Source: a virus. Taken from it: a stretch of DNA of 39,024 nucleotides. The stretch is from IMG/VR virus record IMGVR_UViG_3300039106_000829, positions 1 through 39,024 of that record; one strand, 5' to 3'. How positions within the stretch are numbered: the stretch's first letter is position 1; the number at the start of each line of letters is the position of its first letter. The notes beneath the pieces were generated by a model. That model saw nothing but the letters and a program-made list of their open reading frames with translations, was not told the DNA's origin and ran no database searches. Below, one piece after another: positions 1-39,024 of this stretch. The position numbers and the translations under genes were made by a program.

Positions 1-745
1 ACTTTGTTGATCCAATATTCACGGGATTAAAATATGTCCTATCTCTGTAAAATCTTTTTGTAAATTTTATACATTCATCAATATATAAAAATGATCTTAT
101 TTGATTTCCATCTCCCCAAATTTCTATAGAATCTTTTGCTTGTATAACTTTTCTGCATATGGCTGCTGGCGCTTTTTCTTTTCCACCATCATAAGTTCCT
201 AAAGGACCAAACACATTGTGGTATCTTCCAATTTTATTTTTCATTCCATAATCTTTATTATAAGCCAAATAAAGTCTTTCACTAAAAAGTTTTTCCCATC
301 CATACTCTGTATCTGGGGCTGCTGGATAAGCGGTATCTTCTTTTGTTTTAATATTTTTTGGATCTATTTGATTATATTCTGGATAAATGCATGCCGATGA
401 GGAATAAAAAATTCCTTCTATTCCTATCTGTAGGGATCTTTGCAATATATTTAAGTTAATTAAAGAGGAGTTAGTTAATATAGATGCATCATGATCTTTG
501 CTTATATATCCTATTCCACCCATATCTGCAGCAAGTTGATATACCTCATCAAATTTTTGATTTAAAACACTATCTACTACTTGCTTATCTCTTAAATCTC
601 CAATAATAAAAATATCTGCATCTGACTTTGAAAATTCTGGGTACTTTATATCTACTGCTTTTACAATAAATCCCTCTTCTTTTAATGATGAAACAAGATG
701 ATTTCCAATAAATCCTCCACCACCAAAGACTATTGCAGTTTTCAT
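1..745 (-). CDS. GDP-mannose 3,5-epimerase-like sugar nucleotide epimerase (3' end cut by window)
   Basis: This extended SDR-family NAD-dependent enzyme should epimerise GDP-mannose to GDP-L-galactose or GDP-L-gulose in the cytoplasm. About 248 residues are visible; plant GME has about 370, so the C-terminal third lies outside the window. I translated the minus strand from ATG 745-743. It has an N-terminal Rossmann motif GGGGFIG, then LAADMGG, SSSACIYPE (Cys119), YGWEK (Tyr148, Lys152) and GGKEKAPAA (Lys191). The plant GME catalytic residues Cys145, Tyr174, Lys178 and Lys217 fall at these four positions with a constant offset of 26. The segment RYHNVFGPLGTYDGG also matches the GME family. The start overlaps the stop of the upstream dioxygenase-like gene (ATGA, 742-745), so translation is probably coupled. 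The likely role is to supply an activated sugar for phage or host glycans. Another GDP-sugar epimerase is the only serious alternative. Confidence 0.9.
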   Translation of the reverse strand, partial: MKTAIVFGGGGFIGNHLVSSLKEEGFIVKAVDIKYPEFSKSDADIFIIGDLRDKQVVDSVLNQKFDEVYQLAADMGGIGYISKDHDASILTNSSLINLNILQRSLQIGIEGIFYSSSACIYPEYNQIDPKNIKTKEDTAYPAAPDTEYGWEKLFSERLYLAYNKDYGMKNKIGRYHNVFGPLGTYDGGKEKAPAAICRKVIQAKDSIEIWGDGNQIRSFLYIDECIKFTKRFYRDRTYFNPVNIGSTK

Positions 746-1311
746 AGCTTGTTGTTTTTGGCCCAATCTTCTTCAGATATTTGATTTCTTATTACAGAAA
801 TATAAGATGGGCCTTTTGTAAAAAACCAATGATCTGGTTCTGCAAAATGAAAAAAAATCATAGCAACGTTGTTATTTTCAGGATCTGGAAAATCTTCCCG
901 CCAGTGTTCTTGTTCATTGCCGTAATAGGCCAATGCTTCATTTGGATTTAAGGTATATGGATTTCCTTCAACATATAAATCCCAAGATTTTTTTTGATAT
1001 AAACACATATCTATAGTGTATGTGCATGCATTATCATCTTTGTGTTTATGAAGTCTTGCATTTATACCCTCATAATGAGAAAATAAAGCATATGTTGGCA
1101 ATAGACTGTCACTATTAAATAATGAACGGGCAAGAGGGGTTATCATATATGCATAATTCTTTAATTCTTTAATTTGGCCATCTGCAACAATCCATCTCGA
1201 AAACCCTTCTTCATAGCTAAATGATTTTACATCATTAAACAATTTTCCAAGATTTAAAAAATCATTACTATTAAATAAGTCTTTTATTACTACAGGATTT
1301 TTATCTGTCAT
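742..1311 (-). CDS. putative 2OG/Fe(II) dioxygenase-fold protein (divergent)
   Basis: A 189-aa protein that looks like a divergent double-stranded beta-helix oxygenase. Starting at MTDKN, the core has LHKHKDD (His90-x-Asp92 as a candidate metal dyad), then a Gly/Asn turn (LYVEGNPYTLNPNEAL) and YGNEQEHWRE with His136 as the candidate distal ligand. The usual C-terminal 2OG-binding Arg is not obvious; the chain ends through HFAEPDHWFF. I preferred the ATG at 1311 because it forms a TAATG junction with the stop of the upstream P4H-like gene. An in-frame ATG at 1323 would add four residues. It sits between a canonical P4H-like enzyme and the GDP-sugar epimerase. A non-enzymatic cupin is possible. 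Confidence 0.6.
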   Translation of the reverse strand: MTDKNPVVIKDLFNSNDFLNLGKLFNDVKSFSYEEGFSRWIVADGQIKELKNYAYMITPLARSLFNSDSLLPTYALFSHYEGINARLHKHKDDNACTYTIDMCLYQKKSWDLYVEGNPYTLNPNEALAYYGNEQEHWREDFPDPENNNVAMIFFHFAEPDHWFFTKGPSYISVIRNQISEEDWAKNNKL

Positions 1312-1925
1312 TACTCCCACCATCCAACTATAGCATATCTAGTTCCAGATATAACTGGGTGGACTATATGATTATAAACATAGTTTGATGGAAAAAATAT
1401 TGCCTGATTTGCTTTTGGTTTTATTTTTAAGTTAAATCTAGGAAACTCAATCTCTCCACCCTCATAGCCATCATTTAAACAATAACTCATAGATATTGTT
1501 CTTTGAAATTGCTTTGAATCATCGTAATGATTAACAAAATGATTACTTTCTGTATATTTTAAAATTTGCCATCCTTCATTATTAGACCAGTGATGTGCAG
1601 AAAAATCATCTTTATATAAATCTAAAAATGGTAAGATGTTTTTATTTAAAAAACTATGAACTTCATATCTTGGGCCAAATTTATTAGATTCATCTAATGA
1701 GTCACATCCTGTTAAAGAAATTACTTGGCAATCTCTTGAAGACTTTTCAATTTCATGTTTTGAATTTTTAGTACCACCACTTTGAAAGGCTTGTCCCCAA
1801 GACAAAAATCCTAAAGATATTGATGTTTCAAGATCAAATATAAACTGATTTGGATTTTCTAAAATATTTTCAAAAGAAATTATTCCAGGAGCTAATTCTT
1901 TTTTTTCTATTTTTAAACTATTCAT
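1311..1925 (-). CDS. prolyl-4-hydroxylase-like 2OG/Fe(II) dioxygenase
   Basis: A 204-aa 2-oxoglutarate/Fe(II)-dependent oxygenase of the P4H type, expected to hydroxylate a protein side chain, possibly proline. With the upstream ATG at 1928 as residue 1, the motifs are HYD (His134/Asp136), LNDGYEGGEIEF, a distal histidine in YNHIVHPV (His187), and the 2OG-binding Arg197 in SGTRYAIVGWW. All catalytic ligands are present. Two ATGs lie in tandem at 1928 and 1925. I chose 1925 because it lies 6 nt after an extended -10 (TGATATACT, 1940-1932), the same spacing seen at two other genes here, which suggests a leaderless transcript. It follows the fibre gene by only 22 nt and has its own promoter. That position makes the PT-rich fibre a plausible substrate; this is inference. 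Confidence 0.9.
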   Translation of the reverse strand: MNSLKIEKKELAPGIISFENILENPNQFIFDLETSISLGFLSWGQAFQSGGTKNSKHEIEKSSRDCQVISLTGCDSLDESNKFGPRYEVHSFLNKNILPFLDLYKDDFSAHHWSNNEGWQILKYTESNHFVNHYDDSKQFQRTISMSYCLNDGYEGGEIEFPRFNLKIKPKANQAIFFPSNYVYNHIVHPVISGTRYAIVGWWE

Positions 1926-1931
1926 CATATA

Positions 1932-1940
1932 AGTATATCA
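1932..1940 (-). promoter_or_regulatory. extended -10 promoter TGATATACT for the P4H-like gene
   Basis: The minus strand reads TGATATACT, fitting the TGNTANNNT motif repeated at other gene starts in this window. Six nt separate it from the ATG at 1925, so the transcript would start at or next to the start codon. No clear -35 is seen. Confidence 0.5.
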
Positions 1941-1947
1941 TTAGTCT

Positions 1948-4900
1948 CTAGAAAGTACTAAAGTATGGTGGGTAGTAGAAGTATGGCGAAGGAGCTACAG
2001 GTGTTGGAGTAGGTGCAGGAGCTACAGGTGTTGGAGTAGGTGCAGGAACAGGCGCTACAGGTGTAGGTGTAGGGGTTACAGGTGTAGGTGTAGGGGTTAC
2101 AGGTGTAGGTGTAGGGGTTACAGGTGTAGGTGTAGGTGTTGGTGCTACATAATTATATAGAACAACAGAAACACTTGATCCAACTAAAACTTCTGTTCCA
2201 GGTAGCGGTGACTGGGACGCTACATAATCATCTTCTTCTACATTAGAAGTATCTGTATAAGAATAGCTCCATGTAAGACCAGCACTTGTTAGTAATGATT
2301 CAGAAGTAAACTTTGCTTGTCCTACAACAGTTGGGACTATAGTAGTTGTTGCTACAGGAGTTGGCGTAGGTGTTACAGGTGTTGGTGTAGGTGTTACAGG
2401 TGTAGGTGTTACAGGTGTTGGTGTAGGTGTTACAGGTGTTGGTGTAGGTGTTACAGGTGTTGGTGTAGGTGTTACAGGTGTTGGTGTAGGTGTACTAGTA
2501 ACCGTAATAGTGTTTGAGAAAACTCCACTTCCAGGACCTCCATCATTAAAAGCAATAACAAAACAACGAACCTGTTGTCCAGAAAATCCTGAAACATTAA
2601 ATGAAGAGCTATTTTCGCCTTGAGATTCCCATTCAGCTGAAGAATTATTAAATGCTTGCCAATCATAGTTATATCCTGTAGGAGAGTTAGTCCATGTTCC
2701 GTCTGTAGTAGTTGCTGTTGTTCCAGATTGGCTTACGACTGGCGCTAAGGTGTTAACTGGAACAGGCACTGCTACAGGTGTAGGTGTTGGAGTTACAGAA
2801 ACTGTAATGGTGTTTGAAAGTGCTGCAGATCCAGAACCTGTACCATTAGAGGCAGTAACGTAGCATCTAACATTTTGTCCACCATATCCTGAAACACTTA
2901 CTGAAGAAGAATCAGAACCAAAAGATTCCCACTCAGTTGAAGAACTGTTATATACCTGCCAAGCATAAACATATCCTGTAGGAGAGTTAGTCCATGTTCC
3001 TTCTGTAGTAGTTGCTGTTGTTCCTGATTGGCTTACGACTGGCGCTAAGGTGTTGACTGGAACAGACACTGCTACAGGTGTAGGTGTAGGGGTTGGTGTA
3101 GGTGTAGGGGTTGGTGTAGGGGTTGGTGTTGGTGTTGGAGAATTGCCTTCTGTATTTAAATACATTGCTACTATTTTCTTAAAATCTCCATCTGGTGGGG
3201 TATTTGCATCATATACTACTAACATATCTCCTTTAAGTGCAGATGGGTAATTATTTATCTGAGTTGAATCATTTCCAGCCAAGTTGCCAGAACTTGCTGT
3301 AAAAATATTTCTTAATCCTCCTGAGCGATAGGCATTTGTAGCAAGTGTGCTGGTTCCATCAGAGGCTGTAGTAGATAGCCCAGATATTTGTGCAGACTGA
3401 ACTACTTCAACCTGTCTACCAGATCCACCTAAAAGAACTCTTAGTGGTGAGTCTGTTGCTCCAGAAACTGATTCTGTTTTTATTAAGTTTCGCCCGTTGC
3501 TTACTTGAGCCATTGTAAAATCAGTCCCATTATTGCTAATTAAACTATAGTCTCCTACTTGAATTCTTCCTGTACCGCTTGAAATTATTCCCGTAGCATC
3601 AATAGTCCAACCATTAGTTATGCTTCCTGCACTAAATGTTCCAAACCCTCCACCTGTTGCTTTTATTGTTCCTGTAATCTCTGCATTTGTTGCAAATACT
3701 TTACCTTCAAGATCTACTCTAAATGGCGCTGTGCCATCAGGACCATCGCTTCCAGACCAAAATACATCATCTGTAGCAACAGTTGGGCTATTAATTCCTG
3801 CTGTTTGATTAGCAATATCGTCATTTGATACTGAGATATATCCTTCTGTTGAGTTTAATGATATTTTGCCTTGACCTGTTTGTGTCTTTGATATTTCACC
3901 TGGAGTTATGAGCCATCCACCAATGTTTGCAGAGTTAGTTGTTAGAAGCCCACTTTCTCCAACAATAGTAGTTTGTCTTAATGCATCACCACTTTGTCCA
4001 TTGGAGAATGTAATTCCATCATCATTTAATATATACCCTGCTCCAGAAAGTGTTCCGCCACTAATAGTTCCTGAATATAAAGAACCTCCAGAAATTATTC
4101 CAACATTGCCAGCAAAGTATCCCCCTCTTGCAGTTATATCTCCATCAATTACAAACGTAGATCCGTTCCAAGAAATATAATTTGTTGTGCTACCACCAAC
4201 TTTTAGCGATGCTGATTGTGCTGAGTCTATATACCAATAGTTATTTGGATTAAATACTAAACCTCTTTTACCAGTATCAACTCCATACCCAAATTTAAAT
4301 GTTCCAGTGTCGGTTCCACTTACTCCTGCCTGAAAGAATCCTGTGGTTGAAACATTTGTTCCTATAAAGGGAGTTCCGCTAATTGCAACATTTGACCCAG
4401 CAACGTAAGAAGTAGAAGTGTTATTATATTCATCATATGTAGCAACTGCAATTTCATATGTTAGTCCTGCACCTAAACCAGATAACCTGTATGCAGTTCC
4501 AACGCCTGGTGAGTCGGCATATGAGTAGGATGATGCAGGACTTGTTACTGGTCTATATCTTATTCTGTATCCACGAATACCGCCAGTTGTGACGGCAGCC
4601 CAAGAAATATCTGCATAACCATTAAACCCAATTGTTCCAGTGGTGTCTAGTCCACCTGATGTTGTAACAGTTGCCACATTTGCAGGACCTGTTGTATCTA
4701 TTGTTACTGGGCTTGTTGGTGTTATCTTTTGTGCAGCAGAAAAAGCAGTATAAACTCCGCTATCTGAAGAAAATCGAGCCTTGACCCATCTAGGGTTTGT
4801 GTTTAGCGTAATAACATTTGCAGGAGAAATACTATCAAAATAAACTCTTGAATAAGTTACACCTGTTGGTTCTGTAGATGCATTTGATTCATACTCAACA

Positions 4901-5628
4901 ATATCTATTGCATCAAATACAGATTCGGTAGGTATGGTGTATGCTACGTTATATCCACTTGTGGCTGCTGTTACCGTTATAACTGGAACGGGAAGGTTTA
5001 AAACATAGGCTGGAACAGTGGCATCACATACGCTAGCGCTTTTATTATAAAATGAATCTATAGCATAAACACAAACACTTGTTATTGATGTTCTAAAAAT
5101 TCCAAGTGTTGAACGGTTTAAAGATTTTGTTAATGTTAAGGTTTGTGCTGTTTGAGATCTATTGGGAATAAAAGATCCATAGGGGGTTTGCCTTGTTATT
5201 CCATCTGCCGTCACTTCTAAAACAAACTCTGTTATTGTAGAATTCAAGGGGTCATCATAGTCCCAATCAAAATTTACAACTAGATCTTCTGGTGAAGTTA
5301 AAGACCAAGTGGCAACAACGTTTGCTACATCTGTTGGGACAATTGCTCCATAGCCAGTTTTATATCCTGGGTTTCCATTAGATGGAGGAACATATTGTTT
5401 TTCTTCTGCTGAAGGAGGTTTTGCTGGTCCGCTTGACCCTGTAGGATTAGAAAGATTGGTTCCGCCACTGACTAATGATTTTCCATCAAGACCAATAATG
5501 TCAATTTCTGCACCTTGACGAGATTTTGTTTGTGAAACTTTATTCCATGCAACTCTGGGATCATCGGCACCTATGGGTACTGTAGGGTTTTTTGCAACAC
5601 TTTTGCCACTTTTATATTTTGAATTCAT
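1948..5628 (-). CDS. modular tail fibre / receptor-binding protein with Fn3, Ig-like, Pro-Thr repeat and PASTA segments
   Basis: A 1226-aa protein at the end of the tail module, probably the distal fibre that contacts the cell surface. Approximate layout: a disordered N-terminus (1-90); fibronectin III-like domains (90-430), including SYADSPGVGTAYRLSGLGAG; a Gly-rich beta shaft (430-760) with repeats such as NAEITGTIKATGG; a first Pro-Thr tract (about 829-855); two Ig-like domains (about 857-943 and 956-1043), each with APVVSQSGTTATT; a second Pro-Thr tract (about 1046-1091); a PASTA-like domain (about 1098-1158) with VPTVVGQ and SQSPLPGTEVLVGSSV; a third Pro-Thr tract (to about 1214); and an aromatic tip SPYFYYPPYFSTF. 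An AAGG Shine-Dalgarno sits before the start. Pro-Thr tracts are classic flexible, glycosylatable linkers. PASTA domains bind cell-wall muropeptides in Ser/Thr kinases and PBPs, so wall binding is likely but unproven. Confidence 0.85.
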   Translation of the reverse strand: MNSKYKSGKSVAKNPTVPIGADDPRVAWNKVSQTKSRQGAEIDIIGLDGKSLVSGGTNLSNPTGSSGPAKPPSAEEKQYVPPSNGNPGYKTGYGAIVPTDVANVVATWSLTSPEDLVVNFDWDYDDPLNSTITEFVLEVTADGITRQTPYGSFIPNRSQTAQTLTLTKSLNRSTLGIFRTSITSVCVYAIDSFYNKSASVCDATVPAYVLNLPVPVITVTAATSGYNVAYTIPTESVFDAIDIVEYESNASTEPTGVTYSRVYFDSISPANVITLNTNPRWVKARFSSDSGVYTAFSAAQKITPTSPVTIDTTGPANVATVTTSGGLDTTGTIGFNGYADISWAAVTTGGIRGYRIRYRPVTSPASSYSYADSPGVGTAYRLSGLGAGLTYEIAVATYDEYNNTSTSYVAGSNVAISGTPFIGTNVSTTGFFQAGVSGTDTGTFKFGYGVDTGKRGLVFNPNNYWYIDSAQSASLKVGGSTTNYISWNGSTFVIDGDITARGGYFAGNVGIISGGSLYSGTISGGTLSGAGYILNDDGITFSNGQSGDALRQTTIVGESGLLTTNSANIGGWLITPGEISKTQTGQGKISLNSTEGYISVSNDDIANQTAGINSPTVATDDVFWSGSDGPDGTAPFRVDLEGKVFATNAEITGTIKATGGGFGTFSAGSITNGWTIDATGIISSGTGRIQVGDYSLISNNGTDFTMAQVSNGRNLIKTESVSGATDSPLRVLLGGSGRQVEVVQSAQISGLSTTASDGTSTLATNAYRSGGLRNIFTASSGNLAGNDSTQINNYPSALKGDMLVVYDANTPPDGDFKKIVAMYLNTEGNSPTPTPTPTPTPTPTPTPTPTPVAVSVPVNTLAPVVSQSGTTATTTEGTWTNSPTGYVYAWQVYNSSSTEWESFGSDSSSVSVSGYGGQNVRCYVTASNGTGSGSAALSNTITVSVTPTPTPVAVPVPVNTLAPVVSQSGTTATTTDGTWTNSPTGYNYDWQAFNNSSAEWESQGENSSSFNVSGFSGQQVRCFVIAFNDGGPGSGVFSNTITVTSTPTPTPVTPTPTPVTPTPTPVTPTPTPVTPTPVTPTPTPVTPTPTPVATTTIVPTVVGQAKFTSESLLTSAGLTWSYSYTDTSNVEEDDYVASQSPLPGTEVLVGSSVSVVLYNYVAPTPTPTPVTPTPTPVTPTPTPVTPTPTPVAPVPAPTPTPVAPAPTPTPVAPSPYFYYPPYFSTF
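1994..2149 (-). repeat. tandem Pro-Thr-coding repeat tract, fibre C-terminus
   Basis: Near-identical 21-bp units encode the heptad TPTPTPV, mixed with TPTPVAP variants containing Ala. All unit lengths are multiples of three, so copy-number change keeps the reading frame. Confidence 0.9.
2353..2493 (-). repeat. tandem 21-bp Pro-Thr-coding repeat tract, middle of the fibre
   Basis: The plus strand shows repeated ggtgttggtgtaggtgttac-type units of period 21 bp, with one 15-bp unit. They encode VTPTPTP heptads between the second Ig-like domain and the PASTA-like domain. Near-identity at nucleotide level suggests slippage or recombination. Confidence 0.9.
2491..3090 (-). repeat. direct duplication of an Ig-like domain, period exactly 300 bp
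   Basis: Two adjacent units of about 300 bp encode the Ig-like domains. Landmarks recur exactly 300 bp apart: atatcctgta starts at 2671 and at 2971. A stretch of more than 100 bp downstream of that landmark is nearly identical between copies, while the domain interiors have diverged. Unit boundaries are approximate. Confidence 0.85.
3073..3140 (-). repeat. Pro-Thr-coding repeat tract upstream of the Ig-like domains
   Basis: Alternating ggtgta, ggtgtt and ggggtt hexamers encode an uninterrupted run of about eleven Thr-Pro pairs. Hexamer units keep frame when gained or lost. Confidence 0.9.
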
Positions 5629-5640
5629 GGCTGCCTTTAA

Positions 5641-6165
5641 TTATTTTGGACCTATTGCTTGCCAATTTAAATAAAAATATCCAGTCAATGGGGCAGGTAC
5701 TGCAACTGTGCTTGTTGCTCTAGTTACTCTAAAATTAAATTTTTCATTGTTTACCCCAAAAACATTTAGAATAATGTTGTGGTTTGTATCATCAAGTGCG
5801 TCAATTGTTTGATGCCCAAACTGTATTGTTGCAGTTACAATTGGTCTTCCACTAAAAACTGAAGTTCCAGTTACTCCATCTACAAAGTCTATTTCTCCAT
5901 GAAATATTTGACGGTTTTGTATACTAGATGTTCCGCCAGTTGCGGTATCAATTTTGGTTCTTCCATAAAGTATTTTTTGTGGGCCAGGATTATATTCATT
6001 GACAACATCGTTGTCGCCATTCCATTGTACAGTTCCAGAACCTTGGACACCAAAGTTGTTTGTAATAGAGTTAATACTATCGCTATGTTGATTGACAACA
6101 TTAATAACTTGTTGCCAAGCACCAAGGTCAATAATATTTGGATCTGATATTTTTACATAAGGCAT
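5641..6165 (-). CDS. small tail-tip / receptor-binding protein, putative
   Basis: A 174-aa protein between the hub and the large fibre. The N-terminal half holds a helical segment (LGAWQQVINVVNQHSDSINS) like the trimerising starts of many tail-tip proteins. The C-terminal half (about 100-174) is beta-rich and ends FNFRVTRATS...YFYLNWQAIGPK, resembling the C-terminal H-type-lectin-like beta sandwich of phage tail proteins in which a final Trp-x-Ala-x-Gly closes the fold. That similarity is from memory of the fold pattern. It has a good Shine-Dalgarno (AGGAGA, 7 nt before ATG) and its own extended -10 at 6195-6187, so it may be expressed separately from the hub. A role in carbohydrate binding is plausible but not shown. 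Confidence 0.65.
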   Translation of the reverse strand: MPYVKISDPNIIDLGAWQQVINVVNQHSDSINSITNNFGVQGSGTVQWNGDNDVVNEYNPGPQKILYGRTKIDTATGGTSSIQNRQIFHGEIDFVDGVTGTSVFSGRPIVTATIQFGHQTIDALDDTNHNIILNVFGVNNEKFNFRVTRATSTVAVPAPLTGYFYLNWQAIGPK

Positions 6166-6186
6166 TCTTATTCTCCTATTTCATTA

Positions 6187-6195
6187 ATTATACCA
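6187..6195 (-). promoter_or_regulatory. extended -10 promoter TGGTATAAT before the small tail-tip gene
   Basis: The minus strand reads TGGTATAAT, a perfect extended -10, between the hub stop and the next gene. It is followed by a short leader with an AGGAGA Shine-Dalgarno. No convincing -35 is present 17 nt upstream. Confidence 0.6.
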
Positions 6196-6212
6196 TAGCA
6201 GGTCTTACTCAT

Positions 6213-9200
6213 TTATTGTATCCTTTTAAGTCCCAGCCTTGTTTCAAGGCCTTGGTTAAATGAGTGCGACACGAAATGAACAAAATATTTTTGTTGGTTA
6301 ATTCCATTGAGAGAGTAGGTTAGTGTAATTATGTCTCCAATTTGAATCAGAGGGTTTCCAAATATGTTAAGATTAGCGTCTTTTGAAAAACCCTCAATAC
6401 CCATTTGTACGGTCTTCAGCATTCTTTGTGCTGCCTGCTTTGACTGTATCCACTCTGAGTCTAATTGTGCTACCTCTGAACTGTTAGACTGATCAATCAT
6501 TACCTCTAAAATTTCTGGATCTGAAGGCGCTACAATTTCATGTGTCCACAGGTTTAGGTTAATTGTAAACTGGTCAAGGGAGTCTGCATCTTTACGTAAA
6601 AATACCATACTAGAAGAATTATTAGCGATTGCCATCTTTGCTCTAAACCCTGTATTAATTGGCGTTGAATAAGATAATGAATACTCATCAACTAGCTTTT
6701 TTTGATAATTTTTTTGATCGTCTTTATCAGTTCCTGGAAAATAGTACCACATATACTCAACTGGCAAAACATCAACAGACACTGCTGCTGGAGTTGTATA
6801 CTGAACATCATAATAATTAATTCCAGCCACCTCAGGGGTTGTCTGCATTAGGTAAGTGATTGAGTTAGAATATAAAGGCTGGTCTTGAATCAACCCATTT
6901 AAAAATTCTCTGTCTTGATAAAAATAACTAACACTTCTTTCTGTTAATGCTTTTTCTGTTGCATGAATCTCTCTAAGGGCAGCAGGAGAAACTCTTGTTC
7001 CCTGATCTTCATAAATAGGTGCTGGATAAAGATTTGGGATTGTTGTAGGATACATAGACGCATGAAATCCAAACTTAGTTCCCGTTTGAACAATATTATC
7101 AAAATATGGTTTTTGTCTTATACCTGTTAAGTTGTTTACTTCAGTTGGCTTCCAACCAGAGCCTCCTGGATTGGTTTCAAGATCATAGTCATCTTCTTTA
7201 GACTCTTGCCATCCAGTTATTTCTACGTTGTTTAAAAATATTGATAGGATCATTTTTGGATTGTCGGAAGTTCCATTTTCGCCATCGGAGCCATCGGAAT
7301 TAGTTATTGCTACCTTAAGATTAAAAGGATTATCTGTCACATATGAGTATTGGTATTCTCCATCAACCAAAGTTTTTTTAATTATCTTTGAAAAATTATT
7401 TACGATGCTATTGCATTCCCCAGTAACCTCTGACCAAAACATCACATCGTTTGATATATCTCTTGCTAGTAGTAGATATTTATATTTGGGCGGACTATAA
7501 AGGTCCCCTGGCGTTTTTGGATTTTCTTGATTGTATCTTACAAGTTCAAGAAAGTAAGATCCTGCAGAATTTGTTGCACTTGCCATATTAAAAAATAAAC
7601 CAGCAGAAGCCAAAGATTGTTCTGGCATATCAAACTTTACAGAGTATGTGTGATATCCTGTATCTATTTCGGTTGTTGGATATATAAGAAGTCTATCATT
7701 TGTAATAATGTCATACAAATTTTCACTAACCTTAATTTTTTTAATACTTGGCAAAGAAGTTTCACCAATGTTGTCATCTATGATTGAAGTATATCCTGAA
7801 GATGTTGCTAGCGCAAGAGTGGAGTCATTAAACAATTTTTCAGAAAGACCTTTACTGGTTAAGGTGGTAATTCTTTTATGTGCTGCTGGTACTGTTCCAT
7901 ACAGCCCACGTTGGACATTAGTAATTTTTCCAGTAGGGGACACAAGAACCTCATAGTCAAACGGAACTGTTGCCTCTCCACCAGAGACATAGGTTCCTGA
8001 CGCTGGATTAATAATTGAAAATGAGGTGCCTGTTCTAGCAGATATAATTCCATTTATATTATATATTTTAGGATTAATCCCTGTAATGTTTACCTTTTGG
8101 CCTACTTTAAAGTTATTAGTTGCTGTATAGACTACCGCACTTCCGCTTCTAGTAACATTAGTAATATTTGCGTAAGAAGTTTTTAATCCAATATTGTTTC
8201 GTTTAATAAATTCGTTCATTTCTGACTGGAGTTCCATATCATTTTTTATTGAAACCTTGATTGGCGTTTCTCCAAATTTACCAATTTCGTATTCTTTATA
8301 AAGAAATGAAACAATTTCATTTTCAATAAAAGCATAACCATTTGCATCACGATTAAAAGTATGGAAAATGTTCTGAAGATCATTAACATTTATTTGAAAT
8401 TCACTTGAGTTTTTTTCCATATCGCCATTTATATAGTTAAACCCTACGGAGTCTATGCTCTGTTGCTGCCAAACAACATCGTTAGAGGTTGCATAAAGAA
8501 AAGACGAAGAATTTTTAACCATTGGGTTTGTAACGTTTTGTAAAGAAGGAGACTGCTTGACTTTAGGAACCTGGTATCTTAAAGAAATTTTTCCGGGCTT
8601 TGCTTTGTTGGAAATAGAAAAGCCGCCTTGCTTAACATTAAAATCAGATAGTGAAAGAGTAGAAGTATTAGAAGATAAAATATTGTGCAAACTTAAAAAC
8701 TTCATGACTCCATACTCATCAATATACGCACCAATTTGATAAGCAACAAAGATCTTGTTAAGTGTATCTACAATCGTTGAGTCTTTCGAGTTGCAATAAA
8801 AATATGATATGTCCATTGGGTTTGCTTTATTGTTGCATACACTGTAAAGAGAGTTATAGTCGTAGTCTGTAAAACCCGCAAGGTCTAAGATGTTAGTAAT
8901 TATTTCAAATATACTTTTTAGATTAACAACATAATCTGGGGCTGGTGTATATTGCAAATACCTTGAAATATCAAAACACTGAACGGAAACTGTCTCTATA
9001 TCTGACTCATCCCAAGAGTCTGAATAAAATACTCCCCCTGGAATATAACTGTTTGTAGATGTTGCGGTGCTTGCTGATAAATCAGAATGCTGAAAAAGAT
9101 TAAAATTAACATAGAACTTAATATTTTTTCTTAATATACTTGAAAGCACTGTAGATGCGCTATCGCTTTGACTAGAAAAAATATTGACTATTTCATTATT

Positions 9201-10568
9201 ATTTAAAAGAGGTATTGCTGATAAGTCTATATTGCAACTGTTTGCATTTATTGAGGCAATAGGCAGTACGCTATCTTGTCCGTCTAAAGATTTATCTATT
9301 GTGATATTTTGAACAAAACTTGATAGATCTACCTCAAGTCTTGGAGAAACCTCAATAAGTTGCATCTTGTCAAAATCATTAGTAGCATTATCGTTGTCAT
9401 AAGAAGAAAATTCAGACCTAAGTGTTTGTGATACCTGTGATACGGATATGGATGTTAGAGACATTGTTTGGCTTATAGACCCCGAATTTGTAAAAGTAGG
9501 CATAGTTGTCCACTTTGTCTTTGTCCAGGCCGTACCAGTCCAATACAGGGTTAATAGGCCTGTTGTAAAGCTATCTGCGTTGGCAGGTAGAGATATAGTT
9601 TCGCTACCGTCAACAGTAATAAAAGAGTTGTTAACCTTTATTTTTATAGAGGGTTTTGTTACTAGTGTGTTAAACTTAACAATGATTTTATTGGTAAGAA
9701 TACCCTTTTCATATTTGGCTGTTATTGTATTGCTTGTGCCGTCTGAAACAAAATACTTATAAGGAGCAATGTCCGTAGGCAAAGAACTTTTTAATGTTGG
9801 GACTGGCGGGGATGCTAAAAAGAATGAAGGCATTTGCGTTATAGAACTCATAGGAGAATACGTAGCAGCCGTATATCCAGTGATAGTGGGAGAAGTAATC
9901 TTTCTATAGTTACTAGGAAATGAGCAGTTTGTATTGCCAGATGAAACGTAAGATTCCCCTGGTCTAAAATATGTAAAGGCACTATCGGTTGGCCAAAAAG
10001 ATCCGTATTTGTAGTCTTCATAAGATGTTTTGTATACTTCGGGCAATGTAAAGTATACTGTTGGGTTATCAGTTATACCACTTAAAACATTAAAATTAAC
10101 TCTATAGGTAAATGAAGATATGGTATCTGTTTCTGCTTGTGATGTTCCAATATATGTTGTAATTTTAGTCCAGCCTAGAGAACTGACTTCTTCTTGAGTT
10201 GATCCATATTGACTTTTTGTTCCTTCGGCAAAAGCGGTAGCCATTATTGGCATAGAGTTATTTGTTTTTACATAAGTAATTATCTTGTACGCATCTCCAC
10301 CATTAGCAGTTACCGAGTATTGCAAGAACCCTTGTCCATTTGCCATAGTAAATTTTCTAGTTGTAAAGTTAGGTTTTGATTCCCCTGTAGTTGCAGAAGC
10401 AAGAGTACCAGTAGAAGAAGGGGATGATAAAGTCATTGCTGTAATGTCGCCTGCAATAGTTACATATGGTGGATTAAATAAGTTATGATTCCACTCAGCA
10501 GAAACAATTGGTACCAAACCAACTGAATCAGAATTAGTAAATATTCCAGAGTCAACAGTGTCTAGCAT
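6213..10568 (-). CDS. tail hub / tail-associated minor tail protein with inserted carbohydrate-binding-like domains
   Basis: A 1451-aa protein directly after the distal tail protein, the usual place of the central hub (Tal-like). The C-terminus (QSKQAAQRMLKTV, then GNPLIQIGDIITLTYSLNG and FVHFVSHSFNQGLETRLGLKRI) has the pattern of the baseplate-hub barrel. The middle (about residues 430-700) contains hub-like segments such as NKIFVAYQIGAYIDEYGVMKFL. Residues about 20-215 look like a beta-sandwich carbohydrate-binding module. Residues about 950-1185 look like a LamG/concanavalin-type jelly roll (YHTYSVKFDM, AGLFFNMAS, SYFLELVRY). These insertions would explain the size, well above the 400-900 aa common for hubs. 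Translation is coupled to the upstream gene by TAATG. No lytic enzyme motif was seen. Confidence 0.8.
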   Translation of the reverse strand: MLDTVDSGIFTNSDSVGLVPIVSAEWNHNLFNPPYVTIAGDITAMTLSSPSSTGTLASATTGESKPNFTTRKFTMANGQGFLQYSVTANGGDAYKIITYVKTNNSMPIMATAFAEGTKSQYGSTQEEVSSLGWTKITTYIGTSQAETDTISSFTYRVNFNVLSGITDNPTVYFTLPEVYKTSYEDYKYGSFWPTDSAFTYFRPGESYVSSGNTNCSFPSNYRKITSPTITGYTAATYSPMSSITQMPSFFLASPPVPTLKSSLPTDIAPYKYFVSDGTSNTITAKYEKGILTNKIIVKFNTLVTKPSIKIKVNNSFITVDGSETISLPANADSFTTGLLTLYWTGTAWTKTKWTTMPTFTNSGSISQTMSLTSISVSQVSQTLRSEFSSYDNDNATNDFDKMQLIEVSPRLEVDLSSFVQNITIDKSLDGQDSVLPIASINANSCNIDLSAIPLLNNNEIVNIFSSQSDSASTVLSSILRKNIKFYVNFNLFQHSDLSASTATSTNSYIPGGVFYSDSWDESDIETVSVQCFDISRYLQYTPAPDYVVNLKSIFEIITNILDLAGFTDYDYNSLYSVCNNKANPMDISYFYCNSKDSTIVDTLNKIFVAYQIGAYIDEYGVMKFLSLHNILSSNTSTLSLSDFNVKQGGFSISNKAKPGKISLRYQVPKVKQSPSLQNVTNPMVKNSSSFLYATSNDVVWQQQSIDSVGFNYINGDMEKNSSEFQINVNDLQNIFHTFNRDANGYAFIENEIVSFLYKEYEIGKFGETPIKVSIKNDMELQSEMNEFIKRNNIGLKTSYANITNVTRSGSAVVYTATNNFKVGQKVNITGINPKIYNINGIISARTGTSFSIINPASGTYVSGGEATVPFDYEVLVSPTGKITNVQRGLYGTVPAAHKRITTLTSKGLSEKLFNDSTLALATSSGYTSIIDDNIGETSLPSIKKIKVSENLYDIITNDRLLIYPTTEIDTGYHTYSVKFDMPEQSLASAGLFFNMASATNSAGSYFLELVRYNQENPKTPGDLYSPPKYKYLLLARDISNDVMFWSEVTGECNSIVNNFSKIIKKTLVDGEYQYSYVTDNPFNLKVAITNSDGSDGENGTSDNPKMILSIFLNNVEITGWQESKEDDYDLETNPGGSGWKPTEVNNLTGIRQKPYFDNIVQTGTKFGFHASMYPTTIPNLYPAPIYEDQGTRVSPAALREIHATEKALTERSVSYFYQDREFLNGLIQDQPLYSNSITYLMQTTPEVAGINYYDVQYTTPAAVSVDVLPVEYMWYYFPGTDKDDQKNYQKKLVDEYSLSYSTPINTGFRAKMAIANNSSSMVFLRKDADSLDQFTINLNLWTHEIVAPSDPEILEVMIDQSNSSEVAQLDSEWIQSKQAAQRMLKTVQMGIEGFSKDANLNIFGNPLIQIGDIITLTYSLNGINQQKYFVHFVSHSFNQGLETRLGLKRIQ

Positions 10569-11074
10569 TATATTTCCGTAAATTCAATACTTATATCTAC
10601 GTAGTCTGCTATTGGGGTTCTCTTTGAAAGAGTCTTTGAGAATGAGGTTATAAACACACTGTATGTTCTAGATCCCGTTGCATTTGTTGTAGATGTTTCT
10701 GTTTGTGCCGTTTTAAAGTTAGCCCCTGATTCGTCTGGAATTGCACCTGCAGCAGGATCTGCATTAAGTTTAGATTCAATAACTTTAACATAGATTGGGA
10801 TTCCAGCATTAGCATTATAGAATGATTCCATCCATGCTCCACCAAAGTTGCCATCTGCTGCCTCTGCTGTTTTTGTTGGCAAGAATGCCCAAGAAGTTGA
10901 GATCTTATGTTTTTTAGCAACCACGTATTTTCTCATAGCACCATTAGCCATACGAGATGATGATTCAATCATTTCTACATCTATTTGGATAGGCTCTCTA
11001 TTATGGTCTGTTAGTTTATACCAGGTGGATCCGTTAAGAGATACCTGTATACCCGCTTGAATTTTATACGCCAT
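10568..11074 (-). CDS. distal tail-like minor tail protein
   Basis: A 168-aa protein between the tape measure and the hub, linked to both by TAATG overlaps (at 11074 and 10568). It is predicted to be beta-rich, with an N-terminal MAYKIQAGIQVSLNG strand, a central KHKISTSWAFLPT and a C-terminal DYVDISIEFTEI. The content resembles a tail-tube-like fold. By position and size it is the distal tail (Dit-like) or tail-tip adaptor joining tube and hub. No catalytic motif is seen. The functional name rests on gene order. Confidence 0.65.
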   Translation of the reverse strand: MAYKIQAGIQVSLNGSTWYKLTDHNREPIQIDVEMIESSSRMANGAMRKYVVAKKHKISTSWAFLPTKTAEAADGNFGGAWMESFYNANAGIPIYVKVIESKLNADPAAGAIPDESGANFKTAQTETSTTNATGSRTYSVFITSFSKTLSKRTPIADYVDISIEFTEI

Positions 11075-14000
11075 TAGGTTCTCACCGCATTAGACTTATT
11101 ATTTTTTGAGGTTTCAATCTTAAGTTTTCTAATAACTTGATCTGCTATCTCACTTGGATTTGAACTTCCACCATTTATAGTCATATCAATATTATACACT
11201 GTGCTGCCTGTTGATGTTGTTGAACTTGAAGTTCCAAGTTTTTGATTATTTATTGCATCTAAAAGTCCAGGACCATATTTTTGAACTGATGCTGCCTTAA
11301 CTATATACTCTCCATTGGATACTGAAAGTTTTGGCATACCGCCTTCTGCAAATTTAGCAATCATGGAATCAGAGGTTCCTGTGCCAAATCCTTTTATTAA
11401 CCCTCCTTTGGCTAAGCCAAGAGTCGATGCTTCTGAAATTGCTCCATCTAAATTACCAGACATTTTTCCAGATTTGTGATTAAAATTTAACCCATATTTA
11501 TAAGCAAGTTTAATTCTTTTTTGAAATAAATCTAATGCATCTTTTGTTAACATTGATTTAGATGAGTCTATTAGTCCTTCCATAAAATCTGGATCTAGGG
11601 AGTATGAATCAGGATTTTTTAATAGTTTTGAATATGTGCCCTTTATTGGTTCTAAGTACCCAGCCATATCGTCCATAGCGCTTAAAGGTTTAAGTACATT
11701 TGGTGTGATGATTGGGTCAAAGAATTTTTCAAAATGCTTAGATGTTAAATCTGCTATAACTTCTGCTTGTCCTTCTTTAAAACCACTGTACCTGTTAATC
11801 AACTGTGGGTTTGCCATTAAAAATTTTCCAAATGCATTCTTATCTTTAAACGCTTCTTGAAAGTAGCCAGATGATTCATCTGCAAGTCCAGATTTTTTTA
11901 AACTATTTAAAAATGACACCCTAGAAATTGGAGTGAGGTTTTGTGCGTGATGAGCCATTTCATGAAATATTGTAGGAGCATCGATTTTTCCTGGAGAAAG
12001 TTGCATTTCTTTTGTTACCATGTTGTACCACGCTGCTGTATTGCCTTCTTGTTTTTTTACAGATATTTTGTTGATTGGATTTTTTTGTTGTAGGCCCAAA
12101 GAAGCAACAAGACTATTTTTAGACAATCCTGCACTTTTAGCAATTCTATTAATAACCTCTGTAGCCTGTGGGCTATTTTCCTTGGTTTCTTTTAAGAAAG
12201 TTGCATAGCCTGGCATTGAACCTTGATTACGCATAGCCTCATCCATAGCATCTTCCGTAATATCAATCTTTGATACCTTTTGTTGCCTTGAAATATTAGA
12301 AACTTTTCCTAGACTCTTAAACTTAGAAAACATTTTTGCATAACGTGCTGTTTTAAATAATGCACCTCCTACTGGTATAGCACCCAAACCATCAACCACA
12401 GAACCTAAATATTTTGCATACCAGCCTGGCAAAACGTTGGCACCAATTGGTTCACTTTTTCCAGTAAGGAGTCTTTTTGCACTAGGAACTCCTGTTGTTT
12501 CAAATGCAGCATCTTTTACAAATTTATTTGCAGCAGCAGTGTCTTCTGGTGTTTCCCAATTTCCTCCATAACCAAATATGCTAGAACGGAAACTATCTTT
12601 AGATCCACGAGCAGTGCGGTAATCTTGAAGTGTTTTAGCAGCACCATTTACACTACCACCATCTGCAAATTTTTGTGCATTTAATTGATCAAAGAAGTTA
12701 ACTCCATATTGGCTTACAGCCTTTTCTTTAATTACATACTCGCCATCTGAAAGGTATGCTGGGATAGAATCAGATGTTCCTGTTCCTGGACCAGATATCC
12801 TTCCACCCATTGCCATTGCTCGCTTTTTTGCTTTTGCTTTATTTAACGCTACCGTTGCATTAGTAATCTTAACATCGGCCCTCATTTCAGCTATTATATT
12901 TTCTAATTCCGTTATTCTTTTATCACGAGCAAGCGATGCTGTTTCTTTATTAAATTCTGATGACTGTAGCGATTTTTGCTGATTAATAATTGCTGCGCCG
13001 ATATAATTTCCAGATATTTTTGCTTGAGTTGCATCTTGTTGCAACTGCATTATTCTTTGCTGATAGTCATACTGTCTCTTAAGTTCACTGTTTGTATCAT
13101 TAATTAGATCCCGTTTTCTTTTTAGAATGCCAAGTTCTTCTTCTAGTTTAGCAATTGCAAGCTTTGCTTCTTTAGAAAGAACATCGGAGCCATTGCCATT
13201 GGTTGTAACTTTATCAGTTCCTGGAATTGGTTTTCCTGTTACTGGATCAATTGTATTTACAACCCCCCTAAGAGCAATTTCTTGTTGAAGTTTTTGTCTT
13301 CCTTCTTTAGAATTAAAGTATTTAATTAATTCGCTACGTACTGCGTTGTCTACGCCTGATAATCTCTTTTGAATTTCTGCATCAATTGAACCTGGATCAG
13401 CACCTACAAAATCAAAGTTGGCTAAATAGGTAGTAATTGCTTGCTTGCGGACAATTGGTGGAAGAGACATAAAGTATTTCCAGTTAGCAGAAAGTGCCTG
13501 TATCTGATCAAAACTAAGGCCTATGCTTTCTATCTGTGCAGTTTTTGTTATTGGATCTGGGATATCTTGAACTGCTCTTAGTCTGCGACTAAGCATTTCT
13601 AGTTTTTCAAAACCACTAGTCTTAAAATATGTATTAATATCAAAGTCTTTACCAGCCATATCAGATATCTTTGTAAGAGTTGACTGAATATCCCCAAACT
13701 TAGCCTTATCTTCTACAGCATTTATTTTGATAAAAAGTTCTTTTCGAATTATTGGATCTTCTATTATTGCTAGACTTCCAATAAGGCTAGTAGTTTCATC
13801 AATACCTCTTGTTAGAATTCCTAAATTTATTTGCTTGTTTAGTGTTTTTTCATCACCCTGAAACATATTCATTAGTCCAGTAAGCAATGCTGGGTTAACA
13901 CCAGTTGCGGCAAGGGCATTTATCTTAATCTCTAAATCTGTACTACCAAGATCTTTAGTTGTTTGTAAAAATGCAGGAACTTGGTCCGCTAGTCTAGTAT

Positions 14001-17000
14001 CTTTAAACTTTGTTGTAACTTGTTGTCTACTTGATTCAATAAAAGCGCTTCGTACAGTATTTATATCACCAAAATTTAAGTTCTGTGCTTCTCTTGAAGT
14101 CTTGCCAAATGCTTCTCGTTGATTTTTTAATATGGTTGACATTTCTTTGCTAAGATCATAATTGTCTTTTTTATTTTTATTTGTTAAAACATCAATTTCT
14201 TTTTGTGCAGTAACTCTCTCTATGTCTGTTTTTGCAATTTTTTTCTTTGCTTCTAATATTTCTAAATCTTTTTGATATTGAATTTCTGTAGCATCAACCT
14301 GTGCTTTTGCTAATTCCAATGTTTGGGAATATGTTGCTGCGGTTGCAGCGGCAATTTTGTTTTGTGAAGCATCTCCTGTAAAGAATTTTTTTATATATAG
14401 AAAAGAATCTTTTGGATTAGACAAAGTTTTATAATTGTCCAATACATTTGTATCGGGAACTGGCTGAATTTGATTTGCAGATAATTGTGCAAGATCAGCC
14501 TGCTCAGTAATTATTTTTATTCTAATCTTAAGAGGATCCTTTAAAATGTTTGCACCATCTGGGCCGATGATGCTTGTTAGTTGTGCAATAATTGCAGGAT
14601 ATAGCGTCATGTCTTGAAAATCAACCGCTACCTGTCTAGCAATGTCTCCCGCTTGTACTCCATCAATTACGCCATCAGATACATACCCCGATAACTGTAG
14701 CGCAAACTGTTTTACTGCGGTTGATCTATTAAGAAGTAGGTCATTAGAAAAACCCTTAGAAATTTCTTTACCAATTTCAGAAGCCATGAAGTTGGTTCCA
14801 AATTGCTGTCCTGCACGGTTATACTGCTTGCTAAATGCATCTGGAGAAGAGTCTGCCCTACGTCTAGCCATTAACTCTGAAGCACCAACTTTTCCAGTAA
14901 CTTCTCCAACCTTTTTCATTTTATTTGTAGTTGCAGAAACAGAGTCAATGTAGTCTGATTGCTCTCTTGCCATTTTTTTATTATTGGAGTCTATAAGTTT
15001 TAGTCCGACTATGGCAGCAGTTACTCCTGCTATTAGGGCTATCCAAGGATTAGCAAGCATTGGTAGTAATGCAACAATTCCCTGCAAACCAAACACAAAT
15101 GGCATTATTTTTTGAGCCATTTCTCCAATGCTTCCACCAGCAAATGAAGCAGCAATTGTTAAACCGCTCATTGCTCCAATGCCAAGGCCTGCTTTATTGC
15201 TAAACTGTTGTAACTTTTCTTTTGAGGCTATCTGTGTTTTAGTACTTTCTTCCATAGAGGTAATTAGTTTTGATTCCGCTGCTATTTTTTTCTTGGCTTG
15301 CTTTAAACTTATTTTTTCTGTAGCAGCAAGAATCTGTGCTCTTGACAATCTTTGTGATTGAGAAATATCCCCAACGCTTACTCCAGTTGCAGCAGGGGCA
15401 TCAGCATAACCTGGAAGTACAGTTCTTCCACCAAATCGAGAACTAACAAACCCTCTTGGCTTTTGAACAATTCTTTTACCTGCAGGAACTTGAGTCATAA
15501 CTCTGTCTGACGCTTTGCCAGTACTTGATACAACATTTCTAGGCTTTGCCTTACCCTTGATTGGTGTTACCTCTCCCGTTTTTTTATCTTGCAACGCTTC
15601 TTTTTTAGTTGCAAGAACAGAAGAATGCATTTTGTGAAATTCTCTCCAGTTGACTTTCTTAGCTTCTTCAAGTCTTGTAATCATTGCAGAGTAAACTGTT
15701 CTATCTGCAGGATCAAGGTTAAAGTTAGATATTGTTGATTTAAGTTTTGGAAGGACTCTATCAATTTCTTTTATCATACTATTATGATACTGATCTGCAG
15801 TCATTGACTTAGGAACATCAAGTGTTGATTCTGCAAAGAATTTCTTTGCTCCACCCTTAACCCCAAGCAAGTTAATCTTTGCTTGTTCTGCCATAGATGG
15901 CATGGTTTTAGCAAAATCTCTTTTGCCAGAAGCCTTTTCAAATACTCCTGCTGTTCCAACATCTGCAAGTACATTGCCAGAAAGATTTCCTCTTCCTAGG
16001 TCTTTGTCTCCACGAAGGTTAGCGGCAACAAGTTGTTTAAAATATTCGTCTTTTGTAAACTTGTTAGTCATCTTGTTAGGATCAAACCTAGAATCAAATG
16101 CAGACTCTAATACAATAAGTTTTCTTTTGCCAGATGGATCTGTTGGGTCAATCATAGTTCTAATTTCTTGCTTAGGTGAATCTAAACCATGAACATCTCT
16201 TGCAATAGTAGTTGCTCTTTGTTCAGCAAGTGCTGCCTTTGCATCCATTACTGGTTTAACAAATACTTTGGTACCGTCTGGCTTTTGATAAATACCGCCA
16301 AGACCTTTAACTGGGAAACTATGGCCAGTTGTTGGTGATATCTGAGTTCCAAAATTTGTAGGTGCTTGTTTACCTAAACCAGTTGTTCTTATGTCTTTAT
16401 CTATCTGCTTCATTATCTGCTGAGAGTCGCTACCTGCTTTAACATTTTTTTCTTGTTCCGCTAATTCTGTTTTAGACCTTATTGCCTTTTCTGCCTTGCT
16501 TGAAATTGGTTTGGTTTCTGCTAATGTTTTCATTGGTGTTGCATAGAAGCCAGTCTTGGCCCTGTGGTCAAATCCAGCAACAACAACTCTTGGTTGATAG
16601 GCTTTTGGCCTACGAATTGTGTCATATTGAGCAATGGCTCTAAATGTTTCTGCCGCAGGTCCTGTAATTGGGTGCGTTCCTGTTTTAAGTTTTTTAAGTT
16701 CTTCTCTGTCAATACCAAGATTTTTTAATTCAGTATCAGACATTGCAAGCAATTCTGTTCCAAGTTTACCCTTTACAGTATTTATATAGTTATTAGCATA
16801 TCCTAAATCAGCAACAAGATTTTTGGCCGACCAATCTTTTATTCCATTAACTCTTGCGTCATCAATATGTGATGTTTGAACACCATATAAATTATTTTCT
16901 TGTGCTGGAGTTAGTGAAATTCCTTGTTTTTGTAATGACTCTTTAATTGCTTTTATTTCTTCTCTAAACCCCATCTGTGATTGCTGTGCAAGTTTTTTCA

Positions 17001-19404
17001 TTTCTGGAGGAGCAGAAGTTCCAGATGCCGATCCACGGTTAAGGCTTAAGCGTCTTATTAGCTGACTCTTAGTCATTGGCTTTTCTCTAGCAACCATCTC
17101 ATCTAATTTTTGAATAATTTTTTCTTCTGAAATCCCTTGAGATTGAAATTCAGTAATTGCATCTTGAAGACTTTGTGCAGTTTTTGGATTTCCTGTTTTA
17201 TAGGATTTTCCTCCTAGGTTGACCGTTCCTGTTTCATAACCCTCTAGATTGCCATTAACCATTGCATCAATGATTGGTTTAAATCTATCATCTTGTGCAA
17301 CACCTGCTGGAATAATTGCTTCTCCAGGTGCGCCAAGAATAGGAATAATATCTCCTGCACCCTTTGGTCCTGGTAATCCAGTTGTTCCTGTTGCAAACTT
17401 CTTTGGTGCCTTTGCACCTCTAGTTGTAGGAATCATCATTCCTGGATTTGCTCTAGCAAAATTTGAGGCTGCTACAGTTGCTTCAACATATGCATTTCTT
17501 AATGCTCGTACCGCTGAAGATTCTGCTGTAAATGATTGTGTAAGTCTTGTGTGTGCCTGATTAAGTGATGCTGCTACTGTTGCAGACTCTAGTTGTTCTG
17601 CATTAAGATAACTGGTTTGTTCTGCAAGAATCTTGCTATTGCCACCAAGTCGCAAGAATCCACCACGAAGAGCCAGGAATAATTTAATAATATTTGCTAC
17701 ACCGTTAGCAACAAGACCAAATGTCATTAAAAGTGTTGGTCCAATAATGCCAACAAGGGTAGATGCGATTACAATAAACTTCTTTGTTCCATCACCTAAA
17801 CCATTGAACTTCTCTAGAAGGCCTCCAATAGCCTTTACGATTGGGGTTACAGCCTCTAAAAATGTTTTTCCTATTGGAGCAATTGCTAATTTGAGTTCCT
17901 CAACTGCACTCTTAAACTTTGTGCCAACAGCATCTTCTACAGTTTTTAATTCTCGCTCAGATAAAATTGCAAGTTCTTCTATTGATGCTCCAGCAAGTTG
18001 CAAAACCTTACTTGCCTGTGTTCCCTCTTGAGTAATATTTTGAAATAGTGTTGATAAACGAGCAAACTGGAATTTTCCAAAAAGTTGCTCAATTGCTCTT
18101 GAACGATCTAGTGGGGCAAGTGTATCTAGTGCTTGTGCAAATCCTATTACTGTGTTTTTAATATCACCTTTATTTGCTTCAACAATACCGTTGATATTTA
18201 CACCAAGATCTGCAAGCATTGCGCTTGCTTTTTTACTTGGATTAATTAAAGATGCAAGACCAGACTTGAGCGCATTTGCGCCTTCAGATGCATTAATGCC
18301 ACCTTCCTTCATTGCTGTAAGGAAGAATGCTAAATCTTCTACATCTCCACCAAGTTGTTGAACAACTGGTCCAGCTTTTGGAATGGCTATTGTTAAATCT
18401 TCAATTGATACAACGGTCTGGTTTTCTACAGAGTTAAGAAAGTTAATCTTTGATGCAAGATCTTCTGCTGCTATGCCAAATGCATTGGTGAGAGATATTG
18501 TTGTTTCCAGAGCCTGTTCTTGCTCTACGTTACCAAGTACTGCAAGTCTTGTTGCTTGGGCAACCTGTGCGGTTAGGTCGGCACCAGTCTTACCCATTGC
18601 TGCAGCGGATGCTGCCATTTCCATGGTTTTGCTTACTGCAACTCCATATTTAGTAAACTCTTCTGCAAGTTGTCTTACATCTTCAAGTGCTTTATTTGTT
18701 TGGTCATTTGTTGTAAACATGTCTCCATAAACACGCTTAAACTTAATGGCCTGCGCTTCAAGATCCATAAATACTTTAGAAGCAGTTGTTCCAAAGTATG
18801 CAAGGGGAATTGTAAAGCCAACCATAAGTTGGCGGCCAGCCCACTGAGTATTTTTACCAAAGTTTAAAAGACTTGTTGATCCTTGTCTAACTACTTGATT
18901 AAATAGCGCTTGTTTTTGTGCTGCCATTGCTGTCTTGGTAGCATAGTCATTCATGTTCAAGGTTTGTGGCGTAATAGCCATTGCCTTTATAGCACCGTTA
19001 GCATCACGACCCATCTTAATGTATTGGGTCTGCATCTTCTTGACACGATCTTCTGCTACCTTGCCAATTGTGTCAAACTCTTGTCTAAACAATCTTCCAA
19101 AAGTTTTTGATGCCCCGCCAGCATAACGGAAGTACTCACGCATTGAAAGTTTATTAGACTCTAATGCGTGAGTGAACGACTCCGTAGATGATCTAACATT
19201 GCCCATGGTGGCAGTGAATTGCCCTGTAGCATTGATAGAATTTAAGAGATTGGTTTGCAATCCCTTTTGTGCTGCCGTTGCGGCTGCGCTAGTTTTTGCT
19301 ATTGATGCATGAAAATTTGCAAGTTGACGTTGTAGATTTTTGAGTTCTGTTAATGCGGACGACGTATCAATTTGTACGCCAATATTGGCATTAACATCAC
19401 TCAT
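11074..19404 (-). CDS. tape measure protein with embedded kinase-like and HExxH metallopeptidase-like segments
   Basis: A 2776-aa tape measure that sets tail length and is ejected with the DNA. Residues about 180-520 carry the TP901-type core (EQLFGKFQFARLSTLFQNIT, INFLNSVENQT). Hydrophobic segments lie near 538-585 and 1408-1468. Coiled-coil-rich stretches lie near 1700-1760 and 2078-2200. A Gly-rich GTGTSDSIPAYLSDGEYVIK motif, common in phage tape measures, occurs near 2204-2250, and a degenerate copy near 2670-2720. Two segments are unusual: a kinase-like block around 1030-1190 (Lys1050 in VFVKP; GDKDLGRGN from about 1132) and FHEMAHHAQ (His2481 and His2485 of HEMAH) with EGQAEVIADL (Glu2548) further on. 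An AGAGGTGA Shine-Dalgarno supports the start. At the usual 1.5 angstrom per residue the tail would be at most about 400 nm, less if the embedded domains do not count. Confidence 0.93.
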   Translation of the reverse strand: MSDVNANIGVQIDTSSALTELKNLQRQLANFHASIAKTSAAATAAQKGLQTNLLNSINATGQFTATMGNVRSSTESFTHALESNKLSMREYFRYAGGASKTFGRLFRQEFDTIGKVAEDRVKKMQTQYIKMGRDANGAIKAMAITPQTLNMNDYATKTAMAAQKQALFNQVVRQGSTSLLNFGKNTQWAGRQLMVGFTIPLAYFGTTASKVFMDLEAQAIKFKRVYGDMFTTNDQTNKALEDVRQLAEEFTKYGVAVSKTMEMAASAAAMGKTGADLTAQVAQATRLAVLGNVEQEQALETTISLTNAFGIAAEDLASKINFLNSVENQTVVSIEDLTIAIPKAGPVVQQLGGDVEDLAFFLTAMKEGGINASEGANALKSGLASLINPSKKASAMLADLGVNINGIVEANKGDIKNTVIGFAQALDTLAPLDRSRAIEQLFGKFQFARLSTLFQNITQEGTQASKVLQLAGASIEELAILSERELKTVEDAVGTKFKSAVEELKLAIAPIGKTFLEAVTPIVKAIGGLLEKFNGLGDGTKKFIVIASTLVGIIGPTLLMTFGLVANGVANIIKLFLALRGGFLRLGGNSKILAEQTSYLNAEQLESATVAASLNQAHTRLTQSFTAESSAVRALRNAYVEATVAASNFARANPGMMIPTTRGAKAPKKFATGTTGLPGPKGAGDIIPILGAPGEAIIPAGVAQDDRFKPIIDAMVNGNLEGYETGTVNLGGKSYKTGNPKTAQSLQDAITEFQSQGISEEKIIQKLDEMVAREKPMTKSQLIRRLSLNRGSASGTSAPPEMKKLAQQSQMGFREEIKAIKESLQKQGISLTPAQENNLYGVQTSHIDDARVNGIKDWSAKNLVADLGYANNYINTVKGKLGTELLAMSDTELKNLGIDREELKKLKTGTHPITGPAAETFRAIAQYDTIRRPKAYQPRVVVAGFDHRAKTGFYATPMKTLAETKPISSKAEKAIRSKTELAEQEKNVKAGSDSQQIMKQIDKDIRTTGLGKQAPTNFGTQISPTTGHSFPVKGLGGIYQKPDGTKVFVKPVMDAKAALAEQRATTIARDVHGLDSPKQEIRTMIDPTDPSGKRKLIVLESAFDSRFDPNKMTNKFTKDEYFKQLVAANLRGDKDLGRGNLSGNVLADVGTAGVFEKASGKRDFAKTMPSMAEQAKINLLGVKGGAKKFFAESTLDVPKSMTADQYHNSMIKEIDRVLPKLKSTISNFNLDPADRTVYSAMITRLEEAKKVNWREFHKMHSSVLATKKEALQDKKTGEVTPIKGKAKPRNVVSSTGKASDRVMTQVPAGKRIVQKPRGFVSSRFGGRTVLPGYADAPAATGVSVGDISQSQRLSRAQILAATEKISLKQAKKKIAAESKLITSMEESTKTQIASKEKLQQFSNKAGLGIGAMSGLTIAASFAGGSIGEMAQKIMPFVFGLQGIVALLPMLANPWIALIAGVTAAIVGLKLIDSNNKKMAREQSDYIDSVSATTNKMKKVGEVTGKVGASELMARRRADSSPDAFSKQYNRAGQQFGTNFMASEIGKEISKGFSNDLLLNRSTAVKQFALQLSGYVSDGVIDGVQAGDIARQVAVDFQDMTLYPAIIAQLTSIIGPDGANILKDPLKIRIKIITEQADLAQLSANQIQPVPDTNVLDNYKTLSNPKDSFLYIKKFFTGDASQNKIAAATAATYSQTLELAKAQVDATEIQYQKDLEILEAKKKIAKTDIERVTAQKEIDVLTNKNKKDNYDLSKEMSTILKNQREAFGKTSREAQNLNFGDINTVRSAFIESSRQQVTTKFKDTRLADQVPAFLQTTKDLGSTDLEIKINALAATGVNPALLTGLMNMFQGDEKTLNKQINLGILTRGIDETTSLIGSLAIIEDPIIRKELFIKINAVEDKAKFGDIQSTLTKISDMAGKDFDINTYFKTSGFEKLEMLSRRLRAVQDIPDPITKTAQIESIGLSFDQIQALSANWKYFMSLPPIVRKQAITTYLANFDFVGADPGSIDAEIQKRLSGVDNAVRSELIKYFNSKEGRQKLQQEIALRGVVNTIDPVTGKPIPGTDKVTTNGNGSDVLSKEAKLAIAKLEEELGILKRKRDLINDTNSELKRQYDYQQRIMQLQQDATQAKISGNYIGAAIINQQKSLQSSEFNKETASLARDKRITELENIIAEMRADVKITNATVALNKAKAKKRAMAMGGRISGPGTGTSDSIPAYLSDGEYVIKEKAVSQYGVNFFDQLNAQKFADGGSVNGAAKTLQDYRTARGSKDSFRSSIFGYGGNWETPEDTAAANKFVKDAAFETTGVPSAKRLLTGKSEPIGANVLPGWYAKYLGSVVDGLGAIPVGGALFKTARYAKMFSKFKSLGKVSNISRQQKVSKIDITEDAMDEAMRNQGSMPGYATFLKETKENSPQATEVINRIAKSAGLSKNSLVASLGLQQKNPINKISVKKQEGNTAAWYNMVTKEMQLSPGKIDAPTIFHEMAHHAQNLTPISRVSFLNSLKKSGLADESSGYFQEAFKDKNAFGKFLMANPQLINRYSGFKEGQAEVIADLTSKHFEKFFDPIITPNVLKPLSAMDDMAGYLEPIKGTYSKLLKNPDSYSLDPDFMEGLIDSSKSMLTKDALDLFQKRIKLAYKYGLNFNHKSGKMSGNLDGAISEASTLGLAKGGLIKGFGTGTSDSMIAKFAEGGMPKLSVSNGEYIVKAASVQKYGPGLLDAINNQKLGTSSSTTSTGSTVYNIDMTINGGSSNPSEIADQVIRKLKIETSKNNKSNAVRT

Positions 19405-19421
19405 CTATGTCACCTCTTTAT

Positions 19422-19754
19422 TTAGTTGTTTGCAAGAACTGTGTTCAGCAAAGAGTTTGCATCAGTAAGTTTGACACCTGAAGCGGCTTCAATTACTTTG
19501 TAAACTGTTGGGAGATCTATAATCTCCTCTAAAACCTTTAGATCTTTAGCAAGATCTGGCTTATATTGTTCCATAGCAATTTGCACACATTCAATAAGAA
19601 GAGTCATAGACTTTTCATTATCTTCTGCCACTGCTGCTACCTGTTCGAACTTCTTCATAAATGGACGTAGCAAAGAAATTTTCAAGGGACGAACCTTGAT
19701 TACTGAGCCATCCATTAGAGTAAGTTCTTCACCCTCATGTACTGTTGTTGCCAT
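19422..19754 (-). CDS. tail assembly chaperone, short form (G-like)
   Basis: A 110-aa protein immediately before the tape measure. It matches the N-terminal domain of the longer chaperone encoded just upstream: both begin MATT, share DG, PLKI, LR and FM, then an ECV-x-I-x-M-x-QY-x-P helix. I count about 37 % identity over roughly 97 residues by eye. In lambda-like phages the short and long chaperones are made from one gene by frameshift. Here the short form is a separate gene with AGGAGG before the ATG and its own extended -10 at 19789-19781. It would coat the tape measure during tail assembly. Only 17 nt lie between it and the tape measure, so there is no room for a frameshifted extension. 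Confidence 0.82.
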   Translation of the reverse strand: MATTVHEGEELTLMDGSVIKVRPLKISLLRPFMKKFEQVAAVAEDNEKSMTLLIECVQIAMEQYKPDLAKDLKVLEEIIDLPTVYKVIEAASGVKLTDANSLLNTVLANN

Positions 19755-19780
19755 TTTTTCCTCCTATATAGGCTATGTTA

Positions 19781-19789
19781 ATTATAGCA
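19781..19789 (-). promoter_or_regulatory. extended -10 promoter TGCTATAAT before the short chaperone
   Basis: TGCTATAAT overlaps the TAA stop of the long chaperone gene on the minus strand. It is followed by a leader of about 27 nt with a strong AGGAGG Shine-Dalgarno. Such a promoter would let the short form be made in excess of the long form. Confidence 0.5.
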
Positions 19790-20492
19790 TAAGAGAGGGG
19801 TCTCTACCGTCTTCATAGTCAAGACCCATCCCAATTCCAAACCCAACTTTTTGGGCATTTGCTCCTTGCAAAGCAAGAACATCATTTGAATCAGAAGTTG
19901 CTCCACCACTAAAGACCCTAGCCTTCATGTTTTCCCATTCTTTCTGACCCTTATCACTACCAGATTCTTTATCCAGATCAACACCCTGAATAGCAGCCAA
20001 AAACTTTTTCTCACTATAGTCAAGCTCTCTACTGCTTTGTAGTGTTGCCATTAGTTCTGCCATTGATAAAGACTTTTCAAGTTCTTGGTAGTCTTTCCAA
20101 ATTCCCAACAAAAAAACCTCAGATTCTAGTTTTGCTAAGTCCAAGGTGTCCCAGGTTTCGCCATTGTTTTCAACTTGATCTTTAACGGTTTCTTCAGATT
20201 GTTTATTAATTTTTATGCCTGCAGCAATATCTAAAACAGCATAGATAGTCTTCATATCAAGATTTTCTTCTATATCTTCGGTAGATCTAGATATTCTTGG
20301 ATAATACTGTTTCATGCAAATTCTTACACACTCTACAAGTTTTTCTATTGATTCGTCATCGTTAGATGTATTTTTAACAGCATCAAATGCATCCATAAAC
20401 TCACGAAGATACTTAATCTTTAATGGAGTGATCTCTAGTTCGGTACCATCAAACAAATGTATGGTAGCGCTTTTATATATTGTTGTGGCCAT
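19782..20492 (-). CDS. tail assembly chaperone, long form (GT-like, in-frame)
   Basis: A 236-aa protein after the tail tube gene. Residues 1-100 are the chaperone domain shared with the 110-aa paralog downstream. Residues about 115-236 form a T-like extension (ETWDTLDLAKLESEVFLLG, SMAELMATLQSSRELDYS, KKFLAAIQGVD) of the sort usually reached by a programmed frameshift. Here the extension is encoded in the same frame, so no slippage is required. The C-terminus ends FGIGMGLDYEDGRDPSLML. The start follows a terminator and an extended -10 (TGGTAGAAT) with only 9 nt between box and ATG and no Shine-Dalgarno, so it may be leaderless or nearly so. It should bridge the tape measure and tail tube subunits. 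Confidence 0.8.
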   Translation of the reverse strand: MATTIYKSATIHLFDGTELEITPLKIKYLREFMDAFDAVKNTSNDDESIEKLVECVRICMKQYYPRISRSTEDIEENLDMKTIYAVLDIAAGIKINKQSEETVKDQVENNGETWDTLDLAKLESEVFLLGIWKDYQELEKSLSMAELMATLQSSRELDYSEKKFLAAIQGVDLDKESGSDKGQKEWENMKARVFSGGATSDSNDVLALQGANAQKVGFGIGMGLDYEDGRDPSLML

Positions 20493-20501
20493 ATGAGTTC
20501 T

Positions 20502-20510
20502 ATTCTACCA
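20502..20510 (-). promoter_or_regulatory. extended -10 promoter TGGTAGAAT before the long chaperone
   Basis: The motif lies between the tail tube terminator and the chaperone ATG at 20492, with a 9-nt spacer. It would restart transcription after the upstream terminator. Confidence 0.5.
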
Positions 20511-20524
20511 CAAAACGCCTTATT

Positions 20525-20555
20525 AAACAACAAAACCCACCTCCGAAGAGGTGGG
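20525..20555 (-). terminator. intrinsic terminator after the tail tube gene (UUCG loop)
   Basis: Perfect 8-bp stem: CCCACCTC (plus strand 20536-20543) pairs with GAGGTGGG (20548-20555). On the minus strand the loop is TTCG, closed by C-G, the exceptionally stable cUUCGg tetraloop. The stem is followed on that strand by TTTTGTTGTTT. The opposite strand lacks a T-tract, so it acts on leftward transcription. Confidence 0.9.
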
Positions 20556-20579
20556 CTAAGTCGTATAATTTATATTAAA

Positions 20580-21218
20580 TTATGATGCTGGTGTCCAAGT
20601 ACGATCTACGATCTTACCATATGAACCAGAAACATCTTCTGGAAGTAGACGGAATGAAACTTCAAACATTGAAGCCTCATCACGCTTTGCAGATACTGTA
20701 ACATTTTCAATTGAAAGTGCACGGTATGCTGTGTATACACGTTCGATATACGCAGAATCTACGCAATCGCCTGTTCCTGGGCCTACTGCAACGATACCAC
20801 GCTCAACTGGACATTCGCCAATATCTCCTGCTGAAAGATTTAATGCTCTTCCGTTTGAAGATGCCTTTGTTCCTGTAAGTTTTGAATCGCTGTAAGCCAA
20901 AGCAAGTAGAAGGTTTTCTAGTGTTGCTTCAGCAAATGCTGTTGCAAGATTAACCTGCATACCTTGCTTGTAAAGTTTTGCAACGTCAAGAATCTGGTCA
21001 ACTGTAACTTCGCCGAAGTCAGGTTGGAACTGCAGTTCAAGACCGTTCATTGTATAACCAACGTTTGTATAGTCAGCATCATTAGTAAGTGTGTCTCTGA
21101 AAGTCTTTGCAGACTCAAAGGCAGTTAATGTTGATGCATCCAAAGTTGTATCAGCAACGAATAACGCTGCTGCACCAACGATAATGTTGGTTGATGTACC
21201 ACGACTGTAATTAGCCAT
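20580..21218 (-). CDS. major tail tube protein
   Basis: A 212-aa protein ahead of the tail chaperones and tape measure, the usual position of the tail tube subunit. It begins with a small-residue-rich segment (MANYSRGTSTNIIVGAAALF), followed by NGLELQFQPDFGEVTVDQILD and a C-terminal AKRDEASMFEVSFRLLPED strand pair, consistent with the tube beta barrel. An AGAGGTGA Shine-Dalgarno lies 6 nt before ATG. The gene has its own extended -10 (21288-21280) with a leader of about 55 nt and is closed by a strong terminator. It is the only gene in the window boxed in this way, as expected for a protein needed in hundreds of copies. No Ig-like decoration domain is present. Confidence 0.85.
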   Translation of the reverse strand: MANYSRGTSTNIIVGAAALFVADTTLDASTLTAFESAKTFRDTLTNDADYTNVGYTMNGLELQFQPDFGEVTVDQILDVAKLYKQGMQVNLATAFAEATLENLLLALAYSDSKLTGTKASSNGRALNLSAGDIGECPVERGIVAVGPGTGDCVDSAYIERVYTAYRALSIENVTVSAKRDEASMFEVSFRLLPEDVSGSYGKIVDRTWTPAS

Positions 21219-21279
21219 TTATTCACCTCTTTTTCTTAAATAGGGTTATTAAGTTGTTTGGCGCTGTTTCCTCATGTTA

Positions 21280-21288
21280 ATTATAACA
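21280..21288 (-). promoter_or_regulatory. extended -10 promoter TGTTATAAT for the tail tube gene
   Basis: The minus strand reads TGTTATAAT, a consensus extended -10, about 60 nt upstream of the tail tube ATG. The leader ends in an AGAGGTGA Shine-Dalgarno. No clear -35 hexamer is seen. Confidence 0.65.
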
Positions 21289-21294
21289 GCATTT

Positions 21295-21834
21295 TTAAGT
21301 ATATAGGGGAAGATCTAAGTCTTTGGTATGGTAGTCATACTCAATTATCAGTTTACCCCTCCAGTTAAACTTGATAGATCCAAGCTCAACAAGGTCTCTT
21401 GTTTCATCAATTTGAAAAACCTTAAACCTGTGAAAAAATACATTTAGTGCTGGGATTTGGTCTGGATTATTGATAAGCCAGTTATTTACATCTTGTGCTG
21501 CTGAGTCTTCCCTATCTAGGGCAGCCAAAATAATTCTGGCTATATCAAACCCTTGGGCATCGCTAGACGAGTGGATCGTATAGACTAGCTGTTCTCTCTT
21601 GTGTCTGTACATTGTGTTTGGTCTATATCTTGCTAGTTTATCATATGCTATTAAAAATGCATCTCCCGTTACCGTGATTTCTCCAAATAGATCGTCTAGG
21701 TTGGTAGATTGGACTGGAACTATGGGATCTATACCTTCAATACCCGTAACTATACCAAACTCCCTAAGTTGGGCAATAACATACTTATTAATAAAGGTAG
21801 GTGGAAATCCTGTCTCTGCCGCTACTGTTGCCAT
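21295..21834 (-). CDS. tail terminator / tail completion protein, putative
   Basis: A 179-aa protein between the gp10-like protein and the tail tube gene, where the tail terminator normally lies. The N-terminus (PPTFINKYVIAQLREFG) gives a helix. The middle has HSSSDAQGFDIARIILAALDREDSAAQDVNNWL, a long helical pair typical of this group. The C-terminus (FKVFQIDETRDLVELGSIKF, then KLIIEYDYHTKDL) forms strands. It is separated by 4 nt from the upstream gene. TAGAATAAGACT before the ATG could be a -10 with a 6-nt spacer, but lacks TG at the right place. Function is assigned by synteny and secondary-structure pattern, not by a motif. Confidence 0.6.
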   Translation of the reverse strand: MATVAAETGFPPTFINKYVIAQLREFGIVTGIEGIDPIVPVQSTNLDDLFGEITVTGDAFLIAYDKLARYRPNTMYRHKREQLVYTIHSSSDAQGFDIARIILAALDREDSAAQDVNNWLINNPDQIPALNVFFHRFKVFQIDETRDLVELGSIKFNWRGKLIIEYDYHTKDLDLPLYT

Positions 21835-21838
21835 AGTC

Positions 21839-22516
21839 TTATTCTACACCAATCTGTGCATTTGCAATCCATTTAAATCCTGTTTCAACCCCAACAGATC
21901 TTCCTGCTCTTGAACCCGATGCAAAGTTTTTCTTATATATAACTGGCTTCTTTATATAAGAATATAAACCTGAAGATTTTAAAAATGACTGTTTAAAATA
22001 TACACGAAAAAATTCATCTGCAACTTTTTCAAATGAACCCTGAACCTGTGTTCCTCCAGGATTTTGAATGTCTATATCTTTTTTTGTAAAAACTGTTTGT
22101 CCATTTGCTTCAAAAACAAGTACTTCTGATCTTACTGGAGATATGGTGACAGGTGTTCCATCCTCCATAATCTTTGCTTTATTTTCAAAAGGTACTGATG
22201 ATCCAGAGGGTAGGCTTTTTGATTGTTTAAAGTTCGACTTAAAAGAAAGTCCAACATTGCTTACTGTATATGTAAAATCATACAGCCTTGCTTTAGGACT
22301 ACCAACCTGATACCATTCATAAATATGATGAAGTGCTTGAGGGTTAGATCTTGCCTCAACATCTATGTAATCTTTTAGTATACCAACTACACTATTTCCA
22401 AGGTTTTTTAAAAATATACTTTTACCTTTTTGTGCACCGTCTAAAAATCCAACAGAATAATTAATAGCATTACCTATAATTTTTTCAAGATGCTTAGTAT
22501 TCATAACAACATTCAT
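21839..22516 (-). CDS. HK97 gp10-like head-tail / neck protein, putative
   Basis: A 225-aa protein following the head closure gene with a TAATG overlap at 22516. The N-terminal half has KIIGNAINYSVGFLDGAQKGK and a helix ending VVGILKDYIDVEAR. LHHIYEWYQVGSP, a short helix-turn with aromatic residues, is typical of the gp10/tail-completion group. The C-terminal region is basic and Ser/Gly-rich (KKPVIYKKNFASGSRAGRSVG). A second in-frame ATG at 22504 is an alternative start. It probably connects the head connector to the tail. The assignment rests mainly on order: adaptor, closure, gp10-like, terminator, tube. Confidence 0.6.
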   Translation of the reverse strand: MNVVMNTKHLEKIIGNAINYSVGFLDGAQKGKSIFLKNLGNSVVGILKDYIDVEARSNPQALHHIYEWYQVGSPKARLYDFTYTVSNVGLSFKSNFKQSKSLPSGSSVPFENKAKIMEDGTPVTISPVRSEVLVFEANGQTVFTKKDIDIQNPGGTQVQGSFEKVADEFFRVYFKQSFLKSSGLYSYIKKPVIYKKNFASGSRAGRSVGVETGFKWIANAQIGVE

Positions 22517-22980
22517 TAGTCGCCTACTGTCTGGTTTTCAGATCTGCGCCATACCATGTGGTAGTACTCAATGCTTTGAAGACCCCCAACAAAAGGTTCA
22601 ACAGTTGCAATTTCGTATATTGTCCCTCTTCCGCTTCTTGGTCCTGCTGTTTCTCTATAAACAAGATTATCTCCTGGAAGTCTTATATTTGTTACAAGAA
22701 TATTGGTAATATTGTTGTTTTCGTTTTTTGAAGATGTTCTTATATCTGATCTTGATCTTGCGATAAGTTTTCCTTCAGAAATTAAAAACACTGCTGGAGA
22801 AGTGTCTTCATTTGCTTTTTGGTTTGGAGATTGTGCATTGCATGTAATTGTTCTATCAAAAATCCATTCTTTAATGGCTTTACCATATTCTCCTTGTTTA
22901 ATTATTGGATAATAAACATCGGCAAGCAATGGGTACATAAAGTCTGTTTTTTCACATGGACTTGGGGGTGTTCCATACAT
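22516..22980 (-). CDS. head closure (head-tail connector) protein, putative
   Basis: A 154-aa protein between the adaptor and the gp10-like gene, joined to both by TAATG overlaps. The sequence runs from MYGTPPSPCEKTDFMYP through strands (VFLISEGKLIARSRSDIR, TNILVTNIRLPGDNLVYRE) to GRGTIYEIATVEPFVGGLQSIEYYHMVWRR. This is a small beta-barrel composition like the SPP1 gp16 or HK97 stopper group. No enzymatic motif is present. Position and size support head closure; the fold assignment is inferred. Confidence 0.6.
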   Translation of the reverse strand: MYGTPPSPCEKTDFMYPLLADVYYPIIKQGEYGKAIKEWIFDRTITCNAQSPNQKANEDTSPAVFLISEGKLIARSRSDIRTSSKNENNNITNILVTNIRLPGDNLVYRETAGPRSGRGTIYEIATVEPFVGGLQSIEYYHMVWRRSENQTVGD

Positions 22981-23960
22981 TATAAAATTCCTGGAGTCAA
23001 TATAGTTGTTTTGTATTTGTCAATAATCGTATCAACAAGAATATTTCCTGTTCCAGTAAATTTAGATGGGTTGTATTTTAACCTAAACTGATCTGTCTCA
23101 TATTCTAAAACGTAGGACTTATAGTGGTCTATTTTTCCACATGCAATATCCTCCATTAGCATTAAAGTTGCTTCACGTATATCATTAGGAATTACTTTGT
23201 ACCCTACTTCATACACAAAAATATAGTCTTGTCCTTCTGGAAAAGCAACTGCTTGATTTCTTGTATTTATCCACATATTGTCAAAATTTTCATATGGAGC
23301 ATATGCGTAAAAAGAATCTGATGCCCCTTCTCTATAGTTTAAGGGTTTTCTTTCTGCACGATTAAAAGAGTCTGATGAATATGCATCTGTTGGAACTTTT
23401 ATTATTGCAGTTTTATCTTTTGTAACTATATAATTATATCCATCAAGTGCTGGCTCTTCTAGAGAAGAATCAAAAACTAATTTACCATTTTCATAAGCCT
23501 GATTAACTTTGTACAAAGAATCCCAAACTGGCATGTAATCTGTTCCCTGTCCAACTGTTTCAAATATTTTTTTCTGAAATGTAAATCTACTTCCGACTAC
23601 AGAATCAATAATTGCTCTAGCAATTCTTTCATTATAGGCTGCGGATGCGATTTCTGATGCAGTTGTACCCAATGTTTTTGGATTTACATATGGTCTGACT
23701 ACTGTTAAAATATCTTCAACTAAGAGATCTCCTGGCTCACCTTCAGTAGACTCATAGATTGTTATATTATAATCATTATCATATTTAACAAAATCTCCAT
23801 CAAGTGTATAAGTAACCTGAGCATTTGAATCTGATGTTATTGTGTTTGACCCAAATACGGTATCTTCTTCGTTTTCAATATAAAACAAGTAGTCTGTGTT
23901 TGCTTCAGGAACGTCGTACTTAATGTCAATAGGATATGGGGGTAGTCTAAAAATTATCAT
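22980..23960 (-). CDS. head-tail adaptor protein with an extra N-terminal beta domain
   Basis: A 326-aa protein, larger than typical gp6/gp15-like adaptors (100-200 aa). The C-terminal part matches that group: IPNDIREATLMLMEDIACGK, then YETDQFRLKYNPSKFTGTGN and a final helix DTIIDKYKTTILTPGIL. The first 95 residues read like an added immunoglobulin-like sandwich (DYLFYIENEEDTVFG, QVTYTLDGDFVKYD, YNITIYESTEGEPGD). A helical segment (GTTASEIASAAYNERIARAIID) follows, then a mid region rich in Tyr and Asp. The start ATG follows the stop of the SAP-like gene by 2 nt. It should bind the portal ring. The N-terminal domain may decorate the neck. Confidence 0.65.
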   Translation of the reverse strand: MIIFRLPPYPIDIKYDVPEANTDYLFYIENEEDTVFGSNTITSDSNAQVTYTLDGDFVKYDNDYNITIYESTEGEPGDLLVEDILTVVRPYVNPKTLGTTASEIASAAYNERIARAIIDSVVGSRFTFQKKIFETVGQGTDYMPVWDSLYKVNQAYENGKLVFDSSLEEPALDGYNYIVTKDKTAIIKVPTDAYSSDSFNRAERKPLNYREGASDSFYAYAPYENFDNMWINTRNQAVAFPEGQDYIFVYEVGYKVIPNDIREATLMLMEDIACGKIDHYKSYVLEYETDQFRLKYNPSKFTGTGNILVDTIIDKYKTTILTPGIL

Positions 23961-23962
23961 AT

Positions 23963-24304
23963 TTATTTACCGTAATGCCTTGCCACTTCTTGAGGTGTCG
24001 CTATGCGAACCTTTTCGTGTGTAAGCCATTTTTCGGAAACCTCCTTGGTTACAATATTATAGCCTTTTATGACTTCACCAACTTCATTCCAGTATATGTT
24101 TCGTTCTGAAAACAATGCTACCTTTTCGTCCGCTTGTTTTTCAATTTTTTTAGATTCTACTGGCTCTTCTCTTGGAGTCCAGCTAGCAATCACCTCAAGC
24201 ATATTTAGCTTTGTTGTTGCCCCAAACAAATCAATATTGTTCTTTTTTGCATAAGACTTTATCTCCATAACAGTCTTTTTAGACAAATCTTCAATAATAG
24301 ACAT
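23963..24304 (-). CDS. SAP/HeH-like N-terminal domain head protein
   Basis: A 113-aa protein. Residues 1-45 (LSKKTVMEIKSYAKKNNIDL, then TTKLNMLEVIASW) match the helix-extended-helix pattern of SAP/Rho-N-like domains, which bind nucleic acid or act as small structural caps. The C-terminal half (KVALFSERNIYWNEVGEVIKG, then SEKWLTHEKVRIATPQEVA) matches a sequence type often found next to major capsid genes in phages. It has a strong AGGAGG Shine-Dalgarno 5 nt before ATG and an extended -10 (TGGTATAAT) just upstream. A role in head completion or DNA contact is likely but not demonstrated. Confidence 0.7.
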   Translation of the reverse strand: MSIIEDLSKKTVMEIKSYAKKNNIDLFGATTKLNMLEVIASWTPREEPVESKKIEKQADEKVALFSERNIYWNEVGEVIKGYNIVTKEVSEKWLTHEKVRIATPQEVARHYGK

Positions 24305-24320
24305 TAGTTCCTCCTATGTT

Positions 24321-24329
24321 ATTATACCA
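24321..24329 (-). promoter_or_regulatory. extended -10 promoter TGGTATAAT before the SAP-like gene
   Basis: The exact TGGTATAAT motif lies immediately after the stop of the 79-aa gene. It is followed by a leader with AGGAGG (24315-24310) and ATG at 24304. It could drive the head-tail connector genes. Confidence 0.6.
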
Positions 24330-24332
24330 GAA

Positions 24333-24572
24333 TTAGCGTCGTCTTCCTCTACCAAAATTATTTTGAGATGGCAAACGAATTCCACTTTGTATTCCTGATG
24401 GGTTAACAGCATTTGGTCCTGATGTATCACCCATATTTGTTTCACCAATAGTCCCCATAATGTTGGTCTGAAGTCCTCCTATACCCATAATAATAACTCC
24501 TGGGGTTCCCAATGCTACTATTGCACCTTCACCATCATGGCTATGATCTACTGGTGTTCCTGGATAAGACAT
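24333..24572 (-). CDS. small paralog of the major capsid N-terminal arm, with basic tail
   Basis: A 79-aa protein directly downstream of the major capsid gene. It shares the architecture of the capsid protein's first 70 residues: YPGT, then H-x-HDG-x-GA, a Gly/Ile-rich middle, then TSG-x-NAVNP-x-G and LP-x-Q at matching positions. It ends in GRGRRR instead of entering the HK97 fold. AAGGAGA lies 6 nt before the ATG, so it is a well-translated gene. The arrangement looks like a partial duplication of the capsid gene. It might occupy the same site as the capsid arm, act as a minor head or cement protein, or contact DNA through its Arg tail. No function is known to me. Confidence 0.75.
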   Translation of the reverse strand: MSYPGTPVDHSHDGEGAIVALGTPGVIIMGIGGLQTNIMGTIGETNMGDTSGPNAVNPSGIQSGIRLPSQNNFGRGRRR

Positions 24573-24596
24573 AATTTCTCCTTATAAATGACTGAA

Positions 24597-24620
24597 GGGA
24601 ACGGCTTTTACACCGTTCCC
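24597..24620 (-). terminator. stem-loop after the major capsid gene
   Basis: An 8-bp perfect stem GGGAACGG/CCGTTCCC with an 8-nt loop lies 20 nt beyond the capsid stop on the minus strand. It is followed by TTCAGTCATTT rather than a clean T-run. It may be a weak terminator, an attenuator, or a 3'-end stabiliser for capsid mRNA. Confidence 0.5.
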
Positions 24621-24640
24621 CAAGTCAATCGTTTTATCGA

Positions 24641-25756
24641 TTATGAATTGTTTGCTGCTGTTGCGAATGCAACTGCGTCAAGTTCTTCCCATTGTAGACC
24701 AAAGCGAACGAATACTGTGTACTCAATTGTGTCCTTCTTTGGCTGATAGAAACGGTTTACAGTGATATCACGCTGGAATCCCCATACACGGTTCTGTGGG
24801 AATGTCAAGTCAATATAACCTGCAGGGTAGTAAGGAACTTCCTGAACTTCAACACCGAGAACACGAGTTGTACGTGCTCCACCGAATGTCTGTGCTCCAC
24901 CATCAAGATATGCTTGACGGTTTGATTCTGTTCCTGGACCCTTGTTAACAAAGGCTTCTGCGATTGCATCAGCGAGTGTACCGTTGTTCTTTACGATACC
25001 CTGGAATGCGTCTGTACCTGCATAGAACTTAAGGTTGTTCTTGATTGCACGATACTTGCGTGGCATTGCGAGAATGATGTTTTGCATAATCTCTGTTGTC
25101 CATGCGTTGTCTGCTACAGTAACCATTGACTCGTGTGAGTCTCCGCCCTGTACCTTTGAAACAAAGCCTTCCATAATGTTAAGGAATGCATTGCTGCCAG
25201 TTCCTGTACCATTAATTGCAAGATCTTCAATGTCGTTAGCAAAAGCACTTGTCATCAAACGTACGAGATGGTCTTCAAGAGCGCCACCTTCTACGTTGTC
25301 TTCTAGTGCTTCTGTTGATACTTCCCAGTCCAGACGAATCTTCTTTGTAGTCAATTCAACCTTTGAGAAAGTAGCTCCTGCATTTGTAAATGTAGGGTCT
25401 GCTTGTGCTGCTGCACGAATTACACGCTCACCAACGTTAACTTTTTCAAGTTCCATTGTGTTTGCTCGCATAGTAACTCTACGTCCATCCTTAGCGAGAA
25501 CTGTAGCATCCCACACATAATCAATGAAGCGACGTGCTTGTTCAGGCAATAGGATACCACCTGGTGTACCGACAGGATTAACTGCGTTTGCACCTGATGT
25601 TCCGTAATTTGCTCCAGCAATATTACCTAGAATGCCTTCACGACCACTTACGATGGTTGCTGGCGCTCCGTCTGACCCAGATGCTACTGCACCTGTTCCG
25701 TCATGGCCGTGGCCAAGGGTAGTTCCTGGATAGTTTTTTACGATATCTTCTGACAT
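24641..25756 (-). CDS. HK97-fold major capsid protein
   Basis: A 371-aa protein. After an unusual Gly-rich N-terminal arm (YPGTTLGHGHDGTGAV to GGILLPEQ) it enters an HK97-type capsid fold: ARRFIDYVWDATVLAKDGRR, TTKKIRLDWEVSTEALEDNV, LEDHLVRLMTSAFANDIEDL and GVEVQEVPYYPAGYIDLTF. It follows the protease-scaffold gene, the standard order. I chose ATG 25756 because AGGAGG sits 8 nt upstream; an in-frame GTG at 25765 overlaps that Shine-Dalgarno and is unlikely. The N-terminal arm is duplicated as a separate small gene downstream. The protease may trim the arm, but no cleavage site can be read directly. I see no HK97-style crosslinking evidence. Confidence 0.92.
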   Translation of the reverse strand: MSEDIVKNYPGTTLGHGHDGTGAVASGSDGAPATIVSGREGILGNIAGANYGTSGANAVNPVGTPGGILLPEQARRFIDYVWDATVLAKDGRRVTMRANTMELEKVNVGERVIRAAAQADPTFTNAGATFSKVELTTKKIRLDWEVSTEALEDNVEGGALEDHLVRLMTSAFANDIEDLAINGTGTGSNAFLNIMEGFVSKVQGGDSHESMVTVADNAWTTEIMQNIILAMPRKYRAIKNNLKFYAGTDAFQGIVKNNGTLADAIAEAFVNKGPGTESNRQAYLDGGAQTFGGARTTRVLGVEVQEVPYYPAGYIDLTFPQNRVWGFQRDITVNRFYQPKKDTIEYTVFVRFGLQWEELDAVAFATAANNS

Positions 25757-25783
25757 ATTGTTCACCTCCTAGTGATTTTTATG

Positions 25784-26338
25784 TTAGTTGTATAGGTCGG
25801 AGAATTTGAGGAAACGTCCGCCCCATAGGGATTTTTGAACTGGAGATGAATCCAATTCCTGCACGATCTCGCCTAGATCGCCAGACTTGCGGAAAGCGGT
25901 GTCCTTTTCTACGGAATCAACTCTCTTTCCAATTTCATTAAAGGTACCCTTGATTTGATTTACATCAGTTGTTGTGGCATCAAGAGATTTCTTTATGTTA
26001 GCAACTTCATCACTAAGTGATTTAAGTGTTGCTGTTAGATCGCCAAAGGCATTAGTAACAGAATCTTTAATTTCAGTAATTGCATTTGCGATTACCTCAT
26101 CAGCCTTTGCAGCATTTTCTGCTACTGGTGCTTCTAGATTCTGAATTGCATCTTCTGTTGAAGATGTAGCACTATCTTCTACAATAGAGTCAGACTTTTC
26201 TGCTTCTGCAACTGGTGCTTCTGCTTCTACGACTTTTTCTACTGCTTCTGTTGGTTGTGCCTCTGGAGTGACCTCTACTGATACTTGTGTTGTCTCTTCT
26301 GCTACTGGAGCATCGAGAACTGCTGTATCTTCTGTCAT
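25784..26338 (-). CDS. scaffold protein from an internal in-frame start (Nu3-like)
   Basis: The ATG at 26338 lies within the protease-scaffold gene and is preceded by AAGGAGG with an 8-nt spacer, among the best ribosome binding sites in the window. Translation from here gives a 184-aa protein beginning MTEDTAVLDAPVAEETTQ, exactly the acidic helical scaffold region without the protease. This copies the lambda C/Nu3 arrangement, where an excess of scaffold is made from a nested start. The encoded Lys-Glu-Val-Ser-Pro over the Shine-Dalgarno is the linker between the domains. Expression of the short product is inferred, not shown. Confidence 0.78.
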   Translation of the reverse strand: MTEDTAVLDAPVAEETTQVSVEVTPEAQPTEAVEKVVEAEAPVAEAEKSDSIVEDSATSSTEDAIQNLEAPVAENAAKADEVIANAITEIKDSVTNAFGDLTATLKSLSDEVANIKKSLDATTTDVNQIKGTFNEIGKRVDSVEKDTAFRKSGDLGEIVQELDSSPVQKSLWGGRFLKFSDLYN

Positions 26339-27097
26339 AGGACTTACCTCCTTGTTAATCTTAGAAGTATTAATGCCTTTAGCACTATCAACTAAGAACT
26401 TTATCATATCTGCTTTATCTGAGTCATTCTTTTCTACAAAACCAATGTTTTTCATTTCATTACCACTTACTGGGCTGAGGTATGTTTCTTCATCAGATGT
26501 AAGTACAATTCCTGTTTCTTCATCATAAAATACATTTTCTACAATGGTATTTGCTATGTCGCCTTTAATTGTGCTTACGCCATCAACTTTTTCAACTGAC
26601 ATAATACTTGCAAACTGATTTGCTGGTGAATCCACTAAGGATAATTCTACTAAATCATAGTCTTTGATAATTCTGATTGACTTGTCAAGTTCTTCATTAT
26701 ATGCGTCGTCCCACTTGTTCATTCGTCCCCCGATAGAAAAACCAGTGTAGGTGCCATCTAAAACTTTTTCCCAAGCATCGCTTGCACCTTTAGAGATATA
26801 TGTAGAAACATAAATTCCCTTATAAAACTTTTTTGATTCTGGATCAAAATATTTTTCTTCTTTAAATGAAATCATTTTCCCAACTGCTGAAGGTTGGTGC
26901 ATTTCACGAATGTTTCCACGGAATTTTGCAAAGGCGCTCATTGATGCTTCTGTTGTAACAATATCATATTGTTTATCAACATTATCTAATGATGCAAACC
27001 CAGAGACAATTCTCTTCTCAATGTCAACTTTACCAAAGGGCATTGATAGGCGAACATTGTCGCCGTCAGTGGTCCAGAAAGCCTTATTTGTGTTCAT
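25784..27097 (-). CDS. prohead serine protease fused to scaffold domain
   Basis: A 437-aa fusion. Residues about 15-185 form the U35-type prohead protease: GKVDIEKRIVSGFAS, EMHQPSAVGK (catalytic His67) and GTYTGFSIGG (catalytic Ser121), then YDLVELSLVDSPAN. From about residue 254 to the end is an acidic Ala/Glu/Val-rich helical scaffold with a coiled coil (LTATLKSLSDEVANIKKSLD) ending SLWGGRFLKFSDLYN, which may bind capsid. The longest frame begins at 27109, but that ATG lies inside the -10 box TGGTATAAT. The ATG at 27097, 10 nt after the box, is the likelier start and the message would be almost leaderless. An internal start gives the scaffold alone. It should drive prohead assembly and then degrade the scaffold. 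Confidence 0.9.
   Translation of the reverse strand: MNTNKAFWTTDGDNVRLSMPFGKVDIEKRIVSGFASLDNVDKQYDIVTTEASMSAFAKFRGNIREMHQPSAVGKMISFKEEKYFDPESKKFYKGIYVSTYISKGASDAWEKVLDGTYTGFSIGGRMNKWDDAYNEELDKSIRIIKDYDLVELSLVDSPANQFASIMSVEKVDGVSTIKGDIANTIVENVFYDEETGIVLTSDEETYLSPVSGNEMKNIGFVEKNDSDKADMIKFLVDSAKGINTSKINKEVSPMTEDTAVLDAPVAEETTQVSVEVTPEAQPTEAVEKVVEAEAPVAEAEKSDSIVEDSATSSTEDAIQNLEAPVAENAAKADEVIANAITEIKDSVTNAFGDLTATLKSLSDEVANIKKSLDATTTDVNQIKGTFNEIGKRVDSVEKDTAFRKSGDLGEIVQELDSSPVQKSLWGGRFLKFSDLYN
26347..26353 (-). promoter_or_regulatory. internal Shine-Dalgarno AAGGAGG for the nested scaffold
   Basis: The minus strand reads AAGGAGG followed by eight bases and then ATG at 26338. It is inside a coding region, at the protease/scaffold domain border. 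Confidence 0.8.
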
Positions 27098-27107
27098 AAT
27101 ATATCCC

Positions 27108-27116
27108 ATTATACCA
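27108..27116 (-). promoter_or_regulatory. extended -10 promoter TGGTATAAT before the protease gene
   Basis: The exact motif ends 10 nt before the ATG at 27097 and swallows the alternative ATG at 27109. TTGAGA lies 19 nt upstream of TATAAT and may be a weak -35. The downstream capsid genes may depend on this promoter. Confidence 0.6.
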
Positions 27117-27138
27117 AATGTTTTTGTAGATTTCTCAA

Positions 27139-28773
27139 TTATTGAGATGCTCTACCTTCACCCTTCGGATTTCGACCAGCCACTGTTGCAGATCCATCAG
27201 ATTGATTATTTGTTCTTTCTGCATCTCTAGAACGATTGCCATTTGCTCTTGAATCTGCTGCCTGTCTTGGACTAAGTTCAAGTGGCTCATCTCCGTGATC
27301 TGCCTGTGGGAGATCAAGAATCTCACGAGCTTCATTAGGTAACATAATCTGATTTTTGACATAGCGCTCAAGAATTTGAGACTGTGCAATTTCATCTGTA
27401 AGCGTAAGTTCGTTAAACTTAAACTGAAGAATATCTGTCTTTTCTTTGATAATCTTGCTGATTACTTTTTCAAGATGCTGTTGTTCTGGACGAGAAACTT
27501 GCTCTTTAAATGTGCGATCTTGGGCAAGGGCTGCTGCTATTGCACCAGATTCTGAACCACCAAGTTTGGAAATTGGAACCTGATGAGCAATTAAAATATC
27601 ATCACGATTCTGCTTACGATACTCTTTAAATGATCCATCCTGAATACCGTTTTCAATTGGCTTCATCTCAAATTCAACTTTAGAGTGATCACTATCGCCA
27701 GGAAGAGGGATATAGAGAGTTCTGTGGGACTGTGACTTTAGACCTGTTTGTAAGAATCTAAACATCTTATCTTCAGCATCTGCAGATAGTTTTGCACCCT
27801 TGAGAGTGATTACGTATCTTGGTACCGCCTTGTTTTCAAAATAGTCAATATTGTACTGAGAAGCAAGTTGATCGCCAATAAGTGAAGGGAGGGCTGCAAT
27901 AATGTCAGGAACACCATAGTAAGTGTTTAAAGGTGAATAATCTTTAAAATGAACAATCTCATTTGGACGATTATCTGCTGTTAATGGGTTTCTATTTGTT
28001 GCTCCAAAATTACGGAAGTAAACAACTTTTGGTCCAATAATTTGAACATATCCATCACGAATACGTCGCACTCTCATTGTTGTAGACGGTATATGTCCAA
28101 TGTATCCAATTTCTCCACTTACCGTTCTGCCAACTTCCATATATCCATTTCCAGTTGCCTGAAGATCTGTATATATTTTTTCCATTGTGCGTGTAAAACT
28201 GTCGTCATCATTTAATGATTCTAGCCAGTCACGAATTTCTAGTTTTGCTCTTTCAATTCTATTTCTAGCACGGTTAGTTGCACCTTTATCTGCGTTATTC
28301 TCAAGACTCATCATTGTTCGATCTGTTACATCAAAACGGTAACCAAGACCTACGACGTTTTCAACCTTTGCATCAATAGCAGCATGGTTGGCAAAAGATG
28401 TATCATAAAAATTAGCAAGTTCGTACATATTGTAAGGTGGGGTAATTACATCAAACAAACCATAACCATTACGATAAACTAGTCCAGGATTAATAGCCTT
28501 AGAACCAGAATCCTTAATACCTTTTGGATCAGCATTTGCTGAATTTAAATATGAGTCACTTAGTAGATCAATGTTTCCATTAGTTGCAAGGTATCCTTCT
28601 TGTGTTACTGCTTTGTTTACTTGTCTTGTAACACGACGTTTAAAGTTATCTTCAAGTCCCCCAAGATTTTTTAATTCATCCCAGGACTTATTAAATGGAT
28701 CGCTATTTTTAAATTGACTTTCTGGTTTTTCTGTAGTACCAAGTCTGGCTTCTAGGTAGTCACTGTTACTCAT
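27139..28773 (-). CDS. portal protein
   Basis: A 544-aa portal protein of the HK97/SPP1-like type, forming the dodecameric ring at the head vertex. Recognisable segments are PPYNMYELANFYDTSFANHA near the start, IYTDLQATGNGYMEVGRTVS (crown/wing region), DYSPLNTYYGVPDIIAALPS, then RNDDILIAHQVPISKLG-type residues before the clip, and a polar C-terminus (NRSRDAERTNNQSDG). The longest frame begins at 28818, but I chose ATG 28773. It overlaps the upstream stop by 8 nt (ATGAGTAA) and has AGGAAAGG about 9 nt upstream. Size is normal for the family (450-550 aa). No terminase large subunit precedes it, which is unusual. Confidence 0.92.
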   Translation of the reverse strand: MSNSDYLEARLGTTEKPESQFKNSDPFNKSWDELKNLGGLEDNFKRRVTRQVNKAVTQEGYLATNGNIDLLSDSYLNSANADPKGIKDSGSKAINPGLVYRNGYGLFDVITPPYNMYELANFYDTSFANHAAIDAKVENVVGLGYRFDVTDRTMMSLENNADKGATNRARNRIERAKLEIRDWLESLNDDDSFTRTMEKIYTDLQATGNGYMEVGRTVSGEIGYIGHIPSTTMRVRRIRDGYVQIIGPKVVYFRNFGATNRNPLTADNRPNEIVHFKDYSPLNTYYGVPDIIAALPSLIGDQLASQYNIDYFENKAVPRYVITLKGAKLSADAEDKMFRFLQTGLKSQSHRTLYIPLPGDSDHSKVEFEMKPIENGIQDGSFKEYRKQNRDDILIAHQVPISKLGGSESGAIAAALAQDRTFKEQVSRPEQQHLEKVISKIIKEKTDILQFKFNELTLTDEIAQSQILERYVKNQIMLPNEAREILDLPQADHGDEPLELSPRQAADSRANGNRSRDAERTNNQSDGSATVAGRNPKGEGRASQ

Positions 28774-29161
28774 CAAATGCAGCCTTTCCTGCTTTATTGA
28801 GAGTCTGCTGCGCTGCATGCCATGCGCCTAGATCGTTCATAGATGGAATTAGGCCAGACTTCATACGATCCATTTGTTCTGAATGTTCTTCATCTGAAAT
28901 ACGAGTAAGGCCAGGAACAAATACTGCTTCTCCATCGCCTTCATCTCCATAGTGTTTTGCTGCTGCTTTAAGTTCTGCAATTTTGGCTACGTCATTACGC
29001 ATTGCCTCAATATTGAGCACATTGCCTTCTCCGTCAGTAAACCATTTTCCAGTTGACTTTTTGTATACATATAGACCCCAGTTATACTTCTTTTCTATAA
29101 CCTGTCTACGTACATTTTTGACAATTGGTTCGCCAGTTTCGGGGTTGATTAAAGAATCCAT
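28766..29161 (-). CDS. hypothetical protein before the portal gene
   Basis: A 131-aa protein that I do not recognise. The N-terminal 45 residues carry a beta motif with KKYNWGLYVYKKSTGKWFTDGEG. A helix (IEAMRNDVAKIAELKAAAKH) follows, then an acidic loop (YGDEGDGEAVF). The C-terminus is helical (SEQMDRMKSGLIPSMNDLGAWH). Two in-frame ATGs lie at 29167 and 29161. I chose 29161 because it lies 7 nt behind the extended -10 TGGTATACT, whereas 29167 is only 1 nt from it. The stop overlaps the portal start, so the two are translationally coupled. That suggests a role in head assembly or packaging. A small-terminase role is conceivable but unsupported. Confidence 0.6.
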   Translation of the reverse strand: MDSLINPETGEPIVKNVRRQVIEKKYNWGLYVYKKSTGKWFTDGEGNVLNIEAMRNDVAKIAELKAAAKHYGDEGDGEAVFVPGLTRISDEEHSEQMDRMKSGLIPSMNDLGAWHAAQQTLNKAGKAAFDE

Positions 29162-29168
29162 AACCATC

Positions 29169-29177
29169 AGTATACCA
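29169..29177 (-). promoter_or_regulatory. extended -10 promoter TGGTATACT before the head gene cluster
   Basis: The motif lies in the 52-bp gap after the reductase gene, 7 nt before ATG 29161. It probably starts the head operon with a leaderless mRNA. No -35 was recognised. Confidence 0.55.
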
Positions 29178-29213
29178 TATTCCTAATAGACGAGTACTTA
29201 AATAACCAGTATT

Positions 29214-31247
29214 CTAGTACAATTTAATTTCACAGGCATCAGTTGAACAGTATTTTTCAGACTCAGCATCAAGATTATCCTTGCCATCATAGATAGCAGA
29301 CCAGTCAATTTTGCCAATTGTTCCAACATATGCGTTGTATTCTTCACGAGTAATCTCACTGTAAGGCTGCTGTGGATAAGTTTTATTTCCCATTGGAAGG
29401 AATGAAACCGCTTTTAGCTGTCCCTCATACATATTAAGGGCTGGGGCAACAAACTTTTTTTCAGTCTCTTTATCAAACGACAGGGTTACAGAAACACCAT
29501 TATCTGACCAGTACTTCTGGGCAGTTGCTGCCAAACCAATCTTTTCAAATAGGCTAACCTCCTTCTCTGAACGTTTGTGTCCAGATGCAACTGGGAAGTA
29601 TACTACCTGTGTATTTGCTGAAACTAAGTCTGGTTCAATTTTATATCCCGCTGCTTTAAACAAATGAAGCATTGGATCTTGATCACCAAAACGAATGGCA
29701 CGAAGATAAAATTCTCCACCAGGCCCCCAGTGAACTCCAGGGGTAGCACCAGAAAGAAGTGATACAGATCCTGATGGCTTTACTGTAGTTACACGAACTG
29801 ATTCACGAACACAGAGCCATTCTGAATATGAATGGTCATATTTACGAATTGTGTTATATCCTTCGTCCATCCATTCACGAATAACTGGTAGACCGTGTTC
29901 GTCAGCAAATGCGGCAATTCCTGTAAGAGATGTACCGATACGACGATTGCGTTGCATAATACCGTTTGTTTGTTGCCAATGTGTTGGCATAAGAGTAACA
30001 GTCTTACCATACAAATATGCAAACTTTAATGTCTTTAAGAAATCTTCTTTAGACTCATGGCGATTGAGATGTACTTCTACAAGAGTACATAGTTCGTATG
30101 ACTCAAGTGGTTGTTCTGCACATGGGTTAAATCCCATAATTCTAGAATCTTTGTAATCTGGTGCATCAGCAAGACGACCATAATTACGAGCAACATCAAG
30201 CCAGATAAAACCTGGTTCTCCATTGTCTGCAATTAAATCAACATAGTCTTCATACTTTGTTCCTACCTCAGCAGCAATAGAATTATTACTCATCCATGCC
30301 CACCCTGGCTTCTTAGGATCATATGAATTTCTTTCTGCAAATACCTCTGGATTTTTAAGATTAATAAAATCTTCATCCTGTGGAACGCCAAGTGCAAGGG
30401 TAGCGGAACGACGAACATTGCCTGAAACAACGCAGGTACCAATAAGATTTACAATATCCACAATTGCACGACTATCAAGTATTTCTCCTGCTCTAGAACC
30501 GATTACATTACGGATACGTGTATGGAGATCAATAAGTGGTGCTGGACCGCTGGCTACCCCACCAAAGCCTTTAATCGGTGCCCCTAGAGGACGGATGAGG
30601 TCATAGTTAAACTCTTGAATAGGCTGGTTTTGACGAAGGAACGAGTTGATCAAAAGACGAACTGATTCCACCCATCCTTCACGAGTATCTGGTATTTCAT
30701 AAATAGATGCTGGTTCGGTTGGAGAATAGATAGGCATTTGCTTGTCTTGTCCAAGGGTATCAAAACCAACACCAATACCTAACATTAATGCATCCATTAC
30801 CCAGGCAAATAATGCACCTGGATCATTACGATCAATATCACGAGTAGAAACCATTGCACAGTTTTGAAGGGAAGCAGAGTTACGCTTCTCCATAGTCATA
30901 GGAGTTCCGAATGCCCAGAGACCACGGCCTGGAGGAGTCCACTTTAATTCAAACATTCTTTGGAATGCTTCTTGGGCAGACTTCTGAGCCTTGTTATCAT
31001 TCCATGGTAGGCGATTATCCTTAGCATGGTTTTTCTGTACTGAATACATACCCTCGATTACACGACGGCAAACCTCATGCCAGCGTTCCTTTGTCCCATC
31101 TTCCTTAACACGAGAATATGTACGAATAAATGTTACCTCTCCCAATGAGTTAGATCCTGCATCTGAGAATCCAAACGGTGCTGGAGTATTCTGATATTTG
31201 TTTACAAATTCTTCTGATAGACGAAAAGAAAATACGCTTTCTGACAT
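29214..31247 (-). CDS. adenosylcobalamin-dependent (class II) ribonucleoside-triphosphate reductase
   Basis: A 677-aa monomeric class II reductase of the Lactobacillus leichmannii RTPR type, which converts NTPs to dNTPs using coenzyme B12. The core motif FNPCAEQPLESYELC gives Asn374, Cys376, Glu378 and Cys387. The 11-residue spacing of the two cysteines equals that of Cys408/Cys419 in RTPR. Cys130 in QNCAMVS corresponds to Cys119. The C-terminal CSTDAC (Cys667, Cys672) is the CxxxxC shuttle pair matching Cys731/Cys736. All key cysteines are intact, so the enzyme should be active. It needs host or environmental cobalamin. A class II enzyme works with or without oxygen and needs no small subunit, which suits a phage. 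It has its own promoter and leader hairpin upstream. Confidence 0.95.
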   Translation of the reverse strand: MSESVFSFRLSEEFVNKYQNTPAPFGFSDAGSNSLGEVTFIRTYSRVKEDGTKERWHEVCRRVIEGMYSVQKNHAKDNRLPWNDNKAQKSAQEAFQRMFELKWTPPGRGLWAFGTPMTMEKRNSASLQNCAMVSTRDIDRNDPGALFAWVMDALMLGIGVGFDTLGQDKQMPIYSPTEPASIYEIPDTREGWVESVRLLINSFLRQNQPIQEFNYDLIRPLGAPIKGFGGVASGPAPLIDLHTRIRNVIGSRAGEILDSRAIVDIVNLIGTCVVSGNVRRSATLALGVPQDEDFINLKNPEVFAERNSYDPKKPGWAWMSNNSIAAEVGTKYEDYVDLIADNGEPGFIWLDVARNYGRLADAPDYKDSRIMGFNPCAEQPLESYELCTLVEVHLNRHESKEDFLKTLKFAYLYGKTVTLMPTHWQQTNGIMQRNRRIGTSLTGIAAFADEHGLPVIREWMDEGYNTIRKYDHSYSEWLCVRESVRVTTVKPSGSVSLLSGATPGVHWGPGGEFYLRAIRFGDQDPMLHLFKAAGYKIEPDLVSANTQVVYFPVASGHKRSEKEVSLFEKIGLAATAQKYWSDNGVSVTLSFDKETEKKFVAPALNMYEGQLKAVSFLPMGNKTYPQQPYSEITREEYNAYVGTIGKIDWSAIYDGKDNLDAESEKYCSTDACEIKLY

Positions 31248-31281
31248 TTATTGTGTACCTTTCAAAGTAAAATCAAATGAG

Positions 31282-31302
31282 TGCTTCGTAATTTTCGAAG
31301 CA
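31282..31302 (-). other. hairpin in the reductase leader
   Basis: A 7-bp perfect stem TGCTTCG/CGAAGCA with a 7-nt loop. It begins at about the predicted transcription start from the -10 at 31314-31309, so it would sit at the extreme 5' end of the mRNA, as stabilising 5' stems do. No T-tract follows, so it is not a terminator. Confidence 0.45.
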
Positions 31303-31308
31303 GTCTTA

Positions 31309-31317
31309 AGTATATCA
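31309..31317 (-). promoter_or_regulatory. extended -10 promoter TGATATACT for the reductase
   Basis: TGATATACT lies in the 159-bp gap upstream of the reductase, the largest in the window. A TTGAGC hexamer occurs upstream but 24 nt away, too far for a normal -35. The leader is about 55 nt, with AAAGG before the ATG. Confidence 0.55.
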
Positions 31318-31375
31318 TAACTTTGAAAAAGAAAATACGCTCAATTAAAGTATCTAAATCTTTAGTGCAGGGTTA

Positions 31376-31398
31376 GTACTTTTAAGATTGAAAAGTAC
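31376..31398 (-). other. stem-loop after the Cys-rich gene
   Basis: An 8-bp perfect stem GTACTTTT/AAAAGTAC with a 7-nt loop, just past the stop at 31407. It is AU-rich and has no clear T-run on the minus strand. It could be a weak terminator or mRNA 3'-end structure closing the accessory module. The rest of the 31248-31406 gap holds only the reductase promoter and leader. Confidence 0.35.
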
Positions 31399-31406
31399 CT
31401 TTAGTT

Positions 31407-32252
31407 TTAGTTAATTGAATTGTTATAAAATAATGCGGGTCGTACTGGTGTTTGATGATTGCTGTTGTGTGTTTCACAAACGGGGACGGTTTTAAATTCT
31501 GCTATATCCCAATATTTTGCAAAATCAGTACAGTGAATACAATAGATATTTTTTTTCCTTTTATCAAAGTCTTCTTTTTTATATTTTTTATTATTTATAC
31601 TATCTTCTTCATGGATTTCAAAACCTTTAAGCATTAATGAATTAATCTCTGGAAAAGAGTTTATAGAATATGTATAGTCAACCATCCCCATTCCGTCGCA
31701 GGCTATGGCTGGGGCGGTTAGTTGATCAATTATCAAGTTAACATCTACTGTGCCAGTCGTGGTCATATTTAAATCAATTTTACAAGGAAAAACAGAGTCA
31801 TCAAAAGATAAAACTAGGTTTCCAGTTTCAAATACAACAAAAATATTTTTTACTACTATGTCTGTGTTTTCTATACAATCGTCATGGTCTTTGCTATTAT
31901 CAAAGTCATTATCAAGACAAGTTTTATTTATTGCTAAGCACGGGGCTTTATGTAACGAGCATAGGCCTTTGCTTATATTGCTATTTATACCTAAAATAAA
32001 AGAGCGCTCCCTTTCAGGAATGCTTTTATTTATATATGTTGCATAGGGGCCATACAGTATCTTCCCAAATTTTGTAACATGTTTAATATCTTTATCCATA
32101 TCACAACTATGTTCTTCGGGATATGTAAATAATCCAGCTATTAGCTGAATACAATGTGTTATTGTCAAGATTGGTTCATATGCGAATCCTTGGATATTTA
32201 TGCTCTTTATTGTTTTATTTGCATGAATTCTAGGATTTTTATCACCTGACAT
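31407..32252 (-). CDS. hypothetical Cys-rich protein
   Basis: A 281-aa protein I do not recognise. It contains about eleven cysteines, many spaced as possible metal ligands: CSLHKAPC in the middle, and in the C-terminal part CIHC followed by CETH about thirty residues later, which together could form one zinc site. Beta segments such as NIFVVFETGNLVLSFDD and VDVNLIIDQLTAPAIA suggest a mixed fold. There is no signal peptide. It is the last gene of the dioxygenase/glycosyltransferase run and overlaps the upstream dioxygenase by TAATG at 32252, so it is probably co-expressed and may act with it. No catalytic motif of a known hydroxylase is visible. Confidence 0.6.
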   Translation of the reverse strand: MSGDKNPRIHANKTIKSINIQGFAYEPILTITHCIQLIAGLFTYPEEHSCDMDKDIKHVTKFGKILYGPYATYINKSIPERERSFILGINSNISKGLCSLHKAPCLAINKTCLDNDFDNSKDHDDCIENTDIVVKNIFVVFETGNLVLSFDDSVFPCKIDLNMTTTGTVDVNLIIDQLTAPAIACDGMGMVDYTYSINSFPEINSLMLKGFEIHEEDSINNKKYKKEDFDKRKKNIYCIHCTDFAKYWDIAEFKTVPVCETHNSNHQTPVRPALFYNNSIN

Positions 32253-32938
32253 TAATTTAAGTAATGTCCTTCTTTTTGTTCCATTTTAACAGAACGCTCA
32301 TTAGCAAATAATGGCAAAGACCACTTATCTAAGTGTTTAGATATTTCTGAATATTCTTCAGTTCCATAGTTATAGAAAGATCCTGGATTTTTTTCTGGCT
32401 TTAATGCAAAATTAGAGTAAGCATATCTTCTTCCTGAATTTACCTTGCGAACTCCGTGCATATGTTCTGCCAATGCACCATGGATAACCAGATCTCCTGG
32501 CTGAACTGCAATCTCTACATTTTGATTAGGATAATAAAGCTCTCCACCAGTAAAATCACCGAAATACACAATAACTCCATGTGATAGAACGCAGCAGGTT
32601 CCCCATACATCTGGAACAGTTAGCTCTTCTGTCATACCCTCTCCTGGGCTATCACAGTGAGGCTGCATCTCTACACCTTCGGCATAGTAAATCATATTTA
32701 GTAGTGGGTGTATAACTAAGTCTGGATTAATTAATTCTGATACCTTCTCCCATACTGGAAAAAGTTCTGGCATGAAATCTGTTGTTTCAAAATCAATCTC
32801 ATCAAAGTAATGTGGCTTTACCTGTCTAGATGCTGTTATTGTGTTAATTTCATCAACTATTTCTTTGGGCAAGAAATTTTTATACCAAAAAATTCCATCT
32901 GCTACCTTGGTGATGTTTGGGTCTAGTTCAAATTTCAT
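32252..32938 (-). CDS. 2OG/Fe(II) dioxygenase, P4H-like
   Basis: A 228-aa dioxygenase. Metal ligands are His94 and Asp96 (QPHCDS) and His161 (EHMHGVRKV); Arg171 in SGRRYAYSNF should bind 2-oxoglutarate. The beta-turn FTGGELYYPNQN lies between, as in the P4H family. An insert (GEGMTEELTVPDVWGTCCV) after the HxD is longer than in the sister genes. The C-terminal 45 residues beyond the barrel are polar and helical. AGGAGA lies 7 nt before ATG, and the extended -10 TGGTAAAAT sits in the end of the upstream gene. It might act on a protein or a small molecule; the fold is certain, the substrate is not. Confidence 0.9.
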   Translation of the reverse strand: MKFELDPNITKVADGIFWYKNFLPKEIVDEINTITASRQVKPHYFDEIDFETTDFMPELFPVWEKVSELINPDLVIHPLLNMIYYAEGVEMQPHCDSPGEGMTEELTVPDVWGTCCVLSHGVIVYFGDFTGGELYYPNQNVEIAVQPGDLVIHGALAEHMHGVRKVNSGRRYAYSNFALKPEKNPGSFYNYGTEEYSEISKHLDKWSLPLFANERSVKMEQKEGHYLN

Positions 32939-32973
32939 ACGAATCTCCTATGCTCATAAATAACTTACTTTAA

Positions 32974-33564
32974 CTATTTTACCACATCTTTGTACCAAAA
33001 TCCAGGAGATATATACTTTATCCCAGACTTTACCATTAAAGATGCGTGATAATATGGGGGTGTAGATGGGAAAATCAAGATGCTTCCAGGATCTGGCTTT
33101 ATCTTAACATCCTGATCCCTGAAATGAATGTCTCCTCCAGTATAACTGTCATTTAGATAGCAAACTACAGATATTACTGGAGATCTTTCATCACCATACG
33201 AGTCAACATGATATCCCATTTCTTTTCCCTCTGAATATTTACTTATTGATATTGGCATTAAAGATCCTATATCTATATTAAACATTTTTGAATAATCTAA
33301 GGATGTTTCTTTAATTGGGTTAATTATGGAATCAATAATAAATTTTATATCTAAAGAGGAAGTGTCATATTTGTTTAGAAAAGTACTCTTTTTTTTGCCA
33401 AAAGTATAAGAACTATCAGATACATCCCAGTCTTCCCATTTTGATAATGCAGAGTTTTCGTCAATCAAAGAATCTGTTTGTTCAATAATGTCTACTAAGG
33501 TTTTGGTATTTTTTATAACATTCTTATAATATACAATCTTGTCGTATTGTTCAAAATCTAACAT
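32974..33564 (-). CDS. 2OG/Fe(II) dioxygenase, P4H-like (Lys variant)
   Basis: A 196-aa dioxygenase. Metal ligands are His119 and Asp121 (GYHVDSYGDE) and His173 (YYHASLMV). LNDSYTGGDIHFRDQDVKI is the diagnostic beta-turn. The residue expected to bind the 2-oxoglutarate C5 carboxylate is Lys183 (SGIKYISPGFW) rather than Arg. Lysine at this position is the state found in collagen prolyl-4-hydroxylases. Translation is coupled to the upstream gene by TAATG at 33564, with AAGG about 10 nt before. It belongs to a run of four dioxygenase genes without gaps. Confidence 0.9.
   Translation of the reverse strand: MLDFEQYDKIVYYKNVIKNTKTLVDIIEQTDSLIDENSALSKWEDWDVSDSSYTFGKKKSTFLNKYDTSSLDIKFIIDSIINPIKETSLDYSKMFNIDIGSLMPISISKYSEGKEMGYHVDSYGDERSPVISVVCYLNDSYTGGDIHFRDQDVKIKPDPGSILIFPSTPPYYHASLMVKSGIKYISPGFWYKDVVK
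32976..32984 (-). promoter_or_regulatory. extended -10 promoter TGGTAAAAT inside the end of a dioxygenase gene
   Basis: The minus strand reads TGGTAAAAT across the last codons of the 32974-33564 gene, upstream of the next gene's AGGAGA site. It fits TGNTANNNT but departs from TATAAT, so it is weaker than the others. Confidence 0.4.
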
Positions 33565-34286
33565 TAAATAACGCCTTTTTCCCAGTTAGCAAACTGCTCT
33601 TCTTGATCTTTTCTTGTTTGCAGTAGTTCTTTTTCCCATGCATCTAGGGTATCTTGATCGTATTCAGCATCTTTATAATCCCAAAAAGATACCATTGTGT
33701 ATCTGGTTCCAGACAATATTTCTGTAACTCCGTGAATATTCTCAACTCCTCCACAAAAAACATAGTACGAATTTTTATTAGGTTTAAAAGAAATATCGTG
33801 TTCAGGGAAATACAAATTTCCACCTTCATAATTATCATTTAAGTATAGAATACCAACGTACTTGTTGATTGCAAAAGCACTTGGAACACCATCTTTATCT
33901 GAATTGTCTGAGTGTGGGTTAGCGAATCCTCCTACATCCCATTTTTGAGCATGTGAAGTATTTGGTCTAACCTCTTCTTCAAAAACTATCTCAACTGCCT
34001 CTTTAAACTTATTTCTTAGTATTTCAAAAAATCGTTCTTGAAGTCCAAACTTGGCAAAGTTTTCATCTTCTGCTGGTAAGCCCATACCTTTTGAACCATA
34101 AAAAGCTATCGGACCCCACTGTTCTTCACAAAAGTTAAAATATTTTACCATGGATGCTGCGGTATCATCTGAAATAAAGTTTGGAATTTCTACAATCCTA
34201 TTATAAGTAATACCAAGATTGCCTTTTGTATTTGGCTCATCTTTTAAGTAATTAAAATCTTTTCTATTTAAGTTTTCTATTATCAT
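33564..34286 (-). CDS. 2OG/Fe(II) dioxygenase, P4H-like
   Basis: A 240-aa dioxygenase. Metal ligands are His125 and Asp127 (NPHSDNSD) and His185 (NIHGVTEI); Arg195 in SGTRYTMVSFW binds 2-oxoglutarate. LNDNYEGGNLYFPEHDISF is the family turn. A charged C-terminal helix of about 35 residues (KELLQTRKDQEEQFANWEKG) follows the barrel. The start overlaps the upstream gene by 23 nt and has AAGGG 9 nt before ATG, so reinitiation is likely. The VGGFANPHSD context resembles P4H-like proteins of marine and freshwater phages. Protein substrate unknown. Confidence 0.92.
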   Translation of the reverse strand: MIIENLNRKDFNYLKDEPNTKGNLGITYNRIVEIPNFISDDTAASMVKYFNFCEEQWGPIAFYGSKGMGLPAEDENFAKFGLQERFFEILRNKFKEAVEIVFEEEVRPNTSHAQKWDVGGFANPHSDNSDKDGVPSAFAINKYVGILYLNDNYEGGNLYFPEHDISFKPNKNSYYVFCGGVENIHGVTEILSGTRYTMVSFWDYKDAEYDQDTLDAWEKELLQTRKDQEEQFANWEKGVI

Positions 34287-35085
34287 TGTTTAAACCCTTT
34301 TCCAATCTATCTCGAACAATCGTTTTTTCATATAGGTCGTTCCATTCTTTAGATCCATACTTTTGCTCCAATTCTAACCAATCTTCTGATGGCTCCCCTG
34401 GCAATAAATAAAAATATCTTATGAAGTATTTATCACTATTTTTAATTTCTGTAACTCCATGAAAATATACACCATCTTCTGATAAAAGTTTTGGGTGACC
34501 TGAGGGGAAAACAACAACATCTCCTGCAACTGGTACGTAGGTTTTTCTTTCTTCATTCTTCATTAACTTAAAAACAACATCTCCACCTGTATAATCATCA
34601 TTTAGATACATTGTGCAAGTTAATGCAAATTTAGGCTTAGATGAATCAAACTCTGCCCACTGATAGTCTGTATGATAGGTCATTGTCAAATTGCCTGCAA
34701 CGTCTTGTGGGTGCATAATAATATCTTGATCATATCTGCAGTAGGATGGTCCCATTTTTGTCCAATGGTCTTCTACCTTTATATTGTGTTCTTTTAAAAA
34801 ATGACCTGTCGCAATTTCAAAAGCATCTAAAATTTGGTTTTTATAAAATTTTTCCTTTTGATATCTTTTATTATTTATTAAATCAGGATCATTTTCTGCT
34901 ACCGATCCCGCATTCATGTAACTTCCAAAAGATCCCCACTTGTCCCAACCTTTAAATATAAAGCTAGAGGATGGATCTTTTTCTGAATCTTTTAATATAT
35001 TTACAAGATTTTGTGGCTCAGTAATTAAATTTTTATAAACATAAATATTTTTATCAAATTTTTCATATACAAGATTATCTGACAT
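34264..35085 (-). CDS. 2OG/Fe(II) dioxygenase, P4H-like, larger form
   Basis: A 273-aa dioxygenase, the largest of the set. Metal ligands are His138 and Asp140 (TYHTDYQWAE) and His209 (YFHGVTEI). The 2-oxoglutarate anchor is Lys219 or Arg223 (SDKYFIRYFY). LNDDYTGGDVVFKLMK is the family turn, with an insertion (NEERKTYVPVAGDV) before the distal part. A C-terminal extension carries EDWLELEQKYGSKEWNDLYE. The start overlaps the upstream dioxygenase by 11 nt, with AGGGGGG nearby as Shine-Dalgarno. No signal peptide, so it should act in the cytoplasm on newly made protein or a metabolite. Confidence 0.9.
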   Translation of the reverse strand: MSDNLVYEKFDKNIYVYKNLITEPQNLVNILKDSEKDPSSSFIFKGWDKWGSFGSYMNAGSVAENDPDLINNKRYQKEKFYKNQILDAFEIATGHFLKEHNIKVEDHWTKMGPSYCRYDQDIIMHPQDVAGNLTMTYHTDYQWAEFDSSKPKFALTCTMYLNDDYTGGDVVFKLMKNEERKTYVPVAGDVVVFPSGHPKLLSEDGVYFHGVTEIKNSDKYFIRYFYLLPGEPSEDWLELEQKYGSKEWNDLYEKTIVRDRLEKGLNNDNRKLK

Positions 35086-35755
35086 TAGGCCCCCCTGTAT
35101 GTTCTAATATTTCCCAAAAAAAAGGGCAAGTATATCTAATACCGCTTTTAACTTCAGTTACTCCATGAATATAATTTCTATCTCCTGGGAAAAAGTATGC
35201 TGCTCCCTTTTTAGGCTTAAACTGAACTTGCTGTAGTGGAAAGTATAGCTCTCCTCCCTCATAGTCATCATTTAAATAAAATAGACTAGATAAGTCATAG
35301 TTAGGAAAGCTATTTGGTTTTCCTGCATCTGGTCCGTCATGTAGTTCTTTATCCGCATGAGGATTTTGAAATTGTCCTGGAAGCCACCTGACTATAGTTT
35401 CGGATGTTGGAAAAACTTTTACATTGTAAAAATTTTCAATAATTGGTTTTAATCTTTCAAAAAGTCTAGCAATTACTTGACTGATCAATACATCATTTTG
35501 ATCTAAAGATCTTCTAGTTGCAACTCTATCTTTCCAATAATCAGAATCATAGGTTACAGTCCCATTTTCATTTCTTTCAGTTTCTGTTTTGTCCCAAATT
35601 GTAATTGATTTTGCAGCTTTTTCTAAAAACTCCATCTCTTCTTCAGTCATAAAGTTTTCTAGTTCAACAATCATATCTTTGCTGTTTCCAAAAAACCCTG
35701 AAGGAGTAATAGATTTACCTGTACCTACTGACTGGTCTACATTAATATTTTTCAT
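35075..35755 (-). CDS. 2OG/Fe(II) dioxygenase, P4H-like
   Basis: A 226-aa dioxygenase. Metal ligands are His133 and Asp135 (NPHADKE) and His197 (YIHGVTEV); Arg207 in SGIRYTCPFFW is the 2-oxoglutarate anchor. LNDDYEGGELYFPLQQVQF is typical. It is the first gene of the four-gene dioxygenase run. The start lies 6 nt behind a perfect extended -10 (TGATATAAT), and there is no Shine-Dalgarno at a useful distance, so the message is probably leaderless. It closely resembles the 33564-34286 protein in motif wording and may be its nearest paralog here. Confidence 0.92.
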   Translation of the reverse strand: MKNINVDQSVGTGKSITPSGFFGNSKDMIVELENFMTEEEMEFLEKAAKSITIWDKTETERNENGTVTYDSDYWKDRVATRRSLDQNDVLISQVIARLFERLKPIIENFYNVKVFPTSETIVRWLPGQFQNPHADKELHDGPDAGKPNSFPNYDLSSLFYLNDDYEGGELYFPLQQVQFKPKKGAAYFFPGDRNYIHGVTEVKSGIRYTCPFFWEILEHTGGPNVR

Positions 35756-35761
35756 ATTTAT

Positions 35762-35770
35762 ATTATATCA
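35762..35770 (-). promoter_or_regulatory. extended -10 promoter TGATATAAT for the dioxygenase run
   Basis: A perfect extended -10 overlapping the stop codon of the upstream gene, followed by six bases and ATG 35755. It would produce a leaderless transcript for the four dioxygenase genes. Confidence 0.6.
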
Positions 35771-36523
35771 TTCCTTTGGGTTTTTCTGTGACTCTGGCAT
35801 ATCTGGTGAGAGTGTTGTTCGGGTTCTAGAAAAATCATTAATTTTAAGCTTTATAGATTTAGCCTCATGTGCACCCATTTTAGTCCCATCATAGTCTACT
35901 GCATCTCTATAAAAATTAGTAAATCCGTCCTTGCTTTTTTCTGCCCATACTTTAGCCTTTTCTTCTCTATTTTTATAAAAATCATCTGAAAATATTTTAT
36001 CTTCAATGACTAGCTCAGCCTCATTTAATTTTTTAATAGATACAGGAATAAACGTTGCTACTGGAGTTCCAGCAGGAATTCTGATTACGGAGTTTGCTCT
36101 TGTTATCATCCAAGCTACGGGGATTGCATCATTAAAAAATGATGTAGAAATTAAGCTAGTAAATGGGGTTGCTCCATCTATAAAATAATTAGGAGGAACA
36201 ATTTGTAACATTGTTGTATTTTCATCTGTTTCAAAAAAAATTCCTGTGTAAAAGCTAATCGTTCCATTCCCTCTTGATGTAGTACATACATTTCCTGGAT
36301 CTTTAATTATTTTTACATGGTAGTCTTGGGACTCAGAAATTCCATCCCAGACAAACTCTATATCATCCATGAAAGATATAGACCACCCAAGGGTATTCGC
36401 AAGAGTAACTGGAAAACACTTGTATGCGTGTGCCCCTCCAGTATTATCCATCCACTCCCTTTTTACATGAGTTTGCTCTATCTTTACCCTAACTGATGGA
36501 TCTTTGTAAGCCTTTACTTGCAT
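35768..36523 (-). CDS. conserved protein of unknown function, DUF6065-like (paralog A)
   Basis: A 251-aa beta-rich protein of unknown function. It has a KCFPVTLANTLGWSISF segment near residue 35, an IEFVWDG turn, and RIPAGTPVATFIPV near residue 150, followed by a charged helical C-terminus (KNREEKAKVWAEKSKDGF). These features remind me of the DUF6065 family, but I could not test that. The 37197-37979 protein shares the order of motifs (K-x-CP, GNGTI, IP-x-GTP, P), so the two are distant paralogs. The gene overlaps a dioxygenase gene upstream (TAATG at 36523). Its interleaving with hydroxylases suggests it acts in the same pathway, possibly as a partner. No catalytic residues can be named. Confidence 0.7.
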   Translation of the reverse strand: MQVKAYKDPSVRVKIEQTHVKREWMDNTGGAHAYKCFPVTLANTLGWSISFMDDIEFVWDGISESQDYHVKIIKDPGNVCTTSRGNGTISFYTGIFFETDENTTMLQIVPPNYFIDGATPFTSLISTSFFNDAIPVAWMITRANSVIRIPAGTPVATFIPVSIKKLNEAELVIEDKIFSDDFYKNREEKAKVWAEKSKDGFTNFYRDAVDYDGTKMGAHEAKSIKLKINDFSRTRTTLSPDMPESQKNPKE

Positions 36524-37185
36524 TACTCATTGTCCCATTTTGGATCATACATTTCTGGAGTATGAAATTTTTTACTATAATCAAGCATTGTAACTATTGA
36601 GTACTTATTCCCAGAATGTACAGGCATAGCTTGATGAGGATACATATAGTTTGATGGAAAAACAAATAGATCTCCCGCTTCTGGTTTAACTTTTAAATCT
36701 TGTAGCCTAAAGTAAAGCTCTCCACCTTCATAATCATCGTTAACATAGGCTACCAGTGAAACTGTACAGTTATAAGAAAACCCATGATCATGATGCTCCA
36801 TAAAATGTTGCCCTGGACCATACTTTATAAAATTAAAAGCTTCCCAATATTTGAGATCCATAATATTGTGATCTTTGCGATAATCCTCTACTGCTTGAAA
36901 TTGAACATCGTACAAATCTTGCCACAGAGATTGAAGCGCCAAAGACTTTTCGCTTGGGTCATGTGCTATATCTTCTTTCCTAAACTTAAAATCTTGACAA
37001 TCTCTATATTCTGGCATAAGCTGTTGATATCCAACATATGCTGGTCTCCAGGTATAGGTTTCATTGCTATCAATTGCACTAATGTTAGACTCAAGCCTAT
37101 TAATAACATCAAGTTCTTTTTTTATGACATTTTTATATAAAACAATGCCATTTCCCAAACTTTGTTTATCTGTCCAAGTTTTCAT
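36523..37185 (-). CDS. 2OG/Fe(II) dioxygenase, P4H-like (Lys variant)
   Basis: A 220-aa dioxygenase lying between the two DUF6065-like genes. Metal ligands are His131 and Asp133 (FMEHHDHGF) and His184 (MYPHQAMPV). The 2-oxoglutarate anchor is Lys194 (SGNKYSIVTM), another Lys variant. VNDDYEGGELYFRLQDLKV is the family turn. The ATG has AAGGGG 6 nt upstream, a good Shine-Dalgarno. The N-terminal half (YKNVIKKELDVINRLESNI) starts with the YKNVI/YKNFL-type phrase shared with other dioxygenases here (for example YKNVIKNTKTLVDII in the 32974-33564 gene), which indicates common descent. Confidence 0.9.
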   Translation of the reverse strand: MKTWTDKQSLGNGIVLYKNVIKKELDVINRLESNISAIDSNETYTWRPAYVGYQQLMPEYRDCQDFKFRKEDIAHDPSEKSLALQSLWQDLYDVQFQAVEDYRKDHNIMDLKYWEAFNFIKYGPGQHFMEHHDHGFSYNCTVSLVAYVNDDYEGGELYFRLQDLKVKPEAGDLFVFPSNYMYPHQAMPVHSGNKYSIVTMLDYSKKFHTPEMYDPKWDNE

Positions 37186-37196
37186 AGATTCCCCTT

Positions 37197-37979
37197 TTAT
37201 TTGTAGTCTCTTTTAGACCAAACTTTGTTTTTGTATATTCCGCCGTCTGGTTTTCGATAAAATTGCATGTTCTCTACCATTTTACCATAAATTGTTTTTT
37301 CATCTTGAGTCTCTATTTCATGTTCCCAATTTTCTCTTCTAAATGGCAAAATTTGCATATATGGAGTTCCTTCAGGAATTGTTCCTTCCCATCCATCAAC
37401 TATAAAAAATGGAAATGAGCCAGAGATATGGACCTTGTCGTTATCAACAATTCCTGTTGTATTCAAAAATGGCAAATCAAATCTATTCATTGGAGTCATG
37501 TATAAACAACTATACCCTTCTGGAACTTCCAAACCCCAGTCTGGAGACCAAGCAAAATGATCTTTGTAATAGCCTGATGGGTGTTGGAATTGTGGCATTG
37601 GTAGTCTTTTGGTGCAAAAATCTTGATGCTTTTCATCATGTACTTTTACATCAATTGTTCCGTTTCCATTTTTAAAAAATGTTAAGGCGGATGGAGTTTT
37701 TAATACATATCCAGTTATGAAAGAATCCATTAAGGATGGGCAGGCTTTCCATGTTGGTATCTTTCCATAATCATCCGTTGTGCCTTCTTTAGGAAAAGGA
37801 CATACTTCTTTTGTAGCACTATAATATTCATTAGTATAAGGATTTTTTGCAAATCTGTCAGCATCTTTATACCAATCGGGGATTGTATCTTGTGTAGAAG
37901 ATGGAGCTGAAACGCTTTCTTTAGTGAGCCACGGCCTATATGATTTAAAAATTATTTTATTTATATTTTTTAGGTTCAT
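37197..37979 (-). CDS. conserved protein of unknown function, DUF6065-like (paralog B)
   Basis: A 260-aa protein of unknown function. The N-terminus has FKSYRPWLTKESVSAPSS and a PDWYKDADRF motif. The core has KACPSLMDSFITGYVLKTP, FKNGNGTIDVKVHDEKH and, near the end, TIPEGTPYMQILPFRREN, equivalent to the IPAGTP motif of the paralog at 35768-36523. A beta-barrel fold is likely. The start lies 6 nt behind TGATACAAT, with no Shine-Dalgarno, so it is a leaderless candidate. It follows the glycosyltransferase by 12 nt and precedes a dioxygenase, so it belongs to the modification module. It might bind or recruit a substrate; this is speculation. Confidence 0.7.
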   Translation of the reverse strand: MNLKNINKIIFKSYRPWLTKESVSAPSSTQDTIPDWYKDADRFAKNPYTNEYYSATKEVCPFPKEGTTDDYGKIPTWKACPSLMDSFITGYVLKTPSALTFFKNGNGTIDVKVHDEKHQDFCTKRLPMPQFQHPSGYYKDHFAWSPDWGLEVPEGYSCLYMTPMNRFDLPFLNTTGIVDNDKVHISGSFPFFIVDGWEGTIPEGTPYMQILPFRRENWEHEIETQDEKTIYGKMVENMQFYRKPDGGIYKNKVWSKRDYK

Positions 37980-37985
37980 TATATA

Positions 37986-37994
37986 ATTGTATCA
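37986..37994 (-). promoter_or_regulatory. extended -10 promoter TGATACAAT before paralog B
   Basis: TGATACAAT overlaps the TGA stop of the glycosyltransferase gene. Six bases separate it from ATG 37979. Spacing matches the leaderless cases at 35755 and 1925. Confidence 0.5.
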
Positions 37995-39005
37995 CACTAG
38001 GGGATGTTCCATTAATTTGTTTTGATAAGAAAGTATATCTTTTCTTGGTGGCATTGCTACGTGATCAAATGGTGAGCTTGATGTTTTAATATGATAATAA
38101 TAATCTGGATCATATTTTAAATATTTTATATTTAGTTTAGTTAGGTCAAAAAAAATTTTTAATACCTTAATCGGAATATGCTCTTTTCCAGAAAGCAATC
38201 TTGCGGTGTAATCAGTTGCTTCTTTTGTGTGCTGCCAATAATGTTCTTTTCTTTCGTCTGCCCAGGGTCTATGCTCAAACCTTGTATAAGATCCATTTGA
38301 TTGCCTATGGGAAGTATTATGAAAAACATCTCTTGCCCCAATACTATAAATGCTCCATCCTTTATAAAATGTATTAAGTGCCAAATCTATTTCTTCTGTA
38401 TTAAAAGCAGATTTTTCATTAAAGCCTACCTGATCTACCCACGCCTTAGGCGCAAATAAAAAAGCACAGGTTGGCCAATAAGTTAAGGATACTTCTTCTA
38501 AACTCATTTCTCTATATTTTGGAAATAGGAATCCTGGAACTAAACTTTCATAGTTATTTGCTGTTTTAGATATCTTAGGCTCTATATTTATGTTTATCGA
38601 ACCATCTTCTAAAATTTCATATGGTGGTGGAGCATAACAAAGTATAAAATTTGTATTTTTTATTTTTAATATTTTATTATAATCTGAAATTACTTTAGTA
38701 TCCCATCCCAGTAATGCATGTGTGTGGGAGTCAAACTGAACTAAATAGTCATACTCTATTCCGGGCTTAGTTGCTAAATTTCTTGCCCAACATAAGCCAC
38801 CCCTATAAATACTGGGATCAAAGTGTTTATACACCATCTGTCCCTCTGGAATAAAAGGAAAGTCATATTCTTTATAATCTTCTGAAACAAGAGAAAATAT
38901 TAGGTTCTCTTTTTTTTCTGCTGTATCCCATAAAATTTTAACTGTGTTATAGAATTCTGGATCACAATAATTAACAATACTAATTAATATTTTTTTATTA
39001 TTCAT
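37992..39005 (-). CDS. GlcNAc transferase-like glycosyltransferase (PF11397, Skp1 Gnt1 type)
   Basis: A 337-aa GT-A fold glycosyltransferase. It opens with a GT2-like strand (KKILISIVNYCDPEFYNTV), then YRGGLCWARNLAT near residue 68, and FDSHTHALLGWD with the metal-binding Asp92-x-His94. TEEIDLALNTFYKGWSIYS near residue 203 and VFHNTSHR near 227 complete the pattern of the PF11397 family. That family includes Dictyostelium Gnt1, which adds GlcNAc to hydroxyproline on Skp1 in the cytoplasm. No signal peptide or membrane segment was seen, so it is cytoplasmic. The ATG at 39005 has no Shine-Dalgarno; a TATAAT lies 11 nt upstream. The gene is complete. Donor and acceptor are inferred from the family. 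Confidence 0.88.
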   Translation of the reverse strand: MNNKKILISIVNYCDPEFYNTVKILWDTAEKKENLIFSLVSEDYKEYDFPFIPEGQMVYKHFDPSIYRGGLCWARNLATKPGIEYDYLVQFDSHTHALLGWDTKVISDYNKILKIKNTNFILCYAPPPYEILEDGSININIEPKISKTANNYESLVPGFLFPKYREMSLEEVSLTYWPTCAFLFAPKAWVDQVGFNEKSAFNTEEIDLALNTFYKGWSIYSIGARDVFHNTSHRQSNGSYTRFEHRPWADERKEHYWQHTKEATDYTARLLSGKEHIPIKVLKIFFDLTKLNIKYLKYDPDYYYHIKTSSSPFDHVAMPPRKDILSYQNKLMEHPLV

Positions 39006-39016
39006 TTTTATAAAAT

Positions 39017-39024
39017 ATTATATC
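39017..39024 (-). promoter_or_regulatory. partial extended -10 motif at the window edge
   Basis: GATATAAT is visible up to the last base, consistent with TGATATAAT if the next base fits. It lies 11 nt before the glycosyltransferase ATG. It cannot be completed from this window. Confidence 0.35.

What the first reader, a model, noticed from the sequence alone, without database searches (positions are those of the whole stretch)
37992..39005. Skp1-type GlcNAc transferase in a phage
The motifs WARNLAT, FDSHTHALLGWD, TEEIDLALNTFYKGW and VFHN follow the PF11397 family, best known from eukaryotic cytoplasmic glycosylation of hydroxyproline. In a phage beside P4H-like genes, the pairing repeats the eukaryotic two-step logic.
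Basis: partly seen in the sequence, partly recalled or inferred. Interest (0 to 1): 0.8.

Follow-up and report, generated by a model that had tools for sequence, protein, structure and literature searches.

The report
Phage enzyme likely glycosylating tail proteins
This phage gene encodes a protein-glycosylating enzyme of the family that puts sugar on hydroxyproline in protists; in its closest phage relatives it sits beside a prolyl-hydroxylase-like gene and a proline/threonine-rich tail protein, which suggests that these phages build plant- or mucin-like glycoprotein tails.

Summary
ORF 37992-39005(-), 337 aa, matches PF11397 (E 1.8e-14, 54 bits against a cut-off of 21), with an invariant D-S-H motif. 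Its predicted fold is closest to mucin-type polypeptide GalNAc-transferases (GT27, Z 19.6), not to GT2 enzymes. 'Skp1-type' is too specific: hundreds of environmental phage contigs and many bacteria carry PF11397, and this protein is a divergent member. The pairing with hydroxylases is real: GTs with oxygenase partners form one branch of the tree (97/92). In the query's subfamily the recurrent order is [PT-rich tail protein]-[P4H-like oxygenase]-[second putative oxygenase]-[GT]; 15 of 17 distinct loci with at least 5 kb upstream have the PT-rich gene. The window has one PT-rich ORF (1948-5628), followed by the P4H-like and second genes, but its GT lies about 32 kb away. Best explanation: hydroxylation plus O-glycosylation of PT-rich tail proteins. 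Acceptor, sugar and linkage are inferred, not shown. Phage virion glycosylation and GT60 are known; this cassette appears unreported in the papers I could search.

The parts
37992..39005 (-). PF11397/GT60-type polypeptide glycosyltransferase, 337 aa, DSH motif at residues 92-94
37197..37979 (-). phrog_7084 protein, unknown function, 12 bp downstream of the GT; homologues recur between orf193 and the GT in several related loci
36523..37185 (-). 2OG-Fe(II) oxygenase (PF13640, E 1.5e-14), HxD...H intact
35768..36523 (-). DUF6065 protein, unknown function
35075..35755 (-). 2OG-Fe(II) oxygenase (PF13640, E 4.6e-10), HxD...H intact
34264..35085 (-). 2OG-Fe(II) oxygenase (PF13640, E 3.3e-9), HxD...H intact
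33564..34286 (-). 2OG-Fe(II) oxygenase (PF13640, E 2.8e-7), HxD...H intact
32974..33564 (-). 2OG-Fe(II) oxygenase (PF13640, E 9.6e-11), HxD...H intact
32252..32938 (-). 2OG-Fe(II) oxygenase-like (PF13640 20.9 bits, below the cut-off of 27; phrog_61 E 2.5e-9), HxD...H intact
1948..5628 (-). 1226-aa tail-region protein with (PT)n repeats and a PASTA domain; the only PT-rich ORF in the window and the proposed acceptor
1311..1928 (-). P4H-like 2OG oxygenase next to the PT-rich protein; profile and fold closest to prolyl 4-hydroxylases
742..1323 (-). orf193: 193-aa protein with invariant HxD...H, no Pfam family; homologues lie next to or near the GT in 21 of 26 related loci; putative second oxygenase
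2..766 (-). NAD-dependent nucleotide-sugar epimerase/dehydratase, cut by the contig end; possible donor-sugar supply

Best explanation
The gene encodes a GT-A-fold, probably metal-dependent (DxH) polypeptide O-glycosyltransferase of the PF11397/GT60 family. It most likely works in the infected cell on the phage's own Pro/Thr-rich tail protein (here 1948-5628; in relatives the PT-rich gene just upstream of the cassette). P4H-like 2OG oxygenases (1311-1928 and probably some of the six beside the GT) would first hydroxylate prolines of the repeats; the GT would then attach a first sugar to hydroxyproline or to threonine of the same repeats. The result would be a glycosylated, stiff, mucin- or extensin-like tail segment on the virion. 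Shown by computation: family, fold class, intact DxH, intact oxygenase metal triads, conserved gene order, and enrichment of PT-rich genes next to PF11397 genes. Inferred: enzymatic activity, donor sugar, acceptor residue, order of steps, biological role.
For: PF11397 E 1.8e-14. The AF2 model (pLDDT 83.7) matches ppGalNAc-transferases in all 50 listed Foldseek rows (best TgGalNAc-T3 E 5.7e-10) and at Z 19.6, about 3 Z units above GT2-type rows. PT-rich ORFs make up 40/193 of immediate neighbours of canonical phage PF11397 genes, 24/899 of ORFs five or more genes away in the same loci and 4/703 in generic viral loci; Fisher p 1e-16 and 4e-24. Reciprocal test: viral records picked only for a (PT)7 repeat hold PF11397 in 8/50 against 0/50 in neutral records, p 0.006. 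These PT-rich neighbours form many clusters with no similarity outside the repeats. In the query's subfamily (62 contigs, 26 distinct) the PT-rich gene is present in 15 of 17 loci with at least 5 kb upstream, orf193 homologues in 21/26 and P4H-like genes in 13/26. GTs with oxygenase partners form one side of a branch (97/92). The fibre-adjacent oxygenase profile hits prolyl 4-hydroxylases first (E 7e-12); its fold ties between algal P4H with a (Ser-Pro)5 peptide (Z 18.1), PHD2 and Dictyostelium PHD. Literature: GT60 replaces DxD by DxH as GT27 does, is grouped with it as Ser/Thr polypeptide O-glycosylation, and occurs in prokaryotes and protists (PMC7185993).
Against: In the window itself the GT is about 32 kb from the PT-rich gene; the compact cassette is seen only in relatives. 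About half of canonical phage PF11397 loci have a PT-rich gene within two genes but the rest do not (56/105), and those loci almost never have a 2OG partner, so hydroxyproline is not a general acceptor of the family. Adjacency does not prove substrate. PT-rich linkers occur in tail proteins generally, and neutral records were not matched for tail regions. The PDB holds no PF11397/GT60 relative detectable by sequence, so the fold match is to a sister family.
Confidence: 0.6

Rival explanations
1. The GT glycosylates threonine (mucin-type) in the PT repeats and does not need hydroxyproline; the oxygenases modify other residues or other proteins of the same virion.
For: Most phage PF11397 genes that sit beside PT-rich genes have no oxygenase partner (0 2OG among 356 ORFs within two genes of canonical members). 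Closest solved folds are Ser/Thr transferases. GT60 includes a T. cruzi polypeptide alpha-GlcNAc-transferase (PMC6939170).
Against: In the query's own clade oxygenase genes are regular partners, and this clade has lost parts of the conserved motifs of the canonical members, as might be expected if acceptor use had changed.
Confidence: 0.4
2. A literal two-step prolyl hydroxylation and hydroxyproline GlcNAc transfer, as in protist Skp1 modification, acting on the tail protein.
For: P4H-like gene and GT are co-located and the association is confined to one clade. The P4H model resembles algal P4H bound to (Ser-Pro)5 and Dictyostelium PHD. Repeats such as PTPPSPTPPS resemble known P4H substrates (inference).
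Against: P4H-like genes are found in 13/26 loci while orf193, of unproven function, is the commoner partner (21/26).
Confidence: 0.3
3. The GT modifies a host surface polysaccharide or lipid (receptor alteration) and lies near tail genes by chance or as a moron.
For: Many phage GTs do this (own knowledge); a nucleotide-sugar epimerase lies at 2-766.
Against: No GT2 family match. Structure ranks protein O-glycosyltransferases first. PT-gene enrichment is specific to close neighbours.
Confidence: 0.15
4. DNA hypermodification: oxygenases hydroxylate a base and the GT glycosylates it.
For: Oxygenase plus GT pairs do this in some phages (own knowledge; DNA glycosylation by phage GTs is cited in PMC12619734).
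Against: The oxygenase by the fibre matches prolyl hydroxylases, and Tet_JBP hits of window oxygenases are far below cut-off. The GT fold is of the polypeptide type. No DNA-modification genes were recognised beside it.
Confidence: 0.05

Closest known systems
Protist Gnt1 (Skp1 hydroxyproline GlcNAc-transferase, CAZy GT60) with prolyl hydroxylase PhyA
   Same: PF11397 family, DxH motif, partnership with a prolyl-hydroxylase-like enzyme; the Dictyostelium PHD is among the best structural matches of the phage P4H-like protein
   Different: Phage in a bacterial cytosol, no evidence of a Skp1 substrate; likely acceptor is a repetitive Pro/Thr-rich tail protein; the query is divergent from the profile
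Mucin-type polypeptide GalNAc-transferases (GT27) and T. cruzi polypeptide alpha-GlcNAc-transferase (GT60)
   Same: Closest solved fold (Z 19.6, GT27), DxH motif, Pro/Thr/Ser-rich acceptors
   Different: Secretory-pathway eukaryotic enzymes, no hydroxylase partner, GT27 usually with a lectin domain
Phage virion glycosylation (mycobacteriophage capsid and tail tube; Freeman et al. 2023, cited in PMC12619734)
   Same: Phage-encoded glycosyltransferases act on virion proteins
   Different: There glycans are on C-termini of capsid and tail tube subunits; here the inferred target is a PT-rich tail protein, with oxygenase partners
Plant and algal hydroxyproline-rich glycoproteins (extensin/AGP-type) and mimivirus hydroxylysine glycosylation
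   Same: Hydroxylation followed by glycosylation of repetitive structural proteins; P4H fold close to algal P4H with (Ser-Pro)5
   Different: Different GT families and sugars; collagen lysine in mimivirus; the window's three largest ORFs hold no collagen-like GXY runs

Membership tests
PF11397 / CAZy GT60 | Pfam score above the curated cut-off | tested here: met
   54.4 bits against 21, residues 70-242
PF11397 / CAZy GT60 | DxH in place of DxD metal motif | tested here: met
   D92-S93-H94, invariant in 84/84; motif definition from PMC7185993
PF11397 / CAZy GT60 | C-terminal metal-coordinating His of the GT-A core | tested here: inconclusive
   H229 conserved in 80/84; its role in metal binding not examined in the model
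PF11397 / CAZy GT60 | GT-A fold closest to GT27 | tested here: met
   Foldseek and VIA-align tops are ppGalNAc-Ts
PF11397 / CAZy GT60 | Retaining alpha-GlcNAc transfer from UDP-GlcNAc to polypeptide | not testable with these tools
   needs an enzyme assay
Gnt1 (Skp1 hydroxyproline GlcNAc-transferase) | Orthology to eukaryotic Gnt1 rather than to prokaryotic GT60 | not tested
   no eukaryotic sequences held; the query is one of hundreds of phage and bacterial members
Gnt1 (Skp1 hydroxyproline GlcNAc-transferase) | Skp1 as acceptor | not tested
   no Skp1 search run; the window's annotated proteins give no hint of one
Gnt1 (Skp1 hydroxyproline GlcNAc-transferase) | Dependence on 4-hydroxyproline | not testable with these tools
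   only genomic pairing with P4H-like genes is seen
Prolyl 4-hydroxylase (window 1311-1928) | HxD...H iron triad and 2OG-binding basic residue | tested here: met
   H134, D136, H187 invariant, basic residue (R/K) before Y198 in nearly all
Prolyl 4-hydroxylase (window 1311-1928) | Closest to P4Hs among solved structures | tested here: inconclusive
   by sequence profile P4Hs first, E 7e-12; by fold algal P4H, PHD2, P. putida P4H and Dictyostelium PHD are tied within 1 Z, lysyl hydroxylases close behind
Prolyl 4-hydroxylase (six genes at 32252-37185) | P4H identity rather than 2OG oxygenase in general | tested here: inconclusive
   PF13640 in five, below cut-off in one; triads intact; specificity not resolved
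GT2 (rival) | Match to GT2 family models | tested here: not met
   no PF00535 or other GT2 model at E<=1 for the query

The most novel reading that the evidence does not exclude
A lineage of aquatic phages encodes its own hydroxyproline-type glycosylation pathway (P4H-like oxygenase, second oxygenase, GT60) that turns Pro/Thr-rich tail proteins into extensin- or mucin-like glycoproteins inside bacteria, a modification logic described so far in eukaryotes.
Probability: 0.3. Interest if true: 0.85.

Novelty: new variant of a known kind. Interest (0 to 1): 0.62.

Why it matters
It would assign a function and a likely substrate to two abundant, poorly explained phage gene classes: PF11397 transferases and some of the 2OG-Fe(II) oxygenases so common in aquatic phages. 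It gives a directly testable case of hydroxylation-linked glycosylation in a prokaryotic virus. Glycosylated PT-rich tail segments could affect adsorption, stability or recognition of virions, and the enzymes may be useful as soluble protein O-glycosylation tools that work in a bacterial cytosol.

Tried and rejected
Search of solved structures with the query alone and with its family profile found no relative by sequence. Close-relative searches of isolated phages with the query gave none; a canonical and a sister-clade member found only Xanthomonas XacN1 and Stenotrophomonas RAS14/CM1. Collagen-like GXY runs as acceptor: none in the three largest ORFs. DNA hypermodification considered and given little weight. 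orf193 as a recognised oxygenase family: no Pfam match, no profile link to the 2OG alignments and no PDB relative, so only its HxD...H pattern speaks for it. Bacterial PF11397 neighbours are rarely PT-rich (4/120 immediate), so the PT link is mainly a phage feature. A genome-contig scan with the query alone found no relative. One viral scan with a too-specific control pattern returned nothing. The phrog names 'ferrochelatase' and 'DNA endonuclease' on oxygenase hits were judged misannotations.

Full report
Observation. PF11397 is its only Pfam match at E<=1, E 1.8e-14, well over the curated cut-off; PHROGs agrees on 'glycosyltransferase'. A second virus contig, L002, encodes the identical protein with 0.6% nucleotide difference and no amino-acid change.

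Family. PF11397 is therefore common in environmental phages, though rare in isolated ones (three records). The query is a divergent member: it matches the profile only at positions 111-283 with 54 bits, where canonical members give 230-258 bits. Its own subfamily comprises 62 contigs, 26 distinct.

Fold. AlphaFold2 on 53 homologues gave pLDDT 83.7. All 50 listed Foldseek hits in the PDB are polypeptide GalNAc-transferases. VIA-align gives Z 19.6 for human ppGalNAc-T2 and Toxoplasma GalNAc-T3; LARGE1, chondroitin polymerase and SpsA follow at 16-17. D92-S93-H94 is invariant in 84 homologues. PMC7185993 reports that DxH replaces DxD in GT27 and GT60 and that the two share Ser/Thr polypeptide O-glycosylation.

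Neighbourhood in the window. Downstream of the GT lie a phrog_7084 protein, a 2OG oxygenase, DUF6065, five more 2OG oxygenases, an unknown and a ribonucleotide reductase, then portal, protease and capsid genes. L002 extends the region upstream with another 2OG oxygenase, a tryptophan halogenase (PF04820, E 1.9e-91) and small unknowns. At the other end of the window the 1226-aa PT-rich tail-region protein (1948-5628) is followed by a P4H-like oxygenase (1311-1928), orf193 (742-1323) and a nucleotide-sugar epimerase (2-766). It is the only PT-rich ORF of the window.

Conserved cassette. In related loci the two ends of the window come together: [PT-rich tail protein]-[P4H-like]-[orf193]-[phrog_7084, optional]-[GT]. 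Among 26 distinct loci 21 have orf193 homologues, 13 have P4H-like genes and 18 have a PT-rich gene within six genes upstream; of the 17 loci with at least 5 kb upstream, 15 have it. Repeats include PTPPSPTPPS and PTPVAPTPVA. A tree puts all GTs with oxygenase partners on one side of a branch with support 97/92.

Is the PT link more than chance? Around canonical phage PF11397 genes 40 of 193 immediate neighbours are PT-rich, 29 of 163 at two genes, and 24 of 899 at five genes or more. In generic viral loci it is 4 of 703. Records chosen only for a (PT)7-coding repeat hold PF11397 in 8 of 50, neutral records in 0 of 50. Outside the repeats the PT-rich neighbours fall into many unrelated clusters, so this is not one inherited gene pair. 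Loci are not fully independent and the neutral control was not matched for tail regions.

The oxygenases. All eight 2OG proteins compared keep HxD...H. The fibre-adjacent family matches prolyl 4-hydroxylases first among solved structures (a Bacillus-type P4H, 3itq/5hv0, E 7e-12). Its model (pLDDT 86.3) ties among algal P4H with a (Ser-Pro)5 peptide (Z 18.1), PHD2, P. putida P4H and Dictyostelium PHD. orf193 has an invariant HxD...H...R but no detectable family, so it is only a putative oxygenase. PHROG 61 oxygenases with prolyl-hydroxylase-like structure are known to be widespread in marine phages (PMC12774648).

Interpretation. The best-supported mechanism is phage-encoded hydroxylation and O-glycosylation of Pro/Thr-rich tail proteins. 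Family, fold, motif and gene order are shown by computation; acceptor, sugar, Hyp dependence and benefit are inferred. Because most phage PF11397 loci with PT-rich neighbours lack oxygenases, threonine is a strong alternative acceptor for the family, and hydroxyproline may be special to the query's clade. The two acceptor rivals (Thr, Hyp) are sub-hypotheses of the main explanation, so their confidences overlap with it.

Known and new. Phage virion glycosylation by phage GTs is known in mycobacteriophages (cited in PMC12619734); Gnt1 and PhyA are known in protists (PMC6939170). Nine literature searches ran in the open-access library, several of them aimed at phage hydroxylases, virion glycosylation or PT-rich tail proteins; I did not see this cassette described in what they listed. 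The library lacks most subscription papers, so this is weak evidence of novelty.

Noticed in passing
L464:6685-14138 and other Enterobacterales loci L449-L479; L440:8857-17410: Bacterial PF11397 genes sit in a recurrent operon within type VI secretion clusters (TssG, ImpA_N/TssA, fimbrial-domain protein, GT60, OmpA, DcrB); in Paraburkholderia near fimbrial, RHS and VgrG genes. A fimbrial-domain protein directly upstream suggests another protein acceptor.
   Followed up: partly
L002:1265-2818: Tryptophan halogenase (PF04820, E 1.9e-91) just upstream of the GT in the same or a very near virus, in a run of tailoring-type enzymes.
   Followed up: no
window 25000-39005 against L090: Nucleotide identity drops from 98-99% (GT to DUF6065) to 86-91% in the following oxygenases and 77% in orf281, which suggests a recombination boundary near window 35760.
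   Followed up: partly
L098:5993-7774, L105:5952-7781, L109:5995-7767, L112:6892-9135: Several PT-rich tail proteins end in a conserved domain with an intein/HINT-like appearance (three of them end in ...FFAEGILVHNK).
   Followed up: no
window 25784-27109: Head maturation protease is about 43% identical to that of Streptomyces phages (Moab, Comrade and others), hinting at an actinobacterial host despite 36% GC.
   Followed up: no
window 742-1323 and phrog_2954/3531: Phage records annotate these oxygenase-related proteins as 'ferrochelatase', probably a propagated misannotation.
   Followed up: partly
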